Source: Gammaproteobacteria bacterium (lineage in GTDB: Bacteria; Pseudomonadota; Gammaproteobacteria; Steroidobacterales; JABDKV01). Taken from it: a stretch of DNA of 64,000 bases. Position numbers and translations under genes: made by a program. The stretch is taken from positions 1-64,000 of the forward strand of contig JABDJB010000018.1 in NCBI GenBank assembly GCA_013003425.1, read 5' to 3'. The notes under the pieces were generated by a model that did no database searches, was not told the DNA's origin, and saw nothing but the letters and a program-made list of their open reading frames with translations. Positions 1-64,000 of this stretch are shown one piece after another. Within the stretch, counting starts at the first letter, position 1. Each line of letters starts with the position of its first letter.

Positions 1-267
1 CTGGTAGTGTTGGCATTCGTCAAAGTACGCAATCACGTCTTCATTGTGAGGTGAAGATCCCTCCATGCCCCATGCCTTTAGCGCGGCCGCGAACCGTTCA
101 GGCTCCCTTTTGTGGTCAGGAATCCCATCGTACACATGATTCCAGAATTCAAAAGGATCGTTGTAAGCAGAAAAGTGCTGGCAATAGATAACACCGTTCT
201 CGAGGTTCGAGATAGAATAGTCTGTGGGTGCGCAAAACTTCAATAACTCGTTTTTTGTGCCTTCCAT
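1..267 (-). CDS. DUF2971-like protein, N-terminal part (gene runs off the left edge)
   Basis: An open frame of 89 codons starts at an ATG at position 267 on the minus strand and runs uninterrupted to base 1, so only the N-terminus is present. GGAG lies about 9 bases before the ATG, a fair ribosome-binding site. The translation contains HFSAYNDPFEFW, which matches the [LF]FNDPFE-type signature near the start of DUF2971 proteins, a family often found next to mobile and defence genes with no settled function. It lies 38 bases downstream of the recombinase gene on the same strand and is probably co-transcribed with it. The family call rests on that motif and its position alone. Confidence 0.6.
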   Translation of the reverse strand, partial: MEGTKNELLKFCAPTDYSISNLENGVIYCQHFSAYNDPFEFWNHVYDGIPDHKREPERFAAALKAWGMEGSSPHNEDVIAYFDECQHYQ

Positions 268-305
268 TCTCGCTCCGTACCCAAGCCGCTCGGATTCTGC
301 CCTAA

Positions 306-959
306 TCAAAGCTCTAAACTTGTATAAATAGACTCAATCTCTTCATCCTGGATGCAGAGGTACGAAAGCGTTTGCTGTTGACTGGCGTGGCCGAATGCCT
401 GCATCAGTAGTGGAATAGGGGTGTTCTGTTTCGTGCGTTGCATGTAACCCCAAGTCTTGCGGAGAGAATGGCTGCCATAGTTGCCTTTCAGTTTGATGCT
501 GCGGCACCAATCCTTGACCAAATTATTTAAAGTCGGAACCCGAATGGCTTGATCGGGTTTGCGACCAGCGAAAAGAAAGGCATCGTCATCGACCCATGCG
601 AGATTCTTGGATTTCAGAGCCATATGATCCAAATGTTCGAGTAAATTCTGAATAGCCCGGTAGCTCGCGCTATTCAATGTCACAGCACGATACTTGTTGG
701 TCTTACGCTGTTTAACTTCGAGCCGGTCGCCTGGCTGGAGATGCCTTACTCGTCCGATGCGAATCGAAAGCAACTCGGAGGCGCGGTATGCAGTGTTGAT
801 GCCCACAACGAAAAGTGCGTAGTTGCGAGGCGAGGGCGCCAGATGCTGTTTAAGCTTGTTAATTGCATTGACTGTCCGGATCGGCTCAACCTTGATAGTG
901 TCACCGGACTTGGGGTGATTTGGGTTAGGTTTCACGTCCAGAATTGAGGCACTACGCAT
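306..959 (-). CDS. Compact tyrosine recombinase/integrase
   Basis: This 217-residue protein carries the full catalytic set of tyrosine recombinases: R59 (in TAYRASELL), K86 or K89 (KTNKYR), H164-x-x-R167 (HSLRKTWG), H191 (FGHAS) and the nucleophile Y200 (LSYL). It breaks and rejoins DNA at a specific site through a 3'-phosphotyrosyl link. It is much shorter than XerC/D or phage integrases (about 300 to 400 residues) because the N-terminal core-binding domain is reduced to about 40 residues, a size like the FimB/FimE inverters and other small mobile-element recombinases. The ATG at 959 lies immediately beside an inverted repeat (961-995), and no strong ribosome-binding site precedes it, so a later start is possible. 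Confidence 0.88.
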   Translation of the reverse strand: MRSASILDVKPNPNHPKSGDTIKVEPIRTVNAINKLKQHLAPSPRNYALFVVGINTAYRASELLSIRIGRVRHLQPGDRLEVKQRKTNKYRAVTLNSASYRAIQNLLEHLDHMALKSKNLAWVDDDAFLFAGRKPDQAIRVPTLNNLVKDWCRSIKLKGNYGSHSLRKTWGYMQRTKQNTPIPLLMQAFGHASQQQTLSYLCIQDEEIESIYTSLEL

Positions 960-960
960 T

Positions 961-995
961 GCTTAACTTTTTTAGGATTTCCTAGAAAGTTGGGC
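961..995. repeat. Imperfect inverted repeat abutting the recombinase start codon
   Basis: GCTTAACTTT at 961-970 faces AAAGTTGGGC at 986-995 around a 15-base centre. The right arm is identical to the right arm of the repeat at 1081-1106. Its position directly upstream of the recombinase ATG suits a recombination half-site pair or an autoregulatory operator. The function is inferred. Confidence 0.55.
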
Positions 996-1080
996 GAAAA
1001 TTTCCGCGTTCCGATCTGGATTGTAGCCCTAATTGGCGATTAATCATAGACAAATCAAAACGATATTAATCTTTTTGTAA

Positions 1081-1106
1081 GCCCAACTTTTTCCTAAAAG
1101 TTGGGC
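1081..1106. repeat. Perfect inverted repeat, related to the one at 961-995
   Basis: GCCCAACTTTT (1081-1091) and AAAAGTTGGGC (1096-1106) are perfect 11-base arms around TCCT. It can also be read as 10-base arms around a 6-base centre, the spacing used by many tyrosine recombinases. The outer bases fit RYYYAAC/GTTRRRY, as in integron sites, but no IntI-type integrase is present. The AT-rich bases 996-1080 separate it from the first copy. Confidence 0.6.
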
Positions 1107-1207
1107 ATGGGCAGCAGAGCTATGAGAGCGGGTTTGTCCACGGTTGTTACAGCATTACGGTAACAAGATCATGGCAACTTGTGAGCCGAGGTTGAGAATA
1201 CAGGGAA

Positions 1208-1408
1208 ATGAATGGCGATAAATATCCAAGACGTACGATCGACTGTTCGTCGCTACCGGTTGCGACGAAACGTGCTGTCGATATCGTTCGCGCCTATAAC
1301 GAGGAAGTCAGCGAACTAGCGATCGCAATTCTGCAGCAGCTCGATGATGATGCGCTCACGACCAGGCAAGCAGTCCGGATGATCATGAGAATAAATAAGA
1401 AGCGTTAA
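1208..1408 (+). CDS. Small hypothetical protein (66 residues)
   Basis: An ATG-started frame of 66 codons lies divergent from the recombinase. The product is charged and probably alpha-helical (AYNEEVSELAIAILQQL, then a basic C-terminus ending INKKR). I recognise no family. A purine stretch, CAGGGA, lies right before the ATG, but its spacing of one or two bases is too short for a good ribosome-binding site, so expression is uncertain. Its place between recombinase-linked repeats and a gene-free stretch is typical of small accessory proteins at the edge of a mobile segment. Confidence 0.4.
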   Translation: MNGDKYPRRTIDCSSLPVATKRAVDIVRAYNEEVSELAIAILQQLDDDALTTRQAVRMIMRINKKR

Positions 1409-1823
1409 TTCGCGGCCGTGCCGACTTCTTGCGAGGAGCGCTCGGCAATGTGCTGGGATTTGCTCCGATCCCGCCGCAATGTCCGGATCTTTGCTACCGC
1501 TAAATCGGCAATGTCCTTAACTTTGGTCCGGATGTCCTAACGGTTGTGCGAGATATGTGCATGCTTTTGCTAGGAATCACAATAGATCGAGTGTCTGGAG
1601 AGTGGGGACTGCCCGCCTCTCATATCTTATGCGCATAATGTATATTATGTTAACTATCGGATAGATTTCGCAAAGGAAGCGCCACAATTCGAACCGTTGG
1701 CCCACAACCTACCCATACAGACCCCTAAGCTGCTGTCATCGAGCTTGTAGCCTGTGTGGCAGATCACAGTCGTTTTCGGGTGCACCTGATAGCCTGCCGT
1801 GACTTAACTTAGTCGGAAGCGTC
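1409..1823. other. Intergenic stretch without a recognisable gene
   Basis: These 415 bases contain no convincing coding frame. The word GCAATGT occurs three times between 1440 and 1520, and a short AT-rich palindrome lies at 1634-1649. The promoter of the secreted protein that starts at 1824 should lie here, but no clear -35/-10 pair can be named. Confidence 0.5.
1634..1649. repeat. Short AT-rich inverted repeat, possible operator
   Basis: CATAAT (1634-1639) and ATTATG (1644-1649) are perfect 6-base arms around GTAT, 175 bases upstream of the secreted Ig-domain protein. It could be a dimeric regulator site; no regulator is assignable. Confidence 0.3.
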
Positions 1824-4118
1824 ATGCGCAAAGCACTTATTACACTGGTTTTTGTTGGATTCAGCCTCGGATTGGCGGTTGAGCCTGCCGCGGCCCTGAC
1901 GGCTATCAGGATTGCCAGCAACAACGAGTACCTGGGTCAGGGCCAAACCTTTGAAATTACAGAGGCAGACGGCACGATCGAGGCAACAGTCGAGTTTGGT
2001 AACAGCCTCCAGGTACTGAGCAGTTTCGAGACCTGGAGGTTTGTATTCGACAATGTTGGTGACGGATTGCTCGAGGAAGGGATATATGAGGAAGCAACCC
2101 GTTTTCCATTCCACCCTGCCCCGCGACCCGGTTTGGACGCCTCAGGTGATGGACGTGGCTGTAACGAGCTTACCGGTCGTTTTGTCGTTCTGGAGGTTGA
2201 GTACGGCTTTAGTAATGAGGTGCTGCGCTTTGCAGCAGATCTGGAGCTGTTTTGCGATAACTCGGGTTCAGCATTCCGCGCGAATGTTAGGTTTAACAGC
2301 GACTTACCGTTAATACTTGAAGTCCCGACTGCATCTGCAGGCCGCGACCGGATTGTATTTGAACGGGAGCAGGTTGAGCTTGACGGACTGCAGACGGTTG
2401 GGGGAAACAGCCCGGTGGCCAGCTACCTCTGGACGCAGATCGGTGGGCCTGAGGTCGGGCTTTCGGACGAGACAACTGCGACGCCGCGATTCAGGAGCCC
2501 GGACGTAAGTGGCGCCCCGCTCCTGCTCAGCTTCCAGCTGGACGTCAGCAATGAAAACGGGCTGGTCGATTCAGACGTCACGGACGTTGAGGTGCGCGAT
2601 CGCAGCCTGCCCCGAAGCTGGCTGCGCTACTCGACCAGCATTAACAGCGTTGGTGGCGAAGACGGGATACTGACTGAGGATGATGCGGCGTTCGCCGGGT
2701 TCTTGAGTGCTGGTGGCAACGGTGCCCAGGTTGCACTGGAAGGTCTCGACGCCTGGTCTGTGGCGTTCTTTGCTCCTCCCGGACAGCTGCTTACCGCTGG
2801 GACTACGTATCTGGTATCGGGCGATAGCACGGGCGGTGCCGACCTTGCCGCAATTCGTGAAGGAAATAACTGTTCCACCGGGGATGGCCTGTTCCTGCTT
2901 AATGCGATTGCTTTCGAGCCAGTAACGGAGGTACTGAATGGTTTGAGTGCGGATTTTGTTCAGGCGTGCACCGGCTCACAGGATGTTCTCAGCGGCCAGC
3001 TGCGCTACCAGATGGTGCTTCCCGAAGCGAACGCTGGAACCAGCCGTACGGTGCTCGAGCGCACCTCGATCGTACTGGATCCCGGAGCATCGCTGGATGC
3101 GGATGGGTCAATAGAGAGCATCGAGTGGGAACAGCTCAGCGGCCCGGCCGTCACGCTTGATTCACCAACCGGGGTCGCTTCTTTCAGTCATGAGCTTGGT
3201 GACGCTGTGCTTGAGGAAAAGTTCGGGTTCAGGCTGAGTGTCACTGACGAGGTCGGTCATGTTGACAGCGACGATGTGACCATCAACATACTGCAGGACA
3301 ATCAGCCACCGACTGCGGTTGATGATCGAATTGTCATGCAACAAGGCTTCATTGTTGACGCGGAAGTGCTTGCGAATGACAGTGACAGCGACGGTACTTT
3401 TGACTCTGCTTCGATAGAAATTATTGACGCGCCTGCGGTGGGCGTCCTGACTCGCGGTGAAAATGGCCTGCTGTTCGGGCCACCAGTAGATTTCACCGGC
3501 AGCTTAACTGCAACCTATGTCGTGCTCGATAACGACGCCACAGAATCAAATGTGGCTACAGTCGTTTTTGATGTGCTGCCTGGCCCCGTCGGCACCATAG
3601 ACTATGCCGCAACCGACTCCGCGGTCGCGGTGACAATTGACGTGCTGTCCAATGACGTTCCGTCGGGTCCCGCATTTGATATGTCATCGGTGAGCATCGT
3701 CTCGACGCCGGGCAACGGCACCGCGACGGCCAATCCGGACGGTACCGTCACGTACAGGTCGACCAACGGCTACGGTGGCAATGTCGTCTTTTACTATGAT
3801 GCAGCAGACCAGGCTGGTCTGCGCATGCCGCCAACCATCGTCGTGGTTGAGGTCCGGCCGCCGGCACAGCAAACGCCGCCGGCAGCCACACCAGCATCGC
3901 CACCGCCGGTTTCTGGCCCCGCTCCTGTCGCTCCCGTCGCTGCGGCGCCGGCACAACCGGAATGCTCGGGCGAAAACGTTTTTGCAAGTTCGGTGAATTG
4001 CTCCGGTAGCGGCTCACTGTCGCCCCTGGGGTTGTTGATGCTTGCCCTGCTCTTCCGGCGCCGGCGAAATTGCCTTGTCGGATCCAGCGCACTTCACGGG
4101 AGCCGCATTCGGAACTAA
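1824..4118 (+). CDS. Secreted multidomain Ig/PKD-like surface protein with a CTERM-like sorting tail
   Basis: The 764-residue product begins with a signal peptide (cleavage likely after residue 24, EPAAA). Two copies of one module follow: a roughly 140-residue beta-rich domain with a conserved cysteine pair and then a PKD/REJ-like domain (about 26-258 and 265-492; both contain a VASYLWTQIGGP-like or IESIEWEQLSGP motif). Two Ig/cadherin-like domains follow (about 495-590 and 590-685, the first starting QPPTAVDD), then a Pro/Ala-rich linker (688-716). Residues 727-749 read SGSGSLSPLGLLMLALLFRR plus more arginines, which resembles GlyGly-CTERM or MYXO-CTERM sorting signals (glycine patch, hydrophobic helix, arginine cluster), with an unusual 16-residue extension after it. 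It is likely an extracellular adhesin or matrix protein. The ATG at 1824 directly precedes the signal peptide. Confidence 0.72.
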   Translation: MRKALITLVFVGFSLGLAVEPAAALTAIRIASNNEYLGQGQTFEITEADGTIEATVEFGNSLQVLSSFETWRFVFDNVGDGLLEEGIYEEATRFPFHPAPRPGLDASGDGRGCNELTGRFVVLEVEYGFSNEVLRFAADLELFCDNSGSAFRANVRFNSDLPLILEVPTASAGRDRIVFEREQVELDGLQTVGGNSPVASYLWTQIGGPEVGLSDETTATPRFRSPDVSGAPLLLSFQLDVSNENGLVDSDVTDVEVRDRSLPRSWLRYSTSINSVGGEDGILTEDDAAFAGFLSAGGNGAQVALEGLDAWSVAFFAPPGQLLTAGTTYLVSGDSTGGADLAAIREGNNCSTGDGLFLLNAIAFEPVTEVLNGLSADFVQACTGSQDVLSGQLRYQMVLPEANAGTSRTVLERTSIVLDPGASLDADGSIESIEWEQLSGPAVTLDSPTGVASFSHELGDAVLEEKFGFRLSVTDEVGHVDSDDVTINILQDNQPPTAVDDRIVMQQGFIVDAEVLANDSDSDGTFDSASIEIIDAPAVGVLTRGENGLLFGPPVDFTGSLTATYVVLDNDATESNVATVVFDVLPGPVGTIDYAATDSAVAVTIDVLSNDVPSGPAFDMSSVSIVSTPGNGTATANPDGTVTYRSTNGYGGNVVFYYDAADQAGLRMPPTIVVVEVRPPAQQTPPAATPASPPPVSGPAPVAPVAAAPAQPECSGENVFASSVNCSGSGSLSPLGLLMLALLFRRRRNCLVGSSALHGSRIRN

Positions 4119-4283
4119 GCCAACGTGCGCAGCTGGTTGTTGCGACCAAGGCCCTTTCTCGTCTATTTCCTGCTGGCCTGCCAAGGAGATGATTTGGGCC
4201 GGGAGCCACCATTCCAGTGGCGGCTTGTACTTACGCGACGTTCAGCGAGTCAATAATTCACGTTATTAATCACTTCTAAGTTA

Positions 4284-4910
4284 TTGTTATTAATATTGTT
4301 GCCGAGCCTTGTCACGCCGTTCGCGGCTGAAGGGGTTGCAGTCAGCTCATCCGGCAGCACAAAGCTGCATGCCATAAACAATTATTATGCGCACGGGACG
4401 GATACTACTGTTCGCCCGGCCTTCTTTCTGCGTCAGCCTGATGGCGACCAGTACAGCATCTATTTGAGTGGCAATATCGACACGCTCTATCGGCCAAGTG
4501 CCGATCCGGGCGATGAGTGGGACGTTGCCCACGGGTGGAATGAATCCATGCAGGCCACCGCCCCGGTCTTCGACGGCTCCGGCATCACAACCGCTACGAC
4601 CAGCAGCGTGCCACAATTGGTACTGCAGAGCGCAGGGGCGGTCAGCCCGCAACGCGATCCGGTCGACGCCAGAATTATCAGCGGCATTCTCAATAACACC
4701 GGCGCCGTCATCGATTCCCCCAATGAGGTTGGCAGGTACCAACTGTTACCCTCGACTCCGGCACCCACCGACAGTGATGGCGACGGTATGCCAGATGAGT
4801 GGGAATTTGCCAACGGCCTGGATGCTGATGATCCTGCCGATGGGATCGACGACCGCGACGCTGACGGATACACTGAACCGGAAGAATTCCTGAACAGTCT
4901 GATTGGATGA
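4284..4910 (+). pseudogene. Truncated paralogue (C-terminal part) of the PL1 lyase-like lipoprotein
   Basis: From about codon 17 on, the 208 codons align without gaps of note to residues 322-514 of the PL1 lyase-like protein at 6157-7701: both have LHAINN.YAHG.DTT.RPAF, GDEW.VAH.W, the ISPQRD/VSPQRD segment and a final Asp-rich DSDGDGMPDEWE-type calcium-binding motif ending NSLIG/NGLIG. The lyase domain that should precede this is absent, and 4119-4283 holds no remnant of it. The only in-frame starts are TTG codons around 4284 in AT-rich sequence; the first 15 residues are hydrophobic, so a secreted fragment cannot be excluded. At the DNA level it has clearly diverged from its paralogue, so the duplication is old. 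Confidence 0.6.
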
Positions 4911-4920
4911 CCAGCAATTT

Positions 4921-6057
4921 GTGAAGATTGCCTACTTTCATGTATTCGGCAAGCCACCAATCGAAGAAAGCGTGTATCGCATGCTGGGTGCGTCGTTCCC
5001 TGAATTTGACGTTCAGTCAATAACGCTGATTCCTCTGCTTCGTCGGCGCCCGCTGGTAATTCTGGGAAACTTTTTCGCGATGATTCGCGAATACGGACTT
5101 GGTTCACTCAAAAACTACAATTCTTTCAAACAGGCATTTTTATCCACTCCGTACCTGTTCCAGAAAATTAGTGAATTGTGCAGGGACGCAATCGTTGCCA
5201 ATAAGGAGCACTACGTTTTCAGCTTTCAGCTTCAATCGCTGTTCGACTGCAGCGTCCCGGGAATACCAAACTACGTCTACACGGATCACACACACCTGCT
5301 CAACCACGCTTACCAGGGTTTCTCGGTCAGATTCAAATCTGAACGCTGGCTGGCGCTGGAAAAAAAGATTTACGCAAACGCGACCGGGATTTTTACGCGA
5401 AGTGAAAACGTGTCGCAGTCCCTGGAACGCGACTATGAGTGCGCCCCGGAGAAAATAGAGTGTGTTTATGTCGGTATGAACACGCCAGGCCCCGTCGGCG
5501 CAACGGCAGGAATCAGCAACAACAGTAAGTCGATACTTTTTATTGGGTCTGACTGGGCCAGGAAAGGCGGCGACATACTGATACAGGCATTCTCTCAGGT
5601 GCTTGAGTCGCATCCGGACGCCACCCTGACTATCGTTGGCGCAAGGCCGCAGGTCAGCGTGCCAAACTGTCGCGTGCTGGGCAGGGTTCCGCTTGAACAA
5701 ATAGACAAGCACTACAGCCGCGCGTCTTTGTTTTGCCTGCCGACGCTGCAGGAGCCTTTCGGCGTGGTCTTGCTGGAGGCGATGGCGCACGGGCTGCCCG
5801 TGATCGCAACGTCAATCGGTGCGGTGCCAGAAGTAGTCACCGCCGATACCGGCATACTCGTCCCACCCCACAATGTCGACGCCCTGACGGCTGCTCTGAA
5901 CGAATTGCTTGCCGATCCTGACAGGGCGCGCAAACTTGGTGCCAGGGGCCAGCGCCTGGTAATAACGCGTTACAATTGGACCACTGTAGGCGCGGCTATC
6001 CGGCACGCCATCCTCGACGATAGCGAAGCTCCGCCAGCGGCTTCTGCCTCTGCTTAG
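4921..6057 (+). CDS. GT4-family glycosyltransferase
   Basis: This GT-B fold enzyme transfers a sugar from a nucleotide donor during polysaccharide or glycolipid assembly. The C-terminal domain shows ILFIGSDWARKGG (the donor-domain opening) and EPFGVVLLEAMAHG, the retaining GT4 E-x7-E signature near residue 278, followed by the usual GILVPP segment. I place the start at GTG 4921, which gives MKIAYFHVFGKPP, a typical GT4 N-terminus, ten bases after the preceding stop; a TTG at 4903 would add six residues. The N-terminal acceptor domain is not close to the four GT4 enzymes at 10-15 kb. Acceptor and sugar cannot be told from the sequence. Confidence 0.85.
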   Translation: MKIAYFHVFGKPPIEESVYRMLGASFPEFDVQSITLIPLLRRRPLVILGNFFAMIREYGLGSLKNYNSFKQAFLSTPYLFQKISELCRDAIVANKEHYVFSFQLQSLFDCSVPGIPNYVYTDHTHLLNHAYQGFSVRFKSERWLALEKKIYANATGIFTRSENVSQSLERDYECAPEKIECVYVGMNTPGPVGATAGISNNSKSILFIGSDWARKGGDILIQAFSQVLESHPDATLTIVGARPQVSVPNCRVLGRVPLEQIDKHYSRASLFCLPTLQEPFGVVLLEAMAHGLPVIATSIGAVPEVVTADTGILVPPHNVDALTAALNELLADPDRARKLGARGQRLVITRYNWTTVGAAIRHAILDDSEAPPAASASA

Positions 6058-6098
6058 GCGAGTCGCGCCGCCGCAGACCGTTTGCCTGTTTAAACCGC

Positions 6099-6128
6099 TT
6101 GACACCTCGGTGGCAGGACAGGCGTAAT
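6099..6128 (+). promoter_or_regulatory. Candidate sigma-70 promoter for the PL1 lyase-like gene
   Basis: TTGACA (6099-6104), an 18-base spacer and CGTAAT (6123-6128) lie about 30 bases upstream of the ATG at 6157. The -35 is perfect; the -10 is only fair. Confidence 0.4.
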
Positions 6129-6156
6129 TCGTGGTCCCCAACGGGTAAAAACGGTC

Positions 6157-7701
6157 ATGCTGAGTAATAATATCTGCCGGAATAGTCACAAACTTTTAAC
6201 GTGCTGGCTTTGTTGCATAGTAGCTGCCGCGTCGCTAGTGGCTTGTGGCAGCTCCTCGGATGAGGATGCAAGTGAGCCGGACGCCTCCAGCCAGGCGAAC
6301 GCAGCTTCTCCGGCCAATGACTCGGGTGATAACACAGGCGGTGATGACGAGACCGACCCCGCTTCAGATCCAGCGCCGGAGCCAGACCCTGATCCCGAAC
6401 CTGACCCTGAACCGGGTCAGGATGTGCCCCCACCCGCCGCGCCCAGTCCGCCTGCGAGGGCCTTTCCAGGCGCCGAGGGATTCGGTGCGTTCAGCCGTGG
6501 AGGCCGCGGCGGGGAGGTATATATCGTTACCAATCTCGATGATTCGGGTACTGGCAGTCTGCGCTGGGCGCTGGACCAGGACGGCCCACGCACGATTGTC
6601 TTTGCAGTTAGCGGCATCATTGAGCTGAACAGTGAGCTGAATATCGACAAACCCTGGGTAACCCTGGCAGGACAGAGTTCGCCCGCCGGCATCACTATTT
6701 CCGGTGGCCGGCTCAAATTCAGCACCCACAATGTGATCGTACGAGGACTGCGGGTTCGCCCAGGCGACGATCCGGATGGCATGGAGCCGGAAAATCGCGA
6801 TGGTTTCAGCATCGGGTCAACGGACCCGGTCAATAACATCATTATCGACCATTCTTCTTTTACATGGGCCGTCGATGAAAATGGTTCCAACTGGAACCCC
6901 AACGAGTACATAACCGTTCAGTGGTGCATCTTTGCCGAAGGTCTGCGTAACAGTATTCACCCGGAAGGTTCCCATAGCATGGGGTACATCATTGGACCCG
7001 GTTCTCGGTATATCTCACTACACCATAATGTTTTTGTCAGTAACGAGCATCGCAATCCAGCAATCAGAGATGGCCGGTCCATCGAGCTGATCAACAACGT
7101 CGGTTACAACTGGAAATCAGAGGGCATAGCAATCAGGTCCACCGGAAGCACCACATTGCACGCCATCAATAATCATTATGCCCATGGACCGGATACCACC
7201 TTGCGCCCGGCGTTTTATCTGCAAAGCAGCGAAACAGGCCAGCATCAGGTCTATTTGCGAGGCAATACGGATTCTGTTTATCGGCCGCTGGCAACCGAGG
7301 GCGATGAGTGGAGCGTTGCGCATAGCTGGACGCCGGAAATGCGTGTGGAGCGCAAAGTGTTTTCCGGTTCAGGGATAGATATCACTAAACCGAGGGATCT
7401 GCTGGAAGTGGTGTTACCCGCCGCAGGGGCGATATCCCCGCAGCGTGACTCCATCGATGCCCGAATTATCGGTAGCATTACTGCGAACAGCGGCAGTGTT
7501 ATTGACTCACCCGCTGATGTGGGCGGATACGAGATTACGCCTGTGATTTCCGCGCCTCTGGATAGTGATCGGGACGGCATGTCGGACGCATGGGAGATAG
7601 AACAGCAATTGGACCCGGGCGATCGCAGCGATCGCAATAGCGATAACGACAACGACGGCTATACCGCCCTCGAAGAGTATCTGAACGGGCTGATCGGCTG
7701 A
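6157..7701 (+). CDS. Pectate-lyase-like (PL1 family) lipoprotein
   Basis: The N-terminus is a lipoprotein signal with lipobox SLVAC (Cys30), followed by a 70-residue acidic, Pro/Asp/Glu-rich spacer. From about residue 105 the sequence is a right-handed beta-helix of the PL1 type: it opens AFPGAEGFGAFSRGGRGG, runs through VYIVTNLDDSGTGSLRWAL and NIIIDHSSFTWA, and includes the LHHNVFVSNEHRNP segment that holds the presumed catalytic arginine. Residues 469-514 form an Asp-rich calcium-binding motif (DSDRDGMSDAWE). The family cleaves uronate-containing glycans by beta-elimination. In a polysaccharide cluster it could trim or release the polymer made next door, or it could feed on external pectin-like glycans. 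It stands alone and converges with the sulfotransferase gene 16 bases downstream. Confidence 0.8.
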   Translation: MLSNNICRNSHKLLTCWLCCIVAAASLVACGSSSDEDASEPDASSQANAASPANDSGDNTGGDDETDPASDPAPEPDPDPEPDPEPGQDVPPPAAPSPPARAFPGAEGFGAFSRGGRGGEVYIVTNLDDSGTGSLRWALDQDGPRTIVFAVSGIIELNSELNIDKPWVTLAGQSSPAGITISGGRLKFSTHNVIVRGLRVRPGDDPDGMEPENRDGFSIGSTDPVNNIIIDHSSFTWAVDENGSNWNPNEYITVQWCIFAEGLRNSIHPEGSHSMGYIIGPGSRYISLHHNVFVSNEHRNPAIRDGRSIELINNVGYNWKSEGIAIRSTGSTTLHAINNHYAHGPDTTLRPAFYLQSSETGQHQVYLRGNTDSVYRPLATEGDEWSVAHSWTPEMRVERKVFSGSGIDITKPRDLLEVVLPAAGAISPQRDSIDARIIGSITANSGSVIDSPADVGGYEITPVISAPLDSDRDGMSDAWEIEQQLDPGDRSDRNSDNDNDGYTALEEYLNGLIG

Positions 7702-7717
7702 CTGACAAACAGCCGCG

Positions 7718-8698
7718 TCAGCGGCCCGGTCGCGCAATCCGCATCATTTTCCGACCAAAACGCAGCAGGAACACGGCAAACGGACGAAGTGGTTCCCAGC
7801 GCAGGGCAATATAAGGCATCAGCTTTAGTCTGTGCAGTGGCGGGCAATCCCGCAGTGTCGTGTTTGCGTAGCCGTGCCGCCGTAGCATCGGCCCCAGTAT
7901 CGTGTTCATCTTCCAGATCTGCTCGCGGGTGCGTTCCCGCTGCCAGGCTCCGATGCGCGTAGCATCGAGTCCCATCGTCGCCTTCGATTTCCACTCCGAT
8001 TCCCATTCCGGCACCGCTGCCGTCTTGACCGAAGTATCCAGCATGCATGGCTCATAGTCAGTGTCGAGAAACCTGCAGATTTGTCGCAGCTCGACTTCCG
8101 GGTTATGCAACAGGTCCTCATACTTTACGATCAATTGACACCCGCTCCCGACGCGTTGCTGATTGCGCTCGACGTGGCGCATCTGCACCATCCAGTCACG
8201 ACAAAACAGCAAGAATCGTCGCGGATTACCTGGTGCCGCCCAGGGCGCCTTGATCATGGAATTCACAACATCGCGCCCGTCTCTCACCAGGGCAACAATC
8301 CGGGCCCGCGGGAAATCATTCAGGATCGTTGCAACGTGTTCGTTGTGGCGCGGCGATTTCTCGCCAACCCTTGCCATACCGCGCTTGCGTGAGTAGCAAT
8401 CCAGAAGCGCCCGCAGCAGGCCGGCCGGTGACCGGCCATACTGCTCGAGCAAGCCCGTCACTTCGACCGGGTCAAGTTGGAGATCGGCTATGCGCGGATG
8501 AGCCAGCGCGGTCGCAACCACCTGTTCGCACTCCTGTTGCCAGAAGGTTGCGTCAACCTTAGCGACAAACTCTGTATAGAACTGGGTCTCCGGCGGTATC
8601 GCCAGCAGCGGATGACGGTCCAGTAAAACAGCCAGCAGGGTTGTGCCGGATCGGGGCGCCCCGACGATGAAGAATGGTTCGGATTGGTTCTCGGTCAT
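7718..8698 (-). CDS. PAPS-dependent sulfotransferase family protein
   Basis: The protein (326 residues from ATG 8698) opens with FFIVGAPRSGTTLL, the 5'-phosphosulfate binding loop of sulfotransferases (about residues 10-23), and has RIVALVRDGRDVVNSM, the 3'-phosphate binding segment, near residue 105. LIVKYEDLLHNP and the R.IC.FLD region are also typical of the Sulfotransfer_1/3 families. It probably moves a sulfuryl group from PAPS to a sugar or lipid hydroxyl. The frame is open as far as 8872, but the upstream codons do not look coding, and a start at 8698 leaves a normal 182-base divergent promoter region before the flippase gene. Sulfation would fit a marine exopolysaccharide. Confidence 0.82.
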   Translation of the reverse strand: MTENQSEPFFIVGAPRSGTTLLAVLLDRHPLLAIPPETQFYTEFVAKVDATFWQQECEQVVATALAHPRIADLQLDPVEVTGLLEQYGRSPAGLLRALLDCYSRKRGMARVGEKSPRHNEHVATILNDFPRARIVALVRDGRDVVNSMIKAPWAAPGNPRRFLLFCRDWMVQMRHVERNQQRVGSGCQLIVKYEDLLHNPEVELRQICRFLDTDYEPCMLDTSVKTAAVPEWESEWKSKATMGLDATRIGAWQRERTREQIWKMNTILGPMLRRHGYANTTLRDCPPLHRLKLMPYIALRWEPLRPFAVFLLRFGRKMMRIARPGR

Positions 8699-8727
8699 TG
8701 TTACGCGCGAGCGGAAACTCTGATCGC

Positions 8728-8756
8728 TTGTTCGGGCACGATTGTTCTCTGATAAT
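8728..8756 (+). promoter_or_regulatory. Candidate sigma-70 promoter for the flippase gene
   Basis: TTGTTC (8728-8733), exactly 17 bases, then GATAAT (8751-8756), in the divergent region between the sulfotransferase and the Wzx-like gene, with a leader of about 120 bases. Confidence 0.45.
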
Positions 8757-8880
8757 GCATATAGCTCGTACCGGGTCGTCCTGCTGGCAGTTGGCGTCGC
8801 GGATTCCTGCTGGAAATTACCTGATGCGCAATGGCATTGCCATTCAGGCCGCGTGAGTATTGTTACAGGCATAAGAACGA

Positions 8881-10338
8881 ATGGACAATCTCAAGAGATC
8901 GGCGACCCGGAGCGTCATATGGGCATATGCCTCGCGGTACTCGGGCAAGCTGCTGGTATTCGTCAGCACGCTCGTACTGGCTCGCCTGCTGCTGCAGGAA
9001 GATTTCGGCGTTGCCGGTTACGCGCTCGTAGTTATCGCCTTTCTGGAAACAATCAGCGGTCTTGGCATCGGGCCAGCGTTGATCTATCAACGCGACGAGC
9101 CGATTACTCGCGACACCGGGTTTTGGCTGGGGCTGGGAGCGGGCCTGACGCTGATGACGCTTACATGGCTCGGCGCGCCGCTGCTGGCAACCTTTTTTCA
9201 GGACCCGCGTGCTGCCGACGTTTCGCGTGTACTGGCACTGGCACTACCGCTGTCGGCGCTAGGTAACATTCACGTCGCCCTGCTCGAAAAGCATCTCCAG
9301 TTTGGCAAAAAGCTTATCCCCGAGCTCACCAATTCCGTCGTCAAGGTGCTTTTTTCAATTGGTTTTGCCCTTTTTGACTTCGGTGCCTGGAGCCTGATCT
9401 ATGGACAGCTTGCCGGCACGGCAGCGGGTGTCGCCACTGTGTGGATCGTCAATCCGTGGCGGCCGTCAATGCGTTTCGAAGCCAGCGCCGCCCATAGCCT
9501 GCTGAACTATGGGACAAGAATCATCGCTGTCGGCATTCTGGGCTTTCTTGTCAGCAACATCGGTTTTTTCTTTGTCGGGCGTTTTATGAGTGCCGCGATC
9601 GTTGGTGTCTATGTGCTGGCACTGCGTATCCCTACTGTTCTCATCAAGGAGTCAGCACAGGTTATCAATAACGTGCTGTTCCCTGTCTTTACCAAGATCA
9701 AGGATGACACCGCAAAACTTGGTCGCGGCTATCTTTCGGTGATGCGCTATTTCGCACTGCTCACCGTGCCGCTTGGTCTCGGGCTGGCTGCGGTAGCCGA
9801 ACCCTTTGTATTGTCACTACTGACCGACAAATGGGCTGAGATGATACCGGTAATCCGCCTCGCGGCCATCTACGTGATGCTGTTGTCGCTCGGCTTTAAT
9901 GCGGGCACAGTGTTCAAGGCCGTCGGCAGACCTGGACTGATCATCCGACTATCCCTCCTGCGCCTGGCAATCCTGCTGCCCTCGGTTGGATGGGCCGTGG
10001 TCCAGCAAGAGTCGCTCATTGCGGTGATGGCGGTTCAGGTTGGCGCGATCATGCTTCATCTCCTGATCTGCTGGAGCATCCTCACACGAATTTTGCAGCT
10101 GAGCCTCGGCCAACTGCTCGCAGTTATGCTCCCTGCAGTAACGGCTGGCATCATCATGTACGCCGGCGTCGTCGCAACTATCACCGTCCTGAGCGATTCG
10201 AGCCCGTTCCTGCAGCTGTTGGCCGGCGTAGTTGCCGGGGCACTGCTATACGGCAGCGTTATCTGGGTATGGCAGCGTAAAATGCTGTTGCAGGGATACC
10301 GCCAGCTGCGTTCTGCTTTTTCCCCGCAACGGTCCTGA
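8881..10338 (+). CDS. Wzx/MurJ-superfamily polysaccharide flippase (WzxC-like)
   Basis: The 485-residue integral membrane protein has about 14 hydrophobic segments, beginning ATRSVIWAYASRYSGKLLVF with the LARLLLQEDFGVAGYALV motif characteristic of the polysaccharide transporter (PST, WzxC/AmsL/SpsK) branch. These proteins flip undecaprenyl-diphosphate-linked repeat units to the periplasm. A Wzy-like polymerase, Wzz-type co-polymerase and Wza exporter lie further along, so the set needed for a Wzx/Wzy-dependent pathway is present. It converges with the GT4 gene cluster, whose last stop is four bases away, so the two units share almost no terminator space. Confidence 0.88.
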   Translation: MDNLKRSATRSVIWAYASRYSGKLLVFVSTLVLARLLLQEDFGVAGYALVVIAFLETISGLGIGPALIYQRDEPITRDTGFWLGLGAGLTLMTLTWLGAPLLATFFQDPRAADVSRVLALALPLSALGNIHVALLEKHLQFGKKLIPELTNSVVKVLFSIGFALFDFGAWSLIYGQLAGTAAGVATVWIVNPWRPSMRFEASAAHSLLNYGTRIIAVGILGFLVSNIGFFFVGRFMSAAIVGVYVLALRIPTVLIKESAQVINNVLFPVFTKIKDDTAKLGRGYLSVMRYFALLTVPLGLGLAAVAEPFVLSLLTDKWAEMIPVIRLAAIYVMLLSLGFNAGTVFKAVGRPGLIIRLSLLRLAILLPSVGWAVVQQESLIAVMAVQVGAIMLHLLICWSILTRILQLSLGQLLAVMLPAVTAGIIMYAGVVATITVLSDSSPFLQLLAGVVAGALLYGSVIWVWQRKMLLQGYRQLRSAFSPQRS

Positions 10339-10342
10339 CAAG

Positions 10343-11494
10343 CTATTTTCCGGCGTATCTCTCCACCAGATCACGCCAGCCAGTCATCATGCCTTCAACT
10401 GTGAAGTTGTCACAGATGCGCTGTCGTGCGGCCTGAGCAATCCGGCTGCGGCTGTCCGGTTCAACCAGCAGCCGTACTATTCCGTCAGCCAGCGCGTCTG
10501 TATCGCCTGCTGGTGCCAGCAGGCCGTCTACATCGTTACGAATCACCTCCGCGATGCCATCAACGGCACTGGCAACAACCGGGCACTCGCAGGCCATTGC
10601 TTCGAGTAGTGATAACGGCAACCCCTCCCAGCGCGAAGTCATGACGTAAACGTCACAGGCCGCGTAAACAACCGAAATATCGGATTGCCACGGCACCAGC
10701 ACGAGGTTGCTCGCAATGTTGTACTTTCGTGCCAACTCCACAACGGCATCGCGGAGTGGCCCCTCCCCCGCCATTAGTACCTGCGTTTCGGGAACTCTTG
10801 CCAGGACCTGCGCCGCGGCCTCAACCAATCCGGTGGGATTTTTTTGCGTGTTGAACCGGCCAGCCCAGCCAACTACCGGCTTTCCCGGATCTAGTCCCAG
10901 TGCCAGGCAGGCAGCAGCATGATTGTTGCCCGTGCGGTAACGATCGGGTTCGATGCCCGTATAAATCACATCGATGTCATCGGCCGTCGCCACGCCATTT
11001 TCGATGATCTGCTGACGCATTGAACGGGTCAGCGCGACAATGCGACCACCCAGGCCGCTGCCGAAACGCTCGATCCACCGGTATACAACTGCCCTGTTGC
11101 CCTGCACGCGCCGCAGGAACGGCAGTGAGTGCTGCACATACAGCGTTGGTGTACCGCTCAGCCTTGCAGCAAGTCGGGTCAGCAAGCCCGCCTTGGCGCT
11201 ATGCGCAATTGCGATCGACACCGAATTGCTGCGCATGTGTTGCCACAACCGAAAACCGACCACCAGGTCAGAAAGCAGGCTGACCTTGTAGCGATTCATG
11301 CGCAATGCCGTGACGTCCATCCCGAGGCCCTCGAGTTGCTTCGCGTAGGCTTCGCGACCTTCCGATAAGCACACAACGTGCACCCGATGGCCCTGCCTGG
11401 CCAGATACTCGCCAACCGCACGATTGTAGTTGGCCACCCCGCCGGTAGATTTGCTCACGCAGAGTATGTCGAGTGGCTGCGTCAAGCCCGTCAC
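10343..11494 (-). CDS. GT4-family glycosyltransferase, last gene of a four-GT operon
   Basis: A GT-B retaining glycosyltransferase of 383 residues. The N-terminal domain opens with LDILCVSKSTGGVANYNRAV, where the Gly-rich turn binds the acceptor side. The donor domain has VVGWAGRFNTQKNP and the SRWEGLPLSLLEAM motif with the E290-x7-E298 pair. The central region, including HSAKAGLLTRLAAR and a YVQHSLPFL segment, resembles EPS-cluster GT4 enzymes such as EpsD/EpsF types. Its start overlaps the end of the upstream GT gene by four bases, so translation is likely coupled. Donor and acceptor are unknown. Confidence 0.87.
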   Translation of the reverse strand: MTGLTQPLDILCVSKSTGGVANYNRAVGEYLARQGHRVHVVCLSEGREAYAKQLEGLGMDVTALRMNRYKVSLLSDLVVGFRLWQHMRSNSVSIAIAHSAKAGLLTRLAARLSGTPTLYVQHSLPFLRRVQGNRAVVYRWIERFGSGLGGRIVALTRSMRQQIIENGVATADDIDVIYTGIEPDRYRTGNNHAAACLALGLDPGKPVVGWAGRFNTQKNPTGLVEAAAQVLARVPETQVLMAGEGPLRDAVVELARKYNIASNLVLVPWQSDISVVYAACDVYVMTSRWEGLPLSLLEAMACECPVVASAVDGIAEVIRNDVDGLLAPAGDTDALADGIVRLLVEPDSRSRIAQAARQRICDNFTVEGMMTGWRDLVERYAGK

Positions 11495-12600
11495 TCCGGC
11501 GGCTCGCGTCGGGCCAGTGTTTCGTACAGCGCCAAAACCTGATCGTGCATGCGCCGTTGACTGTATTGCTGTGCGACCAACCGGCGTCCCGCGGCGCCGA
11601 GTCGTGCGGCCAGGGCATCATCGCCGAGCAGCTGCCGAATCCGTTCTGCCAGCGCCGCCGGCTCGGCCGGTGGCACCAGCAGCCCGGTCGTACCGTGTTC
11701 TATGACACCAGGAATGCCACCGACTGCAGTTCCCACCACAGGACGGCACATTGCCAGAGCCTCCAGCAGGGCAACGGGCAGGCCCTCCCAGCGCGAGGAG
11801 AATACGATGATATCGAGAGCCGCCAGCACGGCTGGCATGTCGCGCTGCAGGCCGGCAAATACTGCTTTCTCGCCGAGGTTAAGCTTTGCGGCAAGCCGGG
11901 CCAGCCGGTTTCGCTCGATGCCGTCACCGACAATCACGAACCGCGCCCGCGGTTCCTGTGCACTAATCAGCGCAGCAGCCGCAAGAAAGGTAGCGTGGTC
12001 CTTTTGCGGATCGAGTCGGCCGATGATGCCAATCAGTGGCCCGGCTGAATCCCAGGGGTCGCCACTGGCCGGCTGCACTGTCGCCGGATCGAATCTTTGC
12101 AGATCAATGCCATTACAGATCGTGACTACCTTGTCGGCTGACTCCCCGGCAACGTTCACCGTGTAGTCGCAAACTTCCGATGACACAGCGATTATCTTGT
12201 GGCAGCCAGCCGTGCATGCTGCAGCAATCGCCGACAATGCCCTGTTGCTGCGCCAGGGGTCGATATTATGGGCAGTCGAGACGCGCACCGGCACCTGCAT
12301 CAAACGAGCCGTAAGCTGACCTGCCAGGTCGCTCTTGCGCAGGTGAGTGTGGATTACGTTTGGCTTGAAACGGCGAATCAGGAGCGCCATGCGCAACAGC
12401 GCACCGGGATTTTTCAATCCATGCCGTGACAGCCGGTGCGGTGTAATGCCCAGTGCCGCAAACTCGCCGCGCAGCGGCCCGTCTGTGAAGTAAGCGATTT
12501 CAACCTGATGCCCCCTCGCGGTGAAATCCCGCGCCATGTCCAGCAGCAGGGTCTCGGCACCTCCGATCTTCAGACTATCAGTAACGTACAGGATCTTCAT
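11491..12600 (-). CDS. GT4-family glycosyltransferase
   Basis: A 369-residue GT-B enzyme starting MKILYVTDSLKIGGAETLLL, the classical GT4 opening with the GGAE nucleotide-sugar/acceptor loop. LIGIIGRLDPQKDH marks the donor domain, and SSRWEGLPVALLEAL carries the E272-x7-E280 catalytic signature; GTTGLLVPP follows. It begins 11 bases after the upstream GT gene ends and overlaps the downstream one by four bases, so it is a middle cistron of the operon. Close similarity to the 13770-14879 product around the E-x7-E motif suggests the two arose by duplication. Confidence 0.87.
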   Translation of the reverse strand: MKILYVTDSLKIGGAETLLLDMARDFTARGHQVEIAYFTDGPLRGEFAALGITPHRLSRHGLKNPGALLRMALLIRRFKPNVIHTHLRKSDLAGQLTARLMQVPVRVSTAHNIDPWRSNRALSAIAAACTAGCHKIIAVSSEVCDYTVNVAGESADKVVTICNGIDLQRFDPATVQPASGDPWDSAGPLIGIIGRLDPQKDHATFLAAAALISAQEPRARFVIVGDGIERNRLARLAAKLNLGEKAVFAGLQRDMPAVLAALDIIVFSSRWEGLPVALLEALAMCRPVVGTAVGGIPGVIEHGTTGLLVPPAEPAALAERIRQLLGDDALAARLGAAGRRLVAQQYSQRRMHDQVLALYETLARREPPE

Positions 12601-12611
12601 TGAGTAAGCGT

Positions 12612-13766
12612 TCAGTCACTTCGAACCAGCTCATGATAGAGCCGCTCCAGTTTTCCAGCGACGCTCTCCAAAGAGAAATACTCACCAACATGCATGCGCG
12701 CCCTGCTCCCGAGCGCTTCTCGCAGCACCGGGTCGTCCAGCAACGTCATTATCTGTTGCTTCAATACCTGCGGTGATTCGGGCGCAATGAGCAGCCCCGA
12801 ATGGCCCGACGTGATCAGCTCCGGTGCAGCACCGACGTCCGTGGCAATGCATGCCAGCCCGGAAGCCATTGCCTCGAGTAGTGCATTGGAAAGTCCTTCA
12901 GCCACTGACGGTAACGCAAATATATCCGCCGCTCGCAGGTATGGGGCGACGTCAGCAACCGCACCCGTGAAAACGACGCCATCTGTGCCGGCCCGCCGCA
13001 GGAAGCTCTCCTGTTCACCGGTGCCAACGACCAGCAATGTTGCCAGCGGATCGTGCTCCCGTATTGCCGGCCACACGGTTACGAGATCCTCCACGCGTTT
13101 CTCCCGCGCAAGACGCCCCGCATAGACAACAATCGGTCCTGCCGGTAGCCCCAGCTGCTCACGCAGCGCAGCTTTCTCACCGGCTTCGATCGGGAAAAAG
13201 CGCTCGCAGTCGACGCCGTTTGGTATCAGGGCGCGGCGCTGTTTCACAACCCCGCGCGCTGCGAGTTCCTCATTGATCTCTTCGCTGATTACGACGAAGC
13301 GGTCAACTTTTTGACAAATCCAGCTGACCCGCTGGCGACCAAAGTTGCGCCGTTCCAACCACCGCAGGTCACCCAGCGAACCGCCGCGGACAACCTTGAC
13401 TGCCACCGGAACTCGCAGCAAGCGTCTGGCCAGCAACGCAGTCGTGGTCGGTGAGAACAGGTCGTGGGCATGTATGACGTCCGGGGGATCGCGCTGCAGG
13501 TGTCGTAGCACGGCGACCGTATAAGACAGTGATCGCGCGGCTTTTGGGCCGGTTGCGCCCAGCCGGTGTACTGGCACACCCTCTATGTGCTCGAGGGCAG
13601 GCAGTCCTGGCTTGTGTCGTGCATAGACTGTGACCGACAGATTCCGGTCGCGCAGACGTGGTGCAAGCGATGCCAGTTGCCGTTCTGCACCGCCAACCTC
13701 CGGGTAATAGCCCTGGATCAGCATTGCCACTCTGATCGGCTTGTTGGCAGTCACTGGCGTAGCCAC
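12612..13766 (-). CDS. GT4-family glycosyltransferase
   Basis: A 384-residue GT-B enzyme. After a short polar leader, VAMLIQGYYPEVGGAERQLA is the family's N-terminal motif. VIHAHDLFSPTTTALLARR, IVVYAGRLAREKRVEDLV and VAEGLSNALLEAMASGL (E290-x7-E298) follow in the expected order. It fits the subgroup annotated as glycosyltransferases of PEP-CTERM/exopolysaccharide loci, but the sugar it transfers cannot be deduced. It begins three bases after the upstream GT gene ends, consistent with one transcript. Confidence 0.87.
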   Translation of the reverse strand: MATPVTANKPIRVAMLIQGYYPEVGGAERQLASLAPRLRDRNLSVTVYARHKPGLPALEHIEGVPVHRLGATGPKAARSLSYTVAVLRHLQRDPPDVIHAHDLFSPTTTALLARRLLRVPVAVKVVRGGSLGDLRWLERRNFGRQRVSWICQKVDRFVVISEEINEELAARGVVKQRRALIPNGVDCERFFPIEAGEKAALREQLGLPAGPIVVYAGRLAREKRVEDLVTVWPAIREHDPLATLLVVGTGEQESFLRRAGTDGVVFTGAVADVAPYLRAADIFALPSVAEGLSNALLEAMASGLACIATDVGAAPELITSGHSGLLIAPESPQVLKQQIMTLLDDPVLREALGSRARMHVGEYFSLESVAGKLERLYHELVRSD

Positions 13767-13769
13767 ATC

Positions 13770-14879
13770 TTATATGGTCGGCGCGGCAGTCGCTGCGGCA
13801 TACAGTTTGAGTTGGCTGTCGAACCAAACTGCCGGATCGTGTTGTTCTGCCACCCGCCGCCGCGCCGTTTCACCATAGTGCTGCCGCCGGCCGGCATCGT
13901 CCAACATGCCTCGAATAGCTTCGCGCAGCTGCTCAATATCGCCTGGCGGTACCAGTATGCCGGCACCGTCGCTCAATACGTTTGTCACTTCGCCCACGCT
14001 CGTTGCAACAACGGCGCGCCCGGCGGACATTGCTTCCAGCAGCGCCACCGGTAGCCCTTCCCAGTGAGATGACATGACAAACACATCAGCCGCGCCAAGG
14101 AGCAGTGCCACATCCTCACGCACCCCGAGCGCCAGAACCTGCGCTCCTGACTGCTCAATGACCTCGCGCAAATGAGCCATGTGGTGAGGTTGCCCGTCGC
14201 CGGCAATTGCGAGGAAATTTCCGCTACCCGGCACGCAGATCGGGGCGCAGGCAGCCACCAGGTCCTGATAAGCCTTTTGTGGCGCTACCATGCCTACTGC
14301 AAGTATCAGCCGGCTATCTGCTGCACCAAGCAATGACTGCTTTAGCTCGCGGCGTTGCTCGATCGAGCAGCCAGCGACCGGCTGCACCGGATTGGATAAA
14401 ACCTTGCATGGCAGTGAGCCCAGCCACTTTTCGTGCGCTGTTGCGACCGACTGTCCCACCGCAATGACACAAGTGCAAAAGTGCCTTACGGCACTACGCC
14501 ATACAAAGGCACGCAGCTTGCCCGGTGGCGTCGCAATGTTATGCAGGGAGCTTATAACCGGCGTATTTGTCATCCGGCCAACCACGGCGCCCAGAATGTC
14601 GGCGTGAAACAGATGGGTATGGATCACATCAAATTGCGCGGAACGAAAGAACCGCAGCATTTTCAGAAACCGCTTCACATTAAAAAGCCGTCGACCCGGA
14701 AGTACTACTACCCTGGCTCCTGCCGATTCCAGGCGCTGCACCAGGAACTGTCGCGGATTAGCCCACAGCACGATGACGGTTACGTCGGTCCCGCGCCTCC
14801 GTGCCTGTTCCGCAAACGTGACCAGCAAGGTCTGTGCGCCGCCGGCGGTGAGCTTATCAATTACCTGAGCGACTCTCAC
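13770..14879 (-). CDS. GT4-family glycosyltransferase, first gene of the four-GT operon
   Basis: A 369-residue GT-B enzyme that begins at a GTG (14879), giving MRVAQVIDKLTAGGAQTLLV; AGAGG lies about six bases before the start, while an ATG two bases upstream is out of frame. Key motifs are VIHTHLFHADILGAVVGR (acceptor domain), LILAVGMVAPQKAYQDLV and SSHWEGLPVALLEAMSAG (E274-x7-E282). The 128 bases before it, up to the gene at 15008, should contain the operon's promoter, though none stands out. It is a likely duplicate of the 11491-12600 enzyme. Confidence 0.86.
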   Translation of the reverse strand: MRVAQVIDKLTAGGAQTLLVTFAEQARRRGTDVTVIVLWANPRQFLVQRLESAGARVVVLPGRRLFNVKRFLKMLRFFRSAQFDVIHTHLFHADILGAVVGRMTNTPVISSLHNIATPPGKLRAFVWRSAVRHFCTCVIAVGQSVATAHEKWLGSLPCKVLSNPVQPVAGCSIEQRRELKQSLLGAADSRLILAVGMVAPQKAYQDLVAACAPICVPGSGNFLAIAGDGQPHHMAHLREVIEQSGAQVLALGVREDVALLLGAADVFVMSSHWEGLPVALLEAMSAGRAVVATSVGEVTNVLSDGAGILVPPGDIEQLREAIRGMLDDAGRRQHYGETARRRVAEQHDPAVWFDSQLKLYAAATAAPTI

Positions 14880-15007
14880 TCATGCCTCTCTGACTGGCAC
14901 CGCGGGCAAGTGAACCTGGATAACCAGGAAGAAAGGTTGCGGGGCTGCCATTGCGTGTTTCAGTAGACTCAAGTTAAAACCGGATTCTGCCACCACCGGT
15001 CTCTGCC

Positions 15008-16150
15008 TCAGTCCCGGACCCGCTCCTTTAGCATTACGTCGGCTGGCGAAGCTGCCGCAAGGTAACGATCGATCTGCGCGCCAAAATACATCGCCATTTC
15101 CAGCCTGATCGACGACGAGACAATGGACTTCAGGCCGCTATGCCCGGCAATGATTCTCTCGTACATCACGAACTTTTCCAAGATATTGCGGGCACAATAA
15201 AAGTTGAGCACATGAATATCCGGAGTGGTATCTGCAAAATACCCAGCCAGAACATTCGCCCGAAAAGTACTGAGAATCGCGCTGCGGAAAAACTTACCAA
15301 ATGTCAGGAATTGTGGTTTATAGGTATCCGGATGAATGAGAAACAGGCTCAACGAACGATAATTCGGGGCGGCCTGGTACTTGAGATCGACTACAGCCAG
15401 TTTGTCCTCGCTATCGTAAATAACGTTGTCGGTTGTGTAATCCTCCGGGGACCTCCCAAGCTCAAGCTTTCGGCCCTCAATTGTCGCTGCAGCACTGCGG
15501 AACTGATCGCTCAATCTGTTGATCACACTTCCCTTGACTCCACAAGTACCCAGATCCCTGATGAGTGCAGCTACTTCCTCGTCGTAGAGCTGTGACGACA
15601 CCACCCCTGTTTCGGATCTGTTCATGCTGTACTGCACTTCTCGCAGCCAGGCTCCGGCTCGCCTGGACGCGACCTTCAGCATCTCGATGTTTCGACGGCT
15701 CCGACCCACCGGTGCACAAGTCATAAGCAACTGCCGCATAGTTTGGCCAGCGAACTGCTCCGTAACTACGGCGTTGTACTCGGGCAGAAACACAAACGTC
15801 CGGACGCCGCGTAATTCCGCGCACCGGGCGTCAAAATGCCTGAAGGTTTCATCCATTGCATCAAACTCATGCCGCATCCTGCTATGCAGGTCGGGGGAAT
15901 CCAGTGTCGCTTTCAGGGTTGTCATCTTCGGGTGGCGTCGTATTTTAACCAGTAATCGCTTTTCCGACCCGTCTGGCAGACTGACCGGATAATGCAGAAT
16001 CAACGAGCTCGTATGCGAAAGGATCACGGGCGCACGCGTCCGCAATGTCGCATTCGGGCCGTAAGCATCGGGCAAATGCCCTTCTAGCCGCGTCGCAATA
16101 TCGGCGATTATGCGTCGATCATCGGCGCATCCTTTGTATCGTGTAAACAT
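15008..16150 (-). CDS. APH/kinase-fold protein in the polysaccharide cluster
   Basis: The 380-residue product resembles the aminoglycoside-phosphotransferase/choline-kinase fold. An N-lobe with LLVKIRRHPKM could supply the ATP-binding lysine, and a Brenner-like loop, PEDYTTDNVIYDSEDKL followed by AVVDLKY, replaces the usual HGDxxxxN...D[FW]. The histidine of the classical loop is missing, while the Asp, Asn and second Asp are kept. The family phosphorylates small molecules or sugars, and here the target could be a glycan or lipid-linked sugar. I prefer the ATG at 16150; a TTG at 16180 would add ten residues. It is eight to forty bases downstream of the AP-superfamily gene and probably in its operon. 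Confidence 0.6.
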   Translation of the reverse strand: MFTRYKGCADDRRIIADIATRLEGHLPDAYGPNATLRTRAPVILSHTSSLILHYPVSLPDGSEKRLLVKIRRHPKMTTLKATLDSPDLHSRMRHEFDAMDETFRHFDARCAELRGVRTFVFLPEYNAVVTEQFAGQTMRQLLMTCAPVGRSRRNIEMLKVASRRAGAWLREVQYSMNRSETGVVSSQLYDEEVAALIRDLGTCGVKGSVINRLSDQFRSAAATIEGRKLELGRSPEDYTTDNVIYDSEDKLAVVDLKYQAAPNYRSLSLFLIHPDTYKPQFLTFGKFFRSAILSTFRANVLAGYFADTTPDIHVLNFYCARNILEKFVMYERIIAGHSGLKSIVSSSIRLEMAMYFGAQIDRYLAAASPADVMLKERVRD

Positions 16151-16188
16151 GTCTTGCCAGCACCCAAGACGAAAAAACAAAAACTAAA

Positions 16189-17721
16189 TCAAGGCACAAT
16201 GCCTCTGGCAGTTGCACCAAAACGAATATCGGGTTGCGCCTCTGCCTGATTCATTGCGACGCCAAGATGCGCTGCAAGCGTAGGAGCAATAGCATAGAGA
16301 TTGACCGGTTCCGGCATCTCGCCCGCTTGAATATTCCCATGCGCAGCAAATATCACAGCATTTGGCGTGTGGTCACCAGTCCGGCGCGCCCGGAACTCTC
16401 CCGCCACAATGCCCGCCTTCGTCGATCCCACCCGCGAAATTGGCGCATTGCGATTCCAATTTACAAACACGTCCGGCAACTCGTCAAAATGCGGACAGTT
16501 CCTGTCGAAATATTCTGACGACAGACAAACGGAGCTAACCATCGGTTCATCCGTCTCCAGATTCCTCAGCTCGAGCAGATCCTGCCTGAGTTGGTGCAAT
16601 ACACGGTCAAAGTGCTCTCCCGGCTGCACGACGCCCTGCGGCTCCCGGCCTGCTACGTTTAATCGAATGGCGCCGGCAATATCATTGTGCGGTACCGGAA
16701 AAAACGTGCAGTCTGCCCAGCCCCTGGCATCAGCCGCGTCGGCGGCATTTTTAGCCCGTTTGCGTAGTGGTTGGAAAAACTTGATCCTGCGTGGCAACCG
16801 GTGCCAGGTATGTCTGGCGCTCATCATAAGGCGCCTACCGAGCTTCGGCCGACGTTGGTCCAATCTGCCCAGCACCGCTTCCAAAAGATGGTTGCCGGTA
16901 TAGTTCGGACCCATACCTGGCCCACTGAAGAAGACGACGAGTGTGTCGGTATCAACGCAATCGAGCAGTCGGCCGACGGCGCGGTCCAGCTCGAGATATA
17001 CTTTCCTGACCGGATCGCCGACGTGATTGGACAGCTCGTTGTCGTGCCTCGGATGTTTGGAATCGCGGGCGTGCCAGCTCTGGTGGCCAATGCAATGAGG
17101 ATCGTGGAAAACGGTACAGCACAGGTCCCAGTCTTCTTTCTTTAGCAAGTCTGTCGTGAACTCGGTCTTCAAACGAATCCGCCGCGCCAGGGAGGCATAC
17201 AACGCACCCAGGCCTTCTGGCGTCGGATCCACGCTATCGCAGCGACTGATGCTGTCGAGTCCGTAGTTTGAAATCAGCTCATCACTTAGCCGCTTTGGCG
17301 TCACCTGCGGCGTCTGACTGCGTCGATCATGAACCATCCAGTCAACCACCTGTACGCCATTGATATTATCATTGAGACCGAACTTGGGCACATCAACAAC
17401 AATGCAGCGCTTGCCGTTTTCGCTTAGGACATCCCACAGCGGACGGCTGGCGAGTTGCTCTCGCGGAAAAGAGTATTGCTCATAGGTTCCCGGCTTGATC
17501 TGGAGGAAAAAGTAACGCCCATGCGTTGCCGGTGTAACGCCCGTGAGGAGTGACGGCCATATTGCCCCACTACCAAGAAACGGCGGATAAGAAACGCTGG
17601 CCCAGGCGCTGCGATCACGCAGTGACTTCAGGTTTGGCAGCGTGCCATCACCACACCATTCATCCAGAAGCGTGGGTTCAGCCGAATCGAAACCGATAAC
17701 TAGTATTTTTCTGTGTGTCAT
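16189..17721 (-). CDS. Alkaline-phosphatase-superfamily (type I phosphodiesterase-like) protein with an altered metal site
   Basis: The 510-residue protein opens KILVIGFDSAEPTLLDEW and has GSGAIWPSLLTGVTPATHG, matching the nucleophile region of the phosphodiesterase/nucleotide-pyrophosphatase branch (T/S followed by TG..P..HG). Family members cleave phosphoesters or move phosphoglycerol or phosphoethanolamine groups. The second metal motif, normally SDHG followed by Gly and Pro, reads FFSGPGMGPNY, so the usual Asp and His ligands are absent. There is no signal peptide, so it is cytosolic. With the APH-like gene downstream it may form a phosphate-handling pair. The start lies inside a 31-base tandem duplication. 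Confidence 0.68.
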   Translation of the reverse strand: MTHRKILVIGFDSAEPTLLDEWCGDGTLPNLKSLRDRSAWASVSYPPFLGSGAIWPSLLTGVTPATHGRYFFLQIKPGTYEQYSFPREQLASRPLWDVLSENGKRCIVVDVPKFGLNDNINGVQVVDWMVHDRRSQTPQVTPKRLSDELISNYGLDSISRCDSVDPTPEGLGALYASLARRIRLKTEFTTDLLKKEDWDLCCTVFHDPHCIGHQSWHARDSKHPRHDNELSNHVGDPVRKVYLELDRAVGRLLDCVDTDTLVVFFSGPGMGPNYTGNHLLEAVLGRLDQRRPKLGRRLMMSARHTWHRLPRRIKFFQPLRKRAKNAADAADARGWADCTFFPVPHNDIAGAIRLNVAGREPQGVVQPGEHFDRVLHQLRQDLLELRNLETDEPMVSSVCLSSEYFDRNCPHFDELPDVFVNWNRNAPISRVGSTKAGIVAGEFRARRTGDHTPNAVIFAAHGNIQAGEMPEPVNLYAIAPTLAAHLGVAMNQAEAQPDIRFGATARGIVP

Positions 17722-17775
17722 TGTGAATACGTTATTGTTTTCTTTGTGTCATTGTGAATACGTTATTGTTTTCTT
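17714..17775. repeat. 31-bp perfect tandem duplication covering a gene start
   Basis: Bases 17714-17744 and 17745-17775 are identical. On the minus strand each copy contains CACAATGACACA, so the translation start of the AP-superfamily gene is duplicated. The upstream copy encodes ATG ACA CAA AGA AAA CAA TAA, a six-codon reading frame that ends ten bases before the true start. Confidence 0.9.
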
Positions 17776-17791
17776 TATCTTATGCATCAAA

Positions 17792-18541
17792 TCACAAACT
17801 TATTCCCAACCTGCTCAATACCCTGCGGAGAACTGATGGAACAAAATTCGTGCGTTTGTTGAGCACGACCCCCAGGACATTGGCATCGGCAATCTTCAAG
17901 GTCCTGGAGGCACGAATAAGATCATTTGTCTCGGTCCGGTCAGATTCCGCCAGCAGGATTATTCCATCAGCGACTCTTGCACTCGAGTTCTGGTATTCCG
18001 GGTGCAGTACCGGAGGGCAATCGAGAACAACCCACTCGAATTCCGCGGCAACCTGACCAAAAAAACGGGCGGTGTCTTCGGGCGAGTACGCGTCGCTTTC
18101 TGCGAGCAATGTTGCCGACGTGCAGTTGGACGGAAGCCCGGTACGAGGTGGATGGACAAGCCCGGGGCTGCGCAGGGTCACAACGCTGTCGAGTGCGCCT
18201 GGACGACGAAGATTTTGCAAACCTCCGGAACTGTGCGACTTGGCGTCGAGCAGCAGAACCTGAGCACCGGTTTGTCGGGCTATAAACCCTGCCAGGTCAC
18301 GCGTCAGGACCGAGGTACCCTCGCCGCCCCGCACCCCCATCAGTGCCACTATGCGACCGTGCCTGCGACTATGAATATTCCGCAATGCTTCAAGTAAAGC
18401 AAAGAACCGTTCGTCACCCGGCTGCGCGGCGCGCGGTGGCTGCAGGGCCTCACGCGGCGATGATTGCGTCGCCTCACGCGGGTCCAGTTTGCGGGCAACG
18501 TCATTGCCAGCGTTGTGCAGTGCATCGAATAGTCGGCTCAT
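17792..18541 (-). CDS. CpsD/CapB-like polysaccharide ATPase (BY-kinase family) with a non-canonical P-loop
   Basis: The 249-residue protein matches the cytoplasmic kinase partner of Wzz-type co-polymerases: a P-loop region at 69-78, Walker A' VLLLDAKS and Walker B VVLDCPPV, then VADGIILLAESDRTETND. The P-loop reads GVRGGEGTSV where the family usually has xxPGEGKST, so the phosphate-binding lysine (position 76) is a threonine. The C-terminus lacks the tyrosine cluster that is autophosphorylated in Wzc/CpsD. It may be a regulatory ATPase-fold subunit rather than a true kinase. It lies in the order Wza - kinase-like - AP/APH pair and is separated by 13 bases from the Wza gene. Confidence 0.72.
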   Translation of the reverse strand: MSRLFDALHNAGNDVARKLDPREATQSSPREALQPPRAAQPGDERFFALLEALRNIHSRRHGRIVALMGVRGGEGTSVLTRDLAGFIARQTGAQVLLLDAKSHSSGGLQNLRRPGALDSVVTLRSPGLVHPPRTGLPSNCTSATLLAESDAYSPEDTARFFGQVAAEFEWVVLDCPPVLHPEYQNSSARVADGIILLAESDRTETNDLIRASRTLKIADANVLGVVLNKRTNFVPSVLRRVLSRLGISL

Positions 18542-18554
18542 TGCCTCAGGCCTG

Positions 18555-19253
18555 TCAGCTTTCAGGATCGTTCAGATCGTAACCAAAGCCGATTCTGAAG
18601 CCACCGAACAGCAGCAGCTGCCGAATGTACTGATCAACAAACCGTACCCTGTCTGCGATACGACTACGAGGCACGTAAACAACATCCGCGGCGGCCAGCC
18701 GATACACACGTGTTTCGGGTGCATTGGCTTTCACCGAAAATGGCCTGTTGTCCTCGCCACGACGAATCAGAAGTATTTCATCGGCATCCGCGTCGTCCGT
18801 AAGGCCCCCTGCAGCGATCACCGCCTCAAGCACTGTGATCGGAGCGGTAAACTCCACGACGCCTGGACGCCGTACCTGTCCGCCGACGAAGACTCGCTGC
18901 CCGCCGAACGAACGAACAGTGATATGGACATCCGGGTCGATTAATTGACTGGCAAATTTTTCGGTCAATTCAGCATCGAGCTGTTCCGGCGTCAATCCTG
19001 TTGCGCGTATTGCAGGGATATAGGGCAGTGTAATCAGACCATCTGGCCGAACGATCAATATGTCGTCGAGCTCCGGAGCCGTCATGAAACGGATTTCCAG
19101 CTCATCACCCGGCTGAATTACGTACTCCGGGAAATCTTCGACCGGCGCCGTCAACTGTTCCAGCGGCACAGGTGGCGGCGACGGAGACACGGCACAGGCC
19201 GCAAGCAGTATCAGGAAGCATCCTACAGGTGCAGCAAAGCGGAATGTCCTCAT
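18555..19253 (-). CDS. Wza-type polysaccharide export lipoprotein
   Basis: This short (232-residue) outer-membrane polysaccharide export protein starts at ATG 19253, six codons inside the longest frame, which gives a compact lipoprotein signal with lipobox LAAC. The Poly_export motif EYVIQPGDELEIRF begins near residue 45, followed by VRPDGLITLPYI, and a SLBB domain with VFVGGQVRRPGVVEF at about 125-140. It exports EPS or capsule through the outer membrane. At this length it belongs to the compact exporters that pair with Wzz and an ExeA-like ATPase in exosortase-associated EPS loci. The gene stops 13 bases before the CpsD-like gene. Confidence 0.88.
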   Translation of the reverse strand: MRTFRFAAPVGCFLILLAACAVSPSPPPVPLEQLTAPVEDFPEYVIQPGDELEIRFMTAPELDDILIVRPDGLITLPYIPAIRATGLTPEQLDAELTEKFASQLIDPDVHITVRSFGGQRVFVGGQVRRPGVVEFTAPITVLEAVIAAGGLTDDADADEILLIRRGEDNRPFSVKANAPETRVYRLAAADVVYVPRSRIADRVRFVDQYIRQLLLFGGFRIGFGYDLNDPES

Positions 19254-19267
19254 GATGGCGCCCTCTC

Positions 19268-20788
19268 TCATGACGCATCCGCCATACGGCGGGCCCGGCG
19301 ACGCAATTTTCTTTTTATGTACTGCTCGCGTAGTGATTGCAACTCCGCAGTTAACCGCGGCAGAACGATGGTTTGTCCGGGCGAAATATCATGGATGTCC
19401 GACAGTCCACTGTTGCGTTTGCGCAGCAGGTCATAAAGTTCCGGCCCGGCAAAGCCATAAATGTCGAGGCAAATTTGCGAAATCATTTCACCGCGACGGA
19501 TAAGCCGCTGCATTGGAAATCCGGCGTCCGGCAGGTTCTCCGGATCCCATTTGACGCGAAAGACAGCATCCGACTCCAACGGAGCTGCAACTGGCAAGAC
19601 ACTGTCCGGTATAGCAGCAAGGACACTCTCCGAAACAGGGGCCGATTTCACCTCTCGGCTTACCACAGCATCTGATTCGTTGGCCTTGCGCCCGGAAATG
19701 GTTGCCTCATCTGGCGTATCGATTGCCGCCGGCGCCGCTATCGGTTTCTGCTCAATCGCTACCATGGTATCCGTATCCCGCTGCGATTTCGTTACAACCG
19801 GATCAACAAATACGTGTTGTTCCCTTTCGGCGGCAGGCTGCGCGACCGGCGCCTGGCTGACCGATTGGGCGGTTGGTGTCTGGCTCAACGTTGTGAGCCT
19901 AAGTGTAACGAGCGCGACGAGTGCCGCCGCGGCAAGGCCGGAAGCAATTTTCCAGTACGGTAACAGCGGTCGCGCCGCCGGTTGCTCGAGTGTTGCCAGA
20001 GCCTCTTTGGCTACCTGGTCGGTGATTATCCACGCCCCATGACCGTATCCGTTCATCAAAACGGCATCACACGCGATATTTATCAGCCGCGGGATCCCTC
20101 CGGCAAACTTTATTATTCTATTGAGTGCGCGCTCATCAAAAATTTGTCGTCTTTCGAGCGCAACGGCCTCGATTCGATCATTGATGTAGTCGCGGCTTTC
20201 TTCAGTAGTCAGCGGAACGATGGTCGATTTTACCGCTATGCGCTGATGCAGCTGACGTAATTCCTGCCGGGCCAGCAGCTGCTCCAGCTCCGGTTGCCCG
20301 GCCATAACGATCTGCAACAGCTTCGACCGCTTGGTCTCAATATTAGACAGCAAACGCAGTGATTCGAGAGTTGTAACCGGTATATTTTGTGCTTCGTCAA
20401 TCACCAAAATGACGGTGCGACCACTTCGGAACGCCCGCACCAGCGCAAAGTGGATTTCGGTAACGATTGCCGAACGTGAGGCGCCCTCCCTGATAGTGAT
20501 GCCGAGCTCTGCGGCGACAAAAACTATCAGTTCTTCGAACGTGACCTGGGGATCGTAGACATAGATGACTGAAGTGGACTCTTTGTCCACTGTATCCAGA
20601 TATGCCTGCAGAATAGTCGTCTTGCCAGTCCCGACTTCGCCTACAATAGCAACAAAGCCGCGACGGTTTTCAATCCCGTACACAATAGACGCGAGCGCCT
20701 CTTTGTGGCTGTTACTGAGAAACAAATAGGTCGGATCCGGCGTGACCGGGAACGGTTCTTCGGTGAGCTTGTAGTACTCAGCATACAT
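19268..20788 (-). CDS. ExeA-like AAA ATPase with transmembrane segment and LysM-like C-terminus
   Basis: The N-terminal 270 residues are an ExeA/GspA-type AAA ATPase: MYAEYYKLTEEPFPVTPDP opening, Walker A VGEVGTGKTT (50-58) and Walker B VILVIDEAQNI. One hydrophobic segment at about 291-312 (KIASGLAAAALVALVTL) separates it from a Ser/Ala-rich region and a LysM-like domain at about 430-490 (RRGEMISQICLDIYG to ISPGQTIVLP) plus a basic tail. The ATPase half is that of the exosortase-system-associated ATPases, thought to power EPS assembly, and the C-terminal half would lie in the periplasm and touch peptidoglycan. It starts 15 bases after the Wzz gene and ends 15 bases before the Wza start. Confidence 0.85.
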   Translation of the reverse strand: MYAEYYKLTEEPFPVTPDPTYLFLSNSHKEALASIVYGIENRRGFVAIVGEVGTGKTTILQAYLDTVDKESTSVIYVYDPQVTFEELIVFVAAELGITIREGASRSAIVTEIHFALVRAFRSGRTVILVIDEAQNIPVTTLESLRLLSNIETKRSKLLQIVMAGQPELEQLLARQELRQLHQRIAVKSTIVPLTTEESRDYINDRIEAVALERRQIFDERALNRIIKFAGGIPRLINIACDAVLMNGYGHGAWIITDQVAKEALATLEQPAARPLLPYWKIASGLAAAALVALVTLRLTTLSQTPTAQSVSQAPVAQPAAEREQHVFVDPVVTKSQRDTDTMVAIEQKPIAAPAAIDTPDEATISGRKANESDAVVSREVKSAPVSESVLAAIPDSVLPVAAPLESDAVFRVKWDPENLPDAGFPMQRLIRRGEMISQICLDIYGFAGPELYDLLRKRNSGLSDIHDISPGQTIVLPRLTAELQSLREQYIKRKLRRRARRMADAS

Positions 20789-20803
20789 AGCAGCAAACCT
20801 GCA

Positions 20804-22246
20804 TCATTTCGACCGATCCATGGTCGCCAGAACGTCCAGCCCGCTTCTGCGTTCGACCGTTAGCGGCTCGCCCACTGTCGGGCGAAACACATTCATGATG
20901 AATGCTACGAAAACACCGGCGAGGAGCCCAAGAGGTATGGCCAGAAACACCCTGCCCTTGCGCGTCATGCCGATGGCAGAGCTGGGCGGAACTGCTGGCT
21001 GGACGACCCTGATGTTGGTGCGATTCTGCTCGTCAAGCGCTGCAAAAGCGCGTGAATCAGACAGATTGTTTAGTTGCGCGTCGAGCGCGCTGCGATGGCT
21101 CTCCACTTCCCGTGCGAGCTCATCGTACCGGGAGTTAAGTGACGAGACCCGCACGATTTCCTGATCGAGCTGATCCAGCTGCAGGGCGGTCGCGTCACGC
21201 CTTGCCTCGGCTGCTGACAAATCTGTTTGAGCCGCCAGTAGTTGTGCCTCGAGCGTTTGATAGAGCGTGTTGGGGCCCGTACGGACGCTTTGACCGCTGA
21301 CATCGTTGCCTTGTTCGGCGATAAAAGCCTCAAGTTGTGCAATCCGGGCCCGCACACTGGTCACCGCCTTGCTGTCTTCCCTGTAGGACGAAAGCAGATT
21401 CTGTTCCTCCAAACGAAGCTCAAAAATCTGCGAACGAGCCTGATCGAGCCGCCGACCTCTTTCCGAGTCGGTATAAAGAACGATTGTTCGAGGCTGAAGC
21501 TTGAGTTGTCCGCCCAGTGCCTTTTGCTTTTCTCTCATTTCACTGATAGCGCGTTCGGCATTGGCCAACTCGGTCGCGAGCTGGTTACGAGTGCTTACCA
21601 GTAAATTCGCCTGGCTGTCGAACTCAAATATCTTGTTCTTTGCTTTGAAAGAAACAAAGTCGGATTCGGCTTCACGCAATGCCGCCGTCAGCCGGTCGAC
21701 CTCACCCTGGAAAAAACCAACATCAGAGTTGCGATAGACGTCCAGTCGTTTCGAGCGGTATTCATTGACAAGCTCGTTCAGAGTATCCGCAGCAAGATCG
21801 GGATCAATATGCCGAAAATAGACATTGATAATGCTGGAACGCTCGATGCTGTTGATATCAAGAGCTGACGCGAAATTGTCTATTGCGTCTTCCAGCGCGT
21901 CATCCGAACCGGCCAGGTCCGGATATAGTCGGTTGATTCCGATCGTGGCGATCACCCGCTCCTTGAGATCCCGACTGGCCAGGATCTGCACTTCGGCGTT
22001 GATCGCTTCTTCCATGCCGGTTCGCTGTGGAACCGTCTCCCTGCCGTCGCCGGTCTCTGCACGATAGACAAACTCCCGCCCGAATTTGACGAGCAGGGTA
22101 ACCTTGGCCTCGTATGTCTTTGCCATCAATAGTGAGCCCACAACAGCGATGATGACTGTCAGGGCCGTAACGCCAAAAATAATTTTCGCGTCGCGAAATA
22201 CCAGGTTTATGGCCGAGGCGAGAAAATTTTGTCCGGAGCTATTCAT
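20804..22246 (-). CDS. Wzz/GumC-type polysaccharide co-polymerase
   Basis: The 480-residue inner-membrane protein has a first transmembrane helix at about 23-43 (IIFGVTALTVIIAVVGSLLM), a Wzz domain including YEAKVTLLVKFGREFV, a long periplasmic coiled coil at about 190-400 and a second helix near 448-466, after a Pro-rich VVQPAVPPSSAIG motif. It governs chain length of the Wzy-dependent polymer. Unlike Wzc it has no C-terminal kinase domain; the separate CpsD-like protein at 17792 fills that role. The first base of its stop overlaps nothing; its start overlaps the upstream polymerase gene by one base. Confidence 0.88.
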   Translation of the reverse strand: MNSSGQNFLASAINLVFRDAKIIFGVTALTVIIAVVGSLLMAKTYEAKVTLLVKFGREFVYRAETGDGRETVPQRTGMEEAINAEVQILASRDLKERVIATIGINRLYPDLAGSDDALEDAIDNFASALDINSIERSSIINVYFRHIDPDLAADTLNELVNEYRSKRLDVYRNSDVGFFQGEVDRLTAALREAESDFVSFKAKNKIFEFDSQANLLVSTRNQLATELANAERAISEMREKQKALGGQLKLQPRTIVLYTDSERGRRLDQARSQIFELRLEEQNLLSSYREDSKAVTSVRARIAQLEAFIAEQGNDVSGQSVRTGPNTLYQTLEAQLLAAQTDLSAAEARRDATALQLDQLDQEIVRVSSLNSRYDELAREVESHRSALDAQLNNLSDSRAFAALDEQNRTNIRVVQPAVPPSSAIGMTRKGRVFLAIPLGLLAGVFVAFIMNVFRPTVGEPLTVERRSGLDVLATMDRSK

Positions 22247-23718
22247 TACGACACTGGTTCAGGGGGCACAATGCCCGGGTGGTTGCGATCAGCCAACGCC
22301 GCGGCTTGACCGGCCTGCTGGCTGAGCATACCCGATACCGCCAGGATCAGGCCGGTCATCAGCCAGAAATACCTGGGATACGCGTCATGCAGGAAAACAG
22401 CGGCGACCAGATACGCAATGAAACCCATCGCCAGACCCGCAACCATGTCCGCCGCATCCTCGCCACCGACCCGATCGGGATGACGCAGCGCTTCAACCAC
22501 GACCCTGCCAAAATACAGCAATAACGCTGCGAAGGTGCACAATCCCAGCAAGCCGCGCTCGGCCGCTATTTCCAGGTACAGGCTATGGGCCGGGCGGGCC
22601 TGACCACGCGGCATCTGGTCAAATTCGATCGTGTAACGCTGAAAATACTCCGGATAATTCTGGTAGCCCACGCCAAGCAGCGGGTGATCGCGAAACATTT
22701 CCCACGCGACCAGCATTTCGCTGGCACGACCGCGAACGGAAACGTCCGCCCGCTCCTGCGACAGCGCCGGCAACGCAGAGGCGAAGCGATCGAGATAGCC
22801 CGTGGGCAGCAAGGGCAGGCTCACGAGCACCGCCAAAGCACTCAATGCCATCAGCCTGCGCCGTGAGCGGCTAGCCAGTATCGCAATTCCCGCAACCACC
22901 AGGACGGCTACAAACGCACCGCGTGAAAAAGTAAGAATGACCGACGCCAGACCCAACAACAACGCCGCGCCAGCTGCAATCTGAAGCCCGATAAACTTTT
23001 CGTTAATCATGCGCTCTACTGCTATTGGCATCGCGATGAGCAGCAGCTGACCGAAGTAATTCGGGTCATACAGCGGGCCGGACATCCGGAAGATCTTTTG
23101 TTCACCCAACATGAAAGAAATGCTGGATTGGGCGAAACCTCCGTATTCCGGAGTGAAATTCCCACTCAGGAATTTTACGGTGCTGAGGCCACCAAGGAAG
23201 ATAGCGCCGCCCAGAATACTCCACAAAGCGATCCGCAAACGGTCCGGGCGCCAGATGAGCATGGCAATCCCAAGCGCCAGCGCGAGGCTTTTTAGCAGCT
23301 CGGTCAGCCCATCGCTCACCCGATTGCTGTCCTGAGCGTAGTAGAACGACAACGTCAGCGCGATCAAGTACACCGTCAGCACCAGCATCGCCTTTCCCGG
23401 AAGGTATGGCCGGTGTCCGCTGCGCACCCAATCGGCAAATAGCAAAACTACTATGTACGGCAGGTAACCTTTCGCCACGGATGCCACGCCATGATATTCA
23501 ATCAGGACGGCTGACAGATTGACGTAAATAGCGAAGATCAGCAGGGCCAGGCCAATCTCGGTGCGCCAGACAGTCAGTGCAAATATTCCCAGCGCGCCGA
23601 ACAGCAGCGCAACGGTTTGTGCCGCTGGTACTCCTGCCGCTGCCAGGCCGGCCAGGGTTGCCGCAGATACGGCCAGAAAGCCGAGTGCCAGCTCATTGAT
23701 CGTGAAATTCCTGACCAC
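22246..23718 (-). CDS. O-antigen ligase/Wzy-like polymerase
   Basis: The 490-residue membrane protein has about ten to twelve hydrophobic segments and a large periplasmic loop that contains HPLLGVGYQNYPEYF and RPAHSLYLEIAAERGLLG, the H-x(n)-G-x-G-x-x-x-x and H[ND]xxLxxxxxxGxxG features of the Wzy_C/WaaL family. In this setting it is the polymerase that joins repeat units. It starts at a GTG (23718), 28 bases after the sugar transferase ends, and overlaps the Wzz start by one base. WaaL-type ligases share the motif, so the polymerase reading rests on the surrounding Wzx, Wzz and Wza genes. Confidence 0.85.
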   Translation of the reverse strand: MVRNFTINELALGFLAVSAATLAGLAAAGVPAAQTVALLFGALGIFALTVWRTEIGLALLIFAIYVNLSAVLIEYHGVASVAKGYLPYIVVLLFADWVRSGHRPYLPGKAMLVLTVYLIALTLSFYYAQDSNRVSDGLTELLKSLALALGIAMLIWRPDRLRIALWSILGGAIFLGGLSTVKFLSGNFTPEYGGFAQSSISFMLGEQKIFRMSGPLYDPNYFGQLLLIAMPIAVERMINEKFIGLQIAAGAALLLGLASVILTFSRGAFVAVLVVAGIAILASRSRRRLMALSALAVLVSLPLLPTGYLDRFASALPALSQERADVSVRGRASEMLVAWEMFRDHPLLGVGYQNYPEYFQRYTIEFDQMPRGQARPAHSLYLEIAAERGLLGLCTFAALLLYFGRVVVEALRHPDRVGGEDAADMVAGLAMGFIAYLVAAVFLHDAYPRYFWLMTGLILAVSGMLSQQAGQAAALADRNHPGIVPPEPVS

Positions 23719-23745
23719 AATGAATCCAAGCTGCGGCCTTGACAG

Positions 23746-24396
23746 CTAGGCGCCTTTCAGCGCGGCGGGAATGGTAAACAGCATGATCATAATATCAAGC
23801 ATCAGCGATCGGTTACGGATGTAGAGGATATCCAGGCGTACACGCTCCTCAAACTCCAGATGTCCACGACCGGCGATCTGCCACAGCCCGGTCAATCCTG
23901 GACGCACCTCCAGACGGGCACTTTGCCAGAGCTTGTACGTATCCGGCTTGAAAGACGTTGGCCGAGGGCCAACGAGAGACATATCGCCCAGGAGCACGTT
24001 AATAAGCTGGGGTATTTCATCGAGGCTGGTTTTTCTTAGTATCTTGCCCACGCGCGTGATGCGCGGGTCATTGACCACCTTGAAGTCGGGCCAGGCCAGC
24101 TTGTTCTGCCGGGCCAGCTCTGTTTTGAGCTTCTCGGCGTCCGCGACCATGGTGCGGAATTTGAACATGGTAAAGCGGCGTCCCCCGATACCGGTGCGCT
24201 GTTGAAAAAACAGCACGGACCCCCGCGGGTCCTCGAGTTTGATCGCCAGGGCCACCAGCAACATGAGCGGCAAGGTAATTGGCGCGGTTACAAGAACCAG
24301 CGCGAGGTCCAGACCTCGCTTGATGGCGGCATACGGTTTTCCGGTGAGAACCTTGAATCTCGGCAGAAAAGATCGAGCGGCAACGGTTTCAGTCAT
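23746..24396 (-). CDS. Priming sugar-phosphate transferase (bacterial sugar transferase, PglC/WcaJ type)
   Basis: The 216-residue protein is a minimal polyprenyl-phosphate hexose-1-phosphate transferase. It has one re-entrant membrane helix (LALVLVTAPITLPLMLLV), then the catalytic core GSVLFFQQRTGIGGRRFTMFK, RKTSLDEIPQLINVL and LVGPRP, and the RPGLTGLWQ motif. It attaches the first sugar phosphate to undecaprenyl phosphate to start the repeat unit. It lacks the four-helix N-terminal domain of WbaP/WcaJ. It lies at the head of the EPS export genes, just below a membrane protein with a GGDEF-like domain. Confidence 0.92.
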   Translation of the reverse strand: MTETVAARSFLPRFKVLTGKPYAAIKRGLDLALVLVTAPITLPLMLLVALAIKLEDPRGSVLFFQQRTGIGGRRFTMFKFRTMVADAEKLKTELARQNKLAWPDFKVVNDPRITRVGKILRKTSLDEIPQLINVLLGDMSLVGPRPTSFKPDTYKLWQSARLEVRPGLTGLWQIAGRGHLEFEERVRLDILYIRNRSLMLDIMIMLFTIPAALKGA

Positions 24397-24408
24397 GTCT
24401 TGGCCCTG

Positions 24409-25290
24409 CTATGCGACGGCGGATTCTACCTGACGCACATTGGAATGTGCAGCATGATCCGGCATCAATTTCAGCCGGGCCTCACTGCGCAATTCACCCG
24501 TGGTCAGCGCTTCCGATGGAAATTCAGCCCAGCCAAATCTGACCTGGCAGCCGCTTAGCTCCTGGAAGCTCAGGCGGAGCCGGTTCACGAACAACATTGC
24601 ACCCTTGATATCTGTCTCTGGACAAAGCAGTAAAATTTCATCTGGTTGATTGGCTGCATGCACCTGATCGCTCAATCGGACCGATTCATTGAACAGGCTG
24701 CTCAACAGAGCAGCATCAGAAGCACTCAGGAGTTCCATTGGTTTGTCGAATTTGACGACTACATGACAGAAGGATCGCTCGTAGCGACGACTGTGCAGCA
24801 TCTCCATATCAAGCGCATGTTCGAAATGCTCGGCTGGCTGCAGCGATGAAATTTCGTGAGTATCGGCCTGCGGCTGCCGGCGACTCACATCGTGGCGCTG
24901 AAGAGCCTGGACAAACCAGAGACCCGCCGGGACAACCAGCAGATCCAGCAGCCGCGGCCCCTCAACCCAGTTCGTCAGGTATGACGAGATGTACAGCGCC
25001 ATTAACACGCCGCCAACTACGACCGAAAGTCCCCGCGTCAATGCCCGGGATGCCGGCCAAAACCTTGCCAGTGCCAGAAACGCAACCAGAACCGCAGCTG
25101 ATATCCAGCTACTGTCATTGAGAAAAATATACCCAAACAGGGCCAGCGAGACCCCGATTACGGCCAGCCAACCGGACCATTTACTACCGTTACCCGGCGC
25201 CCTTCCGGCGCGTTCTATCTTGTCTGTCTTCACTGAAGCCTGTCCCGCGGTTCTACCGCGTTGTTTTATGAGTTTGAGTATTCGCCACAC
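24409..25290 (-). CDS. Membrane protein with a degenerate GGDEF-like C-terminal domain
   Basis: The 293-residue protein starts at GTG 25290. After a basic N-terminus there are three to four hydrophobic segments at about 40-130. Residues 155-285 align in outline with a diguanylate cyclase: a RYERSFCHVVVKFD strand, LFNESVRLSDQVHAANQ, then PDEILLLCPETDIKGAMLFVNRLR, which matches the pattern around GGDEF (R.GGDEF..LLP.t...A....R.R) but has ANQPDEI where GGDEF should be. It cannot be an active cyclase as read. It could be a c-di-GMP- or GTP-sensing or scaffold protein for EPS synthesis. It ends 12 bases before the priming transferase and is probably first in this operon. Confidence 0.5.
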   Translation of the reverse strand: MWRILKLIKQRGRTAGQASVKTDKIERAGRAPGNGSKWSGWLAVIGVSLALFGYIFLNDSSWISAAVLVAFLALARFWPASRALTRGLSVVVGGVLMALYISSYLTNWVEGPRLLDLLVVPAGLWFVQALQRHDVSRRQPQADTHEISSLQPAEHFEHALDMEMLHSRRYERSFCHVVVKFDKPMELLSASDAALLSSLFNESVRLSDQVHAANQPDEILLLCPETDIKGAMLFVNRLRLSFQELSGCQVRFGWAEFPSEALTTGELRSEARLKLMPDHAAHSNVRQVESAVA

Positions 25291-25463
25291 ACACGGGTGC
25301 CACGCCCGACGGATGTTCGAAATGACCTCGCTTATTTGTTTCTTTTTGATCCGCTAGCGGACACTAATTTGCCACGGCGGATCGTGACAAAGCAACTCGG
25401 GCGGTAATTTAACATAACGGATACCGAATCGATAGCCAGCGTGCTACCGGAGCATCCTTCTCT

Positions 25464-26105
25464 CTAGCGACTATCAGACAATGCGGTCATCGCAGCGCCG
25501 GCGAAATAGGCCAGCCAGAACAGCAGGCCCGCGAGCTTGGCGCTATCTTCATACAAGGTTCCAATTTGCCATGGGGATACCAGATCGACCAGTCCGGAGA
25601 TAGCAAAAAACACCAGCGCCGTCATGAGCAGCAGGGCATCCCTGGCCCGCAATCGCTGTCGGTATGCCACCAGCCACGCCCCAACCAGTACAGCATAGCC
25701 GGCTACGACCGCCTCCTCAGGCAGGCCGAAATGCGGCAGCACACTCTCGTGCAGCAAAAAAGCATCGTCAATCCCGAGCAGCAGGCTCAATGCACCGGCT
25801 GACAGGAAAAACGACCAAACCCGCGCGCCAGCCGAGGCGCGGTTCAGGACAGCGGCGGCCAGAAAACAGATAGCCGCCGAACCTGCCCAAAGGAAGATAC
25901 CGATCTGTGACAGAAACCCGATATAAGGCGGTCCTTTCAGCACCGCTGTCGGGTCGCGTGTCAGCCTGCCAAAAGGCTCATCCCAGCCAAGGTGAACCAC
26001 GATTGTCGACCCTATCAGCCCGACTGTGACCAGCAAGACTACCAGGGTAATTCGAAGAATCGGCACCCATCCTTGTCCTGCCGTTCCTCGAGACTCAGTG
26101 GTCAT
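25464..26105 (-). CDS. Polytopic membrane protein of unknown function
   Basis: From the ATG at 26105 the 213-residue product has about six hydrophobic helices (for example ILRITLVVLLVTVGLIGSTI, AAICFLAAAVL, LVFFAISGLVDLV). GIDDAFLLHESVLPHFGLPEE carries several acidic residues and a histidine beside a helix, which resembles membrane enzymes of the ceramidase/PAQR type only loosely; I do not assign a function. The start overlaps the oxygenase gene's stop by 11 bases (ATGACCACTGA), so the two are probably translationally coupled. An upstream in-frame start would add 18 residues with no sign of coding. Confidence 0.65.
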   Translation of the reverse strand: MTTESRGTAGQGWVPILRITLVVLLVTVGLIGSTIVVHLGWDEPFGRLTRDPTAVLKGPPYIGFLSQIGIFLWAGSAAICFLAAAVLNRASAGARVWSFFLSAGALSLLLGIDDAFLLHESVLPHFGLPEEAVVAGYAVLVGAWLVAYRQRLRARDALLLMTALVFFAISGLVDLVSPWQIGTLYEDSAKLAGLLFWLAYFAGAAMTALSDSR

Positions 26106-26901
26106 CCGCAGAGAAATCCCTGTAAAGCGTGACGAAGCCGGAATAGCGACCCTCGGCACTGTCCTGCCGAAACGGGCGCGTTGGGTCGATCTCGGTTACG
26201 CCGTGCATGGTGCGGGTGTCATAGACGAGGATATCGCCCAACTCGGCATGCTCTTCATAATAGTGACGTATGCCATCACGCTCAAAATAGCCGCCACCGA
26301 ACACAAAGTCGTGATCCGGGCTACCGGACCCCTTCTTGCTCATCACGATTAGCGGCTGGAAGTAGGCCTCTCCACTCAATCCAAACTGTTCATAGATAGT
26401 CGGCACGTAGTCCTCCCGGTGCCTGCTCATGAAACCACCCCCGCGTGGATAGTGGTGTATGCGGGCCGCAGTCCAGAACCCGTCTTCTATGCGATCTATC
26501 GCAAAATCCAGCTCGAACCCCATCAGTACATTGCGTAATCTCGCCGCTGCGCGAAACGGCTCACGCATCCCAAACAGATCCTCCGCAAACACCGGGTTGT
26601 AGTAAGTACGCAGGCACTGCGGGTGTGCGTTGTCCCGAAGTTCTCCACCGCCAACGGCAAACTTCTGGTGATTGTTGTAGAGATCCTGCGGCTTCTCCCC
26701 CGTCGCGGGGCAATCGTTGCCTACTAGCAGCGTCTCTTCAATGCGTCTTTTTGCTGCCCTTATGGTCTCCGGATCGATCAGGCCACGGACATTGACCACA
26801 CCGTGCTTCCGCCCGATATCCAGCAGCTGCACCTGGCCAAGCTGCTCCGGACGCTGTACCTCAAGGGTTATCGTGTCCAGCAGTTTCTTTGTCGTATCCA
26901 T
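26095..26901 (-). CDS. 2OG-Fe(II)-dioxygenase-like protein (copy A)
   Basis: The 268-residue protein has a jelly-roll-type pattern with H161-R-E163 (in IHHYPRGGGFMSRHREDY), H233 (TMHGVTEIDP) and an arginine near 252 or 261, which fits the metal H-x-[DE]...H and 2-oxoglutarate-binding Arg of Fe(II) oxygenases. YFQPLIVMSKK and GDILVYDTRTMHG support the phytanoyl-CoA-dioxygenase-like branch. Such enzymes hydroxylate or otherwise oxidise unactivated carbons, often in natural-product or nucleotide-sugar pathways. It is paralogous to the product of 29105-29872 and divergent from the ATP-grasp gene; the four genes between 26095 and 29872 read as one functional group. Confidence 0.68.
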   Translation of the reverse strand: MDTTKKLLDTITLEVQRPEQLGQVQLLDIGRKHGVVNVRGLIDPETIRAAKRRIEETLLVGNDCPATGEKPQDLYNNHQKFAVGGGELRDNAHPQCLRTYYNPVFAEDLFGMREPFRAAARLRNVLMGFELDFAIDRIEDGFWTAARIHHYPRGGGFMSRHREDYVPTIYEQFGLSGEAYFQPLIVMSKKGSGSPDHDFVFGGGYFERDGIRHYYEEHAELGDILVYDTRTMHGVTEIDPTRPFRQDSAEGRYSGFVTLYRDFSADDH

Positions 26902-27106
26902 AGCTGATTTGTCGTCTTCCCAGGATCCCTGGATTCTGGTTCTGGCTTATCGTTTCTGTGTAATTTAGCATTGTTCGCGCCACTCAGCAGAGTGGTGCCG
27001 GAAATTTTTATCAACACACAGAAACGCATCACGTTGTGTTTCATTCAAATTGAGATCACCTACCTCTCTCGGTGCGATAAAAAGTCGCAAGAGATTTAGC
27101 CGACGA

Positions 27107-28306
27107 ATGAGCAAGCAGCGATTAATGATCCTGGGCGGAGGCGTGCAACAGGCGGCTCTTTACCGGCGTGCCCTTGCCATGGGGCTGGAGGTATTCGGCG
27201 TGGATCCCGATCCCCGCTGTGCTTGTCGTGCGCTGGCCAATGGTTTCCATGTTGCCGACCTGAGGGATGAATCGACGCTGACAGAAATAGCACGGCGGAT
27301 TGGGATCGCCGGAGTGGTGACAGTGGCTGCAGACTATCCGGTGCAAGGGCTCGCCGCGATCGTCCATGCGCTGGGGTTACTGGGCCTGAGTCGCGAGACT
27401 GCGCTGGCCTGCACCGACAAGGCACGGATGCGGCAGACCCTGAATCAAGCTGCAATCGCCATCCCGGACTTTCAGATCTGCGAAGATCGCGCCGACGTCG
27501 ATACAATCCTGCAGGAAAGCCCCGACGGATTAGTGCTCAAACCAACAGGCGGTTCCGGCAGCAAAGGGGTTCGGTTCCTGCATTTCGGGACACCGGCACG
27601 CGATGTTTCGGCCGCGTTTCAGGAGGCTGCCGCTTTCAGTCAAAGCGGTCAGGTGCTGGCCGAGCAATATATAACAGGTCCTGAATACTCGGTAGAAGCT
27701 GTTAACGTCGATGGCGAACCCCACGTCATAGCCATCACCCGCAAACAGACCTCGGGCCCGCCGCACTTTGTAGAGACGGGGCACGATGTGCCGGCGTCGC
27801 TGAGTGCGGCTGAAAGCAGCGCGATCCAACAGTGTGCAAAGGGCGCAATTAATTCACTGGGCATTGTGAACGGCGCATCGCATACCGAGATAATTGTCGA
27901 TGGCGGCACACCGAAAATTATCGAAGTTGCGGCCCGCCTGGGAGGTGGCTATATCAACTCGGACCTGATACCGCTGGCAACCGGCGTGGATATGTTGGGT
28001 GCAGCCATCAATGTTGCGCTTGGCCGTACACCAGATCTTAGCGTGACACGAAACGCCGGGGCATCGATCCGGTTTTTCCAACCGCGAGCTGGTACAGTAC
28101 AGAAAATCGACCTGCGCGACGCCGTTGAGATACCTGGAGCCGTCAAAATAGACCCAATTCTCGCCGTCGGCGACCGGGTCAGCGAACTACGCGATTCGAG
28201 AGACCGTCGGGGCTTCGTGATTTCCATGGCTGCCAATCAGATCGAATCTGCCAGGATCGCGGAGCTCGTTGTGTCGACCGTCATCATCGAAACTACAGAC
28301 CCATGA
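27107..28306 (+). CDS. ATP-grasp family ligase
   Basis: A 399-residue carboxylate-amine ligase. MSKQRLMILGGGVQQAALYR is the pre-ATP-grasp domain with its glycine-rich turn. VLKPTGGSGSKGV (about 143-155) is the ATP-binding strand and loop, followed by LAEQYITGPEYSVEAV and, near 280-300, IIEVAARLGGGYINSDL, where the Glu and Asn ligate magnesium. The family joins a carboxylate, activated as acyl phosphate, to an amine or thiol. The ATG at 27107 is preferred because the family fold starts there; the frame is open to 27050. The stop overlaps the next gene's ATG. Its substrate is unknown; the neighbouring aminosugar genes make an amide-forming step attractive. Confidence 0.85.
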   Translation: MSKQRLMILGGGVQQAALYRRALAMGLEVFGVDPDPRCACRALANGFHVADLRDESTLTEIARRIGIAGVVTVAADYPVQGLAAIVHALGLLGLSRETALACTDKARMRQTLNQAAIAIPDFQICEDRADVDTILQESPDGLVLKPTGGSGSKGVRFLHFGTPARDVSAAFQEAAAFSQSGQVLAEQYITGPEYSVEAVNVDGEPHVIAITRKQTSGPPHFVETGHDVPASLSAAESSAIQQCAKGAINSLGIVNGASHTEIIVDGGTPKIIEVAARLGGGYINSDLIPLATGVDMLGAAINVALGRTPDLSVTRNAGASIRFFQPRAGTVQKIDLRDAVEIPGAVKIDPILAVGDRVSELRDSRDRRGFVISMAANQIESARIAELVVSTVIIETTDP

Positions 28307-29100
28307 AGTTCTTCGACTCTCTCATCCATGTACAGCCAGACGGCGGGTGGCTTAATAACAAAGACGATTCGGGCATCGACCGATTGTTGCAGGACATCGA
28401 CGGCCGCGACTATCGGGCCTGTCTGGTAGCAATCGCCGGGTATCAACGCAACGAAGACCTGGTTACGTTATCGATGCAGCATCCGGAATTGTTCGTACCG
28501 ATTGCCGGCTTCAATCCAGTGGCGTATGACAGCACCGCTGAGCGCCAAAGCGCACTGACAAGCCTGGCCGCTACCGGTTTTCCCGGTATCAAGCTGCACC
28601 CGCGCCTGAATGAGTATGATCCCCTGGATCCATGCTGCCTGGAGACCATTGAGTACGCCGGCCAGGCGGGACTGATCGTGTTTCTGGATACTTTGTTTCG
28701 CCAGAAAGGCCGGGTTACGGCGTACGCGCCAGACGTCGTCGATCGCATTGTCAATGACTGTAATCCTCAACGCCTGGTTTTACTGCATGGCGGCGCCTCG
28801 TCCCTGCTGGATATGTTTGAGATGGTCCGAATGCACGAAAACCTGATTCTGGATCTTTCTTTCACGCTGATGCGTTATGCGGGCAGTTCACTCGACCAGG
28901 ACCTGGCCTTTGTCTGTCGCGAGCTTGATCAAAGGGTGGTTGTTGGTTCTGACTATCCTGAGTATCTGCCGAGCGATGCACGCCAGCGAATCGGGACGTT
29001 GATGGACGGGCTGCCGTTAGCAAAACGTGAAAACGTGCTCTACGCTAACCTGGAGCGACTGTTCGCTGGCTGGGGCGGATTAAAGAGCAACCGGATCTGA
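28303..29100 (+). CDS. Amidohydrolase-like (TIM-barrel) protein
   Basis: The 265-residue product follows the amidohydrolase_2 pattern: an N-terminal metal strand FFDSLIHV, GIKLHP (K97, H99), LVLLHGG (H162) and VVVGSDYPE (D217). In the first motif the usual D-x-H-x-H reads D5-S-L-I-H9, so one of the two histidines is missing, while the rest of the metal site appears intact. Related proteins hydrolyse or decarboxylate ring and amide substrates. ATG overlaps the ATP-grasp stop (ATGA) and the oxygenase gene begins four bases after its stop, so this is the middle of a tight operon. Confidence 0.72.
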   Translation: MKFFDSLIHVQPDGGWLNNKDDSGIDRLLQDIDGRDYRACLVAIAGYQRNEDLVTLSMQHPELFVPIAGFNPVAYDSTAERQSALTSLAATGFPGIKLHPRLNEYDPLDPCCLETIEYAGQAGLIVFLDTLFRQKGRVTAYAPDVVDRIVNDCNPQRLVLLHGGASSLLDMFEMVRMHENLILDLSFTLMRYAGSSLDQDLAFVCRELDQRVVVGSDYPEYLPSDARQRIGTLMDGLPLAKRENVLYANLERLFAGWGGLKSNRI

Positions 29101-29104
29101 AACT

Positions 29105-29872
29105 ATGCGTGCTCGTAACGTACACGAGGCTGAAAACATCGATAACCTTATCCGGAATGACGCCTGGCTCACCGAAGCCCGTGCTGGCATTGCGGAAGGC
29201 GACGTCTATATCGTGCGTGCTGTGCTGGACAAGTCACTCCTTTCCAACATTCGCAGTTATCTGACAACAGTTGGTGGCAGTTCGCTGCCAAATTACCACC
29301 CGATTGCGGTCGGAGCACCAAATTCACATCGGCTCAACAAGTGGGACCCGCGCTCGTATGTTCGTGGCTGCTTTCACCAGTTTGTCTTTTATCCGTGGAA
29401 TGAGGATGCGTTCGGGCTTTTTGCGCTGTCGAGGGCCGTTTACCAGCTGAAAAACAGCCTCGGCGGACTGGATCCGGATCGGTTCCTTGCTCCCACGCCG
29501 GATGATGGTTGCATTGCCCGCATAGCATTTCAGTATTACCCGTCTGGCGGCGGCGCACTTAACAAGCACACGGACCCGGTCGATTATCACCAGCTCACGG
29601 TTCCCACCACGCTACTCAGCGCAAAAGGTGAATCGTTTGCGCAAGGCGGCGCATACGCAATTTTGCAAAACGGTGAGCAATTGATGCTGGACGACCTGAT
29701 CGACCCGGGCGACGTCGTTTTCTTCAATGCATCAGTCGAACATGGTGTTGCTCCGGTTGATCCTGACGTACCGATGAACTGGCTGGATTTTCGCGGACGC
29801 TGGATGATGCTGTTTTCAGTCAACCGGCTCGCTGACAATGCCGGGATCGGCAACTCGACCGACCTCGGGTGA
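29105..29872 (+). CDS. 2OG-Fe(II)-dioxygenase-like protein (copy B)
   Basis: The 255-residue protein shows H155-T-D157 (YYPSGGGALNKHTDPVDY), H213 (FFNASVEHGVAPVDP) and R230 or R232 (LDFRGRWMML), the facial triad and co-substrate arginine expected of 2OG oxygenases. YPSGGG...H.D and H.V..VDP align with YPRGGG...H.E and HGV.EIDP of copy A at 26095, so the pair are paralogues; overall length and order are the same. It follows the amidohydrolase-like gene by four bases in the same operon. Substrate unknown; a glycan or sugar-linked acyl group is inferred from location. Confidence 0.72.
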   Translation: MRARNVHEAENIDNLIRNDAWLTEARAGIAEGDVYIVRAVLDKSLLSNIRSYLTTVGGSSLPNYHPIAVGAPNSHRLNKWDPRSYVRGCFHQFVFYPWNEDAFGLFALSRAVYQLKNSLGGLDPDRFLAPTPDDGCIARIAFQYYPSGGGALNKHTDPVDYHQLTVPTTLLSAKGESFAQGGAYAILQNGEQLMLDDLIDPGDVVFFNASVEHGVAPVDPDVPMNWLDFRGRWMMLFSVNRLADNAGIGNSTDLG

Positions 29873-29876
29873 TCCG

Positions 29877-30797
29877 GTGAGCTCGAAATGGGCCCGGCTG
29901 GGCCGTTTGATTGCACCTGATCAGGCTATTGACTGGATGACGACCCATACCGGGGCCTGCGCAGCAGCAGCCTCGACGGTTCCGGGGCGTTACGACCTGT
30001 ATGTCAGCGGGCGGGACAAGCAGAACCGCTCGCGTATTGGCCGACTGACCCTCGACCTGACGGGGGAAGATCCGACAATTACGGAAATACGCCGGGAACC
30101 GGTCCTCGAGCTTGGTGAGCTTGGAGCATTTGACGACAATGGCACGTCCTATCCGTGCGTGGTGGAGAGTGACAACAGTCGTTACCTGTATTACACCGGC
30201 TGGACTCCGTCCGTGACAGTACCTTTTCAGAATCATCTCGGACTGGCGCGGGAGTCTTCCCGCGACTGCTTCAAACGAATGTCGCGGGCACCGATACTCC
30301 ATCGCACCAACGAAGATTTCTCGTCGATCGGCTCAGTCCTGGTGCTGCGAATCGAGGACTCATGGCGCATGTGGTACACCGCGTTTTGCGGCTGGCACGA
30401 ACTGGGCGGTACTGCCCGGCACAGGTACGAAATCAAATACGCCAGTTCAAGTGACGGAATTGCCTGGCACCGGGATGACACCACCTGCATAGCAGGTACC
30501 GGTCCGGATGAGCACTCAATCTGCCGGCCGGCCATTTATCGTGACAAGGCTGGCTATCACATGATCTACAGCATCCGTGGGCGTCATTATCGCCTCGGGT
30601 ACGCGATTTCGCGCGACGGTATTACCTGGGAACGACGCGACGAGGAGCTGGAGCTCTGCGGTGAGTTGCAGGAATGGGAAAACAAAAGTCAGTGTTACCC
30701 ATGGGTCATCGAGTACGGCTCCACACGCTACTTACTTTACTGTGGCAACGACTATGGGCGTGGCGGTCTCGGCATAGCCCGGCAGGACATCAGCTAG
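29877..30797 (+). CDS. Beta-propeller glycosidase-like protein (GH43/GH32 fold)
   Basis: The 306-residue product is built of repeated short blades with W- and Y-rich strands: SYPCVVESDNSRYLYYTGW, IKYASSSDGIAWHRDD, ICRPAIYRDKAGYHMIYS, LGYAISRDGITWERRD and NKSQCYPWVIEYGSTRYLLY. That is the five-bladed propeller pattern of GH43/62/32/68/117-type proteins; repeated [IL]GYA.S.DGI.W motifs are typical. It has no signal peptide, so it is cytosolic, which suggests a role in nucleotide-sugar or repeat-unit tailoring rather than degradation outside the cell. I prefer GTG 29877, four bases after the preceding stop, over an ATG at 29838 inside the oxygenase gene. It overlaps the stop codon of the convergent WecF-like gene. 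Confidence 0.62.
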   Translation: MSSKWARLGRLIAPDQAIDWMTTHTGACAAAASTVPGRYDLYVSGRDKQNRSRIGRLTLDLTGEDPTITEIRREPVLELGELGAFDDNGTSYPCVVESDNSRYLYYTGWTPSVTVPFQNHLGLARESSRDCFKRMSRAPILHRTNEDFSSIGSVLVLRIEDSWRMWYTAFCGWHELGGTARHRYEIKYASSSDGIAWHRDDTTCIAGTGPDEHSICRPAIYRDKAGYHMIYSIRGRHYRLGYAISRDGITWERRDEELELCGELQEWENKSQCYPWVIEYGSTRYLLYCGNDYGRGGLGIARQDIS

Positions 30798-31969
30798 GCC
30801 GAGCGACGCAAAGCAGCGCGTCCCGCAAAAGTCTCCAGATCCCTTATACGCGCAATAGCTCTCTCACGACTCCAGTAGTCGCCGATAATCCTCGCATTCC
30901 TGCTGCCGGCAGGTTCATCGAAAAGTTTGCCGGTCGCCTGCTCGGTGAGGTCAACAATAGAATGAATTGCCACGCCCTGATCACAGAAGTAACGGAACAA
31001 TACACTGTCGGGCCTGAGGTACACGCGAGCGTGCTTTGTAAGTGCAGCACAGATAGTGCCGATTGCCTGTTGCCTTATGTGGTTCATGACCACCGTACCG
31101 CAGTCTTTGATCTGTTCGTTAAACTCCTCGACGGTGAGGAAATCACGCAGTGGTACGAATGCATCACCCAGCATTTCTGCGCCAAGTTTACAAACCCGAT
31201 CTGAATAATCTTCATTGCCATAGCTCAGTGGCGTTATTACCCGCCGGCCGCGTAGATCCAGTTTCCGCAGTACATCGAATGCCTCGACATGATTATTCGT
31301 CGGAGTAGCCGAATTACCAAGGAGCACATCGGGACCGGACATTCGCACGGGTCCAGGCGCAAACGTATTCTCTGTTGTGTAGTACTGCAGCAGATGATGC
31401 TGTGGGTCAAAATCAGTGAGCACCTCTCGCAGCCGCGGCAAGTCCAGGATATTGACACTGGCGACATCAATTCGACTTGCTATGTCACGCAACGCCGCCA
31501 CGGTCGGGGAACCACCGCGCACGCGCTTTGCCAGCCGTCGGAACAATTCATTAAAACGCAGTCCTTTCAGCGAAGTCGTGAGTCGAGACGACAGATGCAG
31601 CCGACGACTTGCGTCGAGGACAACCTCACCATGACGTTCAATCAGCAGCGGTGCGTATTCCTGCCCCCAGGCGCTCCAAACCACCAGCTTCCGCTCCGGG
31701 ATCTTTTCGAACATGCTCGCAAATTCCGGGCGTATTGAATGAAAAACAACGCAATCGCAGGCAGCCAGATCCTCATTGACCATGGCCGAAGAAAAGTATC
31801 CCGCATCGACGGCAGACAGGTGATCATTGGTCTCACAGTGCACCAGGCGCCCTGCTCCGCCAGGGAGCACGCGAAACTTGTTTTGCGTCGGATAAGCCGC
31901 CTCAAACAGGTCACGTTGCAGCGGTATAAACTTGTCGTCGGGCGCTATATGAAGGATGTTAAACGACAC
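30794..31969 (-). CDS. GT56-family transferase, WecF-like (TDP-Fuc4N(Ac) transferase)
   Basis: The 391-residue protein has the hallmarks of GT56: VVWSAWGQEY near residue 97-105 and VLLGNSATPTNNHVEAFDVL near 215-234, followed by VITPLSYGNEDY. In WecF the corresponding parts are W.W.G.(D/E) and the GNS.D.(N/S)NH motif. WecF transfers Fuc4NAc from TDP to the lipid-linked Man-Glc chain of enterobacterial common antigen. Here, next to WecE and away from the rest of an ECA locus, it more likely adds Fuc4N (or a derivative) to the EPS unit. It lies six bases downstream of wecE on the same strand. Confidence 0.78.
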   Translation of the reverse strand: MSFNILHIAPDDKFIPLQRDLFEAAYPTQNKFRVLPGGAGRLVHCETNDHLSAVDAGYFSSAMVNEDLAACDCVVFHSIRPEFASMFEKIPERKLVVWSAWGQEYAPLLIERHGEVVLDASRRLHLSSRLTTSLKGLRFNELFRRLAKRVRGGSPTVAALRDIASRIDVASVNILDLPRLREVLTDFDPQHHLLQYYTTENTFAPGPVRMSGPDVLLGNSATPTNNHVEAFDVLRKLDLRGRRVITPLSYGNEDYSDRVCKLGAEMLGDAFVPLRDFLTVEEFNEQIKDCGTVVMNHIRQQAIGTICAALTKHARVYLRPDSVLFRYFCDQGVAIHSIVDLTEQATGKLFDEPAGSRNARIIGDYWSRERAIARIRDLETFAGRAALRRSA

Positions 31970-31974
31970 GGCAT

Positions 31975-33108
31975 TCAGGGCTGGAAGTCCAGAATAGCCT
32001 CGATCACATCATCCTGGTCACGCTGACTCATGGCGGTATAAAACGGTAACCGGATCAGGCAATCGCTGATGCGATCAGTAACCGGACATTCCGCGACAAT
32101 GTTCGATCGCAAAGCGTACTCTGACCGGTGCAGAGGCAGGTAATGAAAGACAACGTGTATGCCCCGCTGAGTCATGTGTTCAATGAATGCGCTACGGGTC
32201 TGCTCTGAAGGCATGATGAGATAGTACAGGTGCCATGCCTGTTCGCAGTGTTCCGGAACATAGGGTTGCTGCACACTGTTAGAGCTTGCCCATGAGCTCA
32301 ATTGCTCGTGGTAACACTGCCAGATTTCCCGTCGTCGTTGCTGAATTTCACGCCATTTTTCGAGCTGGCCATAGAGAAATGCGGCGAGCACATCGCTCAT
32401 CACATAACTACTGCCAACTTCCAGCCACGAGTATTTGTCTACTTCGCCACGAAAAAAACTTGCCCGGTTAGTACCCTTTTCCCGGATAATTTCTGCCCGG
32501 GTTACCAGGTCCGGGGCATTGACCAGCAAGGCCCCACCTTCACCGCAGGTGATGTTCTTGGTTTCGTGGAAACTCTGCGTGCCCAGAGCGCCGAATGTAC
32601 CCAACGGGCGTCCGTGGTAGCGGGCAAACAGTCCATGAGCATTGTCTTCCACCACCGCAATGCCATGATTCTCTGCAATTGTGCAGATGTCGTCCATTTC
32701 ACAACCAACACCGGCGTAATGCACCGGAACTACAGCCCTGGTGCGCTCCGTGACATGAGCTTCGAGCTGCCGTTCGTCCAGGTTCAGGGTGTCTGACCTG
32801 ATATCGCAAAATATGGGGCGCGCGCCTCGCAACACAAATGCGTTTGCCGTCGACACAAAGGTAAACGACGGCATTATTACTTCGTCGCCGGGCTGAATGT
32901 CCAGCAACAGCGCCGCGATCTCAAGCGCATGCGTGCACGACGATGTGACGAGCACCTTGGGGACATCGAGTTCGCGTTCCAGCAAGTTCTGGCACTTGCG
33001 TGAAAAAGTCTGGTCGCCTGCGATCTCGCCGGAGGACACGGCCTGTGAGATATATTCAATCTCACTCCCCTGCAGCGACGTGCGGTTGAAACCGATCCGG
33101 TATTTCAT
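31975..33108 (-). CDS. wecE: dTDP-4-amino-4,6-dideoxygalactose transaminase
   Basis: The 377-residue PLP enzyme belongs to the DegT/DnrJ/EryC1 (StrS) aminotransferases and most resembles WecE/RffA: RIGFNRTSLQGSEIEYISQA, VTSSCTHALEIAALLL, VVEDNAHGLFARYHGR with D155, and HETKNITCGEGGALL with the Schiff-base lysine K184. It converts TDP-4-keto-6-deoxyglucose plus glutamate to TDP-Fuc4N. The acetyltransferase WecD, which makes Fuc4NAc in enteric bacteria, and the rml genes for the precursor are absent from this window. Downstream is the GT56 transferase; upstream, 193 bases without a gene. Confidence 0.85.
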   Translation of the reverse strand: MKYRIGFNRTSLQGSEIEYISQAVSSGEIAGDQTFSRKCQNLLERELDVPKVLVTSSCTHALEIAALLLDIQPGDEVIMPSFTFVSTANAFVLRGARPIFCDIRSDTLNLDERQLEAHVTERTRAVVPVHYAGVGCEMDDICTIAENHGIAVVEDNAHGLFARYHGRPLGTFGALGTQSFHETKNITCGEGGALLVNAPDLVTRAEIIREKGTNRASFFRGEVDKYSWLEVGSSYVMSDVLAAFLYGQLEKWREIQQRRREIWQCYHEQLSSWASSNSVQQPYVPEHCEQAWHLYYLIMPSEQTRSAFIEHMTQRGIHVVFHYLPLHRSEYALRSNIVAECPVTDRISDCLIRLPFYTAMSQRDQDDVIEAILDFQP

Positions 33109-33301
33109 GGCTTTCTTCTAAGTTGGTCTGCCTATCCTGGCGAGAGCGGCGCTGCCCACCTCGTCTGGCGCGCCTTTATTGCGTCCAGTATAAACCGAGC
33201 CGGCCGTCCTGCAATTGCCATGCTTCAAAGCACAGGATCGGTGAGGCCTGTGGAATGTACCTACTTAACGAAAACCACAGCGAACACAGCAGCTTCCTTG
33301 C

Positions 33302-33886
33302 TTAATACTGCTTCCTGGCGCCGCTAAGGCGTTCGCGACTGATGCGATCGGCATCACTCTCATTGAACAGCACAATCTTCTGTTTGCCCCCGGCCAGCAG
33401 TTTCCACCAGGTTGAATCAGCCTTGTCCAGCAATGCCTGCTCTCCGGCCGCGTCAGTGAACTTCGATTCCCAGTTTTTGCCGCCGTCGATAGACATGCCG
33501 TTGAACTCGCCGCTCCAGAACAGCAGCAGCCGGTCGTTCAGGATCTTGAAACTTTCGGGATTGGCCGGCGTCATCTGGCCCGAGCCGGTCAGCATCAGTG
33601 AACACCAGCCGCCATGGGCCGGCGCATAGCGGGCCGGGTCGGCATTGAAAAGATCCACCTGCCCTGCCGAAGTGAGCCAGTAGGTTACACCGTCATGGCT
33701 CACCGCGAATTGTGGATCGCCCTGCTCTGCCTTGCCTACAGTGAAATAGGAAACCGGCGAATAGCCGTCTATACCCACGCCGCCGGGGCCAAGCCTGCTG
33801 AGTTGGTTGTAGCTGATCGGTTCGCCAGGGCAGCCACCAAGCAAAGCGCTAACGAGCAACAAACAACAAATTGTTCGAGTATTCAT
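33302..33886 (-). CDS. YHS-domain-like lipoprotein
   Basis: From the ATG at 33886 the 194-residue product begins with a signal peptide and lipobox LLGGC. The rest matches the YHS-domain family pattern: GIDGYSPVSYFTVGKAEQG, VTYWLTSAGQVDLFNADPARY and PAHGGWC, the last being the core of the YHS (Tyr-His-Ser) domain described for copper/heavy-metal proteins. It is anchored in the membrane facing the periplasm. It diverges from the decarboxylase gene over an approximately 90-base intergenic region. Another 16 upstream codons are open but would spoil the signal peptide. Confidence 0.72.
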   Translation of the reverse strand: MNTRTICCLLLVSALLGGCPGEPISYNQLSRLGPGGVGIDGYSPVSYFTVGKAEQGDPQFAVSHDGVTYWLTSAGQVDLFNADPARYAPAHGGWCSLMLTGSGQMTPANPESFKILNDRLLLFWSGEFNGMSIDGGKNWESKFTDAAGEQALLDKADSTWWKLLAGGKQKIVLFNESDADRISRERLSGARKQY

Positions 33887-33975
33887 CGTGGCTGACCTGT
33901 TTTTGGCTGTGCAAAGCTTATCACGCAAGCACATTGGTGGTGCCCCCGCGGCAGTACAGGTCTTATACTGCGGCC

Positions 33976-35412
33976 ATGCGAAAACAAATTACCGAACTCG
34001 AAACCATCGCGCGTCGGCTGGAACCTTCGCCTGGTGATCGCAAGGCAGCGGCAGAACAAGTGATGTCGTACGCAAACGAGTTCCTCGATGGCTTGCCGGA
34101 TATGCCGGTGTATGTGCCGGGCCAGCCGGACGCGGGCTTTGGAAGTCAAGTTAACGAGTCGCCGCAACCGCTGGAGGAACTGCTCGGCGAACTGCGCCGG
34201 CAGGTCGATACGTTTGGTATTAATCCGGCCAGCGGCGCACACCTCGGTTACATACCCGGCGGCGGTGTTTACTACGCTGCGCTGGGGGATTTCCTGGCCG
34301 ATATCAGTAACCGCTACTCCGGCATCGCCTTCGCTTCACCCGGCGCTGCGCAGCTGGAGCAGAAAATGGTGCGCTGGATGGCCGACCTGGTCGGTTTCGG
34401 TGACACCGCCGGCGGTGACCTGACTTCAGGCGGCAGCATTGCCAACCTGTCGGGGATAGTTGCAGCGCGTGAAGCCCACGCCATACCTGCAGCAGAGATC
34501 TCATCGACCTGCGTTTACTTCACTGCCCAGGTACACCACTGCGTTACCAAGGCACTCGGGATTGCCGGTTTAAAAGAATGCGTCCACCGCCAAATCCCGA
34601 TGGATGAGCGTTTTCGTTTGGACGCAGAAAAACTTGAGCAGGCAATCGCTGCCGATCGGGCCGCCGGCCTCAAGCCCTGGCTGGTCGTTGCCTCTGCCGG
34701 AACGACCGACACGGGTGCAGCTGACCCGCTGGCGCGTATTGCGAAAATCACCGAACGGAACGGACTGTGGCTGCATGTCGATGCTGCCTACGGCGGGGCT
34801 TTCCTGCTGACCGATTACGGCAGGGAGGTTATGCGTGGCATCGATCGCGCAGATTCAGTGGTTATCGATCCGCACAAGGGATTTTTCCTGCCCTACGGCA
34901 GCGGTGCGTTGCTGGTTAGAGACCAGCAACACCTGGCACAGGCACATTCGTATCACGCCGATTACATGCAGGATGCACAGGCGGCTGAGTCCACGCCCTC
35001 GCCTGCCTCGCTGTCGCCCGAGTTGACCCGGCCGTTTCGCGGGTTGCGTTTGTGGCTGCCACTGCGTCTTTACGGGCTGGCACCCTTCCGTGCGGCGCTC
35101 GACGAAAAATTGCTGCTGGCACGCTATTTTCACCAGCAACTCAGCCAGCTGCCCAACTTTGAAGTAGGCCCGGCACCGGACCTTTCGGTAGTGATCTACC
35201 GCTACCGGCCACAGAACAGCACCGACATCGACGGCATCAACCGCAAGCTGGTGGAAGACATCCAGCGGCACGGTGAGATATTTGTTTCCTCGACGCTCAT
35301 CGATGGCCAGTACATGCTGCGCCTGGCAGTGCTCAACTTTCGCACGCATCTCAACCACATCGACCGCTTGCTGGAATTGCTGCAAAGCACCGCAGCCAGC
35401 CTGGATCACTGA
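33976..35412 (+). CDS. Group II PLP-dependent amino-acid decarboxylase
   Basis: From ATG 33976 the protein has 478 residues, the family's usual length. VGFGDTAGGDLTSGGSIANL, LVVASAGTTDTGAADPL and HVDAAYGGAFLL are the group II (aromatic-L-amino-acid/glutamate decarboxylase) fold elements, and VIDPHKGFFLPYGSG carries the Schiff-base lysine K301. Its C-terminal segment (YMLRLAVLNFRTHLNHID) fits the same family. Substrate may be an aromatic amino acid, glutamate or 2,4-diaminobutyrate; this cannot be resolved by eye. A frame open upstream to 33871 overlaps the YHS gene's start and is unlikely to be translated. Confidence 0.85.
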   Translation: MRKQITELETIARRLEPSPGDRKAAAEQVMSYANEFLDGLPDMPVYVPGQPDAGFGSQVNESPQPLEELLGELRRQVDTFGINPASGAHLGYIPGGGVYYAALGDFLADISNRYSGIAFASPGAAQLEQKMVRWMADLVGFGDTAGGDLTSGGSIANLSGIVAAREAHAIPAAEISSTCVYFTAQVHHCVTKALGIAGLKECVHRQIPMDERFRLDAEKLEQAIAADRAAGLKPWLVVASAGTTDTGAADPLARIAKITERNGLWLHVDAAYGGAFLLTDYGREVMRGIDRADSVVIDPHKGFFLPYGSGALLVRDQQHLAQAHSYHADYMQDAQAAESTPSPASLSPELTRPFRGLRLWLPLRLYGLAPFRAALDEKLLLARYFHQQLSQLPNFEVGPAPDLSVVIYRYRPQNSTDIDGINRKLVEDIQRHGEIFVSSTLIDGQYMLRLAVLNFRTHLNHIDRLLELLQSTAASLDH

Positions 35413-35539
35413 TCGGCTGACAATACGCTCAAAACTGATTGGTCTTTGTCCAACTGCTGGTAGATCCAGGTTTGATAAAGCATCAGGGCAGGTCTACCAT
35501 CCAACAGAGTTTGTTCGCTTCGTCCGGGGGATACAGGCA

Positions 35540-38500
35540 ATGAATATTTCCGTGTTTCAGGGGCGCATTGCGCTGCCTCTCTTGATTACGATGCTGCTAT
35601 CGGCCCAGGCCCTGGGCCAGGCTACTACCGGCGCCCTGCGCGTCAACGTCTCAGACCAGAACGGCACCAGTGTAGCCGGCATGCCGGTGACCATTACCCA
35701 TGTGCCGACCGGACGTGTGCAGACAACTTCAACGAACGCAGCTGGCGTCGCTACTGCACGCAGTCTTGCCGTTGGCGGGCCTTATGAAGTCCGCCCGGGA
35801 TCAGGCGCAAACTACACCTCCGACGCCGGCACCTTTTATATCGAGCTTGGCCAGACCGAATCGGTACAGCTGGTGGTGCAGTCGGCAAGCGCAGTCGAGG
35901 AAGTGACCGTAACCGGAATCCAGGAAAGGCAGGAACAGGTCCTCGGTGTCGGACGCAACTTTGACACCCGTACTATTTCCGCCATACCAACGGTCTCGCG
36001 TGATTTTGTTAACACGATCCAGGTCGACCCGAAGATCCTGGTCGACAACAGCGTTGCGCGGGGCCCGGCCGTTTCCATCGCCGGACAGAACTTCCGTTAT
36101 AACAACCTCACTATTGATGGCGTGGCGCAGAACGATAACTTTGGCTTGTCGAAAAATGCTTCAGCCACGCAGCGTTCGCCGATATCGATTGATGCGATCG
36201 AGGCGCTCAATGTCAACGTGGCGCCATACGATGTGACTTATGGCAGTTTTATCGGTGGCAATATCAACATCGTCACAAAGTCCGGCACCAACGAGTTCGA
36301 GGGCAGCGTGTTTGCCTACACCAGTGGCGACAGCTTCACTGGCGACAAGTCGGACGGTCAGGACCTCGGAATCGGTGATTTTGACGAAGACACCTACGGT
36401 TTCACGCTGGGCGGACCGATTGTCAAAGACAAACTGTTCTTCTTTGCCAACTACGAGAAATTCGAGACTACCCTGCCGTCCAACTCGCAGACTATTAATG
36501 ACATCGTTGGCGTAACGCAGGCAGACGTCGACCGGGTCATCAATATTTTCCAGACCGAATATGGTTTTGATCCGGGGCGTTTTGCCGCTTCCGATGTCGA
36601 TGAAGACGAGAAGATCCTCGTCAAGTTCGACTGGAACATCAATGACAATCACCGTGCCGTAGCCAGCTACCAGCGCGCCGAAGGTGATGTATTGTTTGAC
36701 GACTTCCCCGATCTGGCGGTGCTGCAGTCGAACCGATACAACATTAACGAAACACTGGATGCCACTTCCATACAGGTGTTTTCCGACTGGTCCGATAATT
36801 TCTCGACCGAGTTCAAGTACGGCACCAAGGAAGTCGCGAACCGGCAGATCAGCATCGATTCATCCACACCGGATTTCGCAATCTCGACCGATGCCGGCGG
36901 CACTATTGCCGCTGGCGGCGATCGCTTCCGCCACAACAACAAGCTGGACAACGAATCGGATCAGTTGCGCCTCAAGGCCGATTACGTGACCGGCGATCAC
37001 ACCATTACGTTTGGCTACGAGCGGGAAGCCAAGAAGACGGTGAATACGTTTGTTCCATTTACCCGTGGCCAGTTTCTTTTCTTTAGTATCGATGATTTCG
37101 AGAACCGCATGCCTGGCCTGGTGCTGTTTGGCGGCTCGACTACGGGCAACGTGGCCGATGCAGTAGGCGCCTTTGAACTGGTCACCGACAGTCTGTTTGT
37201 GCAGGATGAATGGACGCCCAGCGATGTGCTTACCCTCAAATACGGCTTTCGCTGGGACAGGAATTCCAACGACGACCAGATTCCTCGCAACCCGAACTTT
37301 GCCATGCGCAACGGGTTCGACAACACCTTCAATCTCGATGGGAACAAGCTGTTCATGCCCCGCTTCGGTTTCGAGTGGACCGGAACAGATCGCCTGACAA
37401 TACGCGGTGGTGCCGGCCTGTTTGGTGGCGGCGAGCCGCTGATCATGCTGTCCAACAGCTACCAGGGCAACGGCATTACTCGCAATATCGTTTGTGGCTT
37501 CTGCAGCTTCGTAACAGCATTCGATGTACTGGATGACCTGGCCGCCGGGCTCCCAAGCCCGACCATTGCCACTGAGCTGCTGCAGTCGTCGAATGGCGTC
37601 AATCCCGATTCGGATGTCGAGGCCATCTCGCCTGACTTTGAAACTCTCAGCACCTGGAAATACAGCCTCGGCGCTGAATGGGACGCTGACCTGTCACGCA
37701 TCGGGCTGGGCGATGGCTGGGACCTGAGTGCCGAGTTGATCTTCTCTAACGTCAAAGACGGCTTTAACGTGCTTGAACGTCGCCGTTCTGTCGTTGGCAC
37801 CGCGCCGGATGGTCGCAACATTTACGACTTCACCCCGGGTGGCGACTACGTCCTGGAAAACACCAGCCGCGGCGACAGCAGGATTATCACACTCAGTGCT
37901 GCCAAGGGCTGGGAGACCAGCTTCGGCACTATCAACGCCACGCTGGGCTACACAAAGACCGATGCCAACGAGGTGCGGTCCTACAACCGCTTTGTCACCT
38001 TCGAATCCTTCGCTTTTGATGCGACCACCGATTTCAATAACATGGGGCTGTCACCATCGAAGTACGAGGTCGAGGATCGTGTCACCGCCACCCTGGACTG
38101 GGAGAAACAGCTGTTCGGTGACAACATCACCCGCGCCAGCCTGCTGTACACGGGCCGCTCGGGTCGCCACTACTCCTATACCTTTGGCAGCGCCGACGCG
38201 GCATTCGGCGGTACTTTCCTGGCTGATTTTGGCAGCGAGGGCGACAACCCGGGTTCGCACCTGTTCTATGTGCCGACCGGCATGAGTGACCCGCTGGTAA
38301 CCGGCGACGCCACCTTCCTGGGCAACCTCAATACGTTTATCGACAGCGACGAGTGCCTGTCCGGTGCCCGCGGCTCCATAGTTGGCCGCAATGCCTGTGA
38401 GACAGATTTCACCAACATCATCAGCCTGCGTCTGTCGCAGGAGGTGAACCTGTTCCGCGACAAGAAGCTAGAGCTTCTGCTGGATATCGAGAACCTGGGC

Positions 38501-38710
38501 AACCTGCTCAATGACGACTGGGGCCGGGTCGAGGGCTATTCGGCGCCGTCCAATGTCGCACTGGCGAACGTAACCATTGCCAATGACCAGTACGTGTATG
38601 CGCCGATCTCCAACGCCCAGGTCAGCGCTTCAACCATTGCGCCAAAACCAGCCGTGGCCCGGCTGCCTTCCGTTTACCGGATCCTGTTTGGCGCCAGGTT
38701 CAGCTTCTGA
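35540..38710 (+). CDS. Oar-like TonB-dependent receptor
   Basis: From ATG 35540 the 1056-residue protein has a signal peptide (ending ALGQA), a carboxypeptidase-regulatory-like N-terminal domain at about 30-105 (ALRVNVSDQNGTSVAGMPVT), a plug domain from about 120 to 235, including NLTIDGVAQNDNFG and INIVTKSGTNEFEGSV, and a large beta-barrel ending in RILFGARFSF. Such Oar/SusC-relative receptors import large substrates or sense the surface. No TonB box is obvious and no TonB/ExbBD are nearby. The region 35413-35539 should hold its promoter; no clear hexamers were found. The terminator at 38733 follows the stop by 23 bases. Confidence 0.9.
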   Translation: MNISVFQGRIALPLLITMLLSAQALGQATTGALRVNVSDQNGTSVAGMPVTITHVPTGRVQTTSTNAAGVATARSLAVGGPYEVRPGSGANYTSDAGTFYIELGQTESVQLVVQSASAVEEVTVTGIQERQEQVLGVGRNFDTRTISAIPTVSRDFVNTIQVDPKILVDNSVARGPAVSIAGQNFRYNNLTIDGVAQNDNFGLSKNASATQRSPISIDAIEALNVNVAPYDVTYGSFIGGNINIVTKSGTNEFEGSVFAYTSGDSFTGDKSDGQDLGIGDFDEDTYGFTLGGPIVKDKLFFFANYEKFETTLPSNSQTINDIVGVTQADVDRVINIFQTEYGFDPGRFAASDVDEDEKILVKFDWNINDNHRAVASYQRAEGDVLFDDFPDLAVLQSNRYNINETLDATSIQVFSDWSDNFSTEFKYGTKEVANRQISIDSSTPDFAISTDAGGTIAAGGDRFRHNNKLDNESDQLRLKADYVTGDHTITFGYEREAKKTVNTFVPFTRGQFLFFSIDDFENRMPGLVLFGGSTTGNVADAVGAFELVTDSLFVQDEWTPSDVLTLKYGFRWDRNSNDDQIPRNPNFAMRNGFDNTFNLDGNKLFMPRFGFEWTGTDRLTIRGGAGLFGGGEPLIMLSNSYQGNGITRNIVCGFCSFVTAFDVLDDLAAGLPSPTIATELLQSSNGVNPDSDVEAISPDFETLSTWKYSLGAEWDADLSRIGLGDGWDLSAELIFSNVKDGFNVLERRRSVVGTAPDGRNIYDFTPGGDYVLENTSRGDSRIITLSAAKGWETSFGTINATLGYTKTDANEVRSYNRFVTFESFAFDATTDFNNMGLSPSKYEVEDRVTATLDWEKQLFGDNITRASLLYTGRSGRHYSYTFGSADAAFGGTFLADFGSEGDNPGSHLFYVPTGMSDPLVTGDATFLGNLNTFIDSDECLSGARGSIVGRNACETDFTNIISLRLSQEVNLFRDKKLELLLDIENLGNLLNDDWGRVEGYSAPSNVALANVTIANDQYVYAPISNAQVSASTIAPKPAVARLPSVYRILFGARFSF

Positions 38711-38732
38711 TCGCCAGCTGTAATACCAAACC

Positions 38733-38760
38733 AAGGGCACGCAATCGCGTGCCCTTTTTT
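38733..38760 (+). terminator. Rho-independent terminator of the TonB-dependent receptor gene
   Basis: GGGCACGC (38735-38742), loop AATC, GCGTGCCC (38747-38754), then a run of seven T with flanking A-T pairs. It ends right before the stop of the convergent nupC gene, and has no matching T run on the minus strand. Confidence 0.9.
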
Positions 38761-38764
38761 ATTG

Positions 38765-39988
38765 TCAGAATGGAATCAGCAGGCTGGCCAGCGCCGCGCT
38801 CATCAGGTTTGACAGTGAGCCTGCCAGCACGGCTTTGAGCCCGAAACGGCCAATGACGGCGTGTTTTTCCGGGATCAGGCTGCCCAGACCGCCGAGCAAG
38901 ATGGCAATGGACGACAGGTTGGCAAAGCCGCATAGCGAGAATGTGACCACCGCTTCGGCGCGCGGGCTCAGCGTATCGATGATTTCGCCCATATGCAGAA
39001 AGGCGACAAACTCATTGAGAATGAGCTTTTCACCAAACAGCGCTCCGGCAGTCTGCGCTTCGGCCCACGGCACGCTGAGCAAATACATCAGCGGGGCAAA
39101 AATAAAACCGAGGATACGCTCAAGCGTTACGTTTTCCAGCCCGACGAGGCCCGCCAGGCCTCCCACCACACCATTAAACAACGCAATAAGCGCGACAAAA
39201 GCGATCAGCATTGCACCGATGTTTACCGCCAGCCGCAGACCGGTCTGGGCGCCATGCGCCGCGGCCAGGATGACGTTTTCGTGATGGCTGTCTTCGGCTT
39301 CGCGTAACGGTCCTTTGTCCCGCTCCATGTCCTCTGGTGGATCCGGCATCATCAGCTTGGCCATCAGCAGCCCGCCAGGCGCTGCCATAAAGCTCGCTGC
39401 CAGCAGGTAATCGAGCCGCACACCCATCTGGGCATAGGCGGCCAGTACGGTGCCGGCGATCGACGCCAGGCCGGAAACCATGATCGTAAACACCTGGATA
39501 TCGGTCAGGTTGCGCAGGTAGGGCTTGACCACCAGCGGCGATTCGGTCTGACCGACAAAAATGTTGGCCGCTGCATTGAGCGACTCGACCGAGCGGGTGC
39601 CAATGATCCACTGTATGGCGCCGCCGATCATTTTCACGAAAAACTGCATGACGCGCAGGTGATAAAGCACGGACATCAGCGACGAAAAGAAAATGACCAG
39701 CGGCAGCACCCGCACCGCAAAACTGAAACCCTCGATAGAAGCCAGGTTGCCAAACACCATGGTAATGCCGGCATCTGAATAGTTGATGATTGCCTGCACA
39801 CCATCGGACAGCTTCTGGATAATTGCCTTGCCCGCGGGCACAAACAACACAAATGCACCCACCACCGCCTGCAGGGCAAAGGCTGCCCCTACTACGCGCA
39901 GTCGTATTGCCCGTCGGTTACTGGAAAACAGGACAGCAATACCTATGATCGCGGCAATGCCCACCAGGCTGATCAGTCTTTCGCCCAT
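38765..39988 (-). CDS. nupC: Concentrative nucleoside transporter (CNT family)
   Basis: The 407-residue membrane protein matches NupC: an N-terminal LISLVGIAAIIGIAVLFSSN helix, VFGNLASIEGFSFAVRVLPL, then QTESPLVVKPYLRNLTDIQVF, the nucleoside-binding region with the conserved Q-T-E-[SA]-P, and LILNEFVAFLHMG and ALVTFSLCGFANLSSI-like motifs. It couples nucleoside uptake to sodium or protons. It feeds the purine/deoxynucleoside genes downstream in the window and is 24 bases away from the phosphoribosyltransferase gene on the same strand, so the two may be one operon. Confidence 0.9.
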   Translation of the reverse strand: MGERLISLVGIAAIIGIAVLFSSNRRAIRLRVVGAAFALQAVVGAFVLFVPAGKAIIQKLSDGVQAIINYSDAGITMVFGNLASIEGFSFAVRVLPLVIFFSSLMSVLYHLRVMQFFVKMIGGAIQWIIGTRSVESLNAAANIFVGQTESPLVVKPYLRNLTDIQVFTIMVSGLASIAGTVLAAYAQMGVRLDYLLAASFMAAPGGLLMAKLMMPDPPEDMERDKGPLREAEDSHHENVILAAAHGAQTGLRLAVNIGAMLIAFVALIALFNGVVGGLAGLVGLENVTLERILGFIFAPLMYLLSVPWAEAQTAGALFGEKLILNEFVAFLHMGEIIDTLSPRAEAVVTFSLCGFANLSSIAILLGGLGSLIPEKHAVIGRFGLKAVLAGSLSNLMSAALASLLIPF

Positions 39989-40012
39989 ATCGAAATCGCC
40001 TGTGTCAGAGAA

Positions 40013-40579
40013 TTAAACGGAAGCTTTGTGTGCAGCTACCACGTCGTACAGCTCCGGCTTTTGCTGTTTCATTTCATCCAGCGTCAGCGCATCGAGCTCG
40101 TGCGGGAAAACCAGCCAGTCGTCGGTCTCGTGTACCCAGTAGTCCGGCACCCTGTTGGTCTGGTTGCGGTTCGGTTTGTACCAAGGAACTGCGATACGTA
40201 CATCCCTGGCCATGTTGTTGCGGGTACGCCGCTCAAGCTCCTGGATAACGGCAGTAATCGTGTGGCCCGTGTCAAAGACATCATCGACAATCAGCATGCG
40301 GTCTTCGGGCGCCACCTTGTCGATAATGTAGTGAAGCCCGTGCACGTTGACCGTGGCCATGCGTTCGTCGACGCCGGCATAAGACGAGGTGCGTATCGCT
40401 ATGTGATCGGCATCAATGCCGCAATGGCCGACAAGCTCCTGCAGAGCCATGCCCACCGGGGTGCCGCCGCGCCAGATAGCTACGATAAGCGTGGGCTCGA
40501 AACCGCTTTGCAGCACCTTGCTGCCCAGCTGCCAGGAGTCCTCCAGCAACTGCTGGGCGGTCAGGACTACTTTGCTCAT
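40013..40579 (-). CDS. Phosphoribosyltransferase (type I PRT fold), minus-strand paralogue
   Basis: A 188-residue type I PRTase: VAIWRGGTPVGMAL near 34-46 binds pyrophosphate and MLIVDDVFDTGHT (95-107) is the PRPP loop with two adjacent aspartates. The family transfers ribose-5-phosphate from PRPP to a purine base. It is 40 to 45% identical by eye to the neighbour at 40653, from which it is read in the opposite direction. Both also resemble the Gpt/Hpt-like group (C-terminal DWLVFPHEL is close to the xanthine/hypoxanthine PRTase tail). The exact base is not predicted with confidence, but hypoxanthine/guanine/xanthine is likely from context. Confidence 0.85.
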   Translation of the reverse strand: MSKVVLTAQQLLEDSWQLGSKVLQSGFEPTLIVAIWRGGTPVGMALQELVGHCGIDADHIAIRTSSYAGVDERMATVNVHGLHYIIDKVAPEDRMLIVDDVFDTGHTITAVIQELERRTRNNMARDVRIAVPWYKPNRNQTNRVPDYWVHETDDWLVFPHELDALTLDEMKQQKPELYDVVAAHKASV

Positions 40580-40613
40580 TGAGAATGGCCCGCAACTATC
40601 AGGGATATGTCAT

Positions 40614-40619
40614 TATAAT
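40614..40619 (+). promoter_or_regulatory. Candidate -10 element upstream of the second phosphoribosyltransferase
   Basis: A consensus TATAAT lies 34 bases before the TTG start in the 73-base divergent region. No good -35 sits at 16-18 bases spacing, so activation by a regulator or an alternative sigma factor is possible. Confidence 0.35.
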
Positions 40620-40652
40620 CACACCTTGCGCAGACTGCATCGGGGTCCCGGG

Positions 40653-41243
40653 TTGGAAAACAAAAAGTTTGTAGCCGCAGACGACATGTTGCTGGATTCG
40701 TTTCGCCTTGCGGCCCGTATATTCGAGGACGGCTTCAAGCCGGACTTTCTCGTCGGCCTGTGGCGCGGTGGCAGTGCCGTGGGTATTGCAGTGCAGGAAG
40801 GGCTGGAGTATTTCGGCGTAAAGACCGATCACATCGCCGTACGTACATCATATGCCGGGCGCGATGCCTACTCGCGCCGCGTGGCCGGAGAGGACACTAT
40901 ACGGGTCCACGGTCTGCAGTACCTGCTCGAGCGGGTCATTACCGGCCATTCGATGCTGATCGTTGATGACGTCTACAGCACCGGTCACAGCGTTGCCGCG
41001 GTAGTTAACGAGCTGGCGACAAAAGCCAGGCGCAACCTGCCGCATGACATACGCACAGCAACCGTCTGGTACCGCCCTACCGATCGTACAGAGCGAGAAC
41101 CGGACTATTTTGTTCACCGCACCGATGACTGGCTGGTGCTGCCTTACGAGATGTCCGGCATCTCCGACGCGGAATTGCAGCAGCACAAACCGGCACTGGC
41201 GCCAATACTCGACGAGTTGGCCGCTCACCTCAAAAAACCGTAG
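40653..41243 (+). CDS. Phosphoribosyltransferase (type I PRT fold), plus-strand paralogue
   Basis: The 196-residue PRTase starts at a TTG (40653), which aligns with the N-terminus of its paralogue; the next ATG would remove ten residues. GLWRGGSAVGIAVQEG and MLIVDDVYSTGHS (101-113) are the pyrophosphate and PRPP loops, and DWLVLPYEM near the C-terminus matches the paralogue's DWLVFPHEL. It probably salvages a purine base. The last ten codons and the stop codon are part of a 109-base unit that is repeated almost three times downstream. Confidence 0.83.
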   Translation: MENKKFVAADDMLLDSFRLAARIFEDGFKPDFLVGLWRGGSAVGIAVQEGLEYFGVKTDHIAVRTSYAGRDAYSRRVAGEDTIRVHGLQYLLERVITGHSMLIVDDVYSTGHSVAAVVNELATKARRNLPHDIRTATVWYRPTDRTEREPDYFVHRTDDWLVLPYEMSGISDAELQQHKPALAPILDELAAHLKKP

Positions 41244-41530
41244 CAGCGCCTTCCAGGCGCGATCAAATTACGCGAACAATCGCGGCAGGATGCCGCTCCC
41301 ACGGGACGCCGCTCCCACGAGGGAGTTGGCCGCTCACCTCAAAAAACCATAGCAGCGCCTTCCAGCCGCGATCAAATTACGCGAACAATCGCGGCAAGAT
41401 GCCGCTCCCACGGGATGCCGCTCCCACGAGGGAGTTGGCCGCTCACCTCAAAAAACCGTGGGAGCGGCTTCCAGCCGCGATCAAATTACGCGGACAATCG
41501 CGGCAAGATGCCGCTCCCACGGGATGCCGC
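41214..41530. repeat. 109-bp tandem repeat (2.9 copies) that copies a gene 3' end with REP-like hairpin
   Basis: GAGTTGGCCGCTCACCTC recurs at 41214, 41323 and 41432, an exact 109-base period. The first copy contains the final ten codons and stop of the phosphoribosyltransferase gene, so the repeat unit is gene end plus a GCCGCGATCAAATTACGCG... REP-like segment. Copies 1 to 3 differ at few sites, and copy 3 carries the complete GTGGGAGCGGCTTCCAGCCG hairpin where the others have degraded forms. Confidence 0.9.
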
Positions 41531-41620
41531 GATCAAATTACGCGGACAATCGCGGCAAGATGCCGCTCCCACGGGATGCCGCTCCCACGGGATGCCGCTC
41601 CCACGGGATGCCGCTCCCAC
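41474..41620. repeat. 52-bp and 16-bp nested tandem repeats with REP-like units
   Basis: A 52-base unit beginning GCCGCGATCAAATTACGCG occupies 41474-41525 and 41526-41577. From 41563 the 16-base unit CCGCTCCCACGGGATG is repeated three times plus a partial fourth to 41620. These are the right half of the same REP-like sequence. An inverted pair, CCGCGGC (41652-41658) and GCCGCGG (41667-41673), closes the field and straddles the stop codon of the guanine deaminase gene. No coding sequence is present between 41244 and 41663. Confidence 0.88.
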
Positions 41621-41663
41621 GAAGCCTCATCGCGAGCAGTCGCGGCTGATACCGCGGCGGATT

Positions 41664-42971
41664 TTAGCCGCGGACGGGCAGCGCGGGTTCGCCGAGGATG
41701 CAGGTCTGGTATACCAGCCGGTCGTCACCGAGGATCATCATGGCAAACAGCTGCGCGGCAAGAGTATCGGCGTGGTTGAGTCGTTGCTGGAGTACCGGTG
41801 ATGCTGCCGGATCGAGAACGACAAAATCCGCTTCTTTGCCCGCCTCAAAATTCCCGATTCGATCATCGGCACACAATGCCTTTGCCGCGCCAAGCGTCGA
41901 CAGGTACAACGCACGCAGCGGCGACAGGGGCTGCCCGCGCAGCTGCAGCACCTTGTAGCCATCAGCAATTGTGCGAAGCATGTTCAGGCTGGTGCCACCG
42001 CCGACGTCCGTTCCGAGGCCGACGTTTATTCCTGCCAGGTCTGCGCGATTGAAGTCAAACAGTCCGGAACCGAGAAAAAGGTTGGAAGACGGGCAAAAGG
42101 CCATGGCGGCACCATCCTCCGCCATTGCGCTGACCGCTGCATCCTCGAGGTGCAGGCAGTGCGCATAGATAGAACGTTCACGCATCAGGCCGGCATGACG
42201 ATACACGTCGACATAGCTGGATTGTGCGGGAAACAGCCGGTCGACCCAGGCAACCTCCGCCTTGCTCTCGGCCAAATGGCTGTGCACATACACATCCGGG
42301 AACTCCTCTGCCAGCTGCCCGGCCGCAGTGAGTTGCTCTGGCGTTGAAGTCGGCGCAAACCGTGGGGTGATCGCATACTGCAACCGGTCCTGGTTATGCC
42401 AGCGCTCCAGCAGCGTGCGGCTGTCACGATAGCCGGCTTCGGCGCTGTCACGCAGCTCTTCAGGGCAATGCCGGTCCATCAGCACCTTGCCGGACCACAG
42501 CCGCATGCGACGCGCCCTGGCCGCAGTGAAAATGGCATCGACTGATTCAGGGTGCACGGTGGCAAAGACCATGGCCGAAGTGGTGCCGTTGGCCAGCAGT
42601 CCGTCGAGAAACCGGCTGGCCGTGTCGGCGGCCAGTTCGGCATCGGCAAAACGGGCTTCAGCCGGATAGGTGTAGGTATTGAGCCAGTCCAGCAGCCGCT
42701 CGCCGTAGGAGGCGATAATATCCAGCTGCGGGTAATGCACATGGCAGTCTATGAAACCAGGCAAAATCCACTTGTCTTTATAATGGGTTAGCTCATATTC
42801 CTCAGACAGATTCTCGCCAAGGGATTCGGCCCGGCCGAGTGCTTCTACGTGCCCATCGCGCACCAGCAGCAAACCGTCTTCCAGGTACTCCAGCGCTGCC
42901 GGATCGGACAACGGTCCGGGATTGGCGAGGCAGTGCACCACCCTGCCGCGGAACGCACGCAAGCCGCTCAT
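41664..42971 (-). CDS. guaD: Guanine deaminase
   Basis: The 435-residue amidohydrolase converts guanine to xanthine and ammonia. ILPGFIDCHVHYPQLD carries the metal H-x-H and matches the guanine deaminase variant [IV]PGF[IV]D[CT]H.H. TPRFAPTSTPE, HSHLAESKAEV, YAHCLHLED and GLGTDVGGGTSLNM give the remaining His and Asp ligands and the GTD[VI]GGG substrate motif. It is the last gene of the purine operon; its ATG overlaps the allA stop by four bases. The stop codon lies in the closing hairpin of the repeat field. Confidence 0.95.
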   Translation of the reverse strand: MSGLRAFRGRVVHCLANPGPLSDPAALEYLEDGLLLVRDGHVEALGRAESLGENLSEEYELTHYKDKWILPGFIDCHVHYPQLDIIASYGERLLDWLNTYTYPAEARFADAELAADTASRFLDGLLANGTTSAMVFATVHPESVDAIFTAARARRMRLWSGKVLMDRHCPEELRDSAEAGYRDSRTLLERWHNQDRLQYAITPRFAPTSTPEQLTAAGQLAEEFPDVYVHSHLAESKAEVAWVDRLFPAQSSYVDVYRHAGLMRERSIYAHCLHLEDAAVSAMAEDGAAMAFCPSSNLFLGSGLFDFNRADLAGINVGLGTDVGGGTSLNMLRTIADGYKVLQLRGQPLSPLRALYLSTLGAAKALCADDRIGNFEAGKEADFVVLDPAASPVLQQRLNHADTLAAQLFAMMILGDDRLVYQTCILGEPALPVRG

Positions 42972-43444
42972 GCTGGCCCCACCAGGGTCAAAACTTCAGC
43001 CAGCCGGTGCTCCTCGCAGTTGGCTTCCTCGCCGTGACGCTCGATCAGGAGAAACTGCTGCCCGGCCGTGGCAATCATTGGCATGTGCCAGGTACCGCGG
43101 CGGTAGACAATGCCCTGGCGTCCGTTGGTGACGAAAGCCCGGGGCTCACCGGGCTGTTCGCCCGCGGCGACTACCACCACAAAAGAAAAACCGGTCAGCG
43201 GTACAAAAGCCTGGCTGCCAAGCGGGTGACGCTCGAGAACGCCAATCTCATACGGCAGCGGCGTGGTTTCCTGGCAGGTCACGACATCGATGCGCGCCTG
43301 GCCGGGCGGAGCCAGGTCCAGCGTCGCCTGAGCCAGCGACCGGGCGAAGCGTCCGTCGTTCATCGGTGAGGTGCTGTCGGTTTCAATTACCTGGCCGAAC
43401 GGCTCGAAGGCCTCACGCGTCAGCGGTTGTGGTGTCAGGTTCAT
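42968..43444 (-). CDS. allA: Ureidoglycolate lyase
   Basis: The 158-residue enzyme splits (S)-ureidoglycolate into glyoxylate and urea. PLTREAFEPFGQVIE opens the cupin fold, and YRRGTWHMPMIA gives the W-H-x-P/M motif of the family; PLTGFSFVVVVA and the LLIERHGEEANCEEH tail fit as well. Starting at ATG 43444 it overlaps the alc stop by four bases. Longer in-frame starts on this strand run into alc and are not supported. It completes the pathway to glyoxylate within this operon. Confidence 0.93.
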   Translation of the reverse strand: MNLTPQPLTREAFEPFGQVIETDSTSPMNDGRFARSLAQATLDLAPPGQARIDVVTCQETTPLPYEIGVLERHPLGSQAFVPLTGFSFVVVVAAGEQPGEPRAFVTNGRQGIVYRRGTWHMPMIATAGQQFLLIERHGEEANCEEHRLAEVLTLVGPA

Positions 43445-44427
43445 GCCCGGCGCCCGTAGAGTCGCAGGCGGCTGACACCACCGTCCGGAATAATACGCAT
43501 GCGCACGTGGGTCACCGCGCCACACTGCTGCAACTGGTCGAAGTGGTGCCGGCTGTCCGCCTGGATTTTTGTTTCCGGCAGCAGCGCCTGCCAGGTTACG
43601 TCAGCGCGCGCCAGGTCAGAAGGATCCGGCTGCGCCTCTACACAGATCGCATCGATCGCTACCCGATCAGGATAATTGCCCTTGAAATGCGCCGTGTCGA
43701 CTTCGATACGGTTAACGGTACCGCGACAACCGAGCGCCAGTATTACCCAGTCGTTACCGCCGTCCCTGCGTCGGGCAGTCTCCCACCCGTCGCCCATGTT
43801 GATACCACGTCCGGGAAAAACCAGGTTATGCATGCTGCCGTAATGTTCATCACTGCAGGCAACAGCGCGGCCGCCACAGGCCAGCGCCAGCAGGTCAATT
43901 TCACTGTCATCGAAGGCAGCCGGATCGACACAGACTTCACCAAACAACCGCAGTCGTGCAACACCACCGTCGGGGTAGATATGAAAACGCAGGTGCGTCA
44001 CAGCCTCGTCTGGCGCGATCGGCACGAAGTGTTGTGTATCGCCCTGCAGCGTCGTGCGCGGCAGTAATTCATGCCATTGTTGATCTTCCTGCGGGATATC
44101 TTCTGTGCACTGGCAGCCTTCCAGTGAGGCCTGCGGTGGAAAATTTCCTGTGAAGTGCCGGGTGTCGATTTCCACGCCATGCAGGATGCCGGACACGCCG
44201 AGCTTTATCACACAGTAATCATGCCCGGGCTCGCGCCGGCGGCGGCTTTCCCAACCGTCCATCCACTTGCCATGGTCATCGTACTTGTCGGGTACGAAGG
44301 CAGGCTCAGCCGGCTCAATCAATCTTTCCTTGGCAGCAAAGAAATCATCGGTTGCATAGACCACGCGCGTGCCCAGGCGCGGCTGTTCCAGCCGGATCCA
44401 CTGGCGAAAAGGGTTGCTTTCAGGCAC
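43441..44427 (-). CDS. alc: Allantoicase
   Basis: The 328-residue protein consists of two tandem jelly-roll repeats, each with a DGWE[ST].R signature (MDGWESRRRREPGHDY near residue 50 and MGDGWETARRRDGGNDW near 215), a D[TR].HF[TK]GN[FY]P motif, and a PDGGV[AS]RLR.[FY]G strand. It hydrolyses allantoate to ureidoglycolate and urea. I take the GTG at 44427, whose GTGCCTGA overlaps the uraD stop and leaves the family's NPFRQWIRLEQPRLG start; the longer frame overlaps uraD. It lies between uraD and allA as expected from the pathway. Confidence 0.93.
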   Translation of the reverse strand: MPESNPFRQWIRLEQPRLGTRVVYATDDFFAAKERLIEPAEPAFVPDKYDDHGKWMDGWESRRRREPGHDYCVIKLGVSGILHGVEIDTRHFTGNFPPQASLEGCQCTEDIPQEDQQWHELLPRTTLQGDTQHFVPIAPDEAVTHLRFHIYPDGGVARLRLFGEVCVDPAAFDDSEIDLLALACGGRAVACSDEHYGSMHNLVFPGRGINMGDGWETARRRDGGNDWVILALGCRGTVNRIEVDTAHFKGNYPDRVAIDAICVEAQPDPSDLARADVTWQALLPETKIQADSRHHFDQLQQCGAVTHVRMRIIPDGGVSRLRLYGRRA

Positions 44428-44935
44428 GGCCGGCGATTTCCTGCAGGCGCAGCCGGGCAATCCTGTGTATCTCGGCCATGGCGTTTTCGAATTCCGCTTC
44501 CGGCGCATTTTTCAGACGACGGCTGAAGACATCCAGCACCTGCTGCCTGCTGGCGCCCTTTACCGCCAGGATGAACGGGAAACCGAACTTTTCCCGGTAA
44601 GCGGCATTAAGCTCCCGCAACTGTTCCAGCTCATCTTCACCGCACTGATCGAGCCCGGCGCTGGCCTGCTCATCGGCAGATTCCGCCGTCAGCTCACCAG
44701 CCAGCGCGGCACGTCCGGCCAGCTCCGGGTGTGCCCTTATCAGCTCCAGCTGCTGTTCACGTTCGGCCTCGTTAACGATCGCCGCCAGTTTAGCCGCGAG
44801 CTTGTCTACTTCGCCGCTGAGTCTGCCGCGTTGCCACAACAGCTCGGCAATCCAGGGCGAATTCTCATAAACCCCGCCAAAAGTTGCCAGGAACGTCTGC
44901 TCATTCATGTCGTGCGGATTGTGCCGAAAATACAT
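44420..44935 (-). CDS. uraD: OHCU decarboxylase
   Basis: The 171-residue helical enzyme converts 2-oxo-4-hydroxy-4-carboxy-5-ureidoimidazoline (OHCU) to (S)-allantoin. Diagnostic motifs are FLATFGGVYENSPWIAE, LIRAHPELAGRAA (active-site His and Asp region) and NAAYREKFGFPFILAVKG. ATG 44935 follows AAGGA with eight bases spacing at the very end of puuE, which is a good start; a longer N-terminal reading overlaps puuE and a later ATG at 44908 lacks a site. It sits between allantoinase and allantoicase. Confidence 0.93.
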   Translation of the reverse strand: MYFRHNPHDMNEQTFLATFGGVYENSPWIAELLWQRGRLSGEVDKLAAKLAAIVNEAEREQQLELIRAHPELAGRAALAGELTAESADEQASAGLDQCGEDELEQLRELNAAYREKFGFPFILAVKGASRQQVLDVFSRRLKNAPEAEFENAMAEIHRIARLRLQEIAGRA

Positions 44936-44939
44936 CGTG

Positions 44940-45851
44940 TCAGTCCTTGTCGTACGGGTGATGGGCAATCCAGTGCCGGGCGATATCAATGCGTGTTGCC
45001 AGCCAGACCTTTTCCTTGCTGTTTACATAGTCGAGAAATTTTTCTACTGCCAATGCCCGTCCCGGGCGACCGGCCAGTCGGCAGTGCAAACCGACCGACA
45101 TCATCTTCGGTTGCTGCTTACCTTCCTGGTACAGGCAATCAAAGCTGTCCTTGAGATAGCTAAGAAAATCGTCGCCCGTATTAAAGCCCTGCGCGGTAGC
45201 AAAGCGCATGTCATTGGCATCGAGCGTGTACGGCATCATCAGCTGCGGCTTGCCATGGTTCAGGTCCCAGTACGGCAGGTCGTCGGCATAGCTGTCAGCG
45301 TTGTAGACAAAACTGCCCTCCTCGCCGACGATTTGATGGGTATTGGGACTGCAGCGCCCCAGGTACCAGCCGTTCGGCGGGCTTCCGGTAACCCGGGTGT
45401 GAATGTCGACGGCTTTTCGCAGGTGCTCGCGCTCGGTTGCCTCGTCGACAAACTGGTAATCGATCCAGCGATAGCCGTGACTGGCAATTTCCCAGCCGGC
45501 CTCCTGCATTGCCCGGACGGCCTGCGGATTTCGCTGTAATGCCATTGCCACGCCAAATACCGTCACGGGAACCTCGCGGCTGCTTAACACCCGATGCAGG
45601 CGCCAGAAGCCCGCGCGTGCGCCATATTCGTACAGCGACTCCATATTCATATGGCGGGTGTTTTCGTAAGGTTCCGCACCAACAATTTCCGACAGGAACG
45701 CTTCTGACTCGTTATCGCCATGCAGCACACAACGCTCGCCGCCCTCTTCGTAATTGACGACGAACTGCAGCGCCAGCCGGGCACCGCCGGGCCACTTTAC
45801 GCTCGGCGGGTTGCCGCCATAGCCAACCAGATTTCGCGGGTAATCGTTCAT
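44940..45851 (-). CDS. puuE: Allantoinase, PuuE type
   Basis: This 303-residue protein is a polysaccharide-deacetylase-fold allantoinase that uses no metal of the classical amidohydrolase type and is unrelated to AllB. RNLVGYGGNPPSVKWPGGAR, NYEEGGERC, EIASHGYRWIDY and LPYWD fit PuuE, and the Trp-Tyr-Leu-Gly-Arg site near 165 (GWYLGRCSPNT) is another family mark. It hydrolyses (S)-allantoin to allantoate. Its ATG overlaps the puuD stop by four bases. Confidence 0.93.
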   Translation of the reverse strand: MNDYPRNLVGYGGNPPSVKWPGGARLALQFVVNYEEGGERCVLHGDNESEAFLSEIVGAEPYENTRHMNMESLYEYGARAGFWRLHRVLSSREVPVTVFGVAMALQRNPQAVRAMQEAGWEIASHGYRWIDYQFVDEATEREHLRKAVDIHTRVTGSPPNGWYLGRCSPNTHQIVGEEGSFVYNADSYADDLPYWDLNHGKPQLMMPYTLDANDMRFATAQGFNTGDDFLSYLKDSFDCLYQEGKQQPKMMSVGLHCRLAGRPGRALAVEKFLDYVNSKEKVWLATRIDIARHWIAHHPYDKD

Positions 45852-47041
45852 TGATCCAGACCTGCGTACCAGTGTGCAATGACGGCCCGTTCGGCTTCCG
45901 TGATCTGCGTCAGGTTACCGATGGGCATCGCCCGCAGCACCACCACCTGCTGGTAGATCCGCTCGGCTTCAGCCTCGATCTGTGCAACGGTCTCCAGCAC
46001 CACCCCGCCCGGTGCCGCAGCAAAACCGGGATAGCTCGGCATCGCCGCATGACAACCGGCACAACGGCTGTACATGACTTGCTTTACCTCGGCGATACCG
46101 GTCACCGGAAGCTGCGTTGCTGTTTTGGCGGGCGCTTGTGGCGCTATGGCCGCCGCCACTCCCGCCAGAATAAAAACGGCGACAACCAGTGGCAGCGGCG
46201 ACGCCTTGCCCTTGTGCCGGGCGACGAAGAAAACCCGGATCAATGCACCGGCCGCAGAGATGGCAATCAACACCAGCCAGTTGTACGCATGGCTGTAAGT
46301 CATCGCATAGTGATTACTGATCATGACAAACAGCACTGGCAGCGTGAAATAGGTGTTGTGCACGGACCGCTGCTTGGCGGTGATACCAGGACGCGGATCC
46401 ACTGCCTCGCCGCGTTCTGCCGCGCTGACCATGCGTCGTTGCCCGGGAATGATGATAAAGAACACGTTGGCAACCATGATGGTGCCCAGCATCGCGCCAA
46501 AATGTATGAACGCACCGCGGCCGCTGAAAACCTGGCACAGGCCAAAGGCCGCAACCACTGCCAGAGCTGCCACAGCCACACCGAGCAACCGGTCATTCCG
46601 GGCCAGAGCCGAGCGGCACATCAGGTCGTACAACAACCATCCGCCGGCGATAACAGCAGCGCTGATGCTAATTGCCGCAGCCTGCGACAGTGCCATCCTG
46701 CTGTTGTCGATCAGGTAAACATCGGCGCTCCACCAGTACAGCAGCACCAGCAGGAACATGCCGGAAAGCCAGGTGGTGTAGGCCTCCCACTTGAACCAGT
46801 GCAGCGTTTCCGGCAGCTGTTCCGGAGCCACGCGATACTTCTGCGCGTGATAAAAACCGCCACCGTGCACCGACCACAGTTCGCCACCAACGCCGCGATC
46901 AGCATCGCCGTCACGCGCCGGTGGCTTCAGGTGATTGTCCAGCCAGACAAAATAAAACGACGAGCCCACCCAGGCGATACCGGCAATGAAATGCAGCCAG
47001 CGCCCCAGCAGACTGAGCCACTCGACGACATAGGCGCTCAA
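45848..47041 (-). CDS. puuD: Membrane-bound urate hydroxylase with C-terminal cytochrome c (PuuD)
   Basis: PuuD oxidises urate to 5-hydroxyisourate and passes electrons to a cytochrome chain rather than forming H2O2 as soluble uricase does. The 397-residue product has an N-terminal membrane portion (WLSLLGRWLHFIAGIAWVG and several later helices, with conserved histidines such as LHF and GGGFYHAQKY) and a C-terminal haem c domain with CAGCH near residue 325 and a distal Met region. It begins at TTG, which forms TTGA with the xdhC stop. A long frame on the opposite strand of the same region is a by-product of codon bias and not a gene. Confidence 0.92.
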   Translation of the reverse strand: MSAYVVEWLSLLGRWLHFIAGIAWVGSSFYFVWLDNHLKPPARDGDADRGVGGELWSVHGGGFYHAQKYRVAPEQLPETLHWFKWEAYTTWLSGMFLLVLLYWWSADVYLIDNSRMALSQAAAISISAAVIAGGWLLYDLMCRSALARNDRLLGVAVAALAVVAAFGLCQVFSGRGAFIHFGAMLGTIMVANVFFIIIPGQRRMVSAAERGEAVDPRPGITAKQRSVHNTYFTLPVLFVMISNHYAMTYSHAYNWLVLIAISAAGALIRVFFVARHKGKASPLPLVVAVFILAGVAAAIAPQAPAKTATQLPVTGIAEVKQVMYSRCAGCHAAMPSYPGFAAAPGGVVLETVAQIEAEAERIYQQVVVLRAMPIGNLTQITEAERAVIAHWYAGLDQ

Positions 47042-48105
47042 AGTTGCGCCCGCCGCTTGTCGTGTTGCAATTGAGTGCCTGCAGCGACCCGTTCACGCAA
47101 CTGCAGCAACTGCGCCGCAACTGCGACAGCGATCTCGCCCGGTCGCTTGCCGCTAATGCCGTCGATGCCAATCGGACAGGTCAGTCGCGCGAGCTGCTGC
47201 TCATCGATACCCATGCGGCGCAGGCGCTTTTCGAACTGGCGCCGCTTGGAACGCGAGCCAATCAGCCCGCAATAGGCGATGTTGTCGCGCTGCAGGACAC
47301 GCGCGCAGATATCCAGATCGATGGCATGACTGTGGGTCATGACCACGTAGCACGCACCGGAGCCAATCTGCTCAACCGCCGTCGCCGGCTCGGCGGTTTC
47401 TATAGTCGTGACATTCTCCGGCAGTCGTGTCGGAAATATTCCCTCGCGATTATCTACCCAGCTCACCTGGCACGGCAGGGCCGCCAGCGTGGCCACCAGT
47501 GCCGAGCCAACGTGCCCGGCGCCAAAGACCACGATCTGAAAGCGAGTCTGGTGCAATGGCTCGAACAGGGCCGGTACCTGCAGGTTACCCGCCCGTGACA
47601 CCGTGGTGCGCAGAGCAGGCGCCTGCTGCCGGATGATGTCGTCGGCTACCTGTTGCACCGGATCATCGCTCGCCGCGCCACTCTCGCTGTTACAAACAAC
47701 ACGCCGGGTAATTCCGGTGCGGGTATCGCCAGTTGTCACCAGCACGGCGGGTTCAGCGCGCACCAGTGCCGCCTCCACCGCATCGATCCAGTCCGCCTCG
47801 GCAGGATGAACCTGGTCAAAGCGCACTTCGGCGACGCCGCCGCTACACTGGCCGCAATCGGCACCGAGCGTAAACGTGCGGCTGAAAGTTTCCGGCTGCT
47901 GCGGCTGGCACAACCACTTTGCGGCAATTGCCGTGCATTCATGCTCGAGCTGACCGCCGCCTATAGTCCCGGAAATGCTGTCAGCAGTGACAAACATTTT
48001 TGCGCCGGTCTCGCGTGGCGTCGAACCACGCGTATTGCTGACGGTTACGACGACAAACGGTTCTCCGTTTTGCTTCAGTTGCACCAGCTGTTGTGGCCAG
48101 TTCAT
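47038..48105 (-). CDS. xdhC: Xanthine dehydrogenase accessory protein XdhC
   Basis: The 355-residue protein binds molybdenum cofactor and helps the sulfurated form enter XdhB. N-terminal NGEPFVVVTVSNTRGSTPRE and GAKMFVTADSISGTIGGGQL are the XdhC_CoxI domain; the second half has a Rossmann fold, VVFGAGHVGSALVATLAALP, followed by YCGLIGSRSKRRQFEKRL and ICPIGIDGISGKRPGEIAVA-like sequence. It overlaps xdhB and puuD by four bases each, so it is co-translated with them. Confidence 0.93.
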   Translation of the reverse strand: MNWPQQLVQLKQNGEPFVVVTVSNTRGSTPRETGAKMFVTADSISGTIGGGQLEHECTAIAAKWLCQPQQPETFSRTFTLGADCGQCSGGVAEVRFDQVHPAEADWIDAVEAALVRAEPAVLVTTGDTRTGITRRVVCNSESGAASDDPVQQVADDIIRQQAPALRTTVSRAGNLQVPALFEPLHQTRFQIVVFGAGHVGSALVATLAALPCQVSWVDNREGIFPTRLPENVTTIETAEPATAVEQIGSGACYVVMTHSHAIDLDICARVLQRDNIAYCGLIGSRSKRRQFEKRLRRMGIDEQQLARLTCPIGIDGISGKRPGEIAVAVAAQLLQLRERVAAGTQLQHDKRRAQL

Positions 48106-50402
48106 TTGTGCATCACCGCCCTGAGTATTGCCTCTGGCGTGGCCGGCGCGGTTAATGGCGGGTGCGGATTGCCCGAGGCGCTTGCAACAGCGTCACGTAT
48201 AGCGAAAAAAGCCGACAAACCCAGCATCAGCGGCGGTTCGCCGACGGCCTTGGAACGATGAATGGTCTGCTCGCGGTTATCAGCCGACTGCAGCATTTCG
48301 ACGCGGAAATCGGCCGGCACATCGGAACAGGTCGGAATCTTGTAGGTAGACGGCGCATGAGTCTGCAGCCGCCCATTTTCATCCCACCACAACTCCTCGC
48401 TGGTAAGCCAGCCGTAACCCTGGATGTATCCACCCTCGATCTGGCCCAGGTCGACGGCCGGGTTTAGTGAACGGCCGCAATCGTGCAGGATATCGACACG
48501 CAGCAGCCGGTGTTCACCGGTGAGCACATCGATGACAACTTCCGATACGGCGGCACCGTAAGCATAGTAATAGAACGGTCGGCCCGAGAAGGTGGCCCGG
48601 TCATAGTGAATCTTCGGTGTCTTGTAAAAGCCGGTTGCCGACAGCGACACCCGCGCCATGTGTGCCTGTTGCACCAGGTCAGCAAAGCTCATCTGTTCCG
48701 TGCCGACGCTCACCTGGTTGCTGGCAAATACAATCTCATCCGGTGCCACGCCATACTTTTTACAGGCAAAGGCAACCAGCCGTGCCTTGATAGTGCGGGC
48801 GGCAGCCTGCGCCGCCTTGCCGTTCATGTCCGAACTGGCCGACGCTGCTGTTGCTGATGCATTGGGTACTTTGCTGGTATCGGCGGCGGTCAGGCGGATA
48901 CGGTCGAGGCTGATCTGCAGCTCATCGGCGACCACCTGCGCCACCTTGATGTAAAGACCCTGCCCCATTTCGGTGCCACCGTGGTTGAGTCTTACCGTGC
49001 CATCGGTATAGATATGCAGCAAGGCGCCGGCCTGGTTGAGGTGTGTCGCTGTGAAAGAGATACCGAACTTGACCGGTGTTAAAGCAATACCGCGTTTGCA
49101 CAGCTCGCTGGCTGCATTGAACCGATCAATATTGGCTCGACGCTGCTGGTAGTCCGACGTCTGTTCCAGCCGGTCGGCCAGGTCGTGAATGATGTTGTCT
49201 TCGACAACCTGGCCGTACGGCGTCACGTTGCGATCGTCGACGCCATAAAAGTTCCGGCGCCGCACTTCCAGCGGATCCTTGCCCAGCTGCCGTGCAATCT
49301 CGTCGATCACGTATTCGATCGCGTACATACCCTGCGGACCGCCAAAGCCGCGAAACGCCGTATTGGAGACCGTGTTGGTTTTGCAGCGGTGCGACACGAT
49401 ATCGAGATGTTCGAGGTAATAGGCGTTGTCGGCATGGAACATGCACCGGTCGTTGACCGGCCCGGACAGATCCGCCGACATGCCGCAACGGGAGGCAAAG
49501 TCGAAGTTGATACCGTGAATACGACCGGTGTCGTCGAAGCCGACCTCATAGTTGGTTCTGAAATCATGCCGCTTACCCGTCAGCAGCATGTCGGTGTCGC
49601 GATCCAGCCGCAGCTTTGCGGGTCTGCCCGTGCGCTGCGCCACCACTGCAGCAATGCAGGCAATCAGTGCCGGCTGGGTTTCCTTGCCGCCAAAACCTCC
49701 GCCCATGCGGCGACACTCGACAACCACGTCTTTGGCTTCTGTACCGATGGCATGTGCAACCTTGTGCTGCACCTCGCCGGGAAACTGCGTGGAGCTGTAC
49801 ACCTGCATCTCGCCGGCCTCGCGCGGCAGTACCATCGCAATCTGGCCTTCAAGATAGAACTGGTCCTGCCCGCCCAGCTCCAGCTTCCCCTGCAGCCGGT
49901 GCGGGGCAGCCGCTATTGCATCATTGGCTTGTCCGCGCTGCAGCCGTTCGGTTGGCAATACTGACTGGCCCTGCCTGACGGCTTCGTCGATCCCCAGCAC
50001 GGCCGGCAGGGGCTCGTATGACACGTCTGCCAGCAACGCGGCACGACGCGCCTGTTCTACAGTGTCCGCGGCGACGGCAAACAGCGCCTGGCCGGCGTAT
50101 TGCACTTCGCCATCGGCAAATATCGGATCGTCTTCGACCATGGCGCCGTAGTTGTTTACCCCGGGAATATCGGCCGCGTTAATCACCGCTACCACGCCGG
50201 GGGCAGTACGTACCTTGTCGAGATCGAGGTTTTTTACCCGGGCATGCGCTTCGCTGCTTAAGCCCACAGCAACATGCAGCAAATCGCGTGGCTCGGGGAT
50301 GTCGTCGGTATAGACCGCACGGCCACTGACATGGCCGGGCGCGCTGTCGTGCGGCAGCGGCTTGCCGACCGTCACGCTGCGATCGTGGCGTTCAGCGTCC
50401 AT
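48102..50402 (-). CDS. xdhB: Xanthine dehydrogenase molybdopterin-binding subunit
   Basis: The 766-residue large subunit of xanthine dehydrogenase. GRAVYTDDIPEP near 30 begins the family pattern, RMGGGFGGKETQPALIA near 230 binds the molybdopterin, FRGFGGPQGMYAIEYVID near 350 is part of the active-site channel, and KAVGEPPLMLGLSAFFAIRD near 720 carries the catalytic glutamate. It oxidises hypoxanthine to xanthine and xanthine to urate. The ATG at 50402 overlaps the xdhA stop by eleven bases. The XdhABC arrangement with a separate Fe-S/FAD subunit is the usual proteobacterial one. Confidence 0.95.
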   Translation of the reverse strand: MDAERHDRSVTVGKPLPHDSAPGHVSGRAVYTDDIPEPRDLLHVAVGLSSEAHARVKNLDLDKVRTAPGVVAVINAADIPGVNNYGAMVEDDPIFADGEVQYAGQALFAVAADTVEQARRAALLADVSYEPLPAVLGIDEAVRQGQSVLPTERLQRGQANDAIAAAPHRLQGKLELGGQDQFYLEGQIAMVLPREAGEMQVYSSTQFPGEVQHKVAHAIGTEAKDVVVECRRMGGGFGGKETQPALIACIAAVVAQRTGRPAKLRLDRDTDMLLTGKRHDFRTNYEVGFDDTGRIHGINFDFASRCGMSADLSGPVNDRCMFHADNAYYLEHLDIVSHRCKTNTVSNTAFRGFGGPQGMYAIEYVIDEIARQLGKDPLEVRRRNFYGVDDRNVTPYGQVVEDNIIHDLADRLEQTSDYQQRRANIDRFNAASELCKRGIALTPVKFGISFTATHLNQAGALLHIYTDGTVRLNHGGTEMGQGLYIKVAQVVADELQISLDRIRLTAADTSKVPNASATAASASSDMNGKAAQAAARTIKARLVAFACKKYGVAPDEIVFASNQVSVGTEQMSFADLVQQAHMARVSLSATGFYKTPKIHYDRATFSGRPFYYYAYGAAVSEVVIDVLTGEHRLLRVDILHDCGRSLNPAVDLGQIEGGYIQGYGWLTSEELWWDENGRLQTHAPSTYKIPTCSDVPADFRVEMLQSADNREQTIHRSKAVGEPPLMLGLSAFFAIRDAVASASGNPHPPLTAPATPEAILRAVMHK

Positions 50403-51849
50403 AGTTGTACAGCCGCTGCTCGACCTCGCCAGCGGTCTCGTGCAAAAACTTCAGCAACAGGTTCTGGCACACCTGCAGGCGATAGCCTGCGCTGGCACGC
50501 ATGTCGGTAATCGGGCTGAAATCGCGCGCCAGCGCCTGCACACCGTTTTCCGCCGTGGCCTGCGTCAACGCCGAACCGGTCAGCGCCTGCTCGGCGGCCG
50601 GTGCCCGTGACGGTATTGCCGCCACGCCGCCAAAACCGAAACGCGCCTCGCTGATCACCCCGTGGACAATGTCAATACTGAAAGCTGCGCAAACGGCCGA
50701 GATATCCTGGTCGAAACGCTTGGAAACCTTGTAGGCACGAAACTGCTGTTGCGGCCGCGGCATCGGGATACGAATACGTTCGAGAAATTCGCCCGGCTGC
50801 AGATCCGTTTGCCGGAAACCGGGATAAAACTGATCAATCGCGACTTCTCGTGTTGTCTCGCCGCGGCGCAGAACCAGCACGGCTCCGAGCGCAATCAGCG
50901 CCGGCATCGAATCCCCGATGGGCGAACCGTTGGCAATGTTGCCACCGACCGTTGCGGCGTTGCGTATCGGCGGCCCGGCAAAGCGTCGCAGCAACTCGTC
51001 CAGGGCCGGATATATTTCGAGCAGCGCCGGCATGGCGTCGCTAAAAGTCACCGCCGCACCAAGCTCCAGGTGCATTTGCGACTTATTAATCTGCTGCAGC
51101 TCGCGAACCTGGCCGAGATAAATCAGCTGTGGCAGCTCGCGGTGCTCTTTTGTGACCCAGAGTCCGACATCGGTGCCGCCGGCCAGCAGCTGCGCTTCCG
51201 GATGTTCGGCTACCAGGGCAGCAAGTTCGGCCAGCGTGGTCGGGGCGAAGTAGCTGTGGCCTGCCGCGGCCAGTTCGACCGGCGCATGCTGCAGACCCTG
51301 CAAGGCTGTTACCAGGGTTTTCTCGTCGCGGTCCGGTCGCGGCAACTTGTACATGGCCCGTGCCGCGGCAACGATCGGCCGGTAACCCGTGCAGCGGCAC
51401 AGGTTGCCGGCTAAGGCGTCGTCTATCTCCACACGTCCCGGCGAGGAGTTTTCTTCGTAAAGTGCATACAGCGACATGACAAAGCCTGGTGTGCAAAAAC
51501 CGCACTGCGAGCCGTGCTCGTCAACCATCGCCTGCTGTACCGGGTGCAGGCTGCCGTCGCTTTCACTCAGGCTTTCAGTGGTGAGCAGGGCTTTGCCGTC
51601 GAGCGTGGCAAGGAACTGGATACATGAATTGATGGCCTGGTAACGCAGCCCGCTGCCGTTGTTGTCGAGTTCGGCAACAACCACCGCACACGCTCCGCAA
51701 TCGCCCTCGGCGCAACCTTCCTTGGCGCCGGTACGCCGCCGATCCTCACGCAACCATTGCAGCACGGTGCGGTTGGGGTCGAAATCCCGCAGCTGGATAA
51801 CTTCGCCATCGAGCAGGAAACGGATGCTGTTACGAGCCTGCTGATGCAT
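50392..51849 (-). CDS. xdhA: Xanthine dehydrogenase Fe-S/FAD subunit
   Basis: The 485-residue small subunit combines two [2Fe-2S] domains and an FAD domain. C46, C51, C54 (GCAEGDCGAC) and C76 hold the plant-ferredoxin-like cluster; C116, C119 (QCGFC) and C151, C153 (NLCRCTGY) hold the second. FAD-binding begins near residue 195 (LLAGGTDVGLWVTKEHR) and FAGPPIRNAATVGGNIANGS is the second FAD motif. Electrons pass from the molybdenum site to NAD+. It follows uraH by seven bases and overlaps xdhB by eleven. Confidence 0.95.
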   Translation of the reverse strand: MHQQARNSIRFLLDGEVIQLRDFDPNRTVLQWLREDRRRTGAKEGCAEGDCGACAVVVAELDNNGSGLRYQAINSCIQFLATLDGKALLTTESLSESDGSLHPVQQAMVDEHGSQCGFCTPGFVMSLYALYEENSSPGRVEIDDALAGNLCRCTGYRPIVAAARAMYKLPRPDRDEKTLVTALQGLQHAPVELAAAGHSYFAPTTLAELAALVAEHPEAQLLAGGTDVGLWVTKEHRELPQLIYLGQVRELQQINKSQMHLELGAAVTFSDAMPALLEIYPALDELLRRFAGPPIRNAATVGGNIANGSPIGDSMPALIALGAVLVLRRGETTREVAIDQFYPGFRQTDLQPGEFLERIRIPMPRPQQQFRAYKVSKRFDQDISAVCAAFSIDIVHGVISEARFGFGGVAAIPSRAPAAEQALTGSALTQATAENGVQALARDFSPITDMRASAGYRLQVCQNLLLKFLHETAGEVEQRLYNYGR

Positions 51850-51856
51850 GCCTGTT

Positions 51857-52198
51857 TCAGCTACCGCGGTAAGTGGTGTAGCCCCATGGCGTTACCAGCA
51901 GGGGAACGTGATAGTGATCGTCTTCGCCCAGATAAAAGCGCAGCGTTATATCGCTTAGGAATGGCTTCTCACCGGCGTCGATTGCGCCGAAATAGTCGCC
52001 CACATCGAACACCAGTTCGTAGGTCCCGCAGGCAAAATCTTCTTCGTCGAGCAGCGGCGCATCGACCCGGCCATCATCGTTGGTCGTGAATTCCGCCACC
52101 ATCATGCGTACGCCGTCGATGGCATAAAGCCGCCCCGGCACGCCGCCAGCCGGGCGCCCGTTCGCGGTATCGAGGACATGTGTGGTCAGTCTTCCCAT
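51857..52198 (-). CDS. uraH: 5-hydroxyisourate hydrolase (transthyretin-like)
   Basis: A 113-residue transthyretin-fold enzyme that hydrolyses 5-hydroxyisourate to OHCU. LTTHVLDTANGRPAGG carries the first His motif, and HVPLLVTPWGYTTYRGS is the family's C-terminal signature, [YF]H[VI]PLL.SP.GY.TYRGS. Starting at ATG 52198 it is the first gene of the ten-gene purine operon; an open frame continues to 52555 but overlaps the divergent adenosine kinase. Its gene order before xdhA differs from the pathway order. Confidence 0.95.
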   Translation of the reverse strand: MGRLTTHVLDTANGRPAGGVPGRLYAIDGVRMMVAEFTTNDDGRVDAPLLDEEDFACGTYELVFDVGDYFGAIDAGEKPFLSDITLRFYLGEDDHYHVPLLVTPWGYTTYRGS

Positions 52199-52343
52199 CG
52201 GTATCACTTGCGGTTCAGGGCGTAATAGCTTGATATTAAATGACTTACATCTGATTAACCAGCCGCAGCCGGTGGTTTGGGGCATTACGGCGGGAAGCGG
52301 TCTAGAATCTGCCGCTGGTTTTGACTGCCGGAGAAGAAAAACC
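52199..52343. promoter_or_regulatory. Divergent promoter region of the purine operon and adenosine kinase
   Basis: These 145 bases separate uraH (minus) from the adenosine kinase (plus), so both promoters and any operator must lie here. The segment 52222-52260 is clearly AT-rich, and TAGAAT at 52303-52308 is a fair -10 for the plus strand, 36 bases before the GTG, but with no -35 at standard distance. No dyad is obvious. Confidence 0.35.
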
Positions 52344-53324
52344 GTGTCAGACTCTGTCGAACTGCTCGGACTCAGTAACGCAATCGTCGATATCCTTGCC
52401 CACGTCGAGGACGATTTTCTCGAGGAAATTGGCGCACAGCGCGGTTCCATGACGTTAATCGACGCCGACCAGGCACGCCAGCTGTACCAGCGCATGGGTC
52501 CGGCAACGGAAATGTCCGGCGGTTCGGTTGGCAATACGATCGCCGGTTTTGCCAATCTCGGCGGCGAGGCAGCCTACATCGGGCGTGTTGCCGCCGACCA
52601 GCTTGGCGCCATCTTTGCGCACGATATGAAGTCGCTGGGTGTTGATATGCGTCTGCCACCGGAAACGCGCATGTCGCCCACTGCGCGCAGTCACGTACTG
52701 ATAAGCCCGGACGGCCAGCGCACGATGCAGACCTATCTCGGTGCGTGTGGCGAAATCGCGCCCGAAGACATCAACGAAAAAACCATCGGCCAGCCTGACA
52801 TTCTGCTGATCGAAGGCTATATCTGGGACACCCCGAACGGCCCCGAGATCACGCAGAAGGCGATGGAAATTGCCAACCAGTCCGGCGCCATGATCGGGTT
52901 GTCCCTGTCGGATGATCAATGCGTCCTGCGCCACCGCGACGAGTTCACCCGTGCCGCCAAGGATTATGTGCGTCTGATTTTTGCCGATGAGGATGAGATC
53001 ATTGCGCTGCTGCAGGCAGACAACTTTGATGCGGCCGTCGCCGAAGTTAAAGGCAGCGATGCCCTTTACGTCATCACGCGGTCGGAGAAAGGCTCGGTTA
53101 TTCTGCACGGCGATCATCATCACGTGCAGCAGGCGGACAAGCTTGATGAGATTGTCGACACTACCGGCGCAGGTGATGCCTATACCGCAGGCTTTCTATA
53201 TGGTCTGGCAAAGAACTGGTCGATTGCCGAATGTGCCACGCTGGGTACGCGTTGTGCTTCAGCGGTAATCGGTCAAGTTGGTGCGCGGCTGGAGAAAGGC
53301 GTTATCGATATTAACGCTGGCTGA
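52344..53324 (+). CDS. Adenosine kinase (PfkB family)
   Basis: The 326-residue ribokinase-family enzyme has the two PfkB signatures: GGSVGNTIAGFANLGGEAAY near residue 58 and DTTGAGDAYTAGFLYG at 272-287, with catalytic D278. DILLIEGYIWDTP and GLSLSDDQCVLRHRDEF are closest to the adenosine kinase group found in alpha- and gammaproteobacteria. It makes AMP from adenosine. I choose GTG 52344 because GGAGAAG lies ten bases before it and because the family's N-terminus (ELLGLSNAIVDILA) follows directly. The M23 peptidase gene begins six bases after the stop. Confidence 0.88.
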   Translation: MSDSVELLGLSNAIVDILAHVEDDFLEEIGAQRGSMTLIDADQARQLYQRMGPATEMSGGSVGNTIAGFANLGGEAAYIGRVAADQLGAIFAHDMKSLGVDMRLPPETRMSPTARSHVLISPDGQRTMQTYLGACGEIAPEDINEKTIGQPDILLIEGYIWDTPNGPEITQKAMEIANQSGAMIGLSLSDDQCVLRHRDEFTRAAKDYVRLIFADEDEIIALLQADNFDAAVAEVKGSDALYVITRSEKGSVILHGDHHHVQQADKLDEIVDTTGAGDAYTAGFLYGLAKNWSIAECATLGTRCASAVIGQVGARLEKGVIDINAG

Positions 53325-53330
53325 TTCGCG

Positions 53331-53873
53331 GTGCGATTCCGGCTGAGCCAGCGACGCCGCAAAATGCTGGTCATCGCGGCCGTCGTTCTGGTGCTGGGAT
53401 ACCTGCCACCTGAGCGTGGCGTGCTGCCGGTCGAGGGCGCCAGTGTCGATAGCTGGGACCCGCTGTCTTTCTGGTATACCCCGTGGGGCGTGTCCGGAGT
53501 CCACAAGGGCATCGATATCTTCGCCCCGCAGGGAACCGCGGTTCTCGCTGCGACGCACGGCATCGTAACCTACGCCGGACGCAAGTCGCTCGGCGGTAAC
53601 GTCGTGCTGATACTCGGCCCGAAATGGCGACTGCACTACTACGCTCACCTGGAGTCGTCAGCCGTCAGGGCTTTCCAGCCCGTGCGGCGCGGCCAGCGCA
53701 TTGGCAGCGTCGGCGACAGTGGCAATGCGGCGGGCAAACCGCATCACCTGCACTACGTCATCCGCACGCCCTTCCCCATACCATGGATGGCGCAGCCGGA
53801 ACTCGAGCAAGGCTGGAAACGCATGTTCTTTTTCGACCCGGTCGAACGCTTTCGCGCCTGGCAGGCTATTTAA
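53331..53873 (+). CDS. M23-family (LytM-type) zinc metallopeptidase
   Basis: The 180-residue protein begins at GTG 53331, has an N-terminal signal anchor (KMLVIAAVVLVLGYL) and the M23 signature: HKGIDIFAPQGTAVLAATHG (H..ID, first zinc His and Asp), HYYAHLE and HHLHYVIRTP (H-x-H zinc motif). It is expected to cleave peptidoglycan peptides or, if the domain is a regulator, to bind them at the periplasmic face. It follows the adenosine kinase by six bases, with no obvious functional link. Its last two codons overlap the stop of the convergent NadR-like gene. Confidence 0.85.
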   Translation: MRFRLSQRRRKMLVIAAVVLVLGYLPPERGVLPVEGASVDSWDPLSFWYTPWGVSGVHKGIDIFAPQGTAVLAATHGIVTYAGRKSLGGNVVLILGPKWRLHYYAHLESSAVRAFQPVRRGQRIGSVGDSGNAAGKPHHLHYVIRTPFPIPWMAQPELEQGWKRMFFFDPVERFRAWQAI

Positions 53874-54399
53874 AGCCTTCGAGGATTGCTCGCACGGTTT
53901 CCAGGCGGTCGGCCAGCGGGCCTTTTAACTCGACAAACTCAACGCCTCGGCGCAGCAAGTCATCACGTATCTGAGCCTGGAAGCGCTCGCGGTGCTGGCG
54001 ACCGGAACGCTCCCAGGTATCTTCGTAAGGGATGTCGGTACCGCAGAGAAAAAAGAAGTCGTAGCGATCGGCTGCCGCGTTGGCCAGGTCAATAAGGCGC
54101 GGCAATGCGGCGCCATGATAGTCCAGGGCGTAATGGTAGGTGACGATAGCCTCGGTATCGACAAACAAATAGCGTTTTGCCTTCGCCAACAGCTCCTTTT
54201 CGCGCTGCAGGTGCCCCTCGGCAATCTCGACCAGCTGTTCGGGACTGAGACGCCGCGATTCCTGATGTTCCATCCAGTACTCGCGACCATATTCCGGCAT
54301 CCACGCGGTGTCGTAGTGCTGCGCCAGGGCGCGTGCCAGGCTGGTCTTGCCGGTCGACGGCGCGCCCAGCAGTGCAACTTTTGTTACCTGCCTGCTCAT
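53866..54399 (-). CDS. NadR-like nicotinamide ribonucleoside kinase
   Basis: The 177-residue P-loop kinase (ATG 54399) opens VTKVALLGAPSTGKTSLARAL, with Walker A GAPSTGKT, then DTAWMPEYGREYWMEHQ and YDFFFLCGTDIPYEDTWERS, motifs shared with the ribosylnicotinamide kinase domain of NadR. It has no nucleotidylyltransferase domain. It phosphorylates nicotinamide riboside to NMN for NAD+ salvage. It overlaps the upstream pnuC stop by four bases, and PnuC transporters need such a kinase to trap the imported riboside. Confidence 0.82.
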   Translation of the reverse strand: MSRQVTKVALLGAPSTGKTSLARALAQHYDTAWMPEYGREYWMEHQESRRLSPEQLVEIAEGHLQREKELLAKAKRYLFVDTEAIVTYHYALDYHGAALPRLIDLANAAADRYDFFFLCGTDIPYEDTWERSGRQHRERFQAQIRDDLLRRGVEFVELKGPLADRLETVRAILEGFK

Positions 54400-54968
54400 G
54401 CCGCTGCCTGTTGTTCCTGCAGGGACCTGTTCCACGCAATATATCCGGCAACACACAAGCCCAGAAATACCGCGTAGAGCCCGGCCGTCCAGTACAGCTC
54501 CTTGACGTAGTAAATACCGATGGCAACGATGTCGACAACAATCCAGAAATGCCACGTCTCGATACGCTTGCGTGCCTGCAGCCACATGGCAACAAGGCTT
54601 GCTGCTGTTGTAAATGCGTCGCCATAGGGAATAGCCGCATCGGTAGTGGCCGACATCAGGTAACCCCAGCCGAGCGTGCCGACTGTAGCCGCCCCAATCC
54701 AGCCGAGCAAGGCGTTCCGGTCAAGACGCGAAACCCGCAGTTCGCCCTGATCGGCGCCGCCGTGCAGCCAGTGATACCAGCCATAAAGCTGTACCGCGAC
54801 ATAGATAAGATGCAACAGAAAATCGGAGTAGAGCTTTGCCTGGAAAAAGACAAAAACATATAGCGACACCTGCACCAGCCCGGTGGGCCAGCACCAGACG
54901 TTTTGCCTCACGACCAGGATGACCGCCAGCAGGCCAAAAAACGCCGCAACCGGCTCTACCCACTCCAT
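54396..54968 (-). CDS. pnuC: Nicotinamide riboside transporter
   Basis: The 190-residue integral membrane protein matches PnuC: seven hydrophobic helices, an N-terminal WVEPVAAFFGLLAVILVVRQ helix with a QNVWCWPTGLVQVSLYVFVF motif, YGWYHWLHGG in the middle, and RKRIETWHFWIVVDIVAIGI with the W.W[IL]..[DN] signature near the C-terminus. PnuC lets nicotinamide riboside diffuse in, where the kinase downstream phosphorylates it. It is 12 bases after the short ALDH gene, so it may share the deo transcript. Confidence 0.9.
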   Translation of the reverse strand: MEWVEPVAAFFGLLAVILVVRQNVWCWPTGLVQVSLYVFVFFQAKLYSDFLLHLIYVAVQLYGWYHWLHGGADQGELRVSRLDRNALLGWIGAATVGTLGWGYLMSATTDAAIPYGDAFTTAASLVAMWLQARKRIETWHFWIVVDIVAIGIYYVKELYWTAGLYAVFLGLCVAGYIAWNRSLQEQQAAA

Positions 54969-54980
54969 CTGTGCAGTTGC

Positions 54981-55859
54981 CTAGCGGCCGATCGGGTGCC
55001 AGGTGGTTTTTGTTTCCTGGGTATCGTTGATCAGGTACGGCGTGTCACTGGTCGCGTCAGCCCAGTCGGTACCGGTACGGCCAACCACGCGCTTGATGTT
55101 GCCCGCTGCCAGCGTCTGGATCTGCGCACCGCCATCGCCGCTGTCTTCGCAGTAAACAATCGCGTTGACGTCCATGTGCGACGCAAAGTGCTCGGTCAGC
55201 TCGGGGCGAAAACCGGTGATCAGGTTAACAACCCCGGGCGGCACGTCGGACGACTCCAGCACTTCGGCAAAGCTGATGGCACACAGTGGTTTTGATTCAG
55301 ACGCCAGTGCCACGCAGGTGTTACCGCCGACGATCGCCGGCGCGATGTTGGAAACAAGCCCCAGCAGGCCGGAATTCTCCGGTGCCAGGATGGCAACCAC
55401 TCCGGTCGGCTCGAGCACCGAGAAATTAAAGTGCGATGAGCTCACCGGGTTGACCGCGCTGAACACCTGCTGGTACTTGTCCGCCCAGCCGGCAAAGTAA
55501 ATCAGCCGGTCTATCGCTGCGTCCACTTCGCGTTCGGCTTTTTTTGCCTTGCTGCCCTGTAGCTGCAGCTCGCTGACAAACTGCGCGCGGCGTCCTTCGA
55601 GCATCTCGGCAATGCGGTACAGGATCTGCCCGCGCAGATAGGCACTGGCACCTGACCAGCCGGCAAAGGCGGCACGTGCCGCCACGACGGCCTCACGAAA
55701 GTCCTTGCGGCTGCCGTGACTGACATTGGCCAGCACGTTGCCGTCCTCGTCCTTGAGCGGGTAGAAACGACCCGACTCGGTACGCGGGAATTTGCCACCG
55801 ATGTAAATCTTGTAGGTCTTGGCCACCGGCACGCGGCCCTCGCTGCGCTTGCCGCTCAT
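54981..55859 (-). CDS. Truncated aldehyde-dehydrogenase-like partner (lacks catalytic Cys)
   Basis: The 292-residue product starts like an ALDH (KIYIGGKFPRTESGRFYPLK) and keeps a GWADKYQQVF segment and VVAILAPENSGLLGLVSNIA, NAD-binding fold elements. It ends after FASHMDVNAIVYCEDSGDGG and a short tail, so it lacks the catalytic-Cys loop and most of the second domain. Its ATG overlaps the stop of the full-length ALDH gene by four bases. A full catalytic ALDH plus a truncated ALDH-like domain is the architecture of ALDH16-type proteins; here the two are separate polypeptides. Structural or regulatory function is inferred. Confidence 0.75.
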   Translation of the reverse strand: MSGKRSEGRVPVAKTYKIYIGGKFPRTESGRFYPLKDEDGNVLANVSHGSRKDFREAVVAARAAFAGWSGASAYLRGQILYRIAEMLEGRRAQFVSELQLQGSKAKKAEREVDAAIDRLIYFAGWADKYQQVFSAVNPVSSSHFNFSVLEPTGVVAILAPENSGLLGLVSNIAPAIVGGNTCVALASESKPLCAISFAEVLESSDVPPGVVNLITGFRPELTEHFASHMDVNAIVYCEDSGDGGAQIQTLAAGNIKRVVGRTGTDWADATSDTPYLINDTQETKTTWHPIGR

Positions 55860-57331
55860 CGCTTGTCCTCCAGCCGCACGTAGGCAGACAAACCATGCAG
55901 CCCGCCTTCACGGCCGACACCGCTTTCCTTGTAGCCGCCAAACGGCGAGGTTGGATCAAACTTATTAAAGGTATTGGCCCAGACCACTCCGGCGCGCACC
56001 GCGCGTGTCATCTTGAAAATCTTCGCGCCCTTGTCTGTCCATACGCCGCCGGAAAGTCCATAGGGCGTGTTATTGGCCTTGGAGATGCCCTCTTCGAGGG
56101 TGCGGAAGGTTTGTATCGCCAGCACCGGCCCGAAGATTTCTTCCTGGACCACCCGATTGGATTGCGACACACCGGTGAACAGTGTCGGCCGGCACCAGTA
56201 GCCTTTCTCCGGAACCGAACACGAGCTCTGGTACATCTCGGCGCCTTCCTGCTGGCCCAGCTCCAGGTAGGACTCGATACGCTTGAGCTGCTCGGCCGAA
56301 TTGATCGCACCGATATCAGTGTTCTTGTCCAGCGGGTCACCAACGATCAGCGTCTCCATCCGGTCTTTCAGCTTGCTGATAACTTCATCGGCGACAGCCT
56401 CCTGCACCAGCAGCCGCGAACCGGCGCAGCAGACATGACCCTGGTTGAAGAAAATGCCGTTGACGATGCCCTCGACCGCCTGGTCGATCGCAGCGTCCTC
56501 GAAAATGATGTTGGCCGCCTTGCCACCCAGCTCGAGCGTGTATTTTTTGCCGGTACCGGCCAGGCTTTTCTGAATTTGCCGGCCAACGCCTGTTGAACCG
56601 GTAAAGGCAATCTTGTCGACATCGTCATGCTGCACGATCGCTGCACCGGTATCGCCGGCACCAGTGACTATATTGATCACCCCGGGCGGCAGGTCAGCAT
56701 CACGAATAAGCTCGGCAAGCTTTAACGCAGTCAATGGCGTGGTCTCTGCCGGCTTGAGCACAACAGTGTTACCGCAGGCCAGTGCCGGTGCGATTTTCCA
56801 GGCTGCCATCAGCAGCGGGAAATTCCACGGAATTATCTGGCCTGCCACACCCAGCGGCCGCGCTGCGCGACCGGGGAATGCGTATTCGAGTTTGTCGGCC
56901 CAGCCGGCGTAGTAAAAAAAGTGGGCAGCCGACAGCGGGATGTCGATATCACGTGACTCGCGGATTGGCTTACCACCATCGAGCGACTCGATAACGGCAA
57001 ACTCGCGCGATCGTTCCTGCAGCATGCGGGCGATGCGATAGATGTACTTGCCGCGATCGGCGGCGCTCATTTTCGACCAGCTGCCTTCGTAGGCTTTACG
57101 CGCTGCCTTTACCGCCCTGTTGACGTCGGCGTCGGTGGCCGCGGCGATGCTCGCCAGCTTTTGCCCGTTGGCCGGGTTGATGGTGTCGAAGTAACCACCC
57201 TGCTCGGGCGCGACGAACTCGCCGCCGATGAACAACCCGTATTGCTGCTCGAGCTTCACATGGCTGGTGTCCTGCGGCGCCGCCGCGTACTCCCAGCCAC
57301 CATCAAACGAAAGTTTGCTTTGCCCGCTCAT
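55856..57331 (-). CDS. NAD(P)+-dependent aldehyde dehydrogenase
   Basis: The 491-residue enzyme has the complete ALDH set: PWNFPLLMAAWKIAPALACG (NAD-binding with the catalytic Asn), FTGSTGVGRQIQ, LELGGKAANIIF (general-base Glu) and FFNQGHVCCAGSRLLV, where one of the two cysteines is the nucleophile. EIFGPVLAIQTFRT follows. In an operon between DeoC and the truncated partner, acetaldehyde from deoxyribose-5-phosphate is the plausible substrate, giving acetate. It begins three bases after deoC ends. Confidence 0.9.
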   Translation of the reverse strand: MSGQSKLSFDGGWEYAAAPQDTSHVKLEQQYGLFIGGEFVAPEQGGYFDTINPANGQKLASIAAATDADVNRAVKAARKAYEGSWSKMSAADRGKYIYRIARMLQERSREFAVIESLDGGKPIRESRDIDIPLSAAHFFYYAGWADKLEYAFPGRAARPLGVAGQIIPWNFPLLMAAWKIAPALACGNTVVLKPAETTPLTALKLAELIRDADLPPGVINIVTGAGDTGAAIVQHDDVDKIAFTGSTGVGRQIQKSLAGTGKKYTLELGGKAANIIFEDAAIDQAVEGIVNGIFFNQGHVCCAGSRLLVQEAVADEVISKLKDRMETLIVGDPLDKNTDIGAINSAEQLKRIESYLELGQQEGAEMYQSSCSVPEKGYWCRPTLFTGVSQSNRVVQEEIFGPVLAIQTFRTLEEGISKANNTPYGLSGGVWTDKGAKIFKMTRAVRAGVVWANTFNKFDPTSPFGGYKESGVGREGGLHGLSAYVRLEDKR

Positions 57332-57334
57332 GGA

Positions 57335-58264
57335 TCAGTCCTTGGAAAAATAATCATGTGACTGGTACACCCCGGTTTGCTGTTTTTGCAGCTGCATCAA
57401 CACGTCATTGGCCAGCGAACTGGCGCCGAACCGGAACAGGTCCGGTGTCATCCAGTCGTTACCCAGCGTCTCGTGCAGCATGACCAGATACTGGATCGCC
57501 TGCTTGGCTTTGGAAATGCCGCCAGCGGGCTTCATGCCGATCTTGCGATCGGTCTCGTAATAAAAATCGCGGATGGCCTGCAGCATTACCAAGGTAACCG
57601 GCATGGTTGCCGCCGGCTGGATTTTTCCGGTCGAGGTCTTGATGAAATCGGCGCCGGCGTGCATTGCCAGCACGCTGGCCCGACGCACCCGGTCCAGGGT
57701 GCCGAGCTCGCCGGTTTCCAGGATCACCTTCAGGTGCGCGTCGCCACAGGCTTCCTTTATCGCCGCTATCTCGTCGTATACCAGGCCATACTGACCGGAA
57801 AGAAACGCGCCGCGGGAAATCACCATGTCGATTTCGTCGGCACCTTCTGCGACGGCCATACGCGTGTCTTCCAGCTTCACCTCACGAGGCGCCATGCCGC
57901 TGGGAAACGCCGTTGCAACTGAGGCAACGTTGATGTCGTGACCACTCAGCGCTTTTTTGGCCACGCCAACCATTGTCGGGTACACACACACTGCTGCGAC
58001 ATGCGGCAGCCCTGCCATGGTGTCGTGCAGGTGGATGGCTTTCTGGCACAACTGCCGCACCTTGCCCGGGGTGTCCTGGCCTTCCAGCGTGGTCAGGTCG
58101 ATCATGCTCAGCGCAAGCCGCAGCGCCTCGACCTTGGATTCTTTCTTTATGCTGCGCGTGCAGAAGCGCGCGGCACGTTCGGCCACGCCAACCTCGTCTA
58201 CCCGCGGGACCTGGCTAAGGTCAGGCAGCCGGTTCGGCTGGATATGCAGGGCGGCGTCAGACAC
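57335..58264 (-). CDS. deoC: Deoxyribose-phosphate aldolase
   Basis: The 309-residue TIM-barrel class I aldolase splits deoxyribose-5-phosphate to acetaldehyde and glyceraldehyde-3-phosphate. [21 protein letters not shown] opens the barrel (family D-x-T.L), [14 protein letters not shown] carries a conserved Asp, and [17 protein letters not shown] includes the Schiff-base lysine. [15 protein letters not shown] is the last strand. It is longer than the 250-residue E. coli enzyme because of an N-terminal extension of about 50 residues. It overlaps deoD by eight bases. Confidence 0.93.
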
Positions 58265-58970
58265 TGCGCTTTACCGTCTCCAGGGCGATCTTGATCATGT
58301 CGTCGAATGTCGACGCGCGCTCATCGGCAGTAAGCGCTGCGCCGGTACGGATGTTGTCACTTACCGTGCAGATTGCCAGTGTATCGACATTGTGCTCAGC
58401 ACCCAGTGCATAAAGGCCCGCCGCCTCCATCTCCAGCCCGAGTATGTTGAACCTTTCCATGATGTCGAACATCGCCGTATCGGGCGTGTAAAACAGGTCC
58501 GCCGAGAACAGGTTGCCGACCTGGTACGGCGCCCCGTGGCGGGCCGCAATCTCGACTGCCTTGCGCAGCAGCTTGTAGCTGGCGATGCAGGCGTAGTCGT
58601 AGCCGCCGAAACGCATGCGGTTGACGCCGGAATCGGTGCACGCACCCATGCCGATGATGATGTCGCGCAGTTTGGTCGCAGCGTTAACAGTGCCGCAACT
58701 ACCGACCCGAATGATGCGCCTGACGTCATATTCGGTCATCAACTCGGTTGCATAGATGGACACCGACGGTATTCCCATGCCGTGCGCCATGACCGAGACC
58801 GGCACACCCTGGAACGAGCCGGTAAACCCGAGCATGTTACGTACGTCGGTCACCTGGCGCGCATCGTCCAGGTAGCTTTCGGCAATGTAGCGAGCGCGCA
58901 GCGGATCGCCCGGCATCAGCACCGATTCGGCAAAGTCGCCGCGCGCGGCATTCATGTGCTTGGTAGCCAT
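58257..58970 (-). CDS. deoD: Purine nucleoside phosphorylase
   Basis: The 237-residue protein is a bacterial hexameric-type [23 protein letters not shown] contains the family's H..A..G, VMPGDP opening with the phosphate-binding loop; [25 protein letters not shown], and [19 protein letters not shown] (ribose- and base-binding) follow, with TVSDNI near the end holding the catalytic Asp. It splits purine (deoxy)nucleosides to base plus (deoxy)ribose-1-phosphate. It is the first gene in the unit deoD-deoC-ALDH-ALDH'-pnuC-NadR-like; its start diverges from the lipoprotein deaminase. Confidence 0.94.
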
Positions 58971-59065
58971 AAGCTCCCGTTCCTGCGATATAACGCGCTA
59001 TTCTCTCACGCAGACTGGTTGGATTACACCCGTCGACGCCCTATTATCGCCTCCAAACTGCACCG

Positions 59066-60490
59066 GTGAGTACCATGACTTTACGCCCCCTGATCGCCTG
59101 CTGCGCCGCCCTGCTGAGCGCCTGCGCCACCAACCCCACGGCGGGCGACCGCCGCACCTCGGTGGATCTGGTTGTCGAGGGCGACTACGTCCTGACCATG
59201 AATGGCGATGAAATGATCGCATCCGGCGCGGTTGCCATCTCCGCGGGCGAGATCGTTGCGGTCGGTAAGGCGGCCGACATCGCAAAACGCTACTCATCCA
59301 CCCAGACCATCAGCGGCGAGCAAACGGTGGTGATGCCGGGGCTGGTCAATGGCCACACCCATGCGGCCATGAGCCTGTTGCGCGGTATTGCCGATGACCT
59401 GGAGCTGATGCAGTGGCTGCAGGACTACATTTTTCCTGCCGAGGTTCGTTTTGTCGACGAAGAGTTTGTACGTATCGGTACTGAACTGGCGTGCTGGGAG
59501 ATGATCCGTGGCGGCACTACAACTTTTGTCGACCTCTACTATTTTCCCGATGCGGTTGCAGAAGCAGTGGAGCGCTGCGGGCTGCGCGCCATAGTTGCGC
59601 CGACGGTGATTGACCAGAAAAGCCCGGATGCCGAAAACGGTGCGCAGTCGCTGGCCCAGGCAGCGGAATTTGCACGGCGCTGGAAAGACCGCAATCCACG
59701 CATCATTCCGGCGATTGCTGCTCACTCGGTCTACACGCTGCCGACCGAATGGGTGCGCAAGGTGCGTGATGCGGCGTTCGAAATCGGCGTACCGACGACC
59801 ATTCACCTGTCTGAATCACCGTTCGAGACCCAGGTGATACGCGAACAGCACGACAGCACGTCAACAGAACTGCTGGAGCGGCTGGATTTTTTTGATAACC
59901 CGGTTATTGCCGCGCATGTTGTCTGGCCAAGCGACAGCGACAAGCAGAAGCTGGCACAACACGGTGTCGGTGTGATTCACAACCCGACGTCAAACATGAA
60001 GCTTGCGTCAGGCGTCTCGCCGGTGAGCAGCATGCTCGCTGCCGGCGTAAAGGTCGGCCTGGGTACCGACGGTGCGGCCAGCAACAATGACCTCGACATG
60101 TGGGAAGAAATTCGCCTGGCCACGTTCCTGGCCAAGGTCAGCGAAATGGACCCGACCGCACTGCCCGCCCGTCGTGCTCTCAGCCTGGCCACAGCCGAAG
60201 GCGCCGCGGCCATTGGTCTTGGCGACCAGGTCGGCCAGCTCGCTCCGGGAATGCGGGCTGACCTGATCCAGGTGTCATTGGCTGACCTGAGTTTCGTGCC
60301 GATCTACGGCGTTATTTCACACCTGGCCTATGTCGCCGACGAACACGACGTGACCACGGTGATCGTCGACGGTCGCATTTTGATGCGTAACCGCGAGGTG
60401 CTGTCGATTAACAAGTACCGGCTGCGACGTGAAGCCGGCGAACTGACCGCGCGGATCAGGGCCGAGCTGGTCACTGGCCAGGACCGGTAG
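59066..60490 (+). CDS. Lipoprotein-type SAH/MTA deaminase-like amidohydrolase
   Basis: The body of this 474-residue protein is an ATZ/TRZ-type amidohydrolase: VMPGLVNGHTHAAMSLLRGI (metal H-x-H), TIHLSESPFETQVI, NPVIAAHVVW and GLGTDGAASNNDLDMW supply the remaining His and Asp ligands, as in MtaD-type 5'-methylthioadenosine/S-adenosylhomocysteine deaminases. The first 20 residues form a lipoprotein signal, LRPLIACCAALLSAC, with a good lipobox, so the enzyme should face the periplasm or outer membrane. The frame begins at GTG 59066 and an ATG four codons later (59075) fits as well. It diverges from deoD. Confidence 0.82.
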   Translation: MSTMTLRPLIACCAALLSACATNPTAGDRRTSVDLVVEGDYVLTMNGDEMIASGAVAISAGEIVAVGKAADIAKRYSSTQTISGEQTVVMPGLVNGHTHAAMSLLRGIADDLELMQWLQDYIFPAEVRFVDEEFVRIGTELACWEMIRGGTTTFVDLYYFPDAVAEAVERCGLRAIVAPTVIDQKSPDAENGAQSLAQAAEFARRWKDRNPRIIPAIAAHSVYTLPTEWVRKVRDAAFEIGVPTTIHLSESPFETQVIREQHDSTSTELLERLDFFDNPVIAAHVVWPSDSDKQKLAQHGVGVIHNPTSNMKLASGVSPVSSMLAAGVKVGLGTDGAASNNDLDMWEEIRLATFLAKVSEMDPTALPARRALSLATAEGAAAIGLGDQVGQLAPGMRADLIQVSLADLSFVPIYGVISHLAYVADEHDVTTVIVDGRILMRNREVLSINKYRLRREAGELTARIRAELVTGQDR

Positions 60491-60567
60491 GGATAACGCC
60501 GCCGCTACGCATTCCGGCGGCGGAGACGCCTGGCTATTAGTCACCTGGCGACCAGCCACTGAATCAG

Positions 60568-61581
60568 TCAGTCCACGGCTCCCCGTTTCGAGGCCGACTC
60601 GCTGTGCGCGCCGCGGCGGCTGGCCCGGGATATATCGACGTAGTGTGACGGGATGTGGTGCTCGAAGGACAGCTTCCGTCCGAGAACTTTTGGCGCGTCG
60701 AGGACATCCTGCAGGCTCGAAAGTGACAGCGCCAGGCCAGCCATGCGCAAACCGTAACTGGTCGCCATGAGCGGTATGCTCGGGAACTGTAATCTTTCCA
60801 TGAGCGGTGTGAGGAAACCGGGCAGGATCTCGGAAATGTGGCAGCTTTTCGGCTCATCATTTCCGCCGTCCACTTTGCTCCAGACCTTTTCATCATGGCC
60901 GTCGATCGCGGTGTAAAGAGTGCCGAAGTGCACGTAATTGCCGGCACCGACACCGGTCGGTGGCAGGTAAGCCACCAGGTCGGGGTCGTAGACGTGGCGG
61001 TGCAGGTTCAGGCCCTCGCTCTGCCGGGCGAACCTGCTGTTTCCAACCATCGGCTGCCCAAACGTGTAGATGCCCTGCAGTGCGGGGGACACCAGTTCGC
61101 TGTCAACTATGCGACGCCCGGCGAGTACCGCTATTGCGCCGCCCAGGCTGTGGCCGGTGACATAGAGATCGCCCTCCAGTGTGGCGAGACGATCGCAGAG
61201 TTCGGGCCACAGCACATCCATGCTCAGGAAGAAGCCGCGGTGCACCCATTCTTCGTCGTCATTATCCCAGATGTGCTTTTCCACCAGCGCGTCGGTCAAT
61301 ACATCAACCAGGTGTGTCGGTTCGGTACCGCGAAAACTGAGCACGTGAAAACCCTCGTCGAGAGTAATCAGGAAACCGTTCGCGTCCACGGGTAGTGCCG
61401 GGTTTCGGACACGGTAGTGATGAATGTCAGGTTCCCTTGCCGCAACACTGTCCCGCGCAAGAACCTTTCTCAGGGCCTCTCCCTCGCCATAGCTCCACGT
61501 TGAAATGAGCGACAGCAGGTAAGTAATATCCGGATCGTACGGTGCCCGCGCCTTCTGCCTGATCCTGCTCAGCAGCGACAT
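60568..61581 (-). CDS. Class 3 lipase-like alpha/beta hydrolase
   Basis: The 337-residue protein has FRGTEPTHLVDVLTDA (oxyanion region), the nucleophile elbow VTGHSLGGAIAVLAG (S145), TFGQPMVGNSRFA and VYDPDLVAYLPP with D201; H218 (YVHFG) may complete the triad. That order is that of lipase_3 (Rhizomucor-type) enzymes. There is no signal peptide. It is convergent with the deaminase gene and is followed by repeats on its upstream side. Substrate could be a triacylglycerol or a phospholipid; no data in the sequence decide. Confidence 0.85.
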   Translation of the reverse strand: MSLLSRIRQKARAPYDPDITYLLSLISTWSYGEGEALRKVLARDSVAAREPDIHHYRVRNPALPVDANGFLITLDEGFHVLSFRGTEPTHLVDVLTDALVEKHIWDNDDEEWVHRGFFLSMDVLWPELCDRLATLEGDLYVTGHSLGGAIAVLAGRRIVDSELVSPALQGIYTFGQPMVGNSRFARQSEGLNLHRHVYDPDLVAYLPPTGVGAGNYVHFGTLYTAIDGHDEKVWSKVDGGNDEPKSCHISEILPGFLTPLMERLQFPSIPLMATSYGLRMAGLALSLSSLQDVLDAPKVLGRKLSFEHHIPSHYVDISRASRRGAHSESASKRGAVD

Positions 61582-61938
61582 GCTACTTTCCTCTCGTTAC
61601 TGTCCTTTCGGTACCGCAACGATAGCGGGGATCGAGAACAAGGCCCATACGCAGCTTCCGCAACAGGCGGAGCTTGTTTGCCGGCTATTGCGAGCCTGGA
61701 AATCGGTGTGGCAAACAAATGCCGACGCTATGATTGCTGCCGGTGGTGATTTGCAGCTGAAGCTGGTTTTGCAAAAGCATATTGCCGGGTAGTCGCGGCT
61801 GGAAGCCGCTCCCACGGGAGTATCTTGCGGGTAAGTCGCGGCTGGAAGCCGCTCCCACGTCCGCTCCCACGGCCGCTCCCACGGCCGCTCCCACGTCCGC
61901 TCCCACGGCCGCTCCTGCAGCCGCTCCTGCAGGAACGG
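61582..61938. other. Intergenic stretch with REP-like repeats and no gene
   Basis: Bases 61582-61790 show no convincing coding frame and no named signal. From 61792 the rest is repetitive DNA (next entry) that runs to within seven bases of the deoB stop. Confidence 0.6.
61792..61931. repeat. REP-like hairpins followed by a 12-bp tandem array
   Basis: GTCGCGGCTGGAAGCCGCTC plus CCACG occurs at 61792 and again at 61835; each can fold GCGGCT/AGCCGC around GGA. From 61860 the 12-base unit [TG]CCGCTCCCACG is repeated in tandem four times, then twice as GCCGCTCCTGCA, to 61931. It is the reverse-complement form of the REP-like sequence in the 41.2-41.6 kb field, so the same family sits at both ends of the purine region. 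Confidence 0.9.
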
Positions 61939-63144
61939 TTACGAGGTGAGGAAGGAAGTGCCGTGGTCCATCGGCGGCAGGCCGAACAGGCTGGCCAGGC
62001 TCTGGCCGATGTCGGCAAAAGTGTCACGCTTGCCCAGCGAGCCCGGGTTGACGGCATTGCCATAGACAATTACCGGGATGTGTTCGCGGGTATGGTCGGA
62101 TCCCGGCCAGCTTGGGTCGCAACCATGGTCGGCACTGATCACCAGCAGGTCATCGGGCGCCATGGCCTCAATAATCCCGGGCAGTTGTTCATCAAAATAT
62201 TCCAGCGCATCGGCATAACCGGCCGGATCCCGGCGATGACCGTACAACATGTCGAAATCAACCAGGTTGGTAAATACTATTGACCGGTCCGGTGCTGACT
62301 CCAGGGCTGCAACCGTTGCGTCGATCAGGGCTGCATTGCCTGTTGCCTTGATTTTTTCGGTCACGCCGCGATGCGCGAATATATCCGGGATCTTACCGAT
62401 CCCAACGACCTCTCCGCCATCGGCGACCAGCTTGTCCAGCAACGTTTCTGCCGGCGGCGGCACCGCCAGGTCGCGACGGTTTCCGGTACGCTCGAAGTCA
62501 CTGGCGCTGGTTCCTACAAAAGGACGGGCGATTACCCGTCCGATATTGTATTCATCAACCAGTTCGCGTGCCACGTCACACACCTGGTACAGGCGCTCGA
62601 GACCGAACGCTTTCTCATGGCAGGCAATCTGGAAAACGCTGTCGGCCGATGTATAGACAATCGGCTTCCCTGAGCGCACGTGTTCCTCGCCGAGGCTGGC
62701 AATGATCTCCGTGCCGGAGGCGTGACAATTCCCCAGCACACCCGGCAAGTCACAACGAGCGATCAGCTGGTCAATTAATGCTGGCGGAAACGTGTCGGTC
62801 TTGTCGGTGAAGTAACCCCAGTCAAACAGTACCGGGACCCCCGCCATTTCCCAGTGCCCGCTTGGCGTATCCTTGCCGCTGCTGAGTTCAGCCGCATAGC
62901 CATAAGCGCCATCTATAGTCTTCGGCAGCGTACAACCCGCCGGGACCTCGCCGCTGCTGTCGCGCGCCGCATTAAACAGACCCAGCCGAGCTAAATTTGG
63001 CAGGCTGAGGCTCTGGCCCGAACGCTCGCGAAACTTTGCGATGCTGCCAAGCGTATTTGCGCCGACATCGCCAAAGCGGCCGGCATCCTCGGTGGCGCCG
63101 ATTCCAAACGAGTCAAGGACAATTATTATCGCGCGCGGCATCAA
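61939..63144 (-). CDS. deoB: Phosphopentomutase
   Basis: The 401-residue enzyme is a DeoB-type member of the alkaline phosphatase superfamily: [20 protein letters not shown] (first metal Asp), [19 protein letters not shown] (catalytic Thr region is DTPSGHWE), [20 protein letters not shown] and [20 protein letters not shown] (second metal site) are all present. It converts (deoxy)ribose-1-phosphate to the 5-phosphate, linking DeoD to DeoC. It lies 3 kb from those genes, with the repeat array close behind its stop. Confidence 0.95.
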
Positions 63145-63209
63145 CTGGCTTCCTGGTGTAGCCAGTCACTATACCATCCGGTATTTGCCGCAGGCTGCGG
63201 CGCGAGAAA

Positions 63210-64000
63210 CTATGCCTCGTGGTTGCGGCTGCGCCACTCAGCCAGGTCGAGCAGGTCAACCGCGCCATCGGCATTGAGGTCCGCCACAGCACTGTACGCA
63301 TCGTCACCCAGTCGCGTCATGAACGAGCCGCGAATGCTCTGCATCATGTCAGGGTGATCCGCGTGCAGGTTGTGAACGCTGGTTGCGGCATCGCTGGCCT
63401 GTTCCACCGCAGGTTTTCCAGCCGCAGGTTCAGCCGGCGGTACCGGCGTTGTGGCATCCATGCGCGAACGCAACGCGACAATGTCCGCCAGGTCAACGCG
63501 ACCGTCGCGGTTCAGATCCACCGACGCATCAAAACCGTCATCGCCGGCAGCAAGCAGGAATGAGGCACGCATGCGCTGCAGCATGTCCTCGTTAGAGGCC
63601 GGTCGCTGCTGATCGCGGAGCGCTGCCAGATCTTTCAGGTCAATACGACCATCGGCATGAAGATCGAGGTCAGCAGCAAAACGGTCATCGCCCTCGACGC
63701 TCATGAAAGCCGCACGCATGCGGTCAATCATGGAAGTTTCCTCTGCCGGCCGTGTTACCTGGTTGCCAGGCTGTACTGGCTTGGCCGGTCGTTCCGGCTG
63801 TTGCTGGTGACGCAACGCAGCCAGGTCTTTCAGATCAATACGGCCATCAGCATTAAGATCCAGGTCAGCAGCAAAACGGTCGTCGCCCTCGGCGCTCATG
63901 AAGGCGGCGCGCATGCGCTGCATCATGGAGTTATCTTCCGCCGGCCGCGTGACCTGAGGACCATTGTGAACCGGTCTTGCCGGATGCTCAGGACGCTGGG
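63210..64000 (-). CDS. Dockerin/EF-hand-like repeat protein (5' end beyond the window)
   Basis: The frame is open from its stop at 63210 to the right edge (64000), so the N-terminus is missing. It contains four copies of a unit: RMRAAFMS.EGDDRF followed by an Asp-rich DLDLNADGRIDLKDLAALR segment of dockerin/EF-hand type; copies 1 and 2 are nearly identical, copies 3 and 4 diverged. Pro- and Gln-rich linkers (RPAKPVQPGNQVTRPAEE) separate them, and the bases beyond 63926 encode a further linker of the same type. Each DxNxDGxxDxxD loop should bind calcium. It may be cell-surface or secreted. Signal peptide and full length are not visible. Confidence 0.75.
   Translation of the reverse strand, partial: QRPEHPARPVHNGPQVTRPAEDNSMMQRMRAAFMSAEGDDRFAADLDLNADGRIDLKDLAALRHQQQPERPAKPVQPGNQVTRPAEETSMIDRMRAAFMSVEGDDRFAADLDLHADGRIDLKDLAALRDQQRPASNEDMLQRMRASFLLAAGDDGFDASVDLNRDGRVDLADIVALRSRMDATTPVPPAEPAAGKPAVEQASDAATSVHNLHADHPDMMQSIRGSFMTRLGDDAYSAVADLNADGAVDLLDLAEWRSRNHEA

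Follow-up and report, generated by a model that had tools for sequence, protein, structure and literature searches.

Seven genes, which we call A, C, D, E, F, G and H, lie between positions 26095 and 33108 of the window, that is, the whole stretch of 64,000 nucleotides that was analysed. All seven open reading frames were recovered at the positions given in the preliminary description of this DNA. Their coordinates, strands and assignments, with the main basis of each in brackets, are as follows:

26095..26901, minus strand: A, putative second oxygenase of the E family, divergent to the operon, with HRE...H...R where E has HxD...H...R
26902..27106, no strand: divergent intergenic region of 205 bases between A and the C-D-E-F operon (sequence)
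27107..28306, plus strand: C, predicted ATP-grasp amide ligase, L-amino-acid-ligase-like, with an LAL_C2 domain (Pfam/NCBIfam, PDB profile)
28303..29100, plus strand: D, amidohydrolase-2 TIM barrel, probably of the lactonase/decarboxylase branch, the first His of HxH lost (Pfam, model)
29105..29872, plus strand: E, predicted Fe/2OG-type oxygenase, marker gene of the module (motif, identity across groups)
29877..30797 (listed open reading frame from 29838), plus strand: F, GH130-like five-bladed propeller (model, identity)
30794..31969, minus strand: G, GT56-like glycosyltransferase (WecF-like), divergent (PF07429)
31975..33108, minus strand: H, WecE, dTDP-4-keto-6-deoxyglucose 4-aminotransferase (PRK11706, TIGR02379)

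In the window sequence C, D, E and F form a tight plus-strand operon, as first described: C and D overlap by four bases (ATGA), a gap of four bases separates D from E, and F follows E directly. The ATG of the listed F frame, at 29838, falls inside E; an in-frame GTG at 29877, four bases past the E stop codon, is a better match to the starts of F relatives and is most likely the start of F. G and H lie on the minus strand beyond F. The divergent gene A had been called a paralogue of E, and comparison of the two confirmed this (26% identity, BLAST E 5e-15; profile probability 99.6%, E 1e-23).

A single scan of a genome collection was made with E alone, using peptide patterns that were blind to the other genes. 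It identified 21 loci, a lower bound since the patterns were built from two sequences only, the window E and a relative from Pseudoroseomonas. These loci belong to 12 phylum-level groups: Cyanobacteriota, Verrucomicrobiota, Chloroflexota, Melainabacteria, Acidobacteriota, Pseudomonadota, Bacteroidota, Bdellovibrionota, Omnitrophota, Planctomycetota, Nitrospirota and Actinomycetota. Gene calling and clustering were applied to 15 non-redundant loci of at least 15 kb, 14 from the scan and one on a Pseudoroseomonas plasmid. Occurrence of the set apart from amino-sugar genes is not the pattern in these loci: C and D are present in 15/15 and WecE in 13/15, one of the 13 WecE genes being a broken or partial frame (L027), and F is likewise found in 13/15. 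No WecE lies within the stretches of L031 and L036, and no F was found in L025 and L030. Two Halomonadaceae (L029 and L039) have the full seven-gene set of the window, i.e. GT56, WecE, C, D, E, F and A. Gene order differs from locus to locus but gene content is preserved, a pattern that favours a shared pathway over a single block copied recently. Many loci come from metagenome-assembled genomes, so that single organism labels may be wrong; the named isolates Hyella, Halomonas, Litchfieldella and Pseudoroseomonas alone suffice for the claim of recurrence. Linkage of these genes is thus directly observed to be conserved, and such conservation across distant bacteria strongly supports the earlier suggestion that they form one sugar-decoration module beside WecE. 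We put the probability that the genes constitute an amino-sugar decoration module at about 0.85.

No relatives of C were found in 97 close genomes and none of D in 369 genomes of the class, which indicates that the module was not inherited in this lineage. This absence fits acquisition by transfer; the GC content of the module shows no deviation. Among 397 sampled Pseudomonadota, E occurs in one other genome, probably the Litchfieldella genome of the main scan.

The presence of WecE and GT56 beside the set, noted at the outset, holds by both assignments. H exceeds the curated WecE cut-offs (PRK11706, 552.7 bits with a cut-off of 375; TIGR02379, 501.7 with 434.85), and G exceeds the GT56 cut-off in Pfam only (PF07429, 39.1 bits vs 25, E 6e-10, C-terminal half only), scoring below the cut-off of the NCBIfam WecF equivalog models. 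WecD, reported as absent, is indeed missing from the whole assembled genome, the best match reaching 22.9 bits against a cut-off of 195.1. The WecE gene is absent from relatives in the genus. The supply of dTDP-Fuc4N assumed in the preliminary description is not demonstrated in this organism: RmlA, RmlB and RmlC were not found over cut-off in the window's own assembly (95.5% complete), which leaves the supply of dTDP-4-keto-6-deoxyglucose unaccounted for. It is possible that RmlA and RmlB are hidden in an assembly gap, given this completeness and the start of the window at a contig edge. A congener has RmlB and RmlC, and RmlB adjoins the module in L029, L037, L038 and L039. RmlB is over the curated cut-off in 21/21 other module genomes, which is weak evidence alone because 10/14 control genomes have it too.

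C is over the Pfam cut-offs of ATP-grasp_4 (67 bits, cut-off 27, E 2e-18) and LAL_C2 (42.5, cut-off 29.4), which directly supports its family membership, and its catalytic motif is intact, residues K105, K145, E186, E273 and R277 (catalytic Lys, Glu and Arg) being invariant in 15/15 module copies. A search of the PDB with a profile of these 15 copies found BL00235 (E 9e-50) and BacD (E 2e-30), preceded by 4dim alone, a structure named phosphoribosylglycinamide synthetase. By profile similarity, C is predicted to be kin of the L-amino-acid ligases, its closest solved relatives with a named ligase activity. The closest plasmid relatives of C, 37-38% identical, are found in capsule loci of Enterococcus hirae and Parabacteroides, where DegT aminotransferase and sugar transferase genes adjoin the related ATP-grasp genes. 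Among NCBIfam models, C scores best with PRK02186 (E 3e-64), which describes a longer protein and matches by its N-terminal half only; as the match is confined to the ATP-grasp half of this model, C was not taken for an argininosuccinate-lyase fusion.

The metal ligands of the HxD...H type and the 2OG-binding Arg are invariant in 20/20 copies of E (H155, D157, H213 and R232), and the corresponding positions of A (H161, D/E163, H233 and R252) are kept in 4/4. Copies of E are 43-55% identical across the 12 phylum-level groups, and A is 49-53% identical to its copies in the Halomonas and Litchfieldella modules. Both proteins score below every Pfam cut-off (PF13640, 20.1 vs 27 bits; PhyH, 13.1 vs 22), and the sequence search found no solved relative of either; on the motif and the weak PF13640 match, their assignment to the Fe/2OG oxygenases is plausible. 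The intact metal-ligand motifs also make plausible, though by themselves only, the proposal that these oxygenases hydroxylate the acyl or sugar part. In a tree of the E family, the window E groups with E of the two Halomonadaceae that have the full set (80/92, split not starred) and the window A with their A (95/96, starred). Since A and E fall in separate clades, the duplication that gave rise to A is old and did not take place locally. One relative of E matched the C-terminal domain of N-formyltransferase (E 0.038), which was judged to be due to chance, and profile comparison of E with PhyH proteins encoded at other loci was unhelpful (16.6%).

D is over the Pfam cut-off of Amidohydro_2 (42.4 bits vs 26.4, E 9e-11), and its predicted structure (pLDDT 93.4) has a TIM-barrel fold. 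The closest solved structure to the model is the uncharacterised 3irs (Z 26.7, 249 aligned residues, rmsd 2.5), followed by 3cjp, COG3618 amidohydrolases (Z 22) and the LigI pyrone hydrolase (Z 20.9), with decarboxylases close after; these model comparisons place D in the lactonase/decarboxylase branch of the amidohydrolase superfamily, probably nearer to these enzymes than to deacylases. The HxH metal motif after strand 1 is incomplete, its first position being L, N or C in 16/16 copies while the second His is invariant, and D5, H9, K97, H99, H162 and D217 are invariant in 16/16. A Streptomyces amidohydrolase hit was dropped, as it is located in an acyl-CoA catabolic cluster.

F had been taken for a GH43/GH32-like propeller; its predicted structure (pLDDT 91.3) is a five-bladed propeller that by fold appears nearer to GH130 phosphorylases and the GH137 protein BT_0996 (Z 29.5-29.7) than to GH43 (26.7). 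Its score against the GH130 family of Pfam, PF04041, is 21.4 bits (cut-off 26), and sequence alignments with GH130 proteins are out of register, shifted by blades, and no catalytic acid was confirmed in F. No signal peptide was seen. F is 37-53% identical to its copies in other modules, and its family also occurs without C, D and E, in rhizobia, Azospirillum, Ruegeria, Devosia and Bernardetia. WbqC beside F in rhizobia hinted at a link to glycyl-Qui4N, and no paper on WbqC function was found in the open-licence literature.

In all seven loci with a solo F that were examined, an acetyltransferase adjoins F, and a DegT/rffA aminotransferase is annotated in the same stretch in five of the seven. 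The loci with C, D and E have no relatives of these acetyltransferases. This replacement pattern, which is a direct observation, makes the ATP-grasp set and the acetyltransferase look like alternatives for capping the amine, and on gene content the ATP-grasp set appears to replace N-acetylation. The preliminary description had the ATP-grasp enzyme amidating the 4-amino group; the kinship with L-amino-acid ligases, the relatives in capsule loci and the acetyltransferase in its place elsewhere support this indirectly.

These observations suggest a mobile, conserved module whose target would be a 4-amino-4,6-dideoxyhexose (Fuc4N type) of a surface polysaccharide. WecE would produce a free 4-amine on a nucleotide sugar, and C, in place of a WecD-type acetylation, may use ATP to activate a carboxylic acid (an amino or hydroxy acid) as an acyl phosphate and join it to the 4-amine as an amide. 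E and A could carry out an iron/2-oxoglutarate-type hydroxylation of the acid or of the acylated sugar, while D may make or trim the acid, for example by lactone opening or carboxylate removal. The finished sugar would then be transferred by GT56 in the window and by the ArnC-like transferase in most other loci, and F, GH130-like and presumably cytosolic, might bind or process the decorated sugar. The substrates and the order of the steps are what we infer, and the pathway roles of D and of F are only guessed. In five loci, including that of Pseudoroseomonas, 4-hydroxy-2-oxovalerate-aldolase-like enzymes were found, candidate acid-building enzymes that fit a custom-made acyl group. Other accessory genes vary by locus, with methyltransferases in eight and PhyH oxygenases in five, and other possible acyl-transfer enzymes are an AAC-type acetyltransferase in L031 and L036 and a hexapeptide transferase in L035 and L037. 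In Indioceanicola, an A-type oxygenase, an ATP-grasp gene and WecE are found beside FlgK/FlgL. We lean slightly towards this picture as a whole, in which the ATP-grasp enzyme amidates the 4-amino-4,6-dideoxyhexose with an oxygenase-modified acid and D, F and the transferase have the roles given here. The odds seem to us evenly balanced for the fuller statement that this is an undescribed route, spread by transfer over at least 12 phyla, in which the 4-amine of a dideoxy amino sugar would receive, through the ATP-grasp enzyme, an acid that a new family of oxygenases has oxidised, and the GH130-like propeller and the non-canonical amidohydrolase would be biosynthetic and not degradative.

An unlikely alternative is that C, D, E and A build a substituent and attach it to another residue of the polymer, such as a uronic acid carboxyl or an O-linked amino acid, and that WecE and GT56 supply a separate sugar of the repeat unit. 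In its favour, ATP-grasp enzymes have a general association with polysaccharide operons, and one such ligase has been noted in a modified-sugar operon (PMC4000134); the two loci with no WecE in their stretch would also agree with such a role. However, across the 12 groups, whose polymers differ, no sugar-nucleotide enzyme other than WecE recurs with C, D, E and F, and the exchange with acetyltransferases points to the amine. Distinctly less probable is a protection cycle of the Arn type, in which C would cap the amine, the sugar would be passed to undecaprenyl phosphate and D would uncap it, so that the final glycan would carry a free amine. An ArnC/PgfS-like transferase in 13 loci, a small EamA transporter in two and the origin of D from a hydrolase superfamily are in line with this cycle, but D is kept in the window and in both Halomonadaceae, which have GT56 in place of an ArnC-like gene; moreover, D appears nearest to lactonases and decarboxylases and not to deacylases, and two oxygenases would be wasteful for a temporary cap. 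Production of a free small molecule (dipeptide-like or siderophore-like) by the four-gene operon, located in polysaccharide loci by accident, might be suggested by the dipeptides made by LAL-type ATP-grasps and by the partial match of C to PRK02186, but is strongly disfavoured by the neighbourhoods, since chance falls far short of explaining why the operon recurs beside WecE and glycosyltransferases in unrelated bacteria (the window's own genome of 3.26 Mb has a single WecE).

N-acyl groups on 4-amino sugars occur in many O-antigens, flagellins and exopolysaccharides, and to our knowledge no genes have been assigned to several of the more unusual among them (acids of the hydroxylated and oxoproline types). 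Under the decoration reading, the five-gene core found from cyanobacteria to Halomonas provides a testable gene set for N-acyl decorations of 4-amino sugars and makes possible genome-based prediction of unusual surface sugars in uncultured phyla. It also brings to light two putative oxygenase families without Pfam or solved-structure assignment, and F offers a case of a glycosidase-like propeller as a possible biosynthetic partner.

We found no description of this gene set in open-licence papers on ATP-grasp enzymes, Fuc4N/Qui4N acylation, WecE, WbqC and flagellin. The nearest known pathways share parts of it. As in the N-acylated Qui4N, Fuc4N and Qui3N pathways of O-antigens and flagellins, the end product is predicted to be a dideoxy amino sugar bearing an acid, often a hydroxylated one, in amide linkage; known N-acyl groups of amino sugars include N-acetyl, hydroxybutanoyl, malyl and 3-hydroxy-2,3-dimethyl-5-oxoprolyl (PMC3210612). 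With BL00235 and BacD, C has in common the ATP-grasp fold, LAL_C2 and the invariant catalytic Lys, Glu and Arg, whereas it is predicted to use an amino sugar, in place of an amino acid, as acceptor, and its context is that of polysaccharide loci. The ATP-grasp genes of capsule loci in Enterococcus hirae, Parabacteroides and Bacteroides plasmids are without an annotated amidohydrolase, E-type oxygenase or propeller alongside. Of the Arn pathway (ArnC, ArnD, ArnE/F), the ArnC/PgfS-like transferase and the EamA transporter have counterparts in related loci but not in the window, and acylation is predicted to proceed by ATP-grasp and not by formyl transfer. F shares its fold with the GH130/GH137 propellers, but its gene context is biosynthetic and not catabolic. 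The Fuc4NAc branch of the enterobacterial common antigen (WecE-WecD-WecF) resembles the window in its WecE-type 4-aminotransferase and WecF-like GT56; it differs in having WecD, in place of which the window has the ATP-grasp, the amidohydrolase, the two putative oxygenases and the propeller.

No RmlA, RmlB or RmlC was found over the cut-off in the genome to which the window belongs, WecE notwithstanding; RmlB and RmlC are present in one congener of this organism. The window further contains the following features, among them a purine breakdown cluster identified by eye:

4284-4910, pectate-lyase-like reading frame, the shorter of two similar ones
6157-7701, second pectate-lyase-like reading frame
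25464-26159, same strand as oxygenase A (the divergent oxygenase), membrane protein
41664-52555, purine breakdown cluster
63210-63926, dockerin-like EF-hand repeats, several in one protein (DLNADGRIDLKDLAAL...)

The membrane protein had no family match over the cut-off; its reading frame and the end of oxygenase A have 65 bases in common. The pectate-lyase-like frames lie on either side of a glycosyltransferase and look like a partial duplication. In the purine cluster, guanine deaminase, PuuE-like, urate oxidase-like, xanthine dehydrogenase and hydroxyisourate hydrolase genes were recognized, also by eye.

In module loci from other genomes, a beta-lactamase-family protein (PF00144, an assignment tested on the Hyella copy) and two further families were found:

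L023 (Hyella) 5769-6872; L039 (Litchfieldella) 8869-9885: beta-lactamase-family protein, located within the module
L031:8376-10532; L036:12167-14320; L037:4185-6524; L040:13570-15564: recurrent family of about 660-780 aa
L024:7616-8641; L030:13007-13948; L033:13003-13971: unannotated family of about 320 aa, after the aldolase-like gene in three modules

The single member of the larger family that was scanned (L031) had no Pfam or NCBIfam matches. The L033 copy of the smaller one had neither a Pfam nor a PDB match and only a sub-threshold NCBIfam match.

At positions 2128-12707 of the Indioceanicola locus L020 (NZ_CP030127.1), FlgK/FlgL-like genes adjoin a GT41-like gene, an ATP-grasp gene, an A-type oxygenase and WecE, and the same stretch encodes a TylF-like methyltransferase and a CADD/BesC-type haem-oxygenase-like oxidase. 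Probably this gene set is an island for flagellin glycosylation, in which the module takes another form.

Four plasmid loci (L010, L011, L013 and L014, from Rhizobium, Peteryoungia, Azospirillum and Bernardetia) have WbqC, a methyltransferase, an acetyltransferase and the F propeller (the GH130-like protein of the module) in common, and most of them also harbor DegT/rffA genes. These WbqC/acetyltransferase/propeller loci represent a kindred cluster for amino sugars that lacks the ATP-grasp set.
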